From: Blastomussa wellsi
Lineage: Eukaryota; Cnidaria; Anthozoa; Scleractinia; Plerogyridae
Length of the DNA: 64,000 bases
Reading direction: 5' to 3'
NCBI GenBank assembly: GCA_947652115.1
Contig: OX393562.1
Span: 8,998,874 to 9,062,873 of the forward strand
A program made the position numbers and the translations under genes. Below are positions 1 through 64,000 of this stretch, in pieces. Below the pieces are notes generated by a model. The model ran no database searches. It saw only the letters and a list, made by a program, of their open reading frames with translations, and was not told the origin of the DNA. The first letter of the stretch is position 1; every line of letters starts with the position of its first letter.

Positions 1-345
1 GACACGAACGTGTTTGACCAATTGTATCTTCGAACCGCATTCCTAAGACAGTCCAAGATGACCGGGCTCTCGACGCTTTCCGCCGGACTGTCTGTGACCT
101 CCTTGACTCGCTTGATGAACGCTTTAGGCTCGCCCGTCGTTGCATACTGAATCTGCCCGTCATCGAGACCCATGCCAAGGCCGTTGATCGTGATAAACTC
201 TCGCATTTCTCGATAAGGTCGTGACATGCGAAAAGAGCATTCAAAGAGGAACGGGGCAGAGAGTACTGTCCTTAGTCCAGTGGCAAAAACGGTCTCGTCC
301 TTGGTGCAAAGCAAGTGAATCATTTTGCGGCGCAATTAGTAACAT
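1..345 (-). CDS. Unrecognised virus-like protein, N-terminal part (runs off window)
   Basis: An open frame on the minus strand starts at an ATG at 345-343 and stays open to base 1, giving the first 115 residues of a longer protein. The start overlaps the last ten bases of the upstream gene on the same strand, which is typical of compact viral gene arrangements. I recognise no domain. The visible part is mixed alpha/beta in composition, without a signal peptide or membrane segment. An alternative start is the ATG at about 227. Its coding status rests on the long open frame in GC-rich sequence and on the tight junction with its neighbour. Confidence 0.55.
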
Positions 346-1016
346 CGATCGTTGATCTCTTCTGTGACTTCTGTTTCTTCGACCTGAGACACACGGTGAT
401 AGGTAAACAAACATCTCGCCAGTTCACCCAACGTTTTCGAAGAACCAAAGACCCCCGCCACGTCTGCCCTATTTTTCCCAGAACCCGGTTCCGAGGTGGC
501 AACTCCCTTCAATGCATCGTAGCCCCACGCTTCAGCTCTTAGAACGTCCAGAGATAGAGGACTCACAAATAAACGCCTGGCGTCAAAATGTCTGGCATTG
601 ATCATTAGGGCCAAGGTTATACAAGTCGGTAACATCGCGTCTAAAACCTGACGGTCAAACCCGAAATACAGGATGTGCCCTGTGACGACTTCTTTACGCA
701 CAAGCAAGTTGCCGGGCACGAGTTGTTCCTTTTGCTCGAGAAAAACGCAACATTTTTGATCTGCATAGAAAAAGATGCGATTCATCATGTACAGAAACGA
801 GTACAGTTCCAAGATAGTCTTATCTGTAGTATCTGTCGATATCCAATGAGTGTAATCAGTGTCGCGGCCATTCACGTCCAACACCAGAAATCTGAAATCG
901 CCATCGAGGTCTATCGGTCTTGTTAAGGGTCTTGGTGGCACGAGGTCGGTAGCATTTATCTGCACCTCTTGACCAAAAAGTGAGATACCTCTGGCACCAC
1001 GAGACCACTTGGCCAT
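336..1016 (-). CDS. Unrecognised virus-like protein, 226 aa
   Basis: A complete 226-residue frame from an ATG at 1016-1014 to TAA at 336. It diverges from the DNA polymerase gene, whose first ATG lies only four bases away at 1021, so any promoter must lie inside one or both genes. Its 3' end overlaps the start of the next minus-strand gene by ten bases. I see no signal peptide, membrane helix or zinc-binding cluster, and I do not recognise the family. A gene packed against a replication gene often encodes a structural or replication accessory protein, but nothing in the sequence decides this. Confidence 0.6.
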   Translation of the reverse strand: MAKWSRGARGISLFGQEVQINATDLVPPRPLTRPIDLDGDFRFLVLDVNGRDTDYTHWISTDTTDKTILELYSFLYMMNRIFFYADQKCCVFLEQKEQLVPGNLLVRKEVVTGHILYFGFDRQVLDAMLPTCITLALMINARHFDARRLFVSPLSLDVLRAEAWGYDALKGVATSEPGSGKNRADVAGVFGSSKTLGELARCLFTYHRVSQVEETEVTEEINDRCY

Positions 1017-1020
1017 TTGG

Positions 1021-3207
1021 ATGTCAGCGGGAAAACAAAAGTTAACTGTTACGATGAATGCGTCGATTATAACACTGAACGACGATCAGGGTGGGCGGGT
1101 GTGTCGACAGTGTGGAACGCAAGATGATGGTTACGTCACGACACTCTTGGCATATTCTGCATATACTAAGAGGGATGCAGCTCGAGGTGACACTTTATTT
1201 CTTGCTGCTCAGACCCTTAATGGCGAATTCGTGACAGTCGAGTTTCCGAGAGTCCCCTATCGGCTGTTTTTAAATCCTGATGCGGTCGGACCCATTTGTG
1301 TCGACGCACTCTACGGTGAAAATTTACAACTTGCAATAACGCGTCACGCGGAACTTCGCGCGTGCACTAGGAGAGTGGACTCTCTTTCTGGCCAGTACAG
1401 AGACTTGGTAGAAGTGCGGTTCCGCGCACGGACATGGTACACCGATGTTTATCGAATTCTAAAGGCTGAAGGTATCTCCGTGTTCATCGACGGCGCTCAC
1501 GATGCTTTGAAAGGTCTTGACGCACTTCTCAATCTCGGTATTCCGGGGGCGACAGTCATCATACGTTTACGACCTACGGCCGGCGTCCAAGTCAGTCAAT
1601 CTAGATGGTGCATCACTTCACCGGCCGACGTTTGTGTGCACGAGGTCTCACCTAGTCGCCCATTGGACTTGGCAGAAGTAGCTATTGGATTGGGGCCCGA
1701 AGAGAGCATTTGTGTCGGGGACCGTAATCTAGTGGCCTGGTTCGGACGGGCAGAAGCCAAGATTTTCGAAAGGCACTTGACCAAGATACGCCCTAGGGTG
1801 ATTGTGGTTCGAGATAGAGAAAAGACCATGCGGCGGTTACAGGAGTACACCGGTTCTTTTTTCGCAAACCTCTTTTCGGTGTCACCTCTGTGCCCACCAC
1901 AACGTTCGTCGCGCAATGTGCCACTCGTCCACGGACTCGGAGTGTTGATCTTCGATGTCGCCACTCTCCCCGGAGCGACATTGCAAGTGCGTCCGTGCCA
2001 GTGGCTCGATGCGTATCGCTCACAAAAATGCATGGAAGACCGCTGGATGCAAGCATCGACATCGCATACCAATACCAATTGTGTCCCCACCCCTTACGAG
2101 ACATTCACGGCAACCATGGTGCTGCACTACGCGTCTAATGGTATGGTTTGCGAGATGCATGATAGTGCGCATGAGCCCTATAAAGGAGGGCACTTGATTT
2201 CACCCAAACCCTCGTATCTGCTGCTAAAGCCAGTGGCAGAGTTTGATTTTAAAAGCCATTACCCGAGCATCGCGAGAGCTATCAACGCAGGAAAGGATAC
2301 GTACGTTGCACGAGATGGGCAATGGGACATCGGGACATTTGGTGGGTTTGTCACTGAACGGCAAGGAAGTCTTGCAGTGGCCCTAAAGGAAAACTTAGAA
2401 GAACGAATGCGGATCGTCGACAATCCTGCCATGCAGAACAGGGCCAACATCCTCAAACAGAAAATCAACGTGACGGTGGGTATGTGCGGAAACAGGTCAC
2501 ATCCGTACGCCGACACTCGCGTGGTGGGTTGCATCACTGCCACCGGGCGGCGCCTATTGCAAGCATGTCATCGTGACGTTCTCGACATCGCGCTGGCGGG
2601 GTACACAGACTCGCTCTTCTTGGAACTGCCGATTCCTGCATTTCCTTCAGATGGACGTGACCCGTTGACGAGCTGGCTATCAACTCCCACCATCAAAGAC
2701 TACGAGTCTCGTTTCAAGAGGATCATCGGAACCGAGATGCAAAGCATGACTCCTTTGCCCCTGAATTGCGAAGAAACCTTCATTCGATTCCGATGCCAAC
2801 AGATTACGGTGGCGGCACTTTTCTCTGCCGCGGCCCATGCCCACGCGATCGGATGCTTGACCTTTGATGTACACGACGGCACTCCTCGAGTAGACATTCA
2901 AATCAAAGGGGTACTCAAGTCCCCTGTTATGGAATGCGTGCGTTTGTTTAACGATGCTCTGGTGAACATATCCATTGCCGGGGCATTTCTGATAGGCGGG
3001 CAAGAAGAGTTTTGGTTAGGTGACATTCGCGACCTGGAAAGGACATTGCCTATCCAAATCCTGACGAGTAACGGGTGGAAAACAGCAGTGAGGATAGAGT
3101 CTTCATTAGGACAAAATGGAGTGCTACATGCCATCATTCATTTTCAAGATGGCGTTGGGAGCCGTCGTGACTTCCTACCGCGAGCAAATGGAGACACATG
3201 TCACTAG
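1021..3207 (+). CDS. Divergent family B DNA polymerase, virus-like
   Basis: This would copy the viral genome. The family B polymerase-domain motifs are in order. Motif A (DFKSHYPS) is near residue 409. Motif B (K-x3-N-x2-V-G, with V for the usual Tyr) is near 479. Motif C reads YTDS near 528, where DTDS is usual. The second Asp, which is the metal ligand, is kept. At 728 residues it is short for a viral PolB, and I cannot see a convincing 3'-5' exonuclease DxE motif in the N-terminal half, which may be diverged or lost. I chose ATG 1021; the frame also opens at a TTG at 1009, and ATG 1054 is possible. It overlaps the downstream RING gene by 92 bases in another frame. The motifs make the family assignment firm. 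The viral lineage is unknown. Confidence 0.85.
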   Translation: MSAGKQKLTVTMNASIITLNDDQGGRVCRQCGTQDDGYVTTLLAYSAYTKRDAARGDTLFLAAQTLNGEFVTVEFPRVPYRLFLNPDAVGPICVDALYGENLQLAITRHAELRACTRRVDSLSGQYRDLVEVRFRARTWYTDVYRILKAEGISVFIDGAHDALKGLDALLNLGIPGATVIIRLRPTAGVQVSQSRWCITSPADVCVHEVSPSRPLDLAEVAIGLGPEESICVGDRNLVAWFGRAEAKIFERHLTKIRPRVIVVRDREKTMRRLQEYTGSFFANLFSVSPLCPPQRSSRNVPLVHGLGVLIFDVATLPGATLQVRPCQWLDAYRSQKCMEDRWMQASTSHTNTNCVPTPYETFTATMVLHYASNGMVCEMHDSAHEPYKGGHLISPKPSYLLLKPVAEFDFKSHYPSIARAINAGKDTYVARDGQWDIGTFGGFVTERQGSLAVALKENLEERMRIVDNPAMQNRANILKQKINVTVGMCGNRSHPYADTRVVGCITATGRRLLQACHRDVLDIALAGYTDSLFLELPIPAFPSDGRDPLTSWLSTPTIKDYESRFKRIIGTEMQSMTPLPLNCEETFIRFRCQQITVAALFSAAAHAHAIGCLTFDVHDGTPRVDIQIKGVLKSPVMECVRLFNDALVNISIAGAFLIGGQEEFWLGDIRDLERTLPIQILTSNGWKTAVRIESSLGQNGVLHAIIHFQDGVGSRRDFLPRANGDTCH

Positions 3208-4405
3208 TCCCGTCGATGCGTCCGCCTGCCTGACTCGACGCCGGAAATCATGTCTCTTGATGACCGAGTTTTTTTGTAGTCGATTGTGTCTTTCGCGACT
3301 GCCGCTCGACGCATACGGCATCGACAGAGCCAATCGCGTGCTTGTTAAACCCAATCACGGAAAGAGCAAACAAGTTTCGCTGTTGGATGCAGCTAGGAAT
3401 GGACTATCCATCGATCTGATCGAGTATCATCGTCGATGGATGCAAGCGTGCATCGACACTTTGATCTGCCCTCGTTGTCAGCATCCTTTGGAAAACTCGT
3501 CAGAGTCCTGCACGGAAGGAAATGACCTATTTCACAAATCCTGCAATCCTGGAGGACAACCGCTTGACCAGGTTCACTCTTCGATCTTATCAGGCTGCAT
3601 CAGGACGGCCCTCTCCGCGGTTCTTGTCAGCGGGTACGAGAATGCCGCAGAAGCCGTTTCCTGTCTGATTGGTTTGCGCGACAAGCTGAACGGCATGTCA
3701 GTCGAGGAAGACCCACCATCTAGGCCCTACAGTCAAGTCATTGCAGACCTGAAAAAAGTAGTTGAATTTAAACCATCCAAGAAGTATCTCTTCTGCGGCT
3801 CTGTGTTTGCCTGCATTCCCAATACCAAAGGCACTTGGCTCTGTATCGAGAATGACAAGATCTCGACTGATGCTCTCCGTCTCTTGTACGAAGCAATGCG
3901 GGTCCATGATGTACACGGCCGGTACGACAACAATACAGCGGTACTCGAAGCAGTGTCTGAATATCCCGCCGATCGCTTGCGATTCGCTCCTCCGCCTATT
4001 CTCAAGGCAGAGGGTCAAGCACCCATTCAAGCGTGGCAAGAAGTCATCGACGATTTGGCCAAGACGCCAGAAAAGCCTGTCCTGAGAAGAACCGCACCGT
4101 TTAAATGTCAGGTGTGTGAGACGGTCTTTCACTTAGGAGTCGGTTACTGCGGGCACATCGCATGTACCTTTTGTTCCCTTGCCTGGAAGAAGTGTGCGAT
4201 CTGTAAGTCTGCCTGGAAGATGTCACGTTTGAACGAATCACCACAGATGAACTATCACCCTTCGGTATTTCCTTTTGGAGAATGGTACAAGTATCTACCA
4301 GTTACTGGATGGTACGTCTATTGTGGCCCTGGCGAGCTAGTGTACGATTCTTCTGGCAGACGCATTATTGCTCTGGCTACCGGTGAAGCATTCGATAGAA
4401 AGTGA
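3116..4405 (+). CDS. RING-type zinc-finger protein, 429 aa (possible E3 ubiquitin ligase)
   Basis: The C-terminal part, about residues 330-368, has the C-x2-C, C-x-H-x2-C-x2-C, C-x2-C spacing of a RING finger. RING domains commonly recruit E2 enzymes for ubiquitin transfer. A second Cys/His cluster with C-x2-C spacing lies near residues 117-142. The frame starts inside the end of the polymerase gene; ATGs at 3149 or 3191 are alternative starts. A polyadenylation-type AATAAA lies at 4453-4458, 48 bases after the stop. Large DNA viruses of invertebrates often carry several RING proteins, and a second one lies at 14,953. The target and the true ligase activity are unknown. Confidence 0.75.
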   Translation: MECYMPSFIFKMALGAVVTSYREQMETHVTSPVDASACLTRRRKSCLLMTEFFCSRLCLSRLPLDAYGIDRANRVLVKPNHGKSKQVSLLDAARNGLSIDLIEYHRRWMQACIDTLICPRCQHPLENSSESCTEGNDLFHKSCNPGGQPLDQVHSSILSGCIRTALSAVLVSGYENAAEAVSCLIGLRDKLNGMSVEEDPPSRPYSQVIADLKKVVEFKPSKKYLFCGSVFACIPNTKGTWLCIENDKISTDALRLLYEAMRVHDVHGRYDNNTAVLEAVSEYPADRLRFAPPPILKAEGQAPIQAWQEVIDDLAKTPEKPVLRRTAPFKCQVCETVFHLGVGYCGHIACTFCSLAWKKCAICKSAWKMSRLNESPQMNYHPSVFPFGEWYKYLPVTGWYVYCGPGELVYDSSGRRIIALATGEAFDRK

Positions 4406-4452
4406 ACATACCATCATTTTTTTTTGCTTGTTTTTCTCTCTTTTTTTGCTGA

Positions 4453-4458
4453 AATAAA
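4453..4458 (+). promoter_or_regulatory. Candidate polyadenylation signal AATAAA after RING gene
   Basis: AATAAA lies 48 bases after the stop codon of the RING gene, a suitable position for the 3' end of its transcript. Confidence 0.45.
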
Positions 4459-4728
4459 TTGTACATGCTTGGATTTGATCGTACGATCTTTGTTATTGTC
4501 GGTAGTGATATGCGCGACCCTGGATATATTTGAAATGGGGACCCATTTGTCATGTACGAAAAGAACATCGAGGATGACCAATTCTCTACTTAATGATATT
4601 GCAGACGAAAAAAATCAGCATGGCTCGATAAAAAGCAGAACAATTTATTTTGTAAAAATTAACCAGATAACATGCGCCGATGTTGAAGTACAGATTGTCC
4701 TTTCCACACACTTTGTTAATGAATATGG

Positions 4729-4780
4729 TATTATTATTATTATTATTATTATTATATTACTATTATTATTATTATTATTA

Positions 4781-4845
<65 letters not shown>
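4729..4845. repeat. (ATT)n microsatellite
   Basis: About 117 bases of almost uninterrupted TTA/ATT trinucleotides, with a few ATATTA variants. Long triplet runs are common in animal nuclear DNA and less usual in a compact viral genome, so this may reflect time spent in a host chromosome. Confidence 0.95.
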
Positions 4846-4846
<1 letters not shown>

Positions 4847-5225
4847 AAGTGACAGGTGCCTCCCATTCAAGAGTTCCAGTCACAGCCGGCTCTCTAGCCA
4901 GAGGACGAGATAAAACTCCATCATTTTGCCCTTTTCGCGTTAGAGGTGTAGGCAGATCTCTGCGGTTACTTGGAGGAGATATCGACTCTCTGGCGTTTGG
5001 ACAAGTTATCCTGGCACGAAACCTTGATATTTGGTTACGATTCTTTAATCAGTTCTAAGTCTTAAACGTTGAACTGTTGTAGTCTGCTTTTTATTCTGTC
5101 AACTAGTTAGAGTCAATACACTCGCGGTGGTTCCATCTATGGGCATTGCCGTTGACTTCTCTTGTTCTTTCCGTATACTACAGCCAACAATTAAGAGCGA
5201 GTCAATGTATCGAAAGGTTTCATGT

Positions 5226-5231
5226 TTTATT
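5226..5231 (-). promoter_or_regulatory. Candidate polyadenylation signal for Cys-rich protein gene
   Basis: TTTATT on the plus strand (AATAAA on minus) lies 66 bases downstream of the stop of the minus-strand gene ending at 5297. Confidence 0.45.
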
Positions 5232-5296
5232 GAATGGCGCTAAACTACAGATGACTACAGAACATAATAAAAAAGCAAGACTGGGGCCTGTCTGTA

Positions 5297-6874
5297 TCAT
5301 TGCTCGTCACACGGCAAGACTTCCTCTTTGCTTCGGTCGCAATGCAACTGCGGCACCTCCTCCATGCTGACAAATTCTAGACCGATCCCACGTGGAAACT
5401 CTATTGGCGTCTGACACCTAGACAGTGTCACGATGGGATCTGGTGCAAGACGACACAGCAGGCGTGGCGTCCCATACTGGCATTGGTCAAGACATACACA
5501 CTCGCCTTGTCGCAAAGGACGCGATACTGGATATGCGCGTAGCCACTCGTTGGCAGAATAAAACCGATAACCCAAGGCAAACACTTTTCTTTCATAGGGG
5601 GCAAGATGCTTGACTTCTGCTCCGTCTGGGCACAGCTTTTCTCCGGCTCGACAGGCACTGACGTTCCACAGTGTGTTTGCGTCGTTACCAGAAAGGCTAC
5701 ACAAACTGAACTGCATCGCCTCGGGGTCGTAATGTTTGAACAAACGGTATCCATTGGGAAAACAGCCACAGCTCGGTACAATGCACGGAATCAGGCAAGT
5801 GCACTTTGGGGTCGACTCCAATGAAATTCTCGTCTCAATCTCGCACTTCTTTGACGATTCCATGGAGCAAGTCCAGAATGTTCCGTCTATGGTGTGTATC
5901 TTTCCGATCGTCTTATCTTCCCACTGCACGTCAAACGCTGTGTGACGTAGATCGCTATTCGCCGGCAATCGAGAATCGGGAACGCATTTCACCGGTCTAG
6001 CATCCCATGAAGGCATCACACAAAGGACCTTCGGAAATGCACCCAAGCAGTGTTCGATGCAGATGCAGACATTTGCTCTCAAGTCCGAAACGTTCAATCC
6101 AATGGGCTGATAAAACATCTTGGCACTCGGACGATAAAACCGATAGCCCCGTGCCATTGCCAACAAGCTCTTTTCGTCAAATTCGTGGCTCTTCCAGTTT
6201 GCGGGACATTGACTGGAGTCCCCTCTCCTGGGGCCACGACATGGTGTAACTCGAAACAGATCGTCAAAAGGATACAACGCGCGCAAGTCCAAACGCCCAG
6301 TAAGACTGTCTAAGGGTCGAGCAATCATTCCCCGCTTGGTGATGCAAGGGCAATCAGTAGAATTGCAGGGTTCCAGTGATCGACAAAAGCAACGCGGCAT
6401 CTCGTGTATCTCTTTTACGGTGTAGCTCAAGTTACAGGATGGAGGCGTGGACGAGGGACAAGCGCACTTCATCTCACCCGAAGCGTTCAAGATGCCATAA
6501 TCTTGGCCACATTCAACGCGGCATTTGGTCGTACCGACACGCACGGCTGGTGCATAAGTTCCCTTTTCGTCCAACGCGACAGGTACACACCAAGGTTTTT
6601 CTCCGTTGCCTTTCACAAATCGTCTCGTACACCCTCCACCCAAGAGTTCGCAGCCTTTGTCCAACCAGGTATCCGATCCGTTCTCCGGCCCAACAGTGTC
6701 TTGACATTGCCTCAATTCGACAGCCGTGTGATTTACATCGCATACAGGTTGACCGCAGCGCACGTACAACAGAACACCAGATTGCCCCAAACATCCATAT
6801 GGAACGGTACAGGAATCGCGATAATAAACGCCTAATCCGGCAGTTATAACTGTCAATGCAAACAAAAACATCAT
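5297..6874 (-). CDS. Secreted/envelope-type cysteine-rich protein, about 525 aa
   Basis: The N-terminus is a short hydrophobic stretch typical of a signal peptide or signal anchor, followed by a very Cys-rich ectodomain with several N-x-S/T sites. No second membrane helix is visible, so the protein would be secreted or held by its N-terminus. Two stretches resemble each other: both contain GYRFY followed by a C-x-C-x3-C-C pattern, which suggests an internal domain duplication. The first in-frame codon is GTG at 6877; I take ATG 6874 as the start. The preceding gene ends three bases upstream. Cys-rich, N-terminally anchored proteins include baculovirus-like per os infectivity factors, but I cannot claim homology. 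A virion envelope role is inference. Confidence 0.65.
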   Translation of the reverse strand: MMFLFALTVITAGLGVYYRDSCTVPYGCLGQSGVLLYVRCGQPVCDVNHTAVELRQCQDTVGPENGSDTWLDKGCELLGGGCTRRFVKGNGEKPWCVPVALDEKGTYAPAVRVGTTKCRVECGQDYGILNASGEMKCACPSSTPPSCNLSYTVKEIHEMPRCFCRSLEPCNSTDCPCITKRGMIARPLDSLTGRLDLRALYPFDDLFRVTPCRGPRRGDSSQCPANWKSHEFDEKSLLAMARGYRFYRPSAKMFYQPIGLNVSDLRANVCICIEHCLGAFPKVLCVMPSWDARPVKCVPDSRLPANSDLRHTAFDVQWEDKTIGKIHTIDGTFWTCSMESSKKCEIETRISLESTPKCTCLIPCIVPSCGCFPNGYRLFKHYDPEAMQFSLCSLSGNDANTLWNVSACRAGEKLCPDGAEVKHLAPYERKVFALGYRFYSANEWLRAYPVSRPLRQGECVCLDQCQYGTPRLLCRLAPDPIVTLSRCQTPIEFPRGIGLEFVSMEEVPQLHCDRSKEEVLPCDEQ

Positions 6875-6877
6875 CAC

Positions 6878-7348
6878 TCAAGAGAAGATCTCGGGAATGT
6901 TGTCTCGAGAAATGACTTGGATGACATCTTGTACCCTGACATCGTCTGGGAAGGAATTCGCTTCGATGTAACTCTTAATCTGTGCCACCTTGGCCTTGTC
7001 TACATGTCTGGTCCAAGCTTCGTCCTTCGACCGCAGAGCTCGCACCCTGGCACTTCGGTGGGATTTTGGCAAGTGCCGAAATAAATCAAAGAAGTGTTTT
7101 CGGTGTAACGGGTGTTTGAGATTTTCGAGAGGCAAGAGCTTTGCATTCCAGAGCCAGAGGGCGTCTTGGGGTAAGAGCCTGATGGGGTGCGTCTTTTCCA
7201 TATCTCGAATCGTTTCCAACACGGCCAGTCGTTTCATTTGTGTCTCGTTTCGTTGACCCGTCCCGAAATAGGACGTCATCGCATCCGTGTGTTCGCGTAG
7301 TGCACGAAGAGCTTCTCCTTGCATTAGCAGATTACCTTCGATCGTCAT
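6878..7348 (-). CDS. Unrecognised virus-like protein, 156 aa
   Basis: A complete frame from ATG 7348 to TGA 6878. It sits directly upstream of the Cys-rich protein gene on the same strand and diverges from the gene at 7366 with only 17 bases between start codons. It is charged and helix-rich, with no signal peptide or membrane helix and no motif I recognise. The close spacing suggests co-expression with the Cys-rich gene or a shared bidirectional promoter with its divergent neighbour. Confidence 0.6.
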   Translation of the reverse strand: MTIEGNLLMQGEALRALREHTDAMTSYFGTGQRNETQMKRLAVLETIRDMEKTHPIRLLPQDALWLWNAKLLPLENLKHPLHRKHFFDLFRHLPKSHRSARVRALRSKDEAWTRHVDKAKVAQIKSYIEANSFPDDVRVQDVIQVISRDNIPEIFS

Positions 7349-7365
7349 GATGAATCACGGTGGAC

Positions 7366-8031
7366 ATGGCGAGGCTTAAGAGGTTAGTAAGACAAAAGAC
7401 GCAGAGCATCGTGGCATCTGCATTGAGGATCCTGTCGGACACTTCGCGGATGCACATCATGGTCGTCCAGGGCCATGCCGTGTTTGACGCTCTTTGCTCC
7501 GTAGAGACGCGCGACTCGAAGGGAATGCAACGGGCGATGCATCTCCAGGAAACGGAGACGGGTGGGGTACCGGTGCGGACACGAGTGTTTGGAGAGTACG
7601 CATTGACCCTCGTGGTTTTGGAATGGCCATCGAATCCCTCGAAAACGTCACCCATTTCTGAGAAACTTCTAGAGGTGATAGCAGACGCCATCGATAGCCA
7701 AAGGCATATCGACGGGATCACACTGATCGCTGACGAACTCGCTCTTGCAGATAATCCCGGTTTTTATTCGTGTTTTGTCGAGACCTATAATCAGCTCAGA
7801 TACGTCGGACATCCTCCATTCGCCATCGTCCATCATTGCGACGAGTCTGTGAAAGCCCTGATCCTACCCTTTAACGTCCTATTCTGCAAGGGTAATTTTA
7901 TAACGGCACAATCTTTGCATCAGCTGCTGTCCAAAAAGGTCGACAGAAATGAAACGAGCTTGGCAAGAGAACGCCGAAGTGGTTGCAGACGTGGAGGAGG
8001 CGACGCGTTTAGCGAAATCGGCAGCCTTTGA
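7366..8031 (+). CDS. Unrecognised virus-like protein, 221 aa
   Basis: I take ATG 7366 as the start; the frame also opens at GTG 7360. The protein is mostly hydrophilic with several beta-like stretches and an Arg/Gly-rich tail. The tail is encoded in the 83 bases that overlap the start of the helicase gene in another frame. I do not recognise the family. Its place immediately before the helicase suggests a replication-associated role, but the sequence itself does not show one. Confidence 0.55.
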   Translation: MARLKRLVRQKTQSIVASALRILSDTSRMHIMVVQGHAVFDALCSVETRDSKGMQRAMHLQETETGGVPVRTRVFGEYALTLVVLEWPSNPSKTSPISEKLLEVIADAIDSQRHIDGITLIADELALADNPGFYSCFVETYNQLRYVGHPPFAIVHHCDESVKALILPFNVLFCKGNFITAQSLHQLLSKKVDRNETSLARERRSGCRRGGGDAFSEIGSL

Positions 8032-9955
8032 CGATGATTACTTTGACAATGTTAATTGGAACGTCGAAAGCGAGAGTGACGATGACAGTGACAGCGAGGG
8101 TGTGGAGAACGATGGCATGGAAATGGATGCAGCGTACGTGAAAGAGAACTTTGATCGTCTCTACGTCAAGAAAGTGGTAAGATGGATAGAGGAAGGGATG
8201 AACGTGTTTGTCACCGGTTCACAGGGTCGTGGCAAGTCGACGTGCATGAAAAAGGTGATCCAAGAACTGTATAGCGCAGGGCACAAGTTGCTGGTGACGG
8301 GATCGACTGGGACCGCAGTTGTCAACATCTCGGATGCTGCTCAAAAGGGACTCGACCATGCAATCGAGAACGATCTGTTATCGAGCGAAATTGCTTCCAT
8401 TCTGGCTCCGGCCACTGTTCACAGTGCGTTCGGGCTACGCCATTGGGAGAACGGCACTCTAGAAGAATTGAGAAATGGGGAGACGGAGAGGGCAGCCCGG
8501 GCCGAGAACGAAGCGAAGGACGATTGCAAAGATGGGCCGGTCAAAAAGCGAGATGTATCAACGATGGCCGACAGCTTCATGGGAGGGTACAGTGGTAGGA
8601 ACTGGGGATGGCTGAAAGCGTTTCTCCAAGGAGGACGACAGATATCCTGCCGTGGCATCCCGTCTATTACATTTGCAGACGTGGTGATCATTGACGAGAT
8701 TTCCATGCTCGACGACCTGTTGATGGAAGTCATAGATCGCGTGGGCAGGTTTTGGCGGCCAGACCAGAAGCACCGTCCCTTCGGTGGCTTGACGATGGTG
8801 TTTGTCGGAGATTTTCAGCAGTTGCCACCCGTGGGTAGTGGAACGAGGCAAAACCCCATCTACTTGTTCGATAACGAAAAGTGGACAACCAAGACAGCTA
8901 GTCAAGGATGGGTCGACCGAGTCCTACACCTCAAGACCAACATTCGACAAGAAGGGGATCTCGAATACGGACGACTTCTCGACAGGATGGTTATGAACAA
9001 TCTGACCCCTGCAGACGAAGACTTACTCGATGGATGCGTGCTTCGTCCAACAAGTGGAATCAGTGGTCTGCAAGCGGCTCTGGATCCTAGAGTCCTGCCT
9101 GGAGTGAGGCGAGTATTCAACAATCAAGGTCTGATAGGAAGGTACAAGTGTGCAGTCATGGAATGGATCGATTCCGACAAGAAGATCACCTTCGAGAACC
9201 GGGAAGAGTACGAACCCAGTCAAAAGGTCATTTACGATGCATACGACCGAACACAAGTACAAGCCAAGGTCCAGCGATTTATGTACAAGCTAAAAAGTAC
9301 CGTCGACGAGCAGTTTTACTTGGAGTGTCCGGTGCGAATATTGGAAAACAAAGACATAGAGGGAGGAATCGTGAATGGGGCTATCGGCACGCTGAAGGGT
9401 AGAGCGGAACACGGGGGCCATCCGATCATAGAGTTAAAGAATGGTGAACTGTTCACGCTGCATCGCTCTTCAGCAGAGATCTTTGTCGATAACTATTCTA
9501 CGCGGCAACGACGCGAAATCAAGGCGGGAAGGCTGCAGCCCCAAAAAGGTCGACCGCTAGCCAAGTTTACGTTCAAGTATTACCCGATTAAGATGGCTTG
9601 TGCAGTGACACCTCACAGTCTCCAAGGCGTCACCGAGAAATCCCTCGTCATTCACCCCAACGTCGACTTTGCAAACGAGTACACTACGCTCGAATGTTAC
9701 TTCACGGCCCTCAGTCGACTCTGTTCGAGTGGTCTCGATAGCCCCGGAAAGGCGGAGACGCTACGCGCCATTCCTCAACCCACGCCGAGTCCAGAATCGT
9801 CGGACGATTTCCCTCAGCCTTGTGGATTATACTTGACACGACACCCACGATATCCGTTTTACGTGCGACCGAAAGTGAGAAGATATATAGACAACCTTGA
9901 AGAGAATCATTCACTCGTCAAACACAAACGAGATGGGGAAAGGGACCATATTTGA
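7949..9955 (+). CDS. Pif1-like superfamily 1 DNA helicase, virus-like, 668 aa
   Basis: An ATP-driven 5'-3' type DNA helicase, probably working with the PolB in genome replication or recombination. An acidic N-terminal tail precedes the core. Walker A (GSQGRGKS) is near residue 90. Walker B (IDEIS) is near 249. Motif III (GDFQQLPP) is near 287. The late motifs are HSLQGVT near 555 and TALSR near 586. All catalytic motifs look intact. The start is ATG 7949, inside the preceding gene's 3' end; TTTATAA about 50 bases upstream is a weak promoter candidate. It is unlike the broken Pif1 relic at the right end of the window, being GC-richer and uninterrupted. Similar helicases occur in several large DNA virus groups. 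Confidence 0.85.
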   Translation: MKRAWQENAEVVADVEEATRLAKSAAFDDDYFDNVNWNVESESDDDSDSEGVENDGMEMDAAYVKENFDRLYVKKVVRWIEEGMNVFVTGSQGRGKSTCMKKVIQELYSAGHKLLVTGSTGTAVVNISDAAQKGLDHAIENDLLSSEIASILAPATVHSAFGLRHWENGTLEELRNGETERAARAENEAKDDCKDGPVKKRDVSTMADSFMGGYSGRNWGWLKAFLQGGRQISCRGIPSITFADVVIIDEISMLDDLLMEVIDRVGRFWRPDQKHRPFGGLTMVFVGDFQQLPPVGSGTRQNPIYLFDNEKWTTKTASQGWVDRVLHLKTNIRQEGDLEYGRLLDRMVMNNLTPADEDLLDGCVLRPTSGISGLQAALDPRVLPGVRRVFNNQGLIGRYKCAVMEWIDSDKKITFENREEYEPSQKVIYDAYDRTQVQAKVQRFMYKLKSTVDEQFYLECPVRILENKDIEGGIVNGAIGTLKGRAEHGGHPIIELKNGELFTLHRSSAEIFVDNYSTRQRREIKAGRLQPQKGRPLAKFTFKYYPIKMACAVTPHSLQGVTEKSLVIHPNVDFANEYTTLECYFTALSRLCSSGLDSPGKAETLRAIPQPTPSPESSDDFPQPCGLYLTRHPRYPFYVRPKVRRYIDNLEENHSLVKHKRDGERDHI

Positions 9956-11447
9956 GGGTGCTTACGGCGTGGTGGAGGTGAAAGATGGAAAGGCGGTCAA
10001 AAAAGCTAAAACACCTGGTTTTAGTTCTTTGAACAGAGAAGCGATTGCTCACGTGCGAATGAGTAAAAGAGATAGCACGATTGCAATTTGTAAAGTATTT
10101 CATTACATGCTGCAGGAGGACCCTCTGTCACTCACCTCGAGTTTTGTAGAAAGTTTGACTATGAAAGATGCTGGCTCGTCCTTGGGGACATGGATGGAGT
10201 CAGAGTGGTTCTTTGACCCGATTGTAGTCTTGCTCCATCCTTTATTAGCGGCCCTTGAATTCCTGAAAGAAAGAGGTCTCTTACACGGGGATCTACACAC
10301 GGGGAACATATGTGTAGCTCGCGACGGACAGGGAACTTTGAGTGCCAAGTTGGTTGATTTTGGATGCAGCGCGGTGTTGCGAGATGAAGAAGAATGGCAT
10401 TGTCACACAACTAAGAGTCTATTCATCGATCCTCAGACACAACTACACTCTGACCAGAGTTGTCCTCCCTCGAAGAATATAGAAGAGGTGGAGCTTAAGA
10501 CCTTGTACAACGCTCACAAACACCGTGACCCACTGAGTCTCATTGCTATTGCAAGTACCCAGGAACACCATATTCCCCGTGGATTAAAGTTGGGAACTCA
10601 AGACGACGTCTATGGACTCGGCATATGCATCGTACGGATGCTGACAATGTTTGCCGACGTGCCGTGGGAGGAGTGGTTTCCACTCAACTCTTGTAACTGG
10701 CGCTACGCTGATAACCTCCCTTTGAAAATGAGGGTACTCGGTCAGATTCTCCAACACAATCCAGCTTGGGATTCTCGCCTTTTTCGAGATGTGCACAAGC
10801 GGTTCAGACCAGTCTCCGACAAGTTTGAAGATGCCAAGAAGATGGAGGCTTCTGCGCGGGCGATCGAGGTGTACCTTTCAGGGGTAAACACCTTATACCC
10901 CAACTTTTTCGCTCATCTAGACGTGTTGTACGACGCCCAGACTAGCGATCTCGTCCGAAGGTGTGTCCATCCGGATCGTCACCACCGTTACAATCACACA
11001 ACTAGCGAACCAATAACGCGAAGACGCAAGGCTACAAGACCGAGACGGTACAATGCGATAAGGCGAGGGGACCTCAAGATAGATCTTGGCACAAAGGATA
11101 GCATTCACGTCCTAGTCGGTCATTGTTGGATCATGACGGGGGTCGTGCGCAGGGGTCGAATCAAATGGTGGAATGCGGCGAAACCAATGACGACTTGTGT
11201 AGAAAGAATGCACCAATCGAAGAACTTGATGCGAAGTGCCTTGGATATGTTTATTTCTAAAGTTCGGAGATTTAACAGGTCATTGAAAGATTTACCCTGC
11301 ACAGAATGGCCTTTCGATCATGCGATTCAAAGAGAAGAGTGGCTTAAATTACTGGAGTTGTATTGGCTTCGAAAACGGACTATTCGACACGATAAGGAGC
11401 CAAATCTTGTGCCTCAACCGAACGACAAGAGTGTACCAACAGAATAG
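9933..11447 (+). CDS. Protein kinase, virus-like, 504 aa
   Basis: A eukaryotic-type Ser/Thr kinase fold. A Gly-rich loop (G-A-Y-G-V-V) lies at residues 9-14, an AVK lysine near 23, a catalytic loop HGDLHTGN with Asp near 120, and DFG near 142. An APE-region equivalent is followed by DDVYGLG. The residues needed for phosphotransfer are present, so activity is plausible. The C-terminal third is basic and unrecognised. The frame opens at TTG 9897, but the kinase-like N-terminus begins at ATG 9933, which overlaps the helicase end by 23 bases. A TATATA stretch about 45 bases before that ATG could be its promoter. Its 3' end overlaps the convergent membrane protein gene by 68 bases. The substrate is unknown. 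Confidence 0.85.
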   Translation: MGKGTIFEGAYGVVEVKDGKAVKKAKTPGFSSLNREAIAHVRMSKRDSTIAICKVFHYMLQEDPLSLTSSFVESLTMKDAGSSLGTWMESEWFFDPIVVLLHPLLAALEFLKERGLLHGDLHTGNICVARDGQGTLSAKLVDFGCSAVLRDEEEWHCHTTKSLFIDPQTQLHSDQSCPPSKNIEEVELKTLYNAHKHRDPLSLIAIASTQEHHIPRGLKLGTQDDVYGLGICIVRMLTMFADVPWEEWFPLNSCNWRYADNLPLKMRVLGQILQHNPAWDSRLFRDVHKRFRPVSDKFEDAKKMEASARAIEVYLSGVNTLYPNFFAHLDVLYDAQTSDLVRRCVHPDRHHRYNHTTSEPITRRRKATRPRRYNAIRRGDLKIDLGTKDSIHVLVGHCWIMTGVVRRGRIKWWNAAKPMTTCVERMHQSKNLMRSALDMFISKVRRFNRSLKDLPCTEWPFDHAIQREEWLKLLELYWLRKRTIRHDKEPNLVPQPNDKSVPTE

Positions 11448-12403
11448 AGACGCAAACCGTTAAAATTGCAGTCAGGGAGAAACCTATAGCGATCAGAGTG
11501 GTCGAATGAGACGGTGGGTGGTTTGTTATTGGACATGTCGAACGCGACGAACGCATTTCTCTTGCTTGACGTAGTCGCATCAAGACTGTGGCATCCATGT
11601 CTCGAAAGAGATCTGTCGCTTGGCATCCGGGCGATGTCACCGTAGACCGATCCAAACCTGCGACTGGATCGCGTAAAATGACGATCGAAAGAGCTTCCAT
11701 CTCGGGCAACTCTAGACGACCAGCGACCAAGAGGGCAACGAAACGCAATCCTTCAGTACGACTACGCATCCCGGTAAACGTTGGACCATCCAGTCGCAAA
11801 GTCTGTTCCCACGACGGTGGCGATAAGAGCACCGCCACGGCATTGCCTTTACTTTGAAAGGTCAAATTTTGAAAAGTCGTTTGTGAGTCTAGGCGGGACG
11901 CTCGTGGCCGGAGTATCACGGCGGCAGTACTGTCGGCTGTCAGGACGGAACGGATTCCGGCATTGGTCATCGAGGCATTGACGCAATCACCGTGGTCGAA
12001 GATCGTGTCTCTGACGTGAATTTGATCGGCAGACGAGACGATCAAGGCACAGTACGTGGGTCCTTTGGCATCCACTAGCACTGACGTCTTTGTCTTGTCC
12101 TTCCGCGCACAAGGGACGGAACACGACTTGGCGAGAGGACAAACGAAGGGCACGCGTAGAAACCGCTACGAGATTACTTCCAGGACACGACATCGGTTTC
12201 CGATTAGAGATCTGAGTGACAATTACATCATCTGGTGCAATCCACAAGGTGGTGGATGCGAAGGATTCTATATCGGGCAAGTCATCTATGTGACCGGCAA
12301 AAGTGTAGGGCTCTGTCTTGGATTCGACACGTACTACGGTTGTAGTCGGTAGAACAAAGAGGAATAGCATTGACGACCAGACCATCGTGATAACCTGTAA
12401 CAT
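11380..12403 (-). pseudogene. Type I membrane (envelope-like) protein gene with a frameshift
   Basis: Two frames on the minus strand look like the halves of one gene. The first runs from ATG 12403 to a stop at 11987 and begins with a signal-peptide-like hydrophobic stretch. The second is one base out of phase, is open from about 12,168 to 11,380, has no ATG at its 5' end, and ends with a single hydrophobic membrane helix and a short tail. Together they have the layout of a type I envelope glycoprotein: signal, ectodomain with Cys and N-x-S/T sites, C-terminal anchor. The shift must lie within the shared interval, about 11,987-12,168. It could be a mutation, an assembly error or a programmed frameshift. 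The 3' end overlaps the convergent kinase gene. Confidence 0.6.
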
Positions 12404-12410
12404 ATTTTTT

Positions 12411-12416
12411 TTTATT
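12411..12416 (-). promoter_or_regulatory. Candidate polyadenylation signal for GRF zinc-finger gene
   Basis: Plus-strand TTTATT (AATAAA on minus) lies about 111 bases after the stop of the gene ending at 12,527 and just before the start of the membrane-protein gene. Confidence 0.4.
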
Positions 12417-12526
12417 TGAACTCGACGCGTGTATCGATAATAAAAGAAAACTATACAATGTAGCAGTAGCACAATGCGTAACTTTTGTAACTCAAATAAA
12501 GCCAAACCCACTGCAAATGAAAACGG

Positions 12527-12910
12527 TCAATGTCTCTTGAATGTTCCTCGCCTCCATTTTTCTGCTAGTTCGGGCGTGTACTTGAGTCCTTTAAGCTCGG
12601 GTGGATAGACGATTTCGTTGGTACGGTCCACAACTTCGATATCGTCTTTTTCGTATCTCGGTCGTCGCGCGTCATAAGACTGATGGCGGTTCTTGGCATC
12701 GGTGCGCGCGTTGGGTTGGATCAGGTCGGCCCATCGGAAAAAGGTACATTTCTTTTCTTGACCACAGGAAAAATACAACCTGCCATGACAGTTTTCAAGC
12801 TGGCGCGTTCCGAGAATCGCCTCGCAGCGACAAAAGCACGACACTCTTTCTGTGATCATTTCAGCGTTGACACTGACCGTGGGCTCGGTTAGGTGATAAT
12901 TGGAATACAT
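12527..12910 (-). CDS. GRF-type zinc-finger protein, 127 aa
   Basis: Residues about 25-66 match the zf-GRF pattern: paired cysteines (CFCRC), then GRLYFSC, then a CTFFRWAD ending. In cellular proteins such as NEIL3, APE2 and TOP3A this domain binds single-stranded DNA. In viruses it appears as a small stand-alone protein or as an accessory domain. The remaining C-terminal half is basic and unrecognised. The frame opens at TTG 12925; I take ATG 12910. A single-stranded DNA-binding or repair role next to PolB and helicase is a reasonable inference. Confidence 0.75.
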   Translation of the reverse strand: MYSNYHLTEPTVSVNAEMITERVSCFCRCEAILGTRQLENCHGRLYFSCGQEKKCTFFRWADLIQPNARTDAKNRHQSYDARRPRYEKDDIEVVDRTNEIVYPPELKGLKYTPELAEKWRRGTFKRH

Positions 12911-13165
12911 CCCTCCTTGTCTCAAACTCGTGTCGGTGTAAATTGGTTGCTCGTCACTGCAAATCTGAGTATTCGCATTTCTCCCAAACTTGCGTCATAT
13001 CCAATTTTTATCATTCACACGAGCAAATCGCTGCTGCAACGCTGGGACATATGTGCACTATTCGATACAGTAGACATTATGTGGGATCGTTTTCGTGTCG
13101 ACTACATTATCTAAATAGACAGACAGTAAAAACGACCAATGTGTGTCTCGTAACTTGGATATATA

Positions 13166-13171
13166 TTTTAT
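13166..13171 (-). promoter_or_regulatory. Candidate polyadenylation signal for coiled-coil gene
   Basis: AATAAA on the minus strand, about 49 bases downstream of the stop of the coiled-coil protein gene at 13,220. Confidence 0.45.
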
Positions 13172-13219
13172 TGCCATTATTATATACATGTAATAGCCGC
13201 CATCTAGAGTCAGAGTTTA

Positions 13220-14560
13220 TCAGCAGCAACTTCTCATGTGATCTTCCAATAGCTGGTACGGAAACAGCTTCTTGCATACTGGACACATCAACTCGTTGGA
13301 ACGCATCGTACGAACTGGTGCTGGCAGAACGCGTGCGGGACCCGCGTCAGATTGACGCCCACAGCAAGGCTCTGATAAAGGCATATAACCCTTCCGAGGT
13401 TGCCCGTACTCCTCTTTCACCTTCTGCTTGAAATGACTGAAATCCTTTTGCAGCCTGTTGTTCGTTTCGATGCACCGGTTGTGTTCCAACTCCAGCTTCT
13501 TTCGATCATCCATTGCCTTTTCTTTTTCTCTCCTCTCCATCTTGAAATCGTCCTCGTAACCTGCAATTTGCCCCTTCATGAGTTCACTCTCGGTCTTAAG
13601 CTCGTCTCGCTCCTTCGTCATGGCTCCCAGGGCGTCTTGCAATTCGATCAGCTGCTGAGATACACCATCTGGTGGCGGTGCTTCAGATTTCTTCAATTTG
13701 TCTTGCAGGCGCTCCCTTTCCCGTTTCTCCATCTCCAGTGCCTCGGTCAGCTTGTCAATTTGCGCCCCGAGGGCTTGTTCGTCGTCGTCGTCGTCGTCGT
13801 CCTCGTGGCACACGATCGCTTCACCGCGTTCGTTCTGTGTGGCGTCCCAGCCTTGGCCCAAGATCCTTTTAATTTCGGCTTCCGTATCTTTGATTTCTGC
13901 CTCGATTTCCTTGTCATGTCTATCGTCGTCCCAAGCTTCAGCCAGGAGTTCTCCGTGTACTTTTCGCTCTTCCACGGAACTCTCAACCTTGTTCTTCGAG
14001 ACGCCCACCTTGACGATCTTTTTACCTTCGGGTTGTTGCAATACCTTCATTGCAGCCTCGCTTCTTTCCGTCAGGTTTTCCACTAGCGCCTCACTGACTC
14101 TCAGACTCCTCTCCAGTGAACGGACCTTCACGGTCAAACTGGCAACTTGGCTGCTGAGCGAACTCTTGTCCTCGTTCTTGATGGCAGCCAGCGATCGCAT
14201 CAATTTCTCATTTTCTTTGACCTTTACGTCCCTGTCTTCTCTCAAGGTCTCGATTATCCCGTGAAGGTCTTTGTTTTCCACGGCCAAGTCCGGTCCATTC
14301 TTCGCCTTTGTAACGTGTTTAAGTGCCTCTTTCAGTTTTGCGTTTTCTTTGGTCAGACCTTCTAGAACTTTAGGCGATACTCCAGGGGCCCATATACCAC
14401 CTTTGTCGCTAGTCGAGCGACTCAACTGATCGATTCTATGCTTGGCTCTTGTCAACGTTTCTTCCGCCTGTTCCCATTTCTTTTCCAGCAAATTTTGAGC
14501 TTTGTGTGCCTCGTCCAGCTGACGAATGAGCTGTGCAACTGCGTTCTTCTGGGTAGTCAT
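13220..14560 (-). CDS. Long coiled-coil protein with C-terminal C2HC (UBZ-like) zinc finger, 446 aa
   Basis: Residues about 5-390 are rich in Glu, Lys, Gln, Asp and Leu with heptad character, interrupted by an acidic run of Asp and Glu near 255. The C-terminus has C-x2-C-x11-H-x4-C (CPVC...H...C), the spacing of ubiquitin-binding zinc fingers at the ends of TAX1BP1-, NDP52- and NEMO-like coiled-coil adaptors. That makes it a candidate ubiquitin-signalling decoy or a structural scaffold, but the resemblance is architectural only. The start is ATG 14560. A TATAAATA on this strand lies at 14,697-14,704, about 137 bases upstream. The long open frame on the opposite strand is its antisense shadow. 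Confidence 0.75.
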   Translation of the reverse strand: MTTQKNAVAQLIRQLDEAHKAQNLLEKKWEQAEETLTRAKHRIDQLSRSTSDKGGIWAPGVSPKVLEGLTKENAKLKEALKHVTKAKNGPDLAVENKDLHGIIETLREDRDVKVKENEKLMRSLAAIKNEDKSSLSSQVASLTVKVRSLERSLRVSEALVENLTERSEAAMKVLQQPEGKKIVKVGVSKNKVESSVEERKVHGELLAEAWDDDRHDKEIEAEIKDTEAEIKRILGQGWDATQNERGEAIVCHEDDDDDDDEQALGAQIDKLTEALEMEKRERERLQDKLKKSEAPPPDGVSQQLIELQDALGAMTKERDELKTESELMKGQIAGYEDDFKMERREKEKAMDDRKKLELEHNRCIETNNRLQKDFSHFKQKVKEEYGQPRKGYMPLSEPCCGRQSDAGPARVLPAPVRTMRSNELMCPVCKKLFPYQLLEDHMRSCC

Positions 14561-14952
14561 TTTCTGTTTGTCCTGGCACGGTGTGCTCTCCTATTTTATC
14601 TATGCCCAAGGGCGTTGTCGATGACGCGTCCGAAAACGTAATTTCTTGCAACGTAACTTCCCTTAGTCGCATGACGTAAACCCTACTCGAAATTCCTATT
14701 TATATGAGCGAAGCGTTACGCACTTCGCACAGGAAATGCACACGTATTCCGAGTGATGTCACTGCCTCGCACTAGAACCACCCGAGATTTCGCACGGGAA
14801 ATACACACGTGTTCGGAGTGACGCTACTTCATTGCCTATAAAACATCGAGCGTTTCGTCCATCGAGACAGATTGCCATTACTTGTAAGAAGAAATTAAAA
14901 ATGACACGGATCGAAAGCAACGGGTCTGGCTATTTTTTCGTTCTAACAAAAG
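14561..14952. promoter_or_regulatory. Intergenic control region with direct repeats and TATA boxes
   Basis: This gap lies upstream of the coiled-coil gene (minus) and contains two imperfect direct repeats at 14,724-14,758 and 14,789-14,823, each beginning TTCGCAC. The second includes CACGTG. A TATAAATA on the minus strand is at 14,697-14,704 and a TATAAAA on the plus strand at 14,837-14,843. This is the most promoter-like stretch of the virus-like segment and could drive transcription both ways. It also lies directly downstream of the RING gene on the right. Confidence 0.5.
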
Positions 14953-14975
14953 TCACGAAATGCATTCCACGATGA
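14901..14975 (+). CDS. Possible 24-aa small ORF behind a TATA box
   Basis: An ATG 58 bases after the plus-strand TATAAAA opens a 24-codon frame ending in TGA at 14,975, overlapping the 3' end of the RING gene on the other strand. The preceding bases are A-rich. There is no recognisable domain. It may be chance, or the transcript may be non-coding. Confidence 0.2.
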   Translation: MTRIESNGSGYFFVLTKVTKCIPR

Positions 14976-15969
14976 ACCGCTTGGCTGGCGGCACTGTGGG
15001 TGCGAATGGCTGCGCCAGTCCGCTCAGACAGGCAAAGCAACGCCAAACTCCTAGGACTTTTTGAGAGGAAACCGTCTCGTAAGGTCGCAAGTTGTTATAG
15101 GTTGCACGGGTGTGGTACGTCCATTGTGTGCAAATGAATTGCATCGTGAGTTCCACGATTTGGTCCAGCCTGTAACGGTCAATTTCCTCTTTGCTAAATT
15201 TGTCTGCCTTGGCGCCGGCAAATGAAGTGACACTCTCGCCGACAAGACTCTTGATCATCTCCCTGATTGCATCACGGGAGCGTTTTGAATGTTCAGGAAA
15301 ACGCTTCTTTTCCACTAGCACGTCACCGTTCAAAAGCGTCGCACAGACATCGAGGCAGGAAACTTCAATCTTTTCAGACCAATCAAAGGTCATTTCATTG
15401 ACGATCGAATCTACCATTCCTTTCCACACTTCCAGACTACCGTTTGCGCATCCCACGTTCCATTCGACCGTCAGAAGTTCCCCATTCGACTCGATCTGTC
15501 CGTACGAGCAGGACAAGAATTCCAACTGTGGGGGGCCTGGCGGTGGGTTTGTGGGATCCAAGGGACGCAAGCGGAATTGCTTCATTTCCATCGAACCGGC
15601 CATTGGATCTTTCTGACAAGCGCGACACCGTTCGAGGTCCTCACTGTCGATGCAACGCAAGTGAAGTACTCCCGATTCACAACATTCCCGTCGCATGCTA
15701 GTGTCGGGCGTGAAAGGCTCGGTACACTTGGTGCACGTGGTCATCGCCGATGACAATGAACGACGCAGCCAAACTCCGAGACCCGACAGGACAATTTCCG
15801 GGTGCGTCACAAACTTCACCCACACGACACGCTGGGTGAAATCTCGAGTCGTTGTGACATCACACGTTTCCTGTGCACGTCCTCGAAAAGAGAGTTTTAG
15901 AGCAACCCCATTCAGAGTCGACATGAAACGATCCTGCGAAGAAGACCCAAGTGTCCTCGGTTGGAGCAT
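14953..15969 (-). CDS. Second RING-like zinc-binding protein, about 338 aa
   Basis: A Cys/His cluster near residues 79-118 (C-x2-C, then CC...LH-x2-C, then C-x2-C) resembles a compact RING or related treble-clef zinc-binding module. The frame opens at TTG 15990; ATG 15969 is the first ATG, and further ATGs lie at codons 16 and 76. The rest is unrecognised. No polyadenylation signal is evident just downstream. It could be an E3 ligase or a zinc-binding regulator. It is the last gene of the virus-like segment on this side. Confidence 0.6.
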   Translation of the reverse strand: MLQPRTLGSSSQDRFMSTLNGVALKLSFRGRAQETCDVTTTRDFTQRVVWVKFVTHPEIVLSGLGVWLRRSLSSAMTTCTKCTEPFTPDTSMRRECCESGVLHLRCIDSEDLERCRACQKDPMAGSMEMKQFRLRPLDPTNPPPGPPQLEFLSCSYGQIESNGELLTVEWNVGCANGSLEVWKGMVDSIVNEMTFDWSEKIEVSCLDVCATLLNGDVLVEKKRFPEHSKRSRDAIREMIKSLVGESVTSFAGAKADKFSKEEIDRYRLDQIVELTMQFICTQWTYHTRATYNNLRPYETVSSQKVLGVWRCFACLSGLAQPFAPTVPPAKRFIVECIS

Positions 15970-16330
15970 GAGAAGATGCGCGATAGACAAGTTCCGAAAG
16001 ATGGATCGATCGAGGTAATTTTAAATCCTAGCTTGTAATTTTAGTGACCCGGGAAATAAAGGTTTCCCTTTGAAAAGACAAAAATGGTGCTTTTATTACC
16101 TCGTAAAGTCGGTCGATCCTTGTTATTGTCGTGCCGCTAGAGCAGCTTCGGCCACGCCCATAAGCACGTGTTACATTCTTTCTGCTGACGTGTACGTATT
16201 TCGTCACAAAATAAATCACACAATCTTATCATTGTCACACAATCTTATCATAGATTGCATTATCCAGGTATCTTGTGGGGGTAGGGGTGGGGGTGATTGC
16301 ATGACATAGAATAGATTGTGTGACTTTTGC

Positions 16331-16500
16331 ACGCGGGGGAGAGGGTAAGTGGACATGTCACAGAACACGAAAATATGGGGGTGCGGGGAAAAGCCACCCA
16401 CCTGCGGGGAAAATAAAGACAAAAATGCGGGGAAAAGTTGAATTTTGAAATCTATAACGAAAAGTGCGGGGACAATAAAAACCATTTCGCGGGGAGAAGC
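16331..16500. repeat. Degenerate tandem GCGGGGAAAA-type repeats
   Basis: Five or more variants of a TGCGGGGAAAA core spaced 18-35 bases apart. The function is unknown. It sits at the change in base composition. Confidence 0.6.
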
Positions 16501-16586
16501 GACCATCAAGATGATTATTTATTTACTTATTTTATTCATTTACCTAATTTTAATATTAATGTATTTTCGCTAAATTTCATTGTAAG

Positions 16587-16632
16587 TTGTACAACCCGCC
16601 TCGATTAGCTTTGCTATATGCGGGTTGTACAA
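16587..16632. repeat. Perfect 13-bp inverted repeat hairpin
   Basis: TTGTACAACCCGC at 16,587-16,599 is matched by its exact complement at 16,620-16,632, with a 20-base loop. A small palindromic element, or part of an element terminus, is likely. Confidence 0.7.
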
Positions 16633-16730
16633 ATCTGTAAATTTGTATTATATTAGATATTCGAATAAATGATGAAATGATGATGACATGATGATGAAAA
16701 AAATGATGATGGTAAAAATTCTGTTCCCAT

Positions 16731-16917
16731 AACTGTCCCCAGAGGGTGTTACATTCTTGGAAGTATTGCTTAAAATATGGCACATGCTTTCGATAAATTT
16801 GATATAACGCTGCCCACTCAAATAAATACACCTGTTGGTGCGATGGTTATTAACAAATTTGCAAATAAAAATAACTCTTGTCAGTGACTTAGCCGATTTT
16901 CTTGGCGTATTCACCGT
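16731..16917 (+). pseudogene. Fragment of capsid-like protein gene (Polinton-like copy A)
   Basis: This matches the central part of the better copy at 19,707-19,960 at the nucleotide level, with frame-disrupting differences. It is cut off by the palindromic MITE at 16,936. Only about 190 bases remain. Confidence 0.6.
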
Positions 16918-16935
16918 ATTGATGTTGAGAACTTA

Positions 16936-17001
16936 CCAACCTCGTTCCCAGGGTCTTTTCCCGCCCCCAAGCCAGGGAAAAGACCCTGGGAACGAGGTTG
17001 G
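16936..17001. mobile_element. Short palindromic MITE
   Basis: A 66-bp inverted repeat: CCAACCTCGTTCCCAGGG... on the left and its complement on the right, with a tiny loop. I associate this sequence with a very abundant short repeat in coral genomes, which supports the host assignment; this is from memory and not checked. It separates the capsid-like fragment from the hydrophobic protein gene. Confidence 0.8.
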
Positions 17002-17002
17002 C

Positions 17003-17536
17003 AAAATTGAAAAAGAAATTGCCGATGAGGCTGAACATTACAGGCTTGTGTTGAAAAAATGCAAGAAAGCTCGGAAAGTGATTCACTATTCCGCGGTCTC
17101 TCTTGGCTTTGCAAGTGCCGCCCTGTCTTCCGGGGCCGTTGCAAGTTCACTCACTGGCGTCGGAATTGTGGTCGGGGCGCCTGTTGCTGGAATTGCCGCT
17201 CTCCTTGGATTTGCTTCCACAGGCGTGGCAGTTGTTAACAAGAAGCTGGAAAGGAAAGTTAAAAAGCACACGAAAATTCATGCTCTGGCTCTTGCAAAGC
17301 ATGACTCAATCCAAAGCTCCGTCTCTCAAGCTCTTTCCGATAACAATGTTTCCGACGCAGAATTCAAAAAGATCTCGCGTGAAATGCAGAAATATCGTGA
17401 ACTCAAAGAGAGACTGCGGGAAAACTTCGCGGAAAAACAGTCCGATTCGCCGGATCTTGAAACTGACGACGTCCAGCACAAATTTGAACTAAACTTTGAG
17501 ACAAAAAAAAAATCTCTCTCTCTGTTTTTGAAATAA
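17003..17536 (+). pseudogene. Hydrophobic Gly/Ala-rich protein (Polinton-like copy A), 5' end lost
   Basis: An open frame of about 177 codons. A charged helical N-terminal part is followed by a long small-residue hydrophobic stretch (Gly, Ala, Val, Ser), then a charged helical C-terminal part. A second copy lies at 20,244-20,880. The natural start has been replaced by the MITE, so this copy lacks its own N-terminus. The hydrophobic centre could insert into membranes, as minor virion proteins do, but I cannot name the family. Confidence 0.55.
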
Positions 17537-17976
17537 CGCGTCACGCGATCCCCGATTCCTGATCTCCACTCCTAATTTGGAGTTTTGAGGCTTCGAATTA
17601 AAAACAGAGACTTTATTATAAAAACATGATTGCGAGCTTTCACTTGTTTGTGCTTTTTTTGTTGGATCTTGCAACTCCACAGTGGCAGAAAAATATAAGA
17701 AATATCGCACACGAAGTTGTCGAGTGTCTCAACGAAAAAGAGAAACAACCAACTTTTGATGCGCGTATGCAAATTTCACGTTCCTGAACAACCCCTAATT
17801 CCAGAACGACCACGATTCAGTCTGATTTTTTTTCATGGGCGCTTCAGAATTTTCATGGGCGTTATGTTTGGTGCGCTTTGCAATGTCTAAAAAAAAAAGT
17901 TGCGTCATTTCTATTCATTGTGTCCTGCAATGTCTATTTCTTTATTCCGCCATCGCATGACGTCAATACTTCGAAA

Positions 17977-18890
17977 TCAAAACTGTTTGACCCGCATGCC
18001 CACCCGTTTATGCTTTTTGGGGGCCAATTGTTTGGTTGTCAAAATACCCCGCCTATCCTCTGGGTAGTCACTCACCACCTTGAAGAAGGGTCTGCGAGAG
18101 TTGTATTCATTTATATCCGGCCAAACATTGTGTTTAAAACCTTTTTGGTAGCAAGGTGCGCAGAGTCCGTCTCCACCGCACTGGGTGCACTCTAAACAGA
18201 ATAGCGCCTTCACAAGCCTTTTTCGTTTTTGGCAGAATGGTGCTGTTAAAATCTCGTGATGTATCTCATTCCAGCCCAGAGTCCTTCTCTCTTTGATTCG
18301 CTCTTTGTCTTCCGTGCGCTCTTCAAACACATTCCGAATTTCCGTTTGTGTTTGTTCTTGCATTTTTTCAAATGTTTCTAAATCAATTTCCGCTAGTTCT
18401 TGTTCTAAATTCTCCCACGTTGCTTGTCCAATTTCCTTTGCAGCCATCGGCAACTTTGATGTGCGAGAAAATAATTGAGTTGCTTTCGACAAATATGCAA
18501 ATCTCTAACTGCTTGCCCTTTTAACAACAAGTTTGCAAATCTCTAACTGGTTGACATCAGCTCGTGCAAAACACGTTAAAAATTTTTCTCCGCGCTTTTA
18601 TGTTTGCGAAGAAGCCGCTGTCTTAGCTTGTTCCCGCCGCAAGCTAGACATAAACGGTCATCACACAAAACTCCAACGCCGCAGCTGCGTCATGGTCCGG
18701 GGCCTTTGCATTCCTCTTCTTAGCTGAAAGTTTTGCTGGCCGCAACATTCTCCGACACACCGTTTGCCGCAGTTCTCTTTCCGATTTCGCATCAACCACA
18801 CGCAGTTGTTTGCCTCGCGCACCATTGTATTCATGGTGTCGCTTCTTTCTAATTGTGCGAACCAGCCGGCCAGGGGTTGTCCTTCTTCGA
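17977..18890 (-). pseudogene. Cys-rich zinc-binding-type protein (Polinton-like copy A), broken
   Basis: The 171-codon frame at 17,977-18,492 corresponds to the C-terminal half of the gene copy at 21,046. Both share LGW-(N/D)-EIH and a series of C-x2-C pairs. The region 18,500-18,890 continues the match in shifted frames, including the CGKRCVGECCGQQNF-like stretch. Several C-x2-C pairs suggest zinc binding. At least two frameshifts make this copy inactive. It stops at the palindrome at 18,893. Confidence 0.55.
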
Positions 18891-18892
18891 TA

Positions 18893-19055
18893 AGTAGTAT
18901 AGCCTGAATGAAACAAATACTACCAGGAATCACCGTTAGTTTCCTATTTCGAAACCCCCTGGTGTGCGAAGCGAGGTTCGTGCGCCAGGGGGTTTCGAAA
19001 TAGGAATCTAACGGTGATGATCAGGTGTTATTTGTTTCATTCAGGCTATACTACT
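18893..19055. repeat. Palindromic junction 1 (163 bp)
   Basis: The arms begin AGTAGTATAGCCTGAATGAA on the left and end with its complement on the right. They continue inwards with good complementarity to a loop near 18,975. The outer ~50 bases are shared with palindrome 2. It separates gene blocks A and B. Confidence 0.85.
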
Positions 19056-19502
19056 GCAACACACATATCCACTGAGTTGTTGAATATTTTCTTCAAACTT
19101 GGCGCCGCGTCTTCAAAGAGAACTGCTGGAACCGGCAGCGAACTTTTTTCTGTGCTGGGCGATAACTGACTCGGGAAGCCGCCAACGTCATTCAAACCCA
19201 GCGCGCTTTTCATGCCTGCACTGCAATATTTGCGGTCTGAACCGAAGACGCTTTGCAGACTGCCGGAACCCTCTTTGTAAAATATTTCAGCTGTTGCTGT
19301 GTGGTCCAACGCAAAAAAATGTCTGTGCTTCAAATTTGCTTTTGTCGGCCCTCGGAAACCGTGCAGAAAAGACCGTCCACGCCTTCTCTTGTGCAAGCTT
19401 CGCACTGGCAGACTGCGCGTTGCCGGCAGACTGCGCTCTTTTTTCGAGATAGTCAAACGCAACAGAATCTGTTTGTGTTCTTGCAGTTTTGAAGATGTTC
19501 AT
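19046..19502 (-). pseudogene. Small unrecognised gene of Polinton-like copy B, frameshifted
   Basis: A minus-strand frame from ATG 19502 continues, after a frameshift near 19,300, into another frame whose stop codon is supplied by the palindrome. It diverges from the capsid-like gene at 19,529 with 26 bases between them. No domain recognised. Confidence 0.4.
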
Positions 19503-19528
19503 TTTTTTAACTCCCCATTATTTTTCAA

Positions 19529-20220
19529 TTGAAAATTTGCGCGCAACAAAATAAAATTGTTGTGCTTACTATTTCTACGTCTTCTAATCCATGCACCGTC
19601 AATTTTGACAACCCGATTCCTGAGTCCTCTTCCGTTAGGCTGTTGTCTTGTTCGCTTTATGATTCGTGGCATAATTTGAAAAACGATGGGGTAATTTCAA
19701 TGTGTGATCGAGATGGTAAAAACTCTGTTCCCATAACTGTCCCCAGAGGGTATTACACATACATTACACAAATATTGCACATGCTTTCGCTAAATTTGAT
19801 ATAGTGCTGCCCACTCAAATAAATACACCTGTTGGTGCGATGGTAATTAATAAATTTGCAAATAAAAAAATAACTCTTGACAGTGACTTAGCCGATTTTC
19901 TTGGCGTATCTCGCGAATTGATGTTTAGAACTTTAGTCAAGTGGCTTAGAACACCGAGTACTTACTTTGTTCATTGCGACTTGGTTGACCGCAATCAAAA
20001 TTTGGTAAATGGTAAAGCTTCAACCCTTCTTGCAAAGTTTGACATCCGAGGGGAAGCTTTCGCCGAAAAAGTCCACTATCAAACGGACGAACAGCCGCCC
20101 TTTCGTGACGCTTCGACAGGCAAATATGTAAACAGCGTAACGCTTTCAGTCCAAGATGATGATTGGGAACTGTTTGATTTTAACGATCAACCCCTACAAT
20201 TCGAATTGCAAATCATTTAA
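19529..20220 (+). pseudogene. Capsid-like (predicted jelly-roll) protein, Polinton-like copy B, one frameshift
   Basis: The first half is open to a TAG at 19,802-19,804. The second half, one base out of phase, is open from about 19,765 to 20,220. The pattern is a beta-rich N-terminal part, an ADFLG region, then YFVHCDL, KFDIRG and a C-terminal LFDFNDQPLQFELQI-type strand. I recall this pattern from proteins of Polinton-like elements in cnidarians and would predict a jelly-roll virion protein, possibly penton-like. The frameshift is in an ACACATACATTACACA-rich stretch. Homology should be checked by structure prediction. Confidence 0.5.
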
Positions 20221-20243
20221 AAAATAAAATCTGTGTATATACC

Positions 20244-20880
20244 ATGTCTTCGGCAAATGTGTTGCCAAGTGCTCCGCCTATAGGTTCCTCTGGAAAGAAC
20301 CAATTCCCGGCTAACTGAGATCAGCAAAATTGAAAAAGAAATTGCCGATGAGGCTGAACACTATAGGCTTGTGTTGAAAAAATACAAGAAACCTCGGAAA
20401 GTGATTCACTATTCCGTGGTCTCTTTTGGCTTTGCAAGTGCCGCCCTATCCTCCGGGGCCGTTGCAAGTTCAATCACTGGTGTCGGAATTGTGGTCGGTG
20501 TGCCTATTGCTGGAATTGCCGCCCTCCTTGGGTTTGCTTCCACAGGCGTGTCTGTTGCGAACAAGAAGCTGGAAAGGAAAGTTAAAAAAAACACACGAAA
20601 ATTCATGCTCTGGCTCTTGCAAAGCATGACTCAATCCAAAGCTCCGTCTCTCAAGCTCTTTCTGATAACAATGTTTCCGACGCAGAATTCAAACAGATAT
20701 CTCGTGAAATGCAGAAATATCGTGAACTCAAAGAGAGGCTGTGGGAAAACGTCGCGGAAAAACAGACCGATTCGCCGGATCTTGAAATGATAAAAAAAAC
20801 AGGTTCGGCAATAGTTTCGGCAAGAGCTTCGAAAAAAACTGACGGCGTCCAGCACAAATTTGAACTAAACTTAAAAAAAT
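20244..20880 (+). pseudogene. Hydrophobic Gly/Ala-rich protein (Polinton-like copy B), frameshifted
   Basis: This copy keeps a natural-looking start at ATG 20244 with a short Pro/Ser-rich head. A frameshift near 20,310 leads into the same helical and hydrophobic sequence as copy A. A second shift in an A-run near 20,588 disrupts the C-terminal part. Its order after the capsid-like gene matches copy A. Confidence 0.5.
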
Positions 20881-21045
20881 AGACCAGTCCTGGTGGCCTG
20901 TCCCTTGCGAAAAAAAATCACCAATAGAGCACAAAAAAATTAAAGAGAGGCAAAACTTCTTCAGCGAAGTCCAAAATGCTTCTGCTTTTCCACACGATTT
21001 TCTGCATTTACAACGAACTTTCAACACCCGTTTGGCAGAGCGAGG

Positions 21046-21920
21046 TCAGACGGATAAGACAGCAAGTTGTAGAGGCAATGCGCGAGCTCGAAAGATCAAA
21101 TCGACAGCTTTGACCAATCTTGTTGTTCCAACCCGTTCTCTGTGGCGCTCGCCAAACCGTGTGCGGGGAGCCATCCGAGGGCCTGTTTGCACATTGGTCA
21201 CGCGGTTCAAATTGCTTTCAAAAACAGTTCGGTCGCCGAGAAAGTGTTTGTCTCCATTTTTTAAGCACGACAAACACAAGCCATTCCGTTTGCTTTTGGT
21301 GCATTTTCTACAAACCGTGGCCTTGACAATTTGTTGGCGTCTGGTGCAGAAAGGAGCAGCTTCTAGCTCCTCGTGAATTTCATCCCAGCCAAGAGATGCT
21401 CTTTGTGCTATATACTCTAGCATATGTTTGGGTTTTTGCGCAGGCATATATTTACGCGCAGTTAATTGTTCAACTGAATAATTCTGGCACGCAAGTATTT
21501 CCTGTTCAGACATTTCGTCCATACTCTGCGCATAACATCGGGGTGCGGTTCTTGCTGCAGCCATCGGCAACTTTGAGTTGCGCAGCTCGTGCAAAACACG
21601 TTCAAAATTTTTCTCCGCCTTTTTTTGTTTGCGAATAAGCCGCTGTCTAAGCCTGTTTCTGCCGCAAGCAAAACATAAACGGTAATCACACAAAACTCCA
21701 ACGCCGCAGCTGCGGCATGGTGCGGGCCTTTGCATTCCTCTTCTTAGGTTAAAGTTTTGCTACCCGCAATATACTCCGACACACTTTTTGCCACAATTCT
21801 CTTTCCGATTCCGCATCAACCACACGCAGTTGTTTGCTCCGCGCACCATTGTGCTGTTTGAAATGGTGCCGCTTCTTTCTAATTGCCCATACCGCGGCCG
21901 GGGGTTGTCCTTCCTCGACA
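21046..21920 (-). pseudogene. Cys-rich zinc-binding-type protein (Polinton-like copy B)
   Basis: A 229-codon open frame (21,735-21,046) contains CRSCGVG, CFACG and later C-x2-C pairs, so zinc binding is likely. The homologous sequence continues upstream to the palindrome at 21,921, but a TAG at 21,760-21,762 interrupts it where copy A has a Gln codon. It is the best-preserved copy, yet still broken. The family is unknown. Confidence 0.5.
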
Positions 21921-22222
21921 AGTAGTATATCCTGAACCGTTTTTGTTTCCTGTTTTAAAGCTCCCAACAGCGCAGTTTTGTCTGCATATTTGCTTCCTTT
22001 TGTTTGCTCATCCGCTTCCTCATTTGTTGAAGAGAGATTTCACTTTCCCGTGGGTGACTCGCTCCGACAAGTCGGAGCTGAGTCTTCAGACATTTCGAAA
22101 TCCCTCTTCAACAAATGAGGAAGCAATGCGCAAACTTGCCGTTTTTCGCCGTTGGGAGCTTTAAATCAGGAAACTAAACGGTGATGATCAGGTGTTATTC
22201 GCTTCATTCAGGCTATACTACT
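21921..22222. repeat. Palindromic junction 2 (302 bp)
   Basis: The left arm starts AGTAGTATATCCTGAA and the right arm ends with GGCTATACTACT. The two arms pair over much of their length, including CTCATTTGTTGAAGAG. The outer ~50 bases match palindrome 1, while the centre is different. It separates block B from the PolB fragment. Confidence 0.8.
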
Positions 22223-23126
22223 TCCCCTCTTCCGGCATCTCGATCCTTGTCGGCCTGCCATTCACGCCGTTGCAATATTTTTTGTGGTTCTCGAGCAACT
22301 CCGCTCGTGAAAAACCTGTTAAGCACAGCATGCAGTAGTGCTTTGCCTCCCTGTTTTTGTTCTGATCGAACAGCAAAGCGCTCACCCGTTTTACATAACA
22401 ATAGTGCTGTATTTCCCCTGACTCTATTTGCATCAGGCTTACCCTTGGTAAATTTCTTTCTTTCTTACTTATTCTGTGGACTATCACACAGTTGTTTTCC
22501 CAGCCAAAGACATTTATTGCGAGGCCTTTGTTTTGTGCCTCAAGCTTGTCTATCTGTTTCACCGGTGTTGGGAAATCGATGCCATTGTAGTTGATACCAT
22601 CGTTAACCGGATATTTGCTTGGTCTTTGTGGGTCTTTTGATCCAGGGAATAAATAAGCTCTGAGTGCCCACTTCAAACATTCATTGTCCCTGTTTTGTAC
22701 GTTGATTATGGCCTTCTTTTTTGCCAGATTGGCCGGAAGAGGCAAATAAGTTCCTCCACGCAGCGGTTGATAGCGTGCGACATTCACGAACGCAGTCTTT
22801 ATCATTTTAACTTCCCATCCTGATCCATTCTCAGACCAGTTTTCTATTTCTCCCTTTGTTCTTTGAATGAATTCATCGAATTTTTGTTTTATCAGTTCTT
22901 CATCATGCCTGTTGAAAACATGCGGTTGTTTTTCTTGAAAATAATGTTTCATGTGTTGCGTTTCATTGTTTCCTTCTATTGAAAACTTTACTTCTAACCC
23001 GAAACTTACTTTCACGCTTTTTAACTTTTGGAGTTCTTGTTCAACCAAATCAGTGAACCTTGCTTTATTTTCTCTTGCAAACACCAATAAATCTTTGTTG
23101 TTTGGATTTCCTTTGGGTACATCCAT
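22223..23126 (-). pseudogene. N-terminal part of protein-primed-type PolB (Polinton-like), truncated
   Basis: An open frame of about 302 codons from ATG 23126. It has LPLPANLAKKKAIINVQN with a DNECLKWA motif, an INVFGWE stretch and, near the end, a C-x2-C...H...C zinc finger (YCMLC...HKKYC) followed by an MPEEGK motif. This matches my memory of the region ahead of the exonuclease domain in organellar/viral-type DNA polymerases of Polinton-like elements in cnidarians. The exonuclease and polymerase domains are absent: the frame stops at a TAG formed where palindrome 2 begins. It cannot encode a working polymerase. Confidence 0.65.
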
Positions 23127-23459
23127 TCTCCAAACACGAAGCCATTCCCGGAAATTACTTTATGATAATTGAAACCCGTCATATAATACAACCTGTTGTG
23201 ATTGCAATGGTTGACGTAGGTTTGTGTTTGCCTCCCTCGTTATTGGACCGTAAAACATTTGCAAAACAGCGGATGAATAATTTGCGGCAGCCATTTTGGT
23301 GTATATACTTGTGCAGATAATTCTTCAATTGGAAAATAATTGTGGCACAAATTCGTAGATATCCAGTGCAGACATTTCTTCAATAAAAAATATTATTCTC
23401 TGGTACACCGCTTGGGGTCACGCTCTTTTGTTTACTTCTTGTTTGCATAATTATTTGCT

Positions 23460-23748
23460 TTCACACACACAGGAACGATCGGGGTTCTGGCGCAGCAAGT
23501 TTGCAATTTGTTTTCTTATCGCTGAAAGCCGCGGGAACAGATGTTTGGTGGTATGGTGGTAATTGCAAAATTTGGTTGTCGAAAATTTGGTTGTAAAAAA
23601 ATGCGCTCTAGTAACAACCAAACTTTCGACAACCAAATTTTGCAATTGTCCCCATTCCACCAAACATCTGTTCCCGCGGCTTTCAGCGATAAGAAAACAA
23701 ATTGCAAACTTGCTGCGCCAGAACCCCCATCGTTCCTGTGTGTCAAAA
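23460..23748. mobile_element. Foldback element inserted in a LINE (289 bp)
   Basis: Two arms of about 130 bases pair almost perfectly, e.g. GAACAGATGTTTGGTGG on the left and its complement on the right. The loop is about 25-40 bases. It interrupts the reading of the LINE fragment on its right. Confidence 0.85.
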
Positions 23749-23749
23749 T

Positions 23750-24451
23750 AATAGACACATTTCTCGGAAGAGAATGTGGTCTCAAGGAGAGCCACAAGGA
23801 CTCAGCATTACAATGGTGGTAATCTTCTAACCACTTGCATGGGATAGAATTTGAGATGTAAGCACATACTCCACCACCATCGTGGTTCACTCTATCCGAT
23901 CTAAAAATAGAGTAGCCAGGAATCATAACAGCCATATTCTGAATATTCGAAGAAAGCCATGTCTCAGTTAAACAAATGACTTGTTCTTTATTCAGACTTG
24001 CAACTTGCTGTAGTTCATCCACTTTATTGGAGAGAACGCGGGTGTTTGTGGATAAGATTGTAGGGATATGATGATGCTTAGTATTTGACACTCTCTTGAG
24101 GAAGCGAAGATTCGTGTAGCTTCGTTTGCATGAACGAGTTGGCGTAATCCTAGAGGTTATACGAGTTGGAATTCTGGTTCTCGTTGATGCTTCCTTTCTT
24201 TTTCCACCTCTTTCCCCCCTATATTTCAAGATTTGTAGATCACGAAGCTTGTGCAGGACATCCAAAGGTAGATACTTCACAGAGTAGCCAGCCCTAGAGC
24301 GAAGGAAAATGAGTTTCTCACGGGTGAATGACAACCGTGTCACGCCATCTTGCGACGAATGTTGTAGTCTTCCTTCTGCTAAACCAGAAACTGCAGACGT
24401 TCTTTCAAACCCGCCCTGGGGGCCAGGGTTCCTTTGAACATCCATACACAC
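23750..24451 (-). mobile_element. 5' fragment of a CR1/Jockey-like LINE with 2A-like motif
   Basis: The minus-strand frame starts with MDVQRNPGP, close to the D-V/I-E-x-N-P-G-P ribosome-skipping 2A motif found at the N-terminus of some LINE proteins. It leads into the start of an APE-type endonuclease domain (ICLTETWLS, GGGVCAYI). The sequence is cut by the foldback element. The reverse transcriptase part is missing. Confidence 0.7.
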
Positions 24452-25397
24452 GGTTCAATCCAAAACTAATTTGCGCTGTCTGATAGGCTAATTATAACTT
24501 GTCAAAAATGTTTGTTGGGTGGCCACACTAAGGCACGTCGCGCTATAACTGTGTAGATGGAACGTAGCAATTTGTGATGAACAAAATACCTGAACAAAGT
24601 TTGGAGTTGCTCCCCTGCTGAGAAATTCTACAAACTGAAATGTAAGTCACCATGTTTAGGCTCAAAATTTACATTAGCTTTGTTTCTATTTATTTTTTTT
24701 TTTATCTGTGTATTGGTCAAATGATCGTTTTATCCATCTATCTAAACACCCCAAAAAATATACAACAGGCAAAGTGTTTTCTGCAGTTACGGCAAGCATA
24801 CTGGTACAGTCCTCTGAATTTTTTTATCACTTTTTTTGAAGACATCAACATCCTATTAATTGAATGTTTTATTCTTGCTCTCCCTCCTTACCTTCATATA
24901 TTTTACACACCTACAGAACCCCGATAGAAATTCAAATTGAACTTCATATATTTCTTTACTTGTTTGGTTTTTGAGCCCCCGTCCCACCCCCCCTCTTCTC
25001 AGGAATTTTCAATACTTTCTGGACGGGGCGGGGTAAAGAGATTTGTTGTTGGAGGAGTGACAATTGTAAAAAAATATGAATGCCATGGAATTAAACAAAT
25101 ACCCAGTGTTTATTGCCTACAATCATTTGGGTGGCCTTTCATATTTGAACGAATGCACACCAGGTGATAACATTTTCAACGTAGTGCCACCCTGAGAAAC
25201 AAGACTACATTCAAAAAGAATAATTAACCTTTTTATTAGCAATTTAATGTATATCAGACTGGACTTGCAAAGAAAGGTACAGAACATTGGCCTGTTTTGA
25301 CCATTTATAGATTTATAGGATTTTTACTATGTCCTGAGCTAGCACAAACCTTGACAGCAAAGCTTATAATTATGTAATAAAATCCAATATGCTTATG

Positions 25398-25800
25398 GGA
25401 CAAGTCAACAGAACAGATAAGATAAAAATATATTTTATGCCCCAAAATGTTCTGATATTCTCTGATCTAGTAGAAACCTAAACAGAAAAGCCTGTGAATG
25501 TTAAATAATATCCCCAGTAAGACTTAATGGAGGTCATATACTTATGTGAAGTTTGACTCTCTGAGCGGTACTACCTTATTATATAATACCGCTCAGAGGG
25601 ACAAGTCAACAGAACAGACACAATAATTATATTTTATGTCCAAAAATGTTCTGATAATCTCTGATCTAGTAGAAACCTAAACAGAAAAGCCTGTGATTGT
25701 TACATAAAATCCAAAGTAAGACTTAATGGAGGTCATATACTTAAATATGAAGTTTGACCCTCTGAGCGGTACTACCTTATTACATAGTACCGCTTAGAGG
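25398..25800. repeat. Tandem duplication of a ~201-bp unit with internal hairpins
   Basis: Units 25,398-25,598 and 25,599-25,800 match closely. A degraded partial unit precedes them from about 25,314. Each unit ends in a hairpin, CTCTGAGCGGTA paired with TACCGCTCAGAG or a close variant. Confidence 0.85.
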
Positions 25801-26283
25801 GACGAAGTACGTAAGCTGCCTCTATCTTACACGATCTCATAAGAAGGCTTTGCAAACGAGCCTCTAAGTGCTCATGGGTTAGGATTTCAAACTAGTATAT
25901 TGGAAAACATACTTTCTTCTTATTATTCTCCTTTCTTCCTCGATGCGAGCTTATTGAAGTAGAGAAACGAGCCAGGAATGAAACGCCATGTTGAATTCAC
26001 CGAGAATTTTCCGAGAGCCAGCCGAGTCGGAAAGTCGTCCCCAGTATCTCTCGGCTGTCCCTCTAAACGGTACTATTTCGGCACAACTTGAAGGCACCCG
26101 TTTTCTGTCCACATTTAAAGTTAAGCTTAAACTCAATACCCCACAGCATGAGTATTCTCAATGACTTGTTTGAGCAAATTATGCATTCAGAGGAGAGAAT
26201 CCGCGAGCGTTTTTCCAGGCTCCGCGAAGGTTGGTATGCAATCGTCAATATTAATTAGTTAATTTTTTTGCTTACAGCTAAGC

Positions 26284-26945
26284 CTACCATGAGTGTCAAA
26301 AGTAGTTGACACATTGACTAGAAATAAACGATTTTTGGGCATACAAATCACATTTGTGAAAACAGAAATTCCTATTTACACATGGCGTTAAATGCAGGAA
26401 TGGCTCCGGGACACTTAGATTTTTTTAGACTTCGATTTTTTCGTCTAATAAAGAGAAAAAGCAAAGTCAATTATAACAGCACAGAGGTGGCTACAATGGT
26501 GGCTAGAATTTATCGTGTTACCCTTACCATTCTTGAGAGCTAAGCGCATAACCGCAGTGCTTAGTAGACTAACCGCAGTGCTTTAGTAGGCTAACCGGAT
26601 TGCTTAATAGGCTAACTGCAGTGCTCAGTAGGCTAACCGGATTGCTTACTAGGCTAACCGCAGTGTTTTAATAGGTTACCCAGGGTGATTTTGTGGGCTA
26701 ATTTAGCTAACCAAACTCGTTTCCAGTGCATTCCGAGCCCAGAGCCATTGCTGTAATTAAGCGCTACTCTATTTACCCAATACCCCCCTTTCCCCCAACC
26801 ACGAATGTTGTGCAAATGTAGCACATGACTTTCTGGAATAAACAACAACATTGATTTGGGGTGAGGGGGTGAAGGATTCAGCACACAGCCTGAGAAAAAA
26901 TGGTTACAAAAATGACAATGTTTCAACACTTTTGTCACTCATTGT
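26284..26945. repeat. Dispersed repeat, copy 1
   Basis: The stretch 26,284-26,348 matches 35,405-35,470, and 26,795-26,945 matches 35,476-35,632, in the same order and orientation. Copy 1 carries about 445 extra bases between the two matching blocks, including the minisatellite. The short palindrome GTGTCAAAAGTAGTTGACAC lies in the first block. Confidence 0.75.
26540..26685. repeat. Minisatellite of ~21-bp units
   Basis: About six to seven units resembling TAGGCTAACCGCAGTGCTTAG, with variation between CGCAGTG and CGGATTG. Confidence 0.85.
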
Positions 26946-27180
26946 CTGAAGGAGTAGATGTTAAATATTGAAAACAATGCGTAAATAAGAAGGAGTTATA
27001 ACATTAATTTATTTGTACCATTGGTGCTAGCCCCACAGACTCATTAATTAGACAGTAATTAATGGGGTTTATGTGATTTTCTGATGACGTTACAATGGTG
27101 TTACCAAATTGGATGAACTGCTGCAAGATGGTTTTCGCTGGTAAAATTAACACAGAAAGTCGCGCTTTTGTCCGTTTTGC

Positions 27181-28170
27181 ATGACAATGAAAAGGAATGA
27201 AACAAATCGAAATCATGGAACAATTGAACATTTCACATTCTTCGGTTTATCAAATTTCGAAAGAGGTGAAAAACGTAAATTCACGCAAAAGTCACGCACC
27301 ACAAATCGCGAATTGGATTATGCCCCAAAAAATAACTCCTCGTATAAAATGCCTAATTCTGAAGCACCTCGTGGATGTAAGGAGGGAGGAGGGAAATTTC
27401 ACCATTAAGCGGATAATGGAAAGATCTGGAGTAAATGGAGCGGAAATTTCTAGCAGAATGCATGTTGCAATCTCACGGCAGGTATGTGAACGCTCCCCAA
27501 AAGGGCCTTTTATCAGCTTCGGACTTCAAGAAGCGAGTATTGCTAAACACATCAAACAAGATTACACCGCAGATTTATGGAGTGACAAAGTTGCCTTTTA
27601 TTTGGATGGGGTTAGTTTTATACATAAATTCAGTCCTGCATGCAGATCAAGTGTACGTGCCAAAAGGAAAGATTTGGTAAAAATGTCAGGAAGGACAAGC
27701 ACCTGGGTGTACTGCCAAAAGATCACATTGTGGCAGTGGCGGACATGTCGCAAAATTTATGGTCACAATCAGGTATGGCGAAGGAGTGACTCTCTGCAAA
27801 CAATGTGATCATTTAAATGGATTGTATTGTGAAGACTTGGTTGGGAGGGAATTTGGGCACATGTTTCGGGATTCAAACTTATATGGATCAAAGCTTCATT
27901 CAGGATGGAGACCCAAGCCAGAATTCAGTGAGAGCATGTGCTGCTTGGAGGAGAACTGGTGCCAAACTTATTCAAATTCCACCTCCAAGTCCAGACATCA
28001 AAAACATTTTCAACATCGTAAAAGTAATTTTATGCCAAGATGTGCTCCGAAACAATATAACATACAAAATTTTTCAGGAGTTCTCTCTTTGCGTATCAGA
28101 AACTATTACAAACCTTGACAAGAACTTAATTAACAAGACAATATTATCAATGAACAAGAGGATGCCATGA
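27181..28170 (+). pseudogene. Tc1/mariner-type transposase relic
   Basis: In successive frames there is an N-terminal helix-turn-helix (ISHSSVYQISKEV), a first acidic motif in FYLDGVSF, a second in DGDPSQN and a third region IPPPSPDIKNIFN in the place of the usual IPP-x-SPDLNPIEN. At least two frameshifts or stops separate these. This order is that of a Tc1-like DDE/DDD transposase. I could not find terminal inverted repeats with confidence. The element is inactive. Confidence 0.65.
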
Positions 28171-29290
28171 CGACTTCAACACGGTCAAAGTGTGTAATTC
28201 AGCTAACCTGAGTTGACTTGGGTTCATACATATTTATGAGCCTCGCATCTTAGTAAAGCTCAATGCTTTTCAAACCGGTTTTATTCTAGCCAAATGTTGA
28301 ATATATAACAGTAATAGCTTTACTTAGTATATGGTTTTTGAAGAATGAACTGAAATCTTTTGTGTATTTTACATTCTATTAACTAAGAAGTCTTGGCAAA
28401 TACAGATGACAGGCCAAAGTAAACACGCAAGATTTGTTGTCTGTGATTGATGCACTTCGAGAACGATATCTAACCTTTGTCCATTCAAATAAGAACAAAA
28501 TTTTTCTGCTCACCAAAGTTATCTTATCTGACGTTATAAAACCTAAAGACCTCCTTGTGTAAACAATGGTTGCGATGAGGCTTCGCAGAACTCTTCATGT
28601 AGATAACAGAGAACTATTTTGTAGCCAAGAATCATTAACAAAACCTGATCAAGGGAACAAGAATCTTAATTAAAAACCGATGATGTTTTCTGTTCTGTTT
28701 ACATTTCAACACAAAACTAAAGCAAAGATTTACGTGAATTGTTGCCACATTCACGTGTTGATAGCTGGGCTAGTTTATGATGGTTTTCATCATGTATAAA
28801 AGTCAGAGATACCTTTACCAGAGAACACGCAGTCAATGAAAGCTAATCCTAATGTTCACTGTCACTTATTTTGGTGGAGGACATGGAGCTTAGTCGCAGT
28901 TAAAACAGGTTTTTGCGATCAATAGGCTAGGCACTTTTCTGCATCTGGTTGCCAAGAAACTAAGTGGTTCCATGTGTCCCCCTTACAGTTTACTCAAGTA
29001 ATGCTTGTAACTTGTAACACAACAAATGAGAAGTGTGACGCATCGCATTACATTGAAATGATGATTACTTCATGTCATATTTACACAGAGAATATTTTCA
29101 ATTTTTTTTGCAATTTTGGCATTTCCAAGGCCACTATACAATGTTTGATGTGATGAGTTGTTCCTTTGCTATAATAAAAAAGTATCAACCATTGAAAAAT
29201 GTTGCCTAAATTCTGAATTAGCACGATTAACCATAATTAACCACAACTAAACAATGAACAATAACAGCTTTCTTGGCAATGGCTAATCGT
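28171..29290. other. AT-rich intergenic DNA
   Basis: No supported gene, tandem repeat or hairpin of note was seen. Confidence 0.5.
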
Positions 29291-29292
29291 TC

Positions 29293-29610
29293 TCAATTAT
29301 GTTTTTTGTATTTCATTCCCCAAGAACCATTGTTGCAAAGCATTTTCCACAAGGGGGAATGTTTTTCTGCTTTTCCTAGGGAATTTGGGTGTAAAATCGG
29401 AAACCTTTCCAACAGACAGGCATCATCTCTGTTTCCTTTTCGCCGAAGACGGGTTTCTTGATGAACAATAGGGTTTTCCCCAGTGGCAAATATTGGAGTG
29501 TCCTGGTTGAATACAATGTCCTTTGCGTTATGTGTTTTGGGTACTGGTAGGTGCACTAAAACTTTGTCCTTCAAGGAGTAATAAAAATTTGTGCCACTGT
29601 ATAATGGATG
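29293..29610 (-). pseudogene. C-terminal part of SF3-helicase-like gene, separated by a LINE
   Basis: The minus frames contain VHLPVPKTH, DIVF and DTPIFATG, which in this protein type follow the helicase core. The upstream part of the same gene lies at 33,935-34,615, on the far side of LINE A. A frameshift lies close to the LINE 5' end. Confidence 0.55.
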
Positions 29611-29648
29611 ACTGTTATCTAGGTTATTTCTTCGGTTAGCACGGTTAG

Positions 29649-29728
29649 GTTTGCTTGCGGTTAGTTTCACTCTATTTTAGGTTTGCTTGAGGTTAGTTTC
29701 ACTCCATTTTGCTTGCGGTTAGCTTTCA
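29649..29728. repeat. 31-bp tandem repeats in LINE A 5' region
   Basis: Two and a half units starting GTTTGCTTG(C/A)GGTTAGTTTCAC, just ahead of ORF1. Such repeats can act as LINE promoter units. Confidence 0.7.
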
Positions 29729-29776
29729 TTTGATGTTGATCTTTGAGTCTTGCTTTGGAGCGAACTTCTTTGAATC

Positions 29777-30553
29777 ATGCCTGACAAGCGGGCTTCCAAG
29801 TCTTTAAATCCTTCTACTGGACACGATTCTGATCCAACCTCTCAGTTTGTGTCAATGGCGACCCTGAGAGAGATGATGCAGATGCAGGAGCGAATATTTA
29901 AAACCATGTTTGAATCTGTGCTGTCTTCAGTAAATACACGGATAGACGAGGTGGTGAAGTCAGTAGCAGAACTAAGAGCTAGTCTTCAGTACTCACAACA
30001 GGATATTGATGACCTTAAAAAGTCGAATGGCGAACTGGCTACGATAGAAGACGAACTCGATGACATCCAGTATACTCTGGACAAACATGAAGACAAAATG
30101 GAGTACCTTGAAAATCAAAGTCGTCGAAACAACATTCGAATTGATGGAATCGCTGAAGTAGGCAATGAAATGTGGCTTGACACAGAAACAAAGGCAAAAG
30201 AAATATTGAAGGAAAAGTTGAATTTGGATTTCGAACCAGAAATCGAGCGAGCGCACCACATTGGTCCGAAACCAAGAACAACAGCTCCCACCGTGGCTGA
30301 TGGCTTGAGATCCAGACCAAGGACCATAGTCTGCCGTCTACGAGATTGGAAACAGAAAGAGGGGATCCTTCATGCAGCTAGACAAACCAAGCCAACGGGT
30401 CTGTTTGTGAGTGAAGACCTTGCAGCGGAAACCTTGGATAAGCGAAGTAGTCAACTTGATAAACTAAAGGAAGCCAAGAGAGCAGGAAAGATTGCATATT
30501 TTGTATTGGACAGATTAATTGTTAAGGACAGGCCTCCTCGTGAGTCCAGATAA
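29777..30553 (+). CDS. LINE A ORF1 protein, 258 aa
   Basis: Residues about 30-110 are coiled-coil. After that a LENQSRRNNIRIDGI motif marks the RRM-like domain of L1-type ORF1 proteins, and a basic C-terminal domain follows. Such proteins form trimers that bind the LINE RNA. The frame is intact. It ends 20 bases before the ORF2 start. Confidence 0.75.
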   Translation: MPDKRASKSLNPSTGHDSDPTSQFVSMATLREMMQMQERIFKTMFESVLSSVNTRIDEVVKSVAELRASLQYSQQDIDDLKKSNGELATIEDELDDIQYTLDKHEDKMEYLENQSRRNNIRIDGIAEVGNEMWLDTETKAKEILKEKLNLDFEPEIERAHHIGPKPRTTAPTVADGLRSRPRTIVCRLRDWKQKEGILHAARQTKPTGLFVSEDLAAETLDKRSSQLDKLKEAKRAGKIAYFVLDRLIVKDRPPRESR

Positions 30554-30573
30554 GTTTTTTATTCTCTTCTATA

Positions 30574-33500
30574 ATGGCTTTAAGTAATATTTTACCATTT
30601 AGTCAACCAGACGATGAGGAATTTGCGTTGATGTTGTATGAACTCCAAAATGGCCCTGCTCATTATGATCATGATCGTTTATCCCAATTACTTTTTAATC
30701 CCTTAACTTCCAACCTTAACCGTTATCTCATACGCTCAGAAGATATAGACCCTGACGCTCATGTTAATACTGATAGTCGCTGTGATTATTACGTTGAAGA
30801 TAAATTTAACGAAACGCTACACAGCAAAATCAGAAATAACAATCATTTCTCCATTTTTCATCTCAACATTAGAAGTCTTCAAAATAAATTAGACGATCTA
30901 ACAACCTTGCTAGCCAACCTAGATGTAAAATTTTCTATCGTTGGAATAACTGAAACTTGGCTACAAAACTCGGCTTATAACATGGATATCGACGGGTACG
31001 ATTTTGTTTTTAAAAATCGCTCATTCAAATCAGGCGGGGGGTTGGATTGTACGTGTCAAACGATCTTAACTTCAAAATCCGTGAAGACATAAGAGTGCCT
31101 AATGAGGAGGTGATGGAACCATTGTTTATTGAGATCATAAGACCTCATGGGAAAAATATTATTGTGGGCATAATTTACAGACCACCAAACCAAAGTGTCG
31201 ATGTCTTCGTTGACAACTTCAATGAAATTTTAGTTAAAGTCTCAAGAGAAAACAAGATATGCTACTTAATGGGCGATTTCAACCTGAACCTGTTAAACCA
31301 CCAAAATCATGTTGCCACTGGCGAATTTCTAGACGGGCTTCATTCCTGTATGTTCTCGCCGTTGATTTCGTTACCATCCAGGATAACATCTCACAGTGCA
31401 ACTCTCATTGATAACATTTTTACCAATTACTTTGAACACCATTACCGAACAGCTGGGTTATTGTTGGCTGATATCTCGGACCATTTACCTATATTTTCCA
31501 TTTGTTCCGATGACATTTCCAACCTAAGGTCCAGAGAAATTATATTTGTGCGTAATAAGAACGAAGCGAACACTTTGGACTTTCTCCAACAACTTGGAAG
31601 TACTGATTGGTCACAAATTCCTGGATACAATGATCCTAAAATCTGTTACGACAGATTTCTTAGTAAATTTTCGCAGATTTACAATTCATGTTTTCCACTC
31701 AAAAAATTAAAGAGAAAGAATCAACTTAAGAAGCCTTGGTTATCGAAGGGCTTACTCAAATGTGTAAAACGTAAGAACAAATTATACAAGCAATATCTTT
31801 CTGATACATCTGCTCAGAACAAAGCGCTGTATAAAGAGTATAGGAACAAACTAAATCACTCCTTGAGAATTGCTAAAAGGCTATATTATGATAAAAAACT
31901 AAATGAGTCCAAAACCAACATGAGAGCTACTTGGAGGTTGCTCAACGATCTCATATATAAAAGAAAACCAAAACTAAAATCCAACCAATCATTTAAAGCA
32001 GATGATCTGGAAATAACTGATCCAGTAGCTATTGCAAACAAATTTTGTCAATATTTTTCCAACATCGGGCCAAACCTGGCCAAGGGAATACGATCAAGCA
32101 TATCCCACAAAAATTTTTTATCTGGAACTTTCAATCAATCGATTTTTCTAAACCTGGCAACGGAAGAAGAAATTATTGCTATTGCAAACCAATTTCAATC
32201 AGGTAAAGCTGCTGGTTATGACAACATTCCTATGTCTATTATAAAGCAGTCTATAAACTTCATTTCTTCTCCGCTTACGCACATTGTTAATTTATCTATT
32301 ATGCATGGTATTGTTCCAGACCAAATGAAAATCGCTGGTGTGGTGCCTATTTTCAAAACTGGCGACAAAGCTATTTTTTCTAATTATAGGCCTGTTTCCA
32401 TCCTTCCTTGATTTTCAAAATTCCTAGAGCGTATTGTTTATAATCGCATCTTAAGTTATCTAAATGATTTCCACATTCTTTGTGATAACCAATATGGGTT
32501 TAGAAAAAATCATTCTACCACTCATGCACTTATCGACTTGTATGATAAAATTTCGTCTGCTCTGGATCGCAAAGAGCATGCTGTCGGAGTATTTCTAGAT
32601 CTTTCTAAGGCCTTTGACACTGTGAATCACGAAATTCTTTTTGACAAACTCTATCACTACGGTGTTCGCGGATTGGCATTAGAATGGGTGAAAAGTTACT
32701 TCAATGAAAGAACTCAATTTGTTGAATACAATAGATTGAGATCAACCCCTCATAAGATCTGCTGTGGGGTTCCGCAAGGGTCAATTCTAGGCCCGCTGTT
32801 TTTTATCTTATACATAAATGATTTGAACAACGCTTCAAATCTTGAATCAATCATATTCGCAGACGACACAAATTTATTCATCTCACACAAAGACCCTGAT
32901 TTGTTAATTAGTATCCTAAACTGCGAATTAATTAAACTGTCAAATTGGTTCAGAGCAAACAGACTCTCTTTGAACTTAACTAAAACAAATTTCATGGAAT
33001 TCAAACCACGACAAAAAAAAACTTCCTCAGACTTTAATGTTGTTATTAATGAGAGAACCATTGCACAGGTCAATGAAACAGTCTTTCTTGGGGTAGTTTT
33101 AGATGACAACTTAACTTGGAAGTCTCATATATCTAGCCTAGCGGATAAAATATCTAAATCTATTGGTACAATTTTTAGATCTAGTTTTTATCTTTCAACT
33201 CCCTCTCTTCGCATGCTATACAACGCAATGATACTTCCATACCTTAATTACTGTAATCTAGTCTGGGGATCAACTTATAAAACTAACCTTCAAAGAATCG
33301 TAATTTTGCAAAAACGGGTGATTAGGATAGTGAACAAGTCCTATTATAATGCTCATACAGAACCTATTTTTAAGAAGCTTAACTTGCTTAAATTTCAAGA
33401 TATGCATTTAATGCATCTAGGTCAGTTTATGTTCTCGTTTAAGAAGGCTATTCTCCCTCGAAAATTTGAGAACATATTTGCAATCAACAACCAAATCCAT

Positions 33501-33683
33501 TGCTACAATACAAGGCATGCAAATTCCTTTCGTCTTCCGTTATGTAGAACAAATATCCGGCAATTCTCCGTATTCTTTCAAGGTCCCAAATTCTTCAATT
33601 CTCTTTCACCTGAAATTTCGGGCACTTCATCACTGGCATGTTTCAAAAAAAAACTTAAAGCATATATTATTGATAACTATTAA
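30574..33683 (+). pseudogene. LINE A ORF2: endonuclease and reverse transcriptase, two breaks
   Basis: An APE-type endonuclease occupies the first part (HLNIRSLQNK, ITETWL, later GDFNLNLL). The reverse transcriptase follows, with FLDLSKAFDTVNH, GVPQGSILGPL and the catalytic FADD. The C-terminal part is of the Jockey/CR1 type. A frameshift lies near 31,045 after SGGG. An in-frame TGA is at 32,409-32,411, within the RT fingers. Otherwise the protein, about 1,030 codons, is complete, so the copy is young. Both breaks are ordinary decay. Confidence 0.8.
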
Positions 33684-33934
33684 CTCTGTTTTCAAATAAG
33701 ACTTGTCATAAATTATCTAATATCAGTCATCTCGTGTTTATTGTGAGGGAACTTAAGCTTACAAGCCCCGTGGTTTTTTATTAGGTTCCCTCGCCATTTT
33801 GCTTTCCACCTTAACATATTATACTGTAGTTTTGTATTTTCATCGTTATCTGTATATTGAGCTGTTTTTTATTTATTAATCATTGTATTATAATTCTATT
33901 TTTGGCAAATAAAAAAAAAAAATAAAAAAAAAAA

Positions 33935-34615
33935 GATGGTGCCCATCTGAAATCATTCAAAAATATTATTTCAACCTTCTCAGCTCCAACCCAGGCAAAA
34001 CTAGTGGTGGTGGAATTTAAGAATGAATTGTAGATGTCATTTAGTGGGTTCAAAAGAAATGTCTCTCCACAGTAGGCTACTCCGGCAATCATTATTTTCC
34101 TGTATTTCCTGCAGCCCTTATATAATAGATCGTACACGCTTTGGGCAAAGTAATCCACGTCTACTCCATTGCATTTCAAAACCTCGTGAGCGCAAACTAA
34201 CCACTGTCCATGACAACCTCCAACACACTCTCCCTGCCTTGCATCGCTCAATAGTTCAATTCTACTCTTTTTCGCTTTTTTTAAATCATTCGAATTCTCC
34301 ATTTCCCAGGCGGTCTCTATAACTTCCACTACAACCTTAGAACCCTGGTTGACAATGAACTCCACAAGATCGCTGGTGCATGAGTGCTAGTAACTCAGTT
34401 CTTGATCTAATACTCTTGGATACTATGATTTCTGTCAAATCAAAGGATATCGTTCTTTTCCTTTTGGTTCCAGATTTTTGCTTTGCTGACTTAATCGTTG
34501 CACTATCTTCTTTGTTCATTCCCTCCTCATCAGTTGACACCTTGTCCAGTTCATCATCGCCTGCAGTTTTTGCCTTCTCTTCTCGAGCTCTCAAATGGTT
34601 TGCCATAGATGCCAT
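33935..34615 (-). pseudogene. SF3-helicase-like gene, N-terminal and core part, broken by LINE A
   Basis: The first frame runs from ATG 34615 with a Lys/Arg/Asp-rich head. After a frameshift near 34,370 a second frame holds the core: a Walker A-like site in IMIAGVAYCGET, with Glu where the Lys should be, and a Walker B-like IIFLNDFRW. Sequences with this FLNDFRW signature resemble parvovirus NS1-type or other replication helicases of superfamily 3 and, from memory, recur in cnidarian genomes. The core is cut just after FRW by the LINE tail and resumes at 29,610. The lost Walker Lys makes it inactive. The parent element is not identified. Confidence 0.55.
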
Positions 34616-35404
34616 GGTTGTTTTGGGAGGATTTTCATTACTCAGATATTTATTTATTTAGCTGTATTTATACACGGACTGATCCTCACATTAAATGAAG
34701 TACTCGACTTCTTTTTTCATGTACTGCCATGCGCTGAAGTAATTGGCGTGTATGGAAGAAAAATGAACAGATATACCAAAGTTTTGTAACAAAATGTTCT
34801 TACTTTGCAACCAGCATTGGTTTTTATCCAGTTCGATAGTCATGTGGTAGTGAATTCCAGAATTTGCGTGTTTTTCCTGGCAAACACACCACTGAAATAC
34901 TTTAGCAGGTGTGTCATGAAAAGAAAACTAACCTGCAACTACAAATGAGTTTCTAGTTGGAATCATCTCACATCTACTTGGCTATATGTGATCAAGTAAA
35001 CCTGCCATACCGTACGTGCGTTAATTTCGCTTCCTTTAGATACCGAATGAGATAAATTACGCTCCTCATCACTCTCTGCCGATGAGCTAGAGTCAGACAG
35101 ATAAGCAGCGAGCAAGTCCATCTTGACTCAGAGTGAATGAAGTTCCCGGTAAAGCCAGTTACCATATCAACAGACAACAAACCCGCCGCACGTCAAATGG
35201 GTAGATCAATCACGCGTTGTCACACAACGAATCAATTTGAATGTCATGGGCTGATGTAGTTTTCAGTACTTAAATAAAATGACATAAGCATTCTTTTGCA
35301 GCATCTTTGTGTCATATGAGACATATCCACACCCAGAATAAGTTGAAAAAAAAACACAGCACACCAAGGCAACCATAGAAGTAAAAAAAACAATTTTTCT
35401 GCCA

Positions 35405-35632
35405 CAGACAATGAGTGTCAAAAGTAGTTGACACATTGACTTGAAATAAACGATTTTTGGGCATATGAATCACATGATCCCCCAACCAATGTTGTGCAAA
35501 TGTAGCACATGACTTGCTGAAATAAACAACATTGATTTGGGGAAGGGGGAGGAGGGCCTGAGAAAATGCGGCATCTCCAAAAAATAGTTTAGAAATAACA
35601 ATGTTTGAACACTTTTTTGTCACTCGCTGTAG
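35405..35632. repeat. Dispersed repeat, copy 2
   Basis: The same two blocks as at 26,284-26,945, but directly adjacent here. This copy probably shows the original, uninterrupted arrangement. Confidence 0.75.
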
Positions 35633-36931
35633 CTTTGACAGCCAGGCGTGATTCCTTGAGGGTGGAAAACAGATCAATTTCAGTTTATTTGCCTTGGCCT
35701 TTGGCTTCAGCAAATATTTTCATTTGAGCTGCGAGCCTGCCAGACCCTGACGAATCAACATTTTAAAAAACTGAGTTAAAATTGGAGTTTGAACTTTCAG
35801 AACACAGGTAGAGTCAGGAAGAATGCATTACCTTACTGAATAAAGAGGAAAAAATCCTTTTCTTTGGAGGATGCATTGGTTAGGGGAACTGAAGGCAAAA
35901 ATCATTATTTCTGAAACAGATTCTTTAGAAGGCCTAACAGAGGTAAAGTTTAGTTTGGGTAGTAACTTATTCCTGTTCCTTCATTTTGGCAAGAAAATTA
36001 GGTTTGAAGTTGATGTTTTCCCGCTTTTGGGCCTTTGCATTGCAGGCTCCAAATGTATGTGAGTGGCATGCTGTGATGTATGATATGGAGAACACTGAGA
36101 GTTAAATTATTTGAGCATCCGGCAGCACAACAGTACACCATGGTAGAGCAAAGGAAAAGATCGATAAGGACATCATGTGTGCTGTATAAAGCAGGATTGA
36201 TTAGTTTTATTTATTTGGTGTGATTTCAGATATCTTCTCCATATCATATGTCATAAAAGATAGCTGACCCACCAATTCTGAGTCACAATGCCAATGGCGT
36301 AAAATCATGCTAAAAACGGGTCTTTTGTGGTAAAAAAGACAGAAATACTGAAAAAACACCCTTAAAACATTATTGTATATGGTCAGAACTACTGTATGAG
36401 AAAAAATAGTCAATTTTTGCTTTCAGTTCTCCTTAAATAAGCCCAGATTAAGCTGATCTTTGTCCACTAGTTGTCTTTCGGTTCTGGAAGTGAGCCTGGG
36501 CCTACAGTAGTTAGAAGCCCAATTAGTGCCAATATTTTAAAACTAGGTTTCATTTTTCTGACAATTTTCTCTATAGGCTAGTCATTCTATGGAAAAATAA
36601 TTTGACCTTGAACTAATTGTAACGGAAAGTCAAATAGACTTTTCTGCCAAAATGAATCTTTATGTGCCCTTAGTTAACATGTGAAAAATCCACCAAAATT
36701 CAGTGGGGAAAAAGGTTAATTTCTTGCATAATTTCAAAATGGCTGCAAGTTTGTGTCACTGGAATTATAACATAGAATAACAAATTGCAACAGGAAGTCT
36801 ACCTCCACCAAATAAATCTTAGTGTGATAACATATCGCAAATACAGAAAAATCCATGTAGGGAAAAATGGTATATTTCCTCGCTCGCTCTTAGATAATAC
36901 AGTACCCCTTAGATGTTAGTTACCACCTCTC

Positions 36932-36993
36932 GTCTCATTTCTCGCGAGTCGCGTCTCATTTCTCTCGAGAAACTTCTCATTTCTCTCAAGATT
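36932..36993. repeat. Three ~21-bp tandem repeats
   Basis: Three units with TCTCATTTCTC cores followed by GCGAG, TCGAG or TCAAG. Confidence 0.7.
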
Positions 36994-38419
36994 CACTGAA
37001 GTGTTCAGTATGGAATATATTATGCATGAGAAGCTGGTGTACAATTTAACACTTCTGTTTGCAGCGCGTTGCCAAATCAACGAAAAAAGTTAAACTGACT
37101 CAAACTGTCGCAAAGCAAAGGTTAACTTCAGAATTCCACCGGCGTCCATTTGTTTGACAACAAACATGTTTGTATGAATGGTGAATATTATCTTTTGAGG
37201 AAATGCCGTCGGCTTTGAAGCACAAGTATTCTGTGACATTTTTAATCATAATTATTAATTCTAGTAGCCACCAAATTTCGATTCAACAAGTTTATAATCA
37301 CTTTGATTTCGATTTATGACGAAGCCATGGCCGTTGCTTTATTATTACTTTTGTATTTGAGAGCCTCCTGGAGAAAGCAAGCATGAACTTCGAGGCAATG
37401 AAAAATCGAGGTACAGCAATCTACCTTGAATGTCTGAGAATCGGGCTGGTTTGACGTTTTTGGCACTGAAGCATCTGTTTACTTTTATTAGTCGTTTCGG
37501 TTCAGATTGGCCATAACAGACAAAACGCGGTTAACAGTTAAATAAGCAAAGAGGAAATGTTTTTTGCCGACGATGTCTTGTTTGCTTCACTGCGAAAAAA
37601 TGTCAAGTTGTCGGCATGGAAACTTTCCACCACTTGACATTCTTGTGTGATTGTTTGAAAGTATCTAGCGTCGAGTTTCACTCGTGTGTTGTCAATTTCA
37701 TCGACAAATGAATTCATCACACGCCAGTCTCGTGCACTGTGAAGATGAAAGTTCTAAGCTTTCGGTTTGAAGCCTGAGAATAAAAATTGCTGAAGAAAAA
37801 GAAAATGGTAAACAAAGATGATATTTGTAAAAGAGAAAAAAGCTCTCTCCTGATAATTTTGATGGGTTTGAATGAGACGACAGTGTATTCCCATGGGAGA
37901 TATCTTACTACTTTGCCCAGTCCCTTTACTATTGGTACAATACACCAAAATGCCACCCATGACTTTAAAAAGAAAGCGATAACCAGCAGGTTTAAACATT
38001 TTTCAATTACCGGTGCTTTCATCTCCTGTCCATGTTATTCTCGCCCATTGTGAACTCTGGATTAAAATTGTCATATCATCAGAGATTTCACGATGACTAT
38101 AGGCAATGGTGTAATAATAGAAAAGAAGAAGGGTACTACTGAGAAGCTTTTTTGCTATTCTTACAAACATATTCGAGTAGAGAAACACAAATATAAGATG
38201 CAAATAAGTTAAAAAAGAGGCTTTCCAATACACCCGATCCGTAACAAGGCAAGACTGAAAGGTAGTATGGGTAGAAGTAGAGGGCTGCTGAATGCTTTTG
38301 GTCCACTCTTGTAGCTTGAAGCTTTGGTTTAAAAGCATTGATTGGAATAGCTGTATATTGTAAACTTAATGGAAACATAACCAACGGAATATGTAAAAAA
38401 ATCTTTGTCTCCTGCCACT

Positions 38420-39060
38420 ATCACTGAATGAACATTGCCAAGATTAGAAAGTACTTAACTCAAAGTGCCTCTGAAATTTTAGTGCGTGCATTCATTAGCC
38501 CTCAACTGGATTTGTGACTCCTTGTTATATGGACTTCCCAAACACCTGTTTTAACAGGCTAAGATTGATACAAAACACTGCTGCATGCATTGTTAACTGA
38601 ACGGTTTGACCATATCACTCCTATCATGTTTAGACTTCACTGGCTACCATTAAACTATCGCATCCATTTTAAAATACTGCTTTTAGTGTACAAGTCCCTT
38701 AATGGCTTGGCACCAACCTACCTATCTGAACTTTTACACCATAATAGTCCATGTTACTTCGTTCTAGTTCTCAGAATCTTTTAGCTGTACGTACATGTTA
38801 TCTAGGTTAAAGGCATATGGTAATGGAGTTTTTTCTGTAGTTGCTCCTAGGCTATGGAGTCAATTGCCTCTTAAACTCAGGAGTGTTACCTCTGTTTACC
38901 AGTTGAAGAGATAATTATTTAAATTGTCTTGTGATGTTTAGTTATTAGTAGTTTAGTTAAGTAATAGCTTATAAGTTTTGTATTCTTAAGTTTTACTATA
39001 TTGTTGTACAGCGTTTTGAGCAATTAGTGGATACAGCGTTCTATATGTGATTTTTATATT
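38420..39060 (+). mobile_element. 3' end fragment of a CR1/Jockey-like LINE
   Basis: Translation in shifting frames gives the post-RT region of such LINEs: an LVRAFISPQLD stretch, then DHITP...LHWLP, FKILLLVYKSLNG and LAPTYLSELL. Several stops are present. The reverse transcriptase core is absent, as in a 5'-truncated insertion. Confidence 0.65.
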
Positions 39061-39980
39061 ACTGGTATTATTGTTAAGTCCACAAAAAATGCAAATTGTG
39101 TTTGGCTTCATAACTCAGTCAGTGGAGTGGTTCTCCTTGCCAGGTGGGAGCACTGCCAATTTTCTTCTTCAGGATAGCTAGTAGCCAGGGGTATCAGCAG
39201 TATTCCCTACTCCCGACACACAAACAAAGACCAAAAAAATGCTCATTACTTTATGGGTGCTACTCAGTTCTTATCATATATCCTCATTTAGTCATCCGAC
39301 CAGATTGATGCTTTTTGTGTCTAGTGCATAAGCACAGGTAGGCAAGATGAACTAGTGGTAAAAAAAAATCATACTTCGTGAAGTGTGAGTTGTTAGTCTG
39401 GATGTTATGTAATGCTCATGTAGTTGTACTGTAGTTTCGCTTATGTGACCACTTACCTGAAGATGCAAATCATTTGAGGAATGTGTAACCACTCGATATA
39501 TAATCGTGACCAGTTCAGAATAGCACGAGCACAGGGGGATATTCGGACCCAGTTGAAATTGAACACAAGCACAATTAGGGTATTCAGACCAATCGAATTC
39601 AAGCTTGAGCACAGAAGGGATATTTGGGACCAATTGAAGTAGAAAACTAATATGGTGATGTTTGCATTAGTGAGTCAAATTAAACTCAATGATGGAGTAA
39701 ACAATCATTTATTGCCTAGGAGCGGCGGATGGGTTAACTTAGATTAAACTCATCGCCAATAGATGAGCTTGGGAGCTGGTGCCTTAAGGATTGGTGGAGC
39801 CGGGCAATAACTAGCTCAGAAAAGGAGGTATCCATGGCAACCCTGCAAGCGGTCACCACCCAAACCCCCCTTATGGTGCTTGAATAAGGAGGGGCCATGA
39901 AACAGGGTGAAATGGAACCTCCAACTCCAACAACCCCTAGCACCAGAGGAGACCAAGCCCCTGCACAGAGCAAAGCAATG
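39061..39980. other. AT-rich DNA downstream of LINE fragment, approaching DIRS-like element
   Basis: No gene supported. The last 250 bases may be the 3' region of the DIRS-like element. Confidence 0.4.
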
Positions 39981-40117
39981 GATGAACAGACTTACCAAGT
40001 AAAATGTGAATTACCACAGCAGTTGGCAACTGGAACTCCAACAATCGCCACCTGACATTCGCAGTAAGGTAAGCAGACAAAACTCTCACAGTGATCTTCT
40101 CCACCCAGCAGTCTAAA

Positions 40118-41180
40118 CTATGCTGATGACTGGCAGCCATGCAATAGATCAACCAGCGATGTTAAGCCAGCCTGTTCGAAAGGCCAGCAAAGGGCCTCCG
40201 TCGGTGTCCTGATATAAAGCTGATATGCATTGCTTGTCCAACGGCCAAGAGCCTGGATGAGATGTTTGGGGACACCATTGCGAGCAGCAACTGTTGCTGC
40301 GCCAATGCAAAAGCGATGGCTGGAAAAATTGCCCGGTATCCCTGCAGCAGTCAAGATTTGCCATAGCCAGTCATTCAGAATCGTGCGAGACCACGGTTGG
40401 CCATTCTGGAGCAAAAACAAAGGGCCTGAAGTGTTGCCCCGCATGGAAATGTAGGCAAACATAGCTTGGACGGCACAGAGAGGTGCCTTGCCAGAGCCAA
40501 TATGAATGAAGCAACCCTTGCGGATGGGATCAATTTTTGATGGTTTAATCTGCAGTCTGAGCAAAAGCTGGCCAGGTTAGGAACAGTGAATTCCACAGAT
40601 TGGAAGAAACCAAAATAGCCCAGAGTGTAGGCAGCCCAGAACATACAATGATCATGCAGACTGACATCCAGAGCTTGTTGGATGATGACCAAGATGGAAT
40701 CTGTGACTGGCAGCCGACGTGCAACAGGAGAATCTTGTGAGCGCTTAATCCCTCGCATCACTCGCTGGAGACCAAGGCAGTTCAGCAGTGGATCAGGAAA
40801 CCCCTGTTCAATGTGAAGGGAGCGGACAGCTGAGAGATGGACTTTGATAGATGCATGCTGGATAGAGTCTGCTAGGAATGAAACAAACAAACAAACAGAA
40901 AGTCCGCTCCTCTGCCGGGCAAGGGGAACCGTTGGAGTGGAGCTTCCCCGCCTGAAGGCAGAAATCATGAAACTTCCTCTGACCAGACGCATATGATTTG
41001 GGCCAGGCCCTGCACCAGAAAATAACGGCACCGATCCTCTATCAGGGATGTATCAAGCTGTCCAGTAGGAGTTGAGGAACTGGACAGGAAAGTGGACTGA
41101 GCCTCTGGAGCCAAACGCCTGAACTCCTGCCAATTAAAACGGGAAATGGCATCAGCAATCTTATTTTGAACTCCTGGCAC
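40118..41180 (-). pseudogene. DIRS-type tyrosine recombinase, frameshifted
   Basis: Two frames (41,180-40,375 and 40,564-40,118) cover the N-terminal and catalytic domains. The catalytic part reads HRFCIGAAT, then LGRW, then AYQLYIR with the likely catalytic Tyr. The usual H-x-x-R motif has Cys in place of the Arg, so the site is probably dead. The change fits CpG decay. Confidence 0.65.
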
Positions 41181-41199
41181 ATGGACAGCAGTGAATGTG

Positions 41200-42230
41200 A
41201 ACCCCCCACTCCACGGACAACAATAGATCGCGAAGTAGATGCATCAAACCTGGAACCTTAGATGTCCTAGAAGAGAGAATAGCCACCACTGCCTCGTTAT
41301 TGGAACGGAACAGAACATGCTTCCTGGACCACTGCCGCCCTTATAAGTCAGCAGCAATTACCACTGGGAACAGCTCCTTATATGCCGTGGATGCCTGAGA
41401 CTGATTGAGAGCCCACAGGCCGTAAATCCATTGGCCCTGAAAGTAAGCCCCATAACCAACAGTGCCAGCTGCATTCGAAATAACTTCTAGATCAGTGGAC
41501 AGTGACATGCCAGGGTACAGCCAAAACCCAACATCATGCCACAAGGAAAGAAACCGCTGCCACCACTGTAAGTCCAAGCGAAATCCCTGATTGATGCTTA
41601 CAGGGTGATTCCTGTTATGAAAGCAATGCAACAAGTCAATCATTCGTCTGATAAATGTTCTCCCTGGCCACACAACCTTCGAAGCATGGTGCAAATGACT
41701 GATAAGCGACTCCAAGTCCTAGTGGCACCAGCGACGAGATTTAATTATTTGTCTTCAGGGAGACGTGCCACTTGTTGAATGGCATCCAGTTCAATGCCCA
41801 ACACCATCAAAGATGTGGTCGGACCTATGCATTTATTAGGGTGAAGGGATAACCCTAATCGCTTGCATACCTCGACAGCTGTGTGAAGATTCTGAGCACA
41901 TTGCCCTGACTGCGGAGGGCCTGCAGTGATAAAATCATCCAAATAATGCAGAAGATCCGATAAATGATATTGATTCAGCAAAATCCACTCCACCATATCA
42001 GCTACTGCATTAAAGATGAAAGGGGCAGAACGAGGACCAAAAAGTAAGGCAAGGTCAACAGTCCCCGCCATTTCATACCAAGCAGGCAACGGTCCTCCGG
42101 ATGAATGGCGATGTTGTGATAAGCGGCTTCCACGTCAAACTTGGCCATCAGAGCCCCAGGGCCATAGCAGGCAACCATGCGTATGATTTGGTCCAAGGAC
42201 CAAATGAATAAATAAAGGTAAAGAAAACCC
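41200..42230 (-). pseudogene. DIRS-type reverse transcriptase and RNase H, frameshifted
   Basis: The RT shows a KFDVEAAY first aspartate motif, FGPRSAPFIFNAV, and the catalytic YLDD near 41,950. The RNase H shows ISNAAG, where the usual Asp has become Asn, and STAYKELFPVV. Frameshifts lie near 42,040 and 41,740, and a stop lies near 41,340. Confidence 0.7.
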
Positions 42231-42639
42231 AAATCCCCGATAAGCTGGATGGAGACAAATAAAAACTATAAACAAGAAAAGACGCAAAAAAAAATTGTTT
42301 TTTAATCGCTATCCAACTCCATGGTTGGCAAAGTAAAAAAACTTCAAATACATGAATCATCTAGGTGGAAACAGCTGACCTTGAAACTTGCCTGTACATG
42401 AATCACTAATGAAAACCTACGTAAATATTCAAGTAACAACTATAAAGACAAGCAACCGAACGACAAACAATAATTGCCAGTCTACACAACTAGACTGATA
42501 AAATGAAACCGCAACGTCCAAAAAAGATAAACAGACGACAAAACTATCATAAAGTCAGCGAAGCTGCAAAATAGGAACATCAAAAAACAACTAACGTCCC
42601 TCACTGGCGCTTTGATTTAGAGCTGTGCAGAGCAGTAGA

Positions 42640-43914
42640 GGGCAGGGATTGGTACCTGCATTTGCGATCATTCTTCGAGAGGACGCCCACCCGATGGAAG
42701 CACTCATGAGCTCAATGAGAGCCAGCACAAGTGCTGCAACGGTGAGCAAAATAGCAATATGACATCTGCGATGAACAGCGACCTGCGTTCCACGAACGGC
42801 AAATAATTTGGGATGCTGGTATTACATGAGGCTCAGGTAATTTGCTGTGAAGACTGCTAGGACCACTACGCAAGTGCCCGCAGTGTGGAAGTTGTAGAGT
42901 TGGACGTTTATGGTCGACCAATCGATGAGTTTCGTGGCTGCCGCATGTTTACGAAAGGCCTGATTGTACGCCAACCAAATGCAACCGTTGAATTGGCGAT
43001 AAGTGCAGAGAATCAATAACTTGTAAGACGTCAAAGACTTCCAACGGTGAGGGAAATATGACATCAAAATCAACGTGGAAATGGAAAAAGCCTCCGACCA
43101 CGTGACGATATCTTCGATGTGGCGGCATTGCCTCTTATTACTTGGCGTAAACACCAAGCGCCCGTCCAAGAGCACTTGTGATTCGGGCTCGTTTTAAACA
43201 ATGTTCACCGGCAACAATTCAATGTATTTCCCACAACAATTTGGCTGACAATTTTGGCCGGAATTGGGGAGAACCCTGGCCCAACGACAAAAGCTTGCTG
43301 CAACAGAGGACCACCAACCAGGCTAGAAATCCCTGAGCCAACGTTGGCTGGCACAGGGACAGAAACCTGCTTGCCAAGAGTGCTCAAGGGCTCACAACCT
43401 CCGAGCGAGGGAACGCAAACGTAGACAAAAATGATGGGACTACTGACATAGGCCTACCTTGAGAAGCTGATGGCCCTGATATTGGCATAGTGGACACAAA
43501 GCCTGTCCCAGAGGCCAAAAAGGCCACCATACGTAAACCCAAATCCAGTGATTGAGCTTGAGGGGGAACGCCCACAAAACTATTAACATCAGTTGCCGAC
43601 CCAGCGAGGGGAGAACTCTGCATTGAAACGCCCACCGAAGGTGAAGTGGATGAGTCGCTAGCCAAGGCCTGTTTCACAGCACCAACAACTGCGGCCAAAA
43701 AGGTAGGGTCTAGGTCGTTCTGCGAGGTGCTAGCTGACGTGACAAGAAAACTCGCTGGGATAACTGGTAAAGCAGCTGAACTCTGCATATTGGTGAGCGA
43801 CTGTTTGCTGGTCACGACATTGAAGGCCTTCGAAGATTCCAGGAATAAACCAGCCGTGACACTATTATTCGTTTGATGAACAGACTTCACGATGAACAGC
43901 AAATGGCGAGACAA
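42640..43914 (-). pseudogene. Gag-like protein of the DIRS-like element, fragmented
   Basis: The first part is Ser/Pro/Val-rich. The middle part (43,175-42,822) is helical, with FPHRWKSLT and KLLILCTYRQF. The last part has a Cys/His knuckle, C-x7-C-x5-C-x3-H-x2-C. The arrangement is that of a nucleic-acid-binding Gag. Three frames are needed to read it. Confidence 0.5.
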
Positions 43915-43960
43915 ACAGCTTCAGAATGCACTGCAAGCAAGCTAAGTGCAGCAAACTGTC

Positions 43961-45565
43961 TACACGAATTGTGCAAGCAAGCAAGAGCACTGAAATCGCA
44001 AGGTGCCCAAGCTTAACACATAGTCGCACCAGGCCACCTGCGATGAATGTCCGCTGACCTAACTTGTCGTGAGGTTAACTTTGCCTAAATGTTATTTAGC
44101 CACATTAAAAAGGTTACCAGTATCGTTTAAAGGCTTAATCCAAACAAGCATATCGCTAAGTTATCTCACAGAAATTCCAAACATAAATGTGTTCATTTAA
44201 AAATTTGATGATGAAAATTACGGGTAGAATCATATTTTAGACAATGTTTCGGCGACACCATCATCAGGTCAAAATATACCTTTCAAGCTTTTAGCATGAC
44301 GATCGATTGCCAGCAGCTTTGAGACAGGATACTCAGGTGAATTCGATGTTTTTGAGTATAACTTGCTGTCACATGGTTAAATTTTTATGCTCACTGTATA
44401 CTGCGTGTAAACTCAGATCACATTAAAGTCACCTTCTCTGTGATTTGCTGTTGTTTTCAGTTATCTGACCAATAACATAAATGCGATTCATTGAATAAAG
44501 AGGGAACTTCCTTTCTTTTAATTACGATTTACCACTTACGAACTATATGTTTATTAATCTCACTTTACAACGCATGTCGAGTGCTTTAGAAGTTGATTAA
44601 AAGTTTGGGTCTCGGCTTATAACCGAATGCTTTCCGTTTATTTTTCATTCGAATCTGACAGCTTCTGGAAGTCAAAAGTTTAGGGTCTCGGCTTATAGCC
44701 GGGATCGGCTTATAGGCGAATAAATACGGTAATATTCAACAGATAACAAGAATATTAATGTTCAAGTTCAAGTTCTCAGTCCCTTGAGGCTAGGTGAAGA
44801 GTTTTGCTTTCATCGAGTCACTTTTGGCTGTGATTAAATATTGATCCAGATCTTTTATGCTCATCGATTCGTTGGTAAAGATGCCGACACGTGTAACCAA
44901 CATAGCTGGCATCACACCAGCCACATTCAAATTTGTAAGTACTTGAACATTAATATTCTTGTTATCTGTTGAATATTATATTTTGACCTGATGATGGTGT
45001 CATGAGGATGCCAAAACGTTGTCTTAAATATGATTCTACCCGTAATTTTCATCATCAAATCGATAACATTATCATGTCATTTAAAAATGACATGCTTTAC
45101 TGTGAGCACTTTAAGGAATTCTATCAGGGATTTCATTCTTCCTTTTTCAGGTTCTTCAACAGAGCAGGCAAATTTTAATTTAATGGCAATGAATTTATCA
45201 GTACAAAACTTACTGCGAAGGTGTCTTCGCAATTGAAGTTTGCTCGAAATTAGAGGAGCAACAATGTGTCCGCAACAATGTGTCCTCGTTTGCCACCGCC
45301 TCAAGTGTTGTACATGTTCAGTTGTAGATAACACTCTGCACTATCTGAGATTGTCTCACTAGTTGGGTGGTTATTATCGGTTTAATGTTAACACATTCAG
45401 AAATTGTGTAATTTTGTTGAGCAGTGAGGATACAGCCCCCACAAGTCTGAAGGTGCCCATACACCTATGTTGGGAGAGGTTACCAAGAAAGCTATAAGTT
45501 TCAGAGCAAGAGCCACTCGCGGCCTAGGGCTGCACGGCTGATTAAGCTCACATCTGTTCTCTATT
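43961..45565. other. Intergenic DNA with split inverted-repeat element
   Basis: No supported gene. It contains the inverted repeat at 44,202-45,061, which is listed separately. Confidence 0.5.
44202..45061. mobile_element. Inverted-repeat DNA element with a split left arm
   Basis: The right arm (44,940-45,061) pairs with two left blocks, 44,202-44,279 and 44,729-44,768. The blocks are separated by about 450 extra bases that look like a secondary insertion containing CTCGGCTTATA repeats. The core of the arms includes ACCATCATCAGGTCAAAATAT. No transposase is encoded, so the element is non-autonomous. Confidence 0.7.
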
Positions 45566-45788
45566 TTCTTGATAGTTAACAAGGAAATCGAGGAATACCA
45601 AGTGAAATATCAAGACTTGTCAGATGAAGTCAAGTCATTGCAAGGATTACTGGTGCTAAAAAACCAATGCTTGGCTGAAGAAGAATTAAACCTTAAGTGG
45701 TTTACTATTCAAGAAGATGTTTCAATCAAAATGAGAAAAGACCTATCAGGAAAAAATGCACATCTCTTTCAGCAAAAGGTATTCTTTT
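45566..45788 (+). other. Candidate isolated coding exon (coiled-coil type)
   Basis: An open stretch of about 70 codons, Glu/Lys/Leu-rich, is flanked by a good acceptor (TTTTCTTGATAG) and a plausible donor (AAAG|GTATTC). It could be an exon of a host gene or of an old element gene. No partner exon was found with confidence; a CTTGTGCAG acceptor lies near 45,840. Confidence 0.25.
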
Positions 45789-45789
45789 A

Positions 45790-48700
45790 AGACCTTTCTA
45801 AGATGCTTAATAATAATTTTATTTTTAAAATCTTGTGCAGCTAGGGTTCCATGGCAGTTGGCAACCATGAAAAGATACCATGTTATTTGGAATTTTTATG
45901 CAAGTGCTGGGAAAAAGTCCAAAAATCTGGGTCATGGAACATACATGAAATTATTGGATGGTATACATGACCATACATTATTTTGTCCAGATTGAATAAA
46001 TTATAAACCTTTATATAGCCATAGAGGTTTTATTTTGGAATAAGGATGAAAAAGCCCTGTTAGCTGTCTCATTTTGCACTATTGGACATGTAAACAGAAA
46101 CTTGTATATTTGTTGTAGTTGAATTTTTACCTTTTGTACAATTTTTTTGGAACCAGTGAATAATTTATAGATTTAGCCAAGCCTAAAAGCGGAGCTCTGT
46201 ATTTTTGCTGGTTCTTAATAATTTCTCTGAAATAGATAATAATTAAAAACGTCAACTGCAATTGCAGAATTTCCACTAAGAATGACCATGACACTGCCAG
46301 AAGAAAAAAATTGGACCTGAGCCCGCGACCAATGAAGAAAACCAATGCCTGGTCAGCGGTCAACTTCAAAAATAACAGTTAACTCAATCAGTTCTAACCT
46401 GAGCCCGTGAACTGGTCATGTGATACTGGTCAGTGGATACCTCGATTTGACAGCTGTCAGTAGACCATAACATGGATGCCCTATAACAAGATGTAAGCTG
46501 ATAAGGCTGACAAGGCATGGCTATTTATGGCCGCCATGTTGCGCGACTCTGTCATCGCCGTCGTTGTGCGTATGCGCCCACGAGCAATACTGCTAGCCAT
46601 GCTAACCATGAGAAAATCAACTCATGGGTTTCGTTTTCTTTCCCATATGAGCATGAGGCTCCGCTATTACTTGAACTGGTTAGTTTAATATTTTTTAAAC
46701 TGTATTACTTGAACTGGTTTAATTTTCATTATTATCAATATACTCACCCAAATTGGAATTTGGGTTTCGTGCATCCTCGGAGACCCAGGGACAGTTAAAA
46801 CGAGCCCCCTCTCTTTAAGTTTTTGGCCGCTGCAATCTTGATATCTCGGCAAGATCTGACGGTTTTTTTATTTCAAGTCACAAACCCCACCAAAAAGGGT
46901 TAATTACACTACAGTACTTACCATATTTACTAGTGTATCAGTTAAGTTAACGTTCAAGTGCAAGTTTTATTCATTTCTAGGTAAGTATTTTATTGGAAAA
47001 CGTATATATTGTATTTCTTAGAGTATTTGTCCAGGAACTATGGATATATGAAACAATCACAGCAAGTTTCAATGTGAAGTTTTAATATTCTCGCATGAAC
47101 GCAATCATTTTAACAACACATGTACATGTGGGCATTTTGCCCGTAATTTCTGAAATAGGCCTACAGCATCAAACATACTAATGCCAGACAAACCTTTATA
47201 ACTGTGGAAGATGAAAAGCAACTTTAGCAGGCAGGCAAAACCAAAGAAGGTCAAGAGGCTTTGAGACGACTCAATAAACAATGTGCCATGCTTGTTTGGA
47301 AAACTTGGTAATCAAGCTACAAAGTCTATTGAGTATTGATAACTGGTGACTGCATGTGCTTATGTCATGCCAGGGTACTAAGCAGGGAAAAATGTTCTTC
47401 TCTGAGCAGAGTTACAGCCGTATTTTGCAGGAAATGCCAGTTCTTTATTCAGAAACTGTGCCAGGGAGTATCTTCAACACTGAAGTCTACATAAAGCAGA
47501 TAAATCTTAAAGCATTTCAACTTGAACTGCGAATTTAGGTGCAGACCGCTAAGCGATGGACTTTGTGTTTTGTATCATTGTTTACTGGATGTTTTTGCTG
47601 TGGAGCGAGTGAAGTGAGTGAGCAGCAGTAATAATCAGAATGTGTAATAAATCTATACAAAATTGAGATTTGACAGAATGCACTGTGTGGCGACCAAAAT
47701 GTACTGCACGGGGACCAGAATGCACTGTGCAGTGACCAAAATGGATTGCACCCTGGCGCTGCTTCGTTTTGAGGTATTAAAGAAGGGAAAATTCAAGTTC
47801 AACCGTAAACAAGTTGCACTGTAAGCCTGAAATTTGCTGTTTTATCAGTGGCACCCAACAAATCTGTTCCTAACTTTATCTGTTCCTCTGTGCGAATGTT
47901 GCTGACTGGTAAAATGGTTCAGTTTATGTTTTGTCATGGGAGTTGTCACTGAAAAAATATGAGTTTTGCGCTGGCTGATTGAAAGTCGGAAGGGCGACTG
48001 AAGGAACTGCTCGTCGAAGGCTTGAATCTTGTTTGTTGGGTGTCCCTGTTTTATGGCGTTGCTTTCTTTTTGTTTTTGAGTCCCTTCGAGTTCCTTCGAG
48101 TGTTTTTCGATTTTGTCAAAGGTTTTTGCAGTTGTATTGATTTATTTGGGCTATCACGCAAAGAATGATGATTGAAGCTACTTATTGGGCGACATTTGTT
48201 GGGTGACAAAGAAATGATATTTGTCATTCTCGTCTTGAGGTTTGTGATTATTTGGCTACTGCTACTACTTTCCGATTTTTTAATGTTTTGGCTGGCAATT
48301 TAATTTATCAGTGCAGTCCACAGTCTGCAGTTTTCTAAACACTGACTGCAACTTTGTTATTCGTGAATAGCTCTGTCACGCAATGCAAAAAAAACTCCAA
48401 GCATTGTATTTGTATGAATAAATCGGAAAAATCATGTTCATCAAATACAGTTATGTTAAGAGTTTCATACTGATATTTAAAATTGTTGATTTCAACATTA
48501 AAGAAAGCTTGAATTTTGGGAAACCAAGTCAAAATGAAGCCAAGTGAATCAAAGTCGTCGAACGCACTCCTAATCTTTGATTACTACTAGTACTAAATAA
48601 CTATAACAAATACAATTTTGAATAAACGATTCAACCAGTATGGAAAGTTGTTCTCTTTTTGTCATGCAATAGTTCTTAAGTAACACAAAATCCCTGTGAT

Positions 48701-48900
48701 CAGGGTGGTAAAGGGGCGTGATCTGAGAAACATCTGAGCTGAAATCTGGCCATGATCCGTGATTTGCCAGTCAAGTAAGACAATTGATCTATTTATTTTG
48801 AGGACTGTGATTCCACTGAATTCAGACAGAAACCATTTGTCAGTGAGTACCGAAGATAAATTACACACTGATCAGTAAAGTCAATTAATTTAGAATAGTG
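45790..48900. other. AT-rich intergenic DNA
   Basis: No supported gene. A small minisatellite lies at 47,677-47,752 with three ~22-bp units carrying GACCA(A/G)AAT. The rest looks unique and non-coding. Confidence 0.5.
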
Positions 48901-48912
48901 AAGCAAAAGCCA

Positions 48913-49417
48913 CGATACAGACAAAGATGGCGCCAGGCGTTGCATTCTGGGGAAATCGACATGTCAACTTTGAAGTTACTGTGTTTGTATGGGAATCTGA
49001 TGGCAGATAATTTTATTAAGAAATAAATTACGGGCAATTTATGGATAGCAAAGTGAGGGTACTTGGCCAAAGATTATGTGTACCAACTCTGAGGGATGTA
49101 ACTGCACTAGAAAGCGTGTAATCACGTTTTTAAATTTCTCATACATTTGCTTACAAGTTTGTGGGGGAAAATTATAGACAAATGTAAGAAAAATTGAGAA
49201 CGCGGGTGGACGCTTTCTAGTTTGCCTACATCCCTCAAATTTGGTACATATAATCTTTTGCCTAGTACCTTCACATTGCTATTCATAAATTGTTCAGAAT
49301 TTATTTTCTAAGAAAATTATTTGCTATCTGGTTCCCATATAAACACAGTAGCTTTGGGGCCAACATGTTGATCTATACCCAAAATGCCACACGTGGTGTC
49401 ATTCTTTTTCCGTATCG
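48913..49417. mobile_element. Foldback / large inverted-repeat element (505 bp)
   Basis: Left arm 48,913-49,152 and right arm 49,178-49,417 are imperfectly complementary along almost their whole lengths. Examples are CTGTGTTTGTATGGGAA paired with TTCCCATATAAACACAG, and CTAGAAAGCGT paired with ACGCTTTCTAG. The loop is only about 25 bases. No protein is encoded. Confidence 0.85.
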
Positions 49418-49615
49418 CGGATTGGATTTCTGCGTTTTGGGCATTTTCTTACACTGTGTATTTGCATTGGGATGAAGTGTTGCTGAAGCTTAATAACAGG
49501 TAAATGCCACTCAAATCCTAAGTTACGTCATCAGGATTCATGATTGTATTCCTGGTCTTGCAAACATTTGCTTTTCTGCTCCTCCTGAGCCAGTTAAACA
49601 CTTGGTCTATTTCTG

Positions 49616-50116
49616 TCAACTGGAGGATGGTGAATGGCCCATTGCCGACAACGGACACAGGCCCTTAGAAGACACAGGAATTATGGCATTTTTCAACGTC
49701 ATCACGCTTGGGCCAGTCAAAAAATTTGGCACCACATTTTTGTGAAGAAGCTTGTACTCCGTTTGTACAGCATCAAAGGTCTTCAGGGCACGGCCAATGT
49801 AAAACAACTTCTGATATTCAACCGTGTAGTATTTTCCATCTTGTGGAGAAGGAAATTCTTCAAAGCCTTGAATGTTCTTGTTGTGTAGCTCTAGAACCAT
49901 GTGTTTGCAAAAACTTGAGAAATCACTAGGCAGTGAAGACTGCAAAAGAAGGCATCTAGTGAATGCGCAAACGAAAGGGCCACATTCATAACTGTTAGCT
50001 TGTTTAGGGATGTCTTGCGGTGTGTTCGTGGAGAAATGCCATGCTTCAACATCTAGCTTGGGATCCATCTCTTGCAAGAGATCCCACATAACAGCACTCT
50101 TCGTAGATGGCTTCAC
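49616..50116 (-). pseudogene. Ulp1-like (C48) cysteine protease fragment
   Basis: A 166-codon frame with IPKQANSYECGPFVCAF, where the Cys of ECGPF corresponds to the catalytic Cys of Ulp1/SENP proteases. LELHNKNI and YIGRAL follow. Only the last part of a protease domain is present; the catalytic His/Asp region is missing upstream. Such domains occur as SUMO-protease-like modules of eukaryotic transposons. I read it as a relic of one. Confidence 0.55.
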
Positions 50117-51020
50117 AATTGCTGCTGCTAGCTAGGCTGTCGAGGACAAAAATGCGACTTTATTTTGGTTTCACAACTAGGAGTGACCATTGTTCAGTTC
50201 AATTCTTTATTTTTCTAATAGGTAATGTTTGCAAATTGGACATGCCAACAGGTAGCAGATACTAATCTAGGTGGGTCATGTCATAACTAAAGACAGTAGG
50301 TAGACAAGTTTACAGCAAATGAAGGAGATAAATGTACGAGTGTATGAATTATAAAATTAAGTTTGTGAGTTAATTAGTACCATATTAGGAGAAAGCACTA
50401 TTAGATATCTTATTTTTGCAGAAATTCTTAATAGATCTAATTCTGGAGTAATACAATTAAGACTACACTATATTATTCTAAAGATATAATAAGATTTTAA
50501 GAAAGCCTGACCTTTTGAATGATGTTTCCTATATCAAGATAGATAGTTTATTAAAACTGCATCGCAGCCAAAGGCTGAATTACGAATTATTTACAAATAC
50601 TTTACAATACTTAAAAATTACTAATGAGGTGCTTCTTAACCTAGTCGTCTCATCAAGCAAAAAGTTTAGAAGAGGTTCTTTGTACTGAGGAAAAGTACAA
50701 GCATCATCTGTTGCAATTATTGTGGATATGTTATGGTCCAGTCCATATTCCATTGTGCACTTTGAAGTATGGGATGATCTTCCATTGGTAGTGAATATAT
50801 CTAGTGAAGCCCTGTAAGTCTTTCCATGTGATACCTTGGTCTTCTTCGTTTTACCAGAATCTTAAATCTTCTTGTCATTCTTTTCACAGCTTTTTCTTTT
50901 GGTTCCCTTTTTGTGGTCCTTTGTTATTTCCATGTCTTCCCACAGGCTTCCCAAGCTCAAAATTCGACTCTGCATACGTGGTGTATGGGACAGCTTGTGT
51001 ATATAGAGAATTCTATGGGA
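50117..51020. other. AT-rich intergenic DNA
   Basis: No supported gene or repeat seen. Confidence 0.45.
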
Positions 51021-51023
51021 AAG

Positions 51024-51599
51024 TCACCGACCGTTTCTTGTGCTGATTTTGAAGCCATTCTGATGCCGTTTAGTGAAGTTATTCAAAATCGTTGTCTCTC
51101 CTAAAAGAAAGGAAAGGCATACCACTCCATTGATCGATTGCCAGACGTTACTCCACAAATTGCTCTCTCCTCGAAAGGAAAAGTCCCGAATCGGAATAAA
51201 ACCAGTAGTTCCATAAAGCCCAATAAATTTCACTCCGTATACGTGTGCTTCGGCAGTTGAAAGTCTCATGAAGAACGAAACAGTTGGCTTAAAGTTTGCC
51301 TCTTCGGCTTTCCCGAAGTCCTTGTGATCACCCTAAAGCCAGCAGCCGTTACGCAAGGTCAAGTATCTGGTTCTATCTTCAACTCTGATTGGTCCATGTA
51401 AACCAAGTAGCGTGCCGACAACATGACCCTCCATCAGAGGGAAAGGTACATTTTGTAGTGAATCTAGTGTCACACTAGGGCTCCCAAGGGCTATTTTCTG
51501 ACACCTGTATTGTTCGCGATAGCCAGTCACAGCTATGTTACAAAAGTCAGGGAAAAGCCCAGGAAAAGCTGTGTGAAGATGAATCTGACACTGTTCCAT
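51024..51599 (-). pseudogene. Unrecognised gene fragment with an internal stop
   Basis: Two frames in the same phase (51,599-51,333 and 51,330-51,024) are separated only by a TAG at about 51,334, so they were one gene. The sequence is mixed and non-repetitive, with protein-like composition (GTLLGLHGPIRVEDRTRY, YGVKFIGLYGTTGFIP). It lies upstream of the Ulp1-like fragment on the same strand and could belong to the same old element. Confidence 0.35.
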
Positions 51600-51830
51600 G
51601 TGGAAAACAAAGCAAAATTCGTGGGCATTTGAGAGTTTTACTCAACTGAACTCGAAACTATCCTTGATTTAACACAATCAGTTTTCTCCATCTAATAGCT
51701 CTAGGACAGCATGCGTGGGCTGGTCGGCGACAGCCACGATTTCTTGTGAAGAGACGGAGGAGAGAGTTCTTCCCTTAAAATTCTTTGGAATCAGCCTAAT
51801 AACAGCTAGAAATTAGCCTATAGGATATAT

Positions 51831-52676
51831 ATGCCCCCTACAAAAACGGGCCGCAAGAACAAGCGCGGGGAAAGAGGGTCCACAGACGACGAATCTGCAG
51901 ATCCATCAATATGGCCTCCGCAGACTTTGAACCTGAAGATGCAGAGGAGCGAGAAGATGACCAACCCGACCTCTCGGACATCTACACAACACTCAAAGAA
52001 CTCTTGAAATCCATGAAAAATCTGTCTAACGAAGTCGCGGAGCTAAAAACCTCCTTCAGGCAACAAAAGTCCGAGTTAAGAACTGCCAAAGAATCATTGA
52101 ACGCAGCGCTGAAGTACAACGACAAACTTCTAAAGGATTTAAAAGCCACTAAACTACGGGTGGAAGAACAAGAAGAAGAGATTGACGAGCTTTACGAAAA
52201 TATGGACACGCTTGAACAGTATACGAGGAAAAATTCCCTCGCGATTGAGGGTATTCCAGAAAATGTGTGCAGCAATGAAGATGCAGTACTGAAAGTTGCA
52301 GAAGTCTTAAACGTGAACGTTAAGCGAGAAGATATCGACATCTGTCATAGAATCAAAAGGAAGAAGTCAAGCGCTATTATTACAAGATTGATTAGCCACA
52401 AAGTAAAGAGAGCACTTTACAAGCAACGAGTTCAACTGAAGAATGTCAGTTTTTCGTTCGAATGCTACAGCAGCGGCAAGGGCGTCTTCTAATCACATCT
52501 TTATCAATGAAAATTTGACGGCACATAGACGTAACCTGGTACGGATAGCAAATGGAATGAAAGAGGATGGAGTGCTTAAAGGAGTATGGATTGTTGACGG
52601 AAAAGTCTTTGTCAAAACTTCTCCTGAGGATAGGCCGATCCGAATTAACGCAGAGAATGATTTAGGTTATCTCTAG
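51831..52676 (+). pseudogene. LINE B ORF1, frameshifted
   Basis: It starts at ATG 51831 with a basic head. The main frame (51,911-52,492) has an acidic start, a long coiled-coil and LEQYTRKNSLAIEGIPE, the RRM-type motif of L1 ORF1 proteins. The last frame (to 52,676) has IFINENLT and the C-terminal domain. Two frameshifts are needed. Confidence 0.7.
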
Positions 52677-52781
52677 ACTATTTTCTTTAGATTACGAGAA
52701 CCCTCAAGATGGTCCAAGAAAGCATTGCGAGAAGCTTAATCTCTTAATTTTTTCTTTAGTTTATTATAATAGCACTAGTGT

Positions 52782-53411
52782 TTGCCATGTTTTTATATTC
52801 CGATGCAAAATAATTTAACATGCAAAGTGATTTCACTAAATGTAAGAGGAATACAAGATCAAATCAAGAGAAGGAGCATCTTTTCTTACTTAAAAGAACA
52901 AAAAGCCAGCATTTACTTCCTGCAAGAAACTTACTCAGAAATTGAGGACGAAAAAATTTGGCAAAACGAATTGGGAGGTAAAATGTATTTTTCCCATGGG
53001 TCCCGACATAGTAGAGGCACATGCATATTAATAGACCAGTCGGTTGATTATAATGTATACTACTCCTTTGGTACTAAGTCATGAAGAATTGTCCTCATTA
53101 CAGTCAATATAAACGGGTTGAAAGTTTCATTCTGCAATATCTATGCGCCAAATAATCTTTTGGAGCAATTAGAGTTTATTCGAGAATTGAATAATTGTAT
53201 CATTGATAAATCTGAATTGCCCAACCTCATTGTTGGAGGTGATTGGAACTGTACATTAACAAAGAAGGATGAACACAATTCAACACAATTCAGGCAACTG
53301 ATTTTAATGACTATGGAAATTTTTGACCTGATAGATATACAAAGAACTCGCTATCCAAATTTAAATATCTATTCGTATGTATCGAAAGCCTTAAACGTCA
53401 AATCTAGATTA
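52782..53411 (+). pseudogene. LINE B ORF2 5' part: APE-type endonuclease
   Basis: The endonuclease motifs VISLNVRGI, FLQETYS, IYAPN, GGDWNCTL and SKALNVKSR are visible. One stop lies at about 53,083. The frame is cut by LINE C exactly after the SR of the SRIDFFL-type motif and resumes with DFFLIAQN at about 61,763. Confidence 0.7.
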
Positions 53412-53499
53412 GGAAAAGGAAACTGTACGCAGGAAACTAAAATTACAAAAATTACACCCGTCGGAGTCACTAAAAGTCAAATTTCAAAATCTGCGTTCA

Positions 53500-54977
53500 C
53501 AAGTAAAGCGCGCGATCAGAGAAAACAGGGATGAGTTCTTTGAGTCTGCTAATATCGAGTTCAAGAACAACCCCAAACGTCTCTGGTCAATATTAAAATC
53601 TCGCTCAAAGTCGCGCAACATACCACAAAGTGTCTCCATGGCAACTGGTAACCTACGTACAACCGCTGACATTTTTAATAACTATTTCACTTCAGTGTTC
53701 TTTGTTCCTCAAGAGGACAAAGTAGATAGCGGCGCAGGGAAATTCCCTGCTGCAGAAGCCCCTTTACTGATGTTGTGTTGCACGTCGGTGAAGTTGAGGC
53801 TGTCCTAAAATCACTAGACCCAAACATCCCGGCTAGAATCCTGAAGGAAACAGCCACTACTATTGCTCCATCACTATGCAAGCTGTTCAACAGGTCTCTG
53901 GGGGAAGGCTGCATACTGTCTGAGTGGAAATTGGCCAATGTTGTACCTGTCTATAAGAAGGATGAAAAAGATCATGTTGAAAACTATAGGCCTATCTCCC
54001 TACTTTGCATTATTTCCAAAGTCCTCGAACGTTGCGTCTTGAATCGCATCAACGACCGATTAGAAGATCTGATTGCAGACTGTCAGCATGGGTTTCGAAG
54101 TGGACGTTCCTGTGTCACAAATCTACTGGAGACCCTAGATTTCATCGGTGCTATTCTTGATAGAGCTGGTCAAGTGGATTGTGCATATTTAGACATGTCC
54201 AAAGCCTTTGATAAGGTTAGACACGACCTCTTTATGGAAAAACTGCAGGATGCTGGTTTCGGAGGGAACCTGCTCACATGGTTTCGCGTGTATCTCTGTG
54301 GCAGGTGCCAACGTGTCACCGTACTAGGCGCGAAGCCCATCTGTACAAGCTACGAGGTTAATGGCTGTACCATCAAGTCCTGTGAAGTAGAGCGTGACCT
54401 GGGCGTCTCCTTGGACTGTGACTTGACTTGGCACGCCCAAGTCTCTCACCAAGCTGCATGTGCAAACAAGTTGTTAGGTTTTGTTTGGAGGAACTCTAGG
54501 TTTATTCACAGTACTTCCGTAAGTCGCACATTATACCTTGGCGTCTGGGCGCCCCAAGGCATTGAACTAATTTCTAAACTGGAAAGTATCCAAAGACGTG
54601 CCACCAAATTCATTCTTTGCTTGCCTTTTTCAACAAATATCTCTTACAAAGAAAGACTAATGTCTGTAAACCTACTTCCTGTGTGCTACTGGCATGAGTT
54701 ACTAGATCTAGTATACTTTTACGGCTACGCATTTAAGGCTACGCATAATATGATTTACTTAGATCCGTCTGTTGTTCCCTTCGCGTGCGAATGCACGCGA
54801 AGGACCCGTATATCCGTAACGAACTCTCAATCTTTTGTGCCTAAAAATTGTAGGACTTCTACCTTTCAGATATCTTTTTTCATTAGAACAACTAGAATCT
54901 GGAACCTGCTTATTTCTAGAATTGACCTAGATAATGTTACTTTTGAGAACTTTAAATCTGTTCTTTACGGTTATTAG
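53500..54977 (+). pseudogene. LINE C reverse transcriptase with the catalytic core deleted
   Basis: It has the fingers region (ENYRPISLLC, QHGFRSGRSC) and AYLDMSKAFDKVRH. It then jumps from RVTVLGA directly to the post-catalytic LGVSLD region. The GVPQGS and FADD motifs that belong between them are missing, an in-frame loss of about 100 residues. A frameshift near 53,770 precedes this part. It cannot polymerise DNA. Confidence 0.75.
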
Positions 54978-55269
54978 TCGCAGGCTCTAGCAATGAATTA
55001 TGACCCGGACTCTCCAAGGAGCTTCAAAAGTATTTGTTTGAAATGTAACACAGCCAGGTTTTTAGACCAAGAATTTAGCTGCTGCATGTGATTTAGATTG
55101 CTACTTTTATACCCTTTATATTTTGGGTCCGCAGTAATTGGCTTTAGCTGTTGGGGTGCCCCTGCCCAAGTATTTTAAGTTTATTAGTGTATTGTTCCGT
55201 TCTTATTACTAGTGTTTGTTGTTGTTGTTGTTGTTCTCTGTATTCTTTAGGGAGGGGGGTGAATAGGGG

Positions 55270-55350
55270 TATGCAAATCCGCTGATCCGCTATAATTTGA
55301 TAACCAAATCCGTCAATCCGTTAAAAAAAAATCGTAAAATCCGAATCCGT
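55270..55350. promoter_or_regulatory. Subterminal ATCCG motif cluster, left end
   Basis: Six ATCCG motifs, arranged as three pairs, lie within 85 bases of the left terminus. The same motif recurs at the right end. Confidence 0.6.
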
Positions 55351-55474
55351 TTGCTACTTGTCAAGTGGAAAGGTGAAAAACGCACCTTGAGCTGTTGTGT
55401 GTTAGCTAAACAATTTTTCAAAAACGTTCTGACACTTTTTATGGATTTTTAACTGCTAACTAAAATATCAACCC

Positions 55475-58400
55475 TTACATTAGAAATCTGCTGTTGATCC
55501 TGACTTGTCGTCCAAAGCGTGTCGTGGCTCCTAATAGGAAAGTGGACCGTCTGTCAAGTTCAGGAATGCTTGAATCTCCATCATCTGGTTCCTCGTCTTC
55601 GTCTGTACTTGAGTCGTACTCTGGGACCTCCTCCACATTCTCGGGGTCACTTTCGCCTGTTTCAACCTCCTCCTCGTTTACTTCAGAAGACTCTGAACCT
55701 TCAGACAAGGCCAAGTCGACTCTGTCTTCAGATATCTGAAGCTGTCTCTGATAGATCATTTCCGGCATCGTTCCATGTCTAGCCATGGTTGTTTCCTGAC
55801 GGTTTGTTCTTTGCCGAACGGCAGCTCCATACGTTAAGGCATAATTACGCATTTCTTCCACTGACTTTTCTGAGAGTTTTGCTACTGGGAGCTGTGGAAT
55901 AGAGGGAAGTGAAGCTAAGGGAATTTCATGTTCTGGGTCAGGGTACCAGGAGCTCTTTTCACTGGTGTAATAATACACTGTCGAAGACGAGAGCCGTTTA
56001 GTACTCTCTTTTATAGTATTTCCAAGGTCTCTGCAGTATTCCTTTTTTGATAGCAGCGGATGTTTGATGTGGCTGGTAGAGTGTAGGTGTTCAACGTCAA
56101 GGGTCATGCAGCTTAGAAGATTAGTGGCATCAAAAGAAAGAGCGGAAAACAGTGACCTCATTCTGTCCAATCCCCAGTGTAGCATATCGACCGACCTCAC
56201 AGTTACTGCAGAAACCGTGCCTTGGGGTCCATTCAGTGTCATCTTGGAGCATTCCGGTACAGAGCGAACTGACTTTTCATACTCAGCGAGTATTTCTTTG
56301 CATTCCTTGACCTTTTCTGTAGCCTCTGGTAAGGTTCTTGGTGGAGGAGATTGTCCCTTCTTATGCACAGAGAAAGCATCGTACAGCTTGCCAACGGACT
56401 TTAAAAATCTCGCTGTTTCGGAAAGAGGCGTGATTATTTTCAACGAGTTTGATTGAGCGTCGCAAATATATATGACGGAGTCAAACTCAACACAAATACC
56501 AATCGGTTGCTTGAACTGGCATTCCAAGACGGGACCATCTTGACTTCCTTCAACTTTGGTTCCAGCAAATAGCTGAACTGTTCCTTCCTCGTCAATTTTG
56601 AAGAGACTTGCTTCTTCCTGATCTGTCAAAAGGATCCCTCTCTGAAATGGCGCAACGGTGCATAGCGCGTTTTGCGATTTGTAAACGACTTGGCTTTTAC
56701 AGGAGGCGAGTTCTATTAGAGTTATGCCTTGATTGTGTGAAACAAACAACTTGTTGTTGTTCACGCAAAGGCTGACAACAGAATTCCAGTCGTCCCCATA
56801 GCCAATGATGCGTTGGACATTTATGGCACATACCCCATATCCGTCATACTTGAGCTGTGCACTATGTATTCTCTTGGAATGTGAGTCTGCTAGGAAGACA
56901 AGCTGTCGGTCAACTAACGCGATCGCCTGAATGTGCGCTTCGATAGCCTTGTCCATGAAGTTTACTTGGTGTTTGTCATGTCCAAGTGATGCATATTCTT
57001 CCTCTTTCCCCTTGAGAAATTTGCTTGCTTCTTTGCGTACCTCTGCCAGTGTTCCAGTAAATGGCAAGCCAAAGCGTTCTTTCAGAGTATTTAAGCATTT
57101 AACTGATGTTATCTTGCTTGAAATCAGGTACACATGGTTGTCCTCAAGTTCGACGATTAAGACAGGACCATCCGACGAGTTCAAAAACGCGACGTTGTTC
57201 TCACAGTGTACTTGAGTTGAAGCAAGATTTTTCTTGATTATAGATATTTTGTCGACAGGACTATGTAGACGGGCGCGGTAAAGAGTGGAAGAAGCCAATT
57301 TGCTGTCCCATGAAAGAAACAGAAGCCATCCAAAGTTTGCAATGGAGACACTAATTGGAGACGGGTACATGCCCAGGCGGTTGTTGTCGGTGAATTTATC
57401 AAGCTCTGGAATTAGAGTGTGGCAGACATAACCAACGCTTGACAGGAAAGAAGTTAACCGATCACTGCATAATGTTAAGACTGCCGAAGGGTCTTGGCGG
57501 TCCTTATTCTTCACATGGTCATTCCGTGGTATAAGCTTTCTTACTTTAGACATAGTATCGAAAGTAGAGCGGTTTCGTAGAGTGCGAAGCAAACCAATGT
57601 TGCTACGCTCATTGTTCAGCTTGAGCCACCAGTTGCTGAATGACGCTTTCAAACTTTTTCCCACATGCATAGAGTCAGGTAGTACAGTGAAAAGAGAGAT
57701 TTCAGGATCCATATTCCCTTCTTCTATACTTTTCCTAATCATTTCAAAAGCGCCCTTGTTGCCTGTCTCGCAATCTGCCGTGGCAGCAAAAATCGCTCGC
57801 TTGACACACTTTTCATTCTGCTCAAGGCAAGTCGCGCAAGCACGTAGAGATGAATGGTGGCTTACTTGACCTTTCTCTTTGCACTCACCACACACGTCCT
57901 TCATGTCAAAGCAGGTCTGGCAAAAGCTTTGGCAATGTTCAAAGCATTTTCCAAGTATGCTCTTTGATGACGAAGCCCGACTTTGGCAAGATTTACAAGT
58001 TTGTAAGATCTTCACCTGTTCTATCAACACATTGTGGAATGACTCTGCCGTTTTCCCAGACTTCGTGGAGTACTCAACTGCACAAGGTAGGCTACACTTA
58101 TTGTCAATGCTTGTGACAGAGGAGACTATTGCTTCGGTGACAAGGTTTTTCTTTAAAAAATCTGCACTTGGCTTAGGGTTCTTTCTTACGTAATCAATGT
58201 CAATGTTGAATGTTAAACCGACATTTTCTTTAAGTCGTTCATCAAATTCAATTGCCGGTTTAATAGCTGTGCCATCGTTTGCTAGGCAGCAAGGATACAC
58301 AGTCAAATAACTTGTCTCCACGATAGAAACAGCATGAAATGTCTCCATGAGCACGATTTGTCCTATCGAAAGTGGCTTCCACACTCCAGGCTCATTGGTA

Positions 58401-61064
58401 TAACCAGCTTGGTGTTTAAGGCACGTCTTATAAGAAGGGCCTCCAAGATTCATTCGCTTTTCGTTGGCAGGATCAAAGTGACTCCCTCTTCCCTCACTGC
58501 GGTTCATGGGACCTCTAATAAAGCATGCAACCTTCCTTCCTCCCAAGTAAGTAATTGTGTTAAAAAATTCGATGACTTCTTTGTCGTACTCGTGCAAAGG
58601 ATTGTAATGAATTTCTACTACATCTTTCAAAAATTTGTAGAGAATTCGGGTTCTGTCAATTTTTCCTATGCGAATCAGCTCATTCAGTTTAACACACACA
58701 GGATCGGCCATTTCTACGCCATATAACAAGGAGGTATTATCATCTTGGTCAAAGTCACTATCAATGTCCCTAGGGCCCTCTGTAATTGGACTTTCAACTT
58801 CCTTTTGCCCCACTTCGCTGTTACTCTCTTCGCTGTTACTATCTTGGCTATCATTCTCTGTTGACTTCTCACTCTCTTCACCCTCGTCACTCCAATCAAC
58901 GTCACTTTCCGACACGTTTCTATAATCGGATTGAAGCAGGACAAAACAAGTAGTTAAAGTCAGAATTTTAATAACATATTAAGCTGTTACAACAATGGTT
59001 CAATTGACTTCAATTTACCTTAAAAATAGTTATGGTAAATCAAAACAGGGTGACCAGAATGAATTCCATGTCATAATAAAATACACAAACGTTCAATAGT
59101 GAAAAACCAAGGCCGGAACAAAAGACGAACTCTATTCCTGTTTATTTACAAGGTGTACAAACCCCCTGTTTGACGCTATTTTGTTTTCATCAGTAATGTA
59201 AACAGGGCAAAACATAGAAGGGATTTACAAGTCTATGTAGTGTATGCATGTGTCCCTCACACATGTATTTTAGTATCGTTTGACTAGAAGACAATGGTTT
59301 ATTAGTTACTCTGTTTCTCTATCTGAGACATCTGAGTTGTCAACGTCAGAGTCTTCTGTAGGTTTCGACTTCTTGCTTGAACTTCCCGTCTCAGTCTCTT
59401 CAGGCAGTGACCTCTTCTTTGTTTTAGTGAATTTCAATAGTGATTGAGTCTCCTTCTTGTGCCTTGCATACCTCCCTTCACATCGATCATAATGGGCTAA
59501 AATAAAACAAGGACACATTCGCAACATTAAATTTTTCAGAACCGGAATTTTCTCATAGCGCGGGTGTCGAGGGGAATACGGTACACGTGCTTCCTAACGA
59601 GGGCAGTTCATGGTCTGTCCTCGAAGAATTGAATATTTTTTCTGCTTTGCTCTGTGCTCAGTTCGGTGACAAGCCACATACAAACTTTGTATGACTCTAA
59701 TTTTGCTTTGCCTCTGACGATAACTTTAACATATATTCTATTCCAATATATTAAACATTAGAACAACTTCAAATATAAGAGTATCATTAAAGACAGCTTT
59801 ATGGAAGTTCCCTTGCCCATCATAGAAAAATAAGACAAAAAAGAAATGCCCATACCTGTTCTAAATTTTTTGATGATTCCAGCATGCGCTCGGTCAAACT
59901 CAATTTGTCGCTCCACCCCACATACGCCATATTTTATGTGATATGGCCATTCAACTATTTTTCCTTTACATCTAATGGTCGTTTTGATCGAGGAAACAAC
60001 AACTTTGCTTCCTTTAAGCTTCTGTAGTTCTGCAAAGTAGATATATAAAATTGTGAGGGTTCACATAACCTGAGAATTCTGAATAACTTGCGACGGTCTG
60101 CGAATACCGTCATAGTCGTCAAACCACAAGGACAACAAGAGACATTCGAAGAACACAGTTAGCTTTTTGTTTGTTAGTTTTTTTTTGTTTTTGTTTTTTT
60201 GTTTGTTTGTTTGCACGAGCAGATAGGACAGAAAGACAACTCACCTTCATTAAGCTTTTGAATTTGGTCATCAGAAAGAACTTTGGATGGTACCTTCTGG
60301 TCCTTCTGGGGAGCTTTAGCTGTAACGACCGTAACGGTCGTAACGTCACTTGACCCTTCATTGGTTTTCGTGCTGATAACAATTGTTGGAGCTCTCTTGC
60401 CAAACAGTAACTTAATTGGATAAACATTAACTAAAAGGGAAATAAAAATAAATATCATCAGAAGAAATCCCAGAAACTTGATAAAGTCGATTTGCGATTA
60501 CATAGTTTTTATTATGTAATGTCATTATGAGATATTTTTATGTAATCATTGCACACTCCGCTTAAATCTGTCCATTATTGCAGGTATATTGATACTTCTT
60601 TCCTACTTACTTAACAGCTTATCAGTTCCATTTAAAATTGATGGCATTTCAAGTTCCAACTGCTTGTCAGTGTCAATGGTATATCTTTCTTGACGTCCAG
60701 ATACACGAGAACCCCTGTTGAGCTTGATGGCAATATTTTCACCCAAACCAAGCTCTTTTGCTGTGGAGTCCAATGCAGCAAACTCACTAAATAAAATAAG
60801 AAAGCGACAATTTATAAGGCAATTTAAACACCAATATGCTTTAGAGACCTTTGAATCAATTTCCATTAGCCACAAAATTACAGCTTTGCCTGTTAAACGT
60901 TTTCAAAAATAAAAAACTTACCACACGTGTTTACGAAGCTTGATCACACTTTTCCACGTTTCGGAATCCACTTGGCAGCGAAATTTATTTTTTTGAATGT
61001 AATCATCGCCTTTGGCCCCTTCATTGTAAAAGAATGCAACGCATTCTATTGTCATCAACTCCAT
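55475..61064 (-). CDS. Six-exon gene of the DNA transposon: zinc-finger/NHL-like protein, about 1,436 aa (candidate transposase)
   Basis: Exons on the minus strand: 61064-60922, 60786-60611, 60430-60245, 60029-59856, 59496-59310, 58919-55475. Every intron is GT-AG, all phases agree, and the total of 4,311 bases is divisible by three. The start is ATG 61064; the long last exon has no ATG at its 5' end, which is why splicing is needed. The protein has a globular N-terminus, a Ser/Asp/Glu-rich linker around exons 5-6, a Cys-rich zinc-binding region near residues 597-660, an NHL-like six-bladed-propeller stretch near 1,090-1,130 and an acidic tail. ADCETGN near 671 and PDSMHVGKS near 704 resemble the first and second acidic motifs of RNase H-fold transposases, but this is tentative. 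Its position alone between perfect TIRs argues for a transposase role. Confidence 0.75.
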
Positions 61065-61554
61065 TATTACCTATTGAACAAGAACATATAACTGAGTGGA
61101 ATCGGCGTACCGGCGACAGTATACCAGCATGGTCGGCATGTACCACGCGGTTCGCTCAAAGGTCGACAACCAATGCTTTAGAAATGTACTTAAAATGCGT
61201 CCAAGTCAAAGATCTAAGTCAAGGGTCATCCTTCAGATCACTTACCAAATGTAATCTTTCAAAAACTCCCGGGAAAACTGGACAATAACAGCGCCAAAGA
61301 CCATAGCTTTCCAATCGAGCCAATCGCAACCAGCACGATACAGGGTCATACAGGTCATACAGTGTCACGGTCATCACGGATAAGAGCGCGAACACAGCAG
61401 ACTTCCCGCTGGCAACATGTCACAGCGTCCTGCTGGCCATAGTGCGTTACTATTTCCCTGATGCGTGACATGCAGTGAGTCTCGTCCGTGACAAAAAAAA
61501 GTCCAGAAACAACGCATTTCTGACGTTCGTTCAGATCCACGATCCACGATCCGA

Positions 61555-61703
61555 ACTTCCTGACAAGAAAAATCCAAAATCCGGACCCAAATAATTGATC
61601 GAACCGCGAACCGCTGCAATTTCAGGATCAGAAAATCCGTTAAAATTTCGCTCTGAATCCGAAATCCGGGCAAAATAATTTGCAGAATCCGCCGATCCGT
61701 TGG
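61555..61703. promoter_or_regulatory. Subterminal ATCCG motif cluster, right end; upstream region of the gene
   Basis: Six to seven ATCCG motifs lie within 150 bases of the right terminus, in the upstream region of the six-exon gene. They could bind transposase and also regulate the gene. Confidence 0.55.
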
Positions 61704-61762
61704 CCTATTCACCCCCCTCTTTAGGGCAAAGCTAATAAAATATAATAAAATAAAATAAAATA

Positions 61763-62720
61763 GACTTCTTTTTAATTGCACAAAACTTGTCAAAACACGT
61801 GAAAAGTACCGGGATTAAAACCTTGATAGCTCCTGATTGTAAAACAGTTCATCTTTGTTTATCATGGCCAAACAATCCTCTAAGGGGACCAGGGTATTGG
61901 AAGTTTAATAACACCCTATTGAAAGATGAAAACTACACAAATGAAATCTGTGAACTTATACCTAGACTATGTCAGAAATACGAATCTTTGATGGACAAAA
62001 GATTAGAGTGGGAACTAATTAAAATGGAAATTCGTTGTAGCACCTTGTCTTTTGCAAAAAGAAAAGCCAAGTCTTCTTTTAGGCGGGTAGAAATTTTTAA
62101 GCAATTTGAAGATCTTGACTACAAAATTTGTAACAGTGATAATTTAACTAATATTGGCCATATCTTAAACAAGTAGGAGAACCTTAAAACAGAGATGCAA
62201 TCAATATACAAAGAAAAAGGACACGCGGCGATTTTTTGATTGAAATGCCGATGGATAGAGAAAAACGAAATTACAACAGGAATAGAATCACTGAGCTTAA
62301 AACAGACGATAATGTTAAATAAATTCTATTTGGGTTGCTTCCTACTTCGAGCTCTTCAATTGTAAACAATGCTCTGTTGAGCAAATTCAACTATGCTCTG
62401 TTATATATGCGTTACTATATTTACACCAGCAAACTTCATAATAGACCAATAACTCTCCCAGACTTCGTTAAAAAAAACTAAATACCAAATACAATGTAGA
62501 AAACATAGGTTGGACTGTATATTTCGCTGGTTAATAAGAGGATGCTCCTTCAGGACATCACAGTCGAGGCCCATTAGGTAATGTTAAGTTGCCTACTGTT
62601 TCTCTTTTATATCGTTGTGATTTTGGTCTGAAATGTATTGTTTGAGTTAAATTAGTTTATTTATTTATTTTTCTCTCTGTATGTAATTGTTTGTAATGCG
62701 GATAAAGTTTATCAAAAAAA
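61763..62720 (+). pseudogene. LINE B ORF2 remainder and 3' end
   Basis: DFFLIAQNLSKHV and IAPDCKTV complete the L1-type endonuclease. GPGYWKFNNTLL and WELIKMEIR follow. After 62,176 the sequence falls into short frames and the reverse transcriptase is missing. The last 200 bases are the LINE 3' end with an A-tail. Confidence 0.7.
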
Positions 62721-62853
62721 ATCTAATAGCTCTGTGGGGTGAAGAAAAAATGGGGTGAAGCTGCAATGTAGTTTGTGATCAACGCGATCTAGTGATCGAG
62801 CAAAATTTCCTAAAACTCCTGCATATTCTCTGGAAGCTGATTTCTTCGTCAAA

Positions 62854-64000
62854 ATGGCCCTCGACACAGAGCAAGCAGAAGTGCTGCAGTTTGTGTCGGC
62901 AGGCCACAACCTTTTGATGACTAGGCAGGCCGACGTTGGAAAGTCAAGGCCAGTGACAAGCGTTTTGCAAGATTGTGAATCCAGAAATCTTAAAGTTGCC
63001 GTGGTTTGTTCGAGCGGAATTGCCTGTACGGTTTACGGCAGTGGATTGGCGTCGACTGTTCATTCATTTTATGGTCTCGGAAAGGTAGATCTGTCAGTCA
63101 AACTTGTTCTAGAGAGGTCAATGGCCACTGCTAGCCTTGTATGAAGGATTCATGACGTGGATGTAATAATTTGGGACGAGCTGAGCATGTCCAGCTCAAG
63201 AATTTTGGAACTTGTGAATACTTTGCACCACAACATTGCAGACGATGGTAACTTGTACCCATTTGGCGGTAAACAGCTGGTGTTAGTGGGGGAATTCCTG
63301 CAACTAATTCCTGTGCCAAGCAGATTTGATGACGGGGTATTCATGTTCAATTTGTTTGTTTTCAGTGCAGCAGTCTCACATTGGATCCAACTGATACGAC
63401 TGATGAGACAATCACCGGACCGTCAAGTTTGCCTTTGCATTACAGCAAATTTGACTTGGAGAATGCATGCCTGAGATTGCGAATTACTTTGCAGGGCGAC
63501 GTTGGAAAGTCAAGGCCAGTGACTTCCAGTGGCCTTGCATTTTGCAAGATTGTGAATCCAGAAATCTTAAAGTCGCCGTGGTTTGTTCGAGCGGAATTGC
63601 CTGTACGGTTTCATTACAGCAAATTTGACTTGGAGAATGCATGCCTGAGATAACGAATTACTTTGCAAGCCTTTCAACTTGGCAACTTGACCCCAATTTT
63701 AATGACGAGGCAACACATATTTTTTAGAAAAAGCCCCAACCATTCTCCACAACAGAGCGATTGTAGACAACCTCCCAGGAGAGTCTATTAGGCTGAAAGC
63801 GGAATATGAAGGAGAGACTGGAAATATGAAATGGCCGGGAGAGGACACTGTCATACTGAAAGAAGATGTGGAACAAGAAAGACACATTGAAGAATGGGAC
63901 AATGGGAGTGTTAGTGGGAATGAATGAGAATGAAAATGCCCTAGTCAGATTTGAGAAGGAAGGAACTGAAGATTGGAAAGGAAGCTTGGACCAACACCGA
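62854..64000 (+). pseudogene. Pif1-like helicase relic, scrambled (runs off window)
   Basis: The N-terminal part has a decayed Walker A (RQADVGKS), then VCSSGIACTVYG, a stop, then IIWDELSMS (Walker B) and GEFLQLIPVP (motif III). After about 63,430 segments are repeated out of order: 62,925-63,036 recurs at 63,491-63,611, and 63,438-63,493 recurs at 63,612-63,667. From 63,690 the later part of the helicase resumes (NDEATHIF, IVDNLPGES, MKWPGEDTV) with a frameshift. It resembles Pif1-like relics that I recall as common in cnidarians, and is unlike the intact virus-like helicase at 7,949. Confidence 0.65.

Follow-up and report, generated by a model that had tools for sequence, protein, structure and literature searches.

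Among described DNA transposons, the P superfamily (the Drosophila P element, THAP9) comes closest to the element reported here, and its genes bear introns. Excerpts of PMC3706591 and PMC9587614 define a class of DDE transposases with a DxxH motif, and insertions of P are flanked by 8-bp target-site duplications (TSDs; excerpt of PMC7776569). Precedent for extra domains within the catalytic region comes from Dada, some members of which carry an exonuclease domain between the second catalytic Asp (D2) and DxxH (excerpt of PMC3706591). Superfamilies are separated in Repbase, with exceptions, by a lack of PSI-BLAST convergence (E below 0.005; excerpt of PMC4455052). Here we compare with these systems an element of the coral Blastomussa wellsi, found in a window of 64 kb, the whole stretch of DNA that was analysed.

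Results

Ends and surroundings of the element

The element spans 55252-61719 and is flanked on both sides by TTTAGG (Table 1). An earlier, sequence-only reading had proposed these coordinates together with a perfect 16-bp terminal inverted repeat (TIR), GAGGGGGGTGAATAGG, and the duplicated hexamer, all of which the sequence bears out. Beyond the element's own ends, the window holds no further TIR match at up to 3 mismatches. The same reading described subterminal ATCCG motifs as paired; they are present at both ends, but not as inverted pairs, every copy lying on the same strand. Six copies fall in the first 120 bp and six in the last 160 bp, with no reversed copies there. Across the 32 two-ended elements described below, after orientation, 5-6 copies occupy the first 120 bp in 22 and 6-8 the last 160 bp in 28, and reversed copies are absent from 29. 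The exceptions are L018 (one copy), L024 and L016, which our script did not orient and whose copies all run in the opposite direction; L034 lacks ATCCG at its 3' end. Since the TIRs are inverted and the arrays direct, the two ends of the element differ.

A LINE reverse transcriptase ORF (53730-54974; RVT_1, E 6.8e-15) lies just 5' of the insertion. Elsewhere in the window, ORFs within 973-11444 match DNA polymerase B (E 2e-6), a PIF1-like helicase (E 6e-21) and a protein kinase (E 7e-11), accompanied by long ORFs without a match; going by these matches, the stretch looks like an endogenous large-DNA-virus-like segment in an animal genome. The ORF at 49619-50131, with a Ulp1-type C48 peptidase match (E 3.8e-8), is possibly part of another transposon.

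Table 1. Features of the element, in window positions
Feature	Position	Strand	Basis
Left TSD, TTTAGG	55246..55251	.	sequence
Left TIR, GAGGGGGGTGAATAGG	55252..55267	+	sequence; 16 bp perfect
Left subterminal array, six ATCCG, all + strand	55277..55349	+	sequence, motif count
Exon 6: 1,147 codons and stop; transposase core, propeller, C-terminal part	55475..58919	-	splice model
Proposed catalytic E, Glu1232 (exon-6 943, DVE motif)	56090..56092	-	33/34 proteins; model helix 940-947
NHL-type beta-propeller (predicted), exon-6 about 494-833, between DxxH and proposed Glu	56420..57439	-	predicted fold
SAP-like helical insert in propeller, exon-6 about 600-645	56984..57121	-	Pfam match in relative
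DxxH motif, Asp704/His707 (exon-6 415/418)	57665..57676	-	D 56/56, H 55/56
Proposed catalytic D2, Asp671 (exon-6 382, DCExGNK)	57773..57775	-	54/55; directly after strand 371-381
Cys-rich insert, ten conserved Cys (exon-6 306-371)	57806..58003	-	alignment
Proposed catalytic D1, Asp504 (exon-6 215, NDGTA motif)	58274..58276	-	50/50 proteins; strand 205-218
Exon 5: finger second half (H228, C232), then acidic/basic linker	59310..59496	-	pattern by eye
Exon 4: finger first half, Tyr202	59856..60029	-	splice model; copy comparison
Exon 3	60245..60430	-	splice model; Oculina alignment
Exon 2	60611..60786	-	splice model; Oculina alignment
Exon 1 with start codon	60922..61064	-	splice model; Oculina alignment
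Right subterminal array, seven ATCCG, + strand, same direction as left	61549..61699	+	sequence, motif count
Right TIR	61704..61719	-	sequence; matches left
Right TSD, TTTAGG	61720..61725	.	sequence

Copies and miniature forms

Recurrence of the TIR elsewhere in the genome had been named as a test of the element. Scanning 368 Mb in 124 contigs, we found 802 places within 2 mismatches of the TIR, where a reversed control pattern gave 131, so the repeat is not confined to the window. The 100 exact TIR places listed supply 20 facing pairs besides the window element (L009-L028), 17 of them with an exact 6-bp duplication. We also examined 20 unpaired places, all on contig C1 (L029-L048), and accepted a partner end in 11; the remaining nine, without an accepted partner, are excluded from the count. 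In 24 of the resulting 32 two-ended elements (20 pairs, these 11 and the window) the 6-bp TSD is exact, and no two of these TSDs are the same; chance would give such a duplication at about 4e-4 per element. TIRs with a TSD of fixed length at many unrelated sites are the hallmark of cut-and-paste transposition, and these copies support the earlier claim of a complete DNA transposon. Among the eight elements without an exact TSD, L045 and L046 are one base off, L036 and L037 show direct repeats in a shifted position or of another length, and L018, L024, L026 and L041 have no duplication. L054 is an additional full-length copy with the TSD TTTATT.

Miniature forms of 424-756 bp make up 27 of the 32 elements. 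Where blast matches them to the window element, the match covers no more than about 30-70 bp at one end; none was found for L024 or L035. L027 is an internal deletion derivative of 2.0 kb, and L028 a copy with about 1 kb of extra sequence. L024 (31-544; 514 bp) has two ends of the 3' type without a TSD and may be composed of two miniature elements. From the 802 TIR matches, miniature derivatives probably number in the hundreds. The 28 TSDs that we tabulated (the set of the family, L009-L054) are all different and lean towards a palindromic YTTAAR, with Y first in 22 and C last in one; this lean recalls the TTAA targets of other superfamilies. The matches in excess of the reversed control and the duplications in excess of chance rule out a fortuitous TIR, as the further elements and gene copies rule out a single-copy oddity. 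Published coral MITEs are a different entity: they duplicate TTAA, and their TIRs, 13-14 bp long, are of another type (excerpt of PMC2872659).

Gene copies and divergent subfamilies

Our protein search of the same genome scored 40 of 129 candidates and returned 45 matches, so its counts are lower bounds. At least six gene loci are 98-100% identical to the window gene (the window itself, L025, L026, L028, L054 and L057). Gene copies outside the TIRs had been named beforehand as evidence against the element; five of the six sit between TIRs, and the exception, L057, is a 2.7-kb internal fragment (element positions 3084-5794) with no TIR within the 7 kb read. Exon 6 is open in three near-identical loci, and L026 and L028 carry stops and breaks.

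Paralogs in this search are 27-48% identical, and comparison of near-identical copies of two of them located the ends of two subfamilies. The first (L049/L050; 28% protein identity) measures 7,036 bp, with the TIR GTGGGGGGGGACAGGGGGG and the TSDs TGCTCT and CAATAA; its third copy, L056, has a visible right end and a masked left one. The second (L052; 35% protein identity) measures 6,365 bp, with the TIR GAGGGTGTCAATGGGG and the TSD CCACAC, and has a sister copy, L051, whose right side is masked. All three divergent elements with both ends readable thus carry a 6-bp TSD. In the outer 400 bp, the 28% subfamily has direct TCCCG arrays (seven left, nine right, none reversed); the 35% subfamily has a repeated motif at its left end only.

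The encoded protein

The gene lies on the minus strand, and six exons joined by five canonical GT-AG introns yield exactly 1,436 codons, reproducing the intron-rich, unbroken gene proposed earlier. The splice model is probably right, because the N-terminus of an annotated protein of Oculina patagonica aligns with exons 1-5 (33% identity over 249 residues, E 2e-39). The N-terminal finger, a putative C2HC and BED-like pattern recognised by eye, gave no Pfam match over the cut-off; all 1,436 residues gave none at E up to 1, THAP included, and C-terminal pieces gave only unrelated matches. Codon 59929-59931 specifies Tyr202 in the window copy and Cys in L025, L026, L028 and L054. Because Tyr replaces the finger Cys of these four copies, the window copy may not be the most active one.

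Conservation was scored over 57 aligned proteins, with nine near-duplicates and P0058 left out; exon-6 residue numbers plus 289 give protein numbers. In the insert before D2, no Cys is missing from more than two of the 50-53 proteins that cover it, and we predict that the insert binds zinc. The core model has the P-element transposase as its clear best structural match, indicating an RNase H core of P transposase type, and the model also contains an NHL-type beta-propeller. The propellers fill the whole-model VIA list, which is therefore uninformative on the RNase H part. By predicted fold and conserved residues, the protein reads as a putative DDE/D transposase, and the order of its putative catalytic residues and DxxH agrees with that described in an excerpt of PMC9587614; D415 and H418 qualify as DxxH provided that D382 and E943 are catalytic. 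When the three segments corresponding to the helical insert of the propeller were scanned, that of the relative P0050 matched SAP (PF02037) over the cut-off (E 8.8e-6), and those of the window protein and P0033 gave no match. A PDB sequence search with the core profile returned only chance-level homeobox and LIM matches. The earlier statement that the protein resembles by sequence no transposase family known to that reader was right; the predicted fold does resemble one, the P-element transposase core.

Exon-6 Asp473 (or Asp467), ahead of the propeller, could instead supply the third catalytic residue, which would make the propeller a C-terminal addition. D473, a candidate third acid, is kept in 55/56 proteins and D467 in 54/56, but both lie in a helical stretch after DxxH, and the alignment of the core model to the P transposase ends at P residue 427, short of the catalytic E531 (excerpt of PMC8230255). 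With E943 kept in 33/34 proteins, in a helix after the propeller, we think this alternative quite unlikely and retain Glu1232 as the proposed Glu.

A further question is whether the protein is a host or passenger gene in an element mobilised by another enzyme. Host proteins often contain NHL and SAP domains, and the miniature elements are too short to hold the gene. No other open frame of the element, however, approaches exon 6 in length; in two divergent subfamilies the related genes are bounded by TIRs of their own, and the core, with conserved D, D, DxxH and E, has a predicted DDE-like fold. We consider a passenger gene very improbable and take the protein to be the transposase of the element.

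Sequence comparison with P

Recognisable sequence similarity to P/THAP9 did not emerge from the PF21787 or hhalign comparisons. PF21787 matched the window protein over D215 (Asp504) at E 0.049 and 14.4 bits, against a cut-off of 24.6, and matched 2 of 11 relatives, among which unrelated Pfam families scored as well or better (zinc_ribbon_6, 0.0026). Aligned by hhalign to 18 P/THAP9 proteins (E 0.29), the family places D215 opposite the FDEM Asp of P; the score of 13.5 is below the median of 17.2 for 60 column shuffles, and the alignment also fails this null with propeller columns left out of the profiles. These profile tests point to a superfamily separate from P.

L053 (925-2310) is a P-like transposase fragment with the only such PF21787 match found in the genome (E 2.5e-15). 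A P transposase of Stylophora pistillata shares 83% identity with this P-like gene over 77% of the query, which fits a stony-coral host, and a P-type gene thus coexists with the new lineage.

Discussion

We are largely confident that the DNA transposon in the window is complete, moves by cut and paste, has probably been active recently and belongs to a lineage apart from the named superfamilies compared. The product of its single spliced gene would be a DDE transposase whose RNase H core (D504, D671, E1232) is P-element-like; it would also contain DxxH, a Cys-rich insert ahead of D2, and an NHL beta-propeller that separates DxxH from the Glu-bearing helix. We propose that the N-terminal zinc finger and other domains bind the TIRs and the head-to-tail subterminal arrays, and that the DDE site cuts the element out and attaches its two ends to the target strands at points 6 bp apart. 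Such staggered joining would account for 6-bp duplications at targets that loosely resemble YTTAAR. As an insertion domain, the propeller and its SAP-like insert would grip DNA, RNA or a partner protein while synapsis or target capture takes place. Miniature elements would be mobilised in trans by this transposase. Of all this, the ends, duplications, copies, miniature derivatives and conserved residues are direct observations; the fold and the order of the domains come from prediction, and the chemistry and the function of the propeller are proposals.

Taken further, the element could belong to a hitherto undescribed superfamily of eukaryotic cut-and-paste transposons whose fold makes it the sister of P; we give this proposal an even chance. 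In it, the RNase H fold would accommodate a beta-propeller where P has its insertion domain, lodged in an apparent remnant of the P-type helical insertion, and the propeller would in turn enclose a SAP element. By reading RNA or chromatin, the propeller could link catalysis to the choice of target, in place of the GTP switch of P, and the polar arrays would give the ends distinct roles. The family might already be catalogued under another name in Repbase or Dfam without having been published, as routine repeat annotation would catch a repeat of such copy number. However, among the papers listed in our PubMed Central searches, none deals with an NHL or propeller transposase or joins NHL repeats, transposase and DNA transposons, and the named groups with 6-bp TSDs that we checked differ in ends or domains; prior cataloguing seems to us unlikely. 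On viral contigs, none of 39 pattern stretches is a relative.

A propeller at the place of the insertion domain would widen what the DDE fold can accept and would be a natural experiment on insertion-domain function. With exon 6 open in three loci and probably hundreds of miniature derivatives, mobility is directly testable. The element also helps to place an unclassified cnidarian gene family, whose gene models in Oculina, Desmophyllum and Clytia are labelled hypothetical or uncharacterized proteins.

To our knowledge, the NHL propellers of TRIM71, teneurin and NHLRC2 occur without a transposase domain. Dada shares with this family a DxxH DDE transposase encoded with introns (1,402 residues in one described member), 6-7-bp TSDs and, in some members, an extra domain in the catalytic region. 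In the excerpted descriptions, however, Dada-U6 and Dada-U1 lack TIRs and target RNA genes, and Dada zinc fingers are described differently; we find a 16-bp TIR and 28 different TSDs. At the one insertion site annotated, no tRNA gene lies in the window. IS3EU/GingerRoot likewise makes 6-bp TSDs, but its termini are TA..TA, occasionally TG..CA in GingerRoot (excerpt of PMC10045372), against GA..TC or GT..AC here, and its core is IS3-like rather than P-like. Kolobok, present in cnidarians, is a DxxH DDE enzyme whose catalytic region contains a zinc finger in most lineages; according to an excerpt of PMC9587614 its TSD is a TTAA-specific 4 bp, whereas ours is 6 bp and varied. The TSD of hAT, about 8 bp (excerpt of PMC3706591), also differs.

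The P superfamily shares most with this element: the RNase H core fold (predicted here) with DDE and DxxH, a large insertion domain before the catalytic Glu, TIRs with subterminal repeats, and an intron-bearing gene. We therefore weighed whether the element is a diverged P member whose duplication changed in length and which gained extra domains. The structural match to P transposase, the weak PF21787 match covering D504, and DxxH, common to P (excerpt of PMC3706591), speak for this. The TSD is nevertheless 6 bp in three subfamilies rather than 8, a C2HC pattern recognised by eye stands in place of the N-terminal THAP domain, for which the whole protein gave no match, hhalign scores below its shuffled median, and an ordinary P-like gene (one PF21787 locus) is present in the same genome. 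P has an alpha-helical GTP-binding insertion where we predict an NHL propeller, the Cys-rich insert before D2 is found here, and sequence similarity is not significant. Membership in P is a tentative alternative that we find somewhat unlikely. Because fold and residue order agree with P, while profile tests, TSD, THAP and propeller do not, the element is probably P-like in how it works, yet not a member of P.
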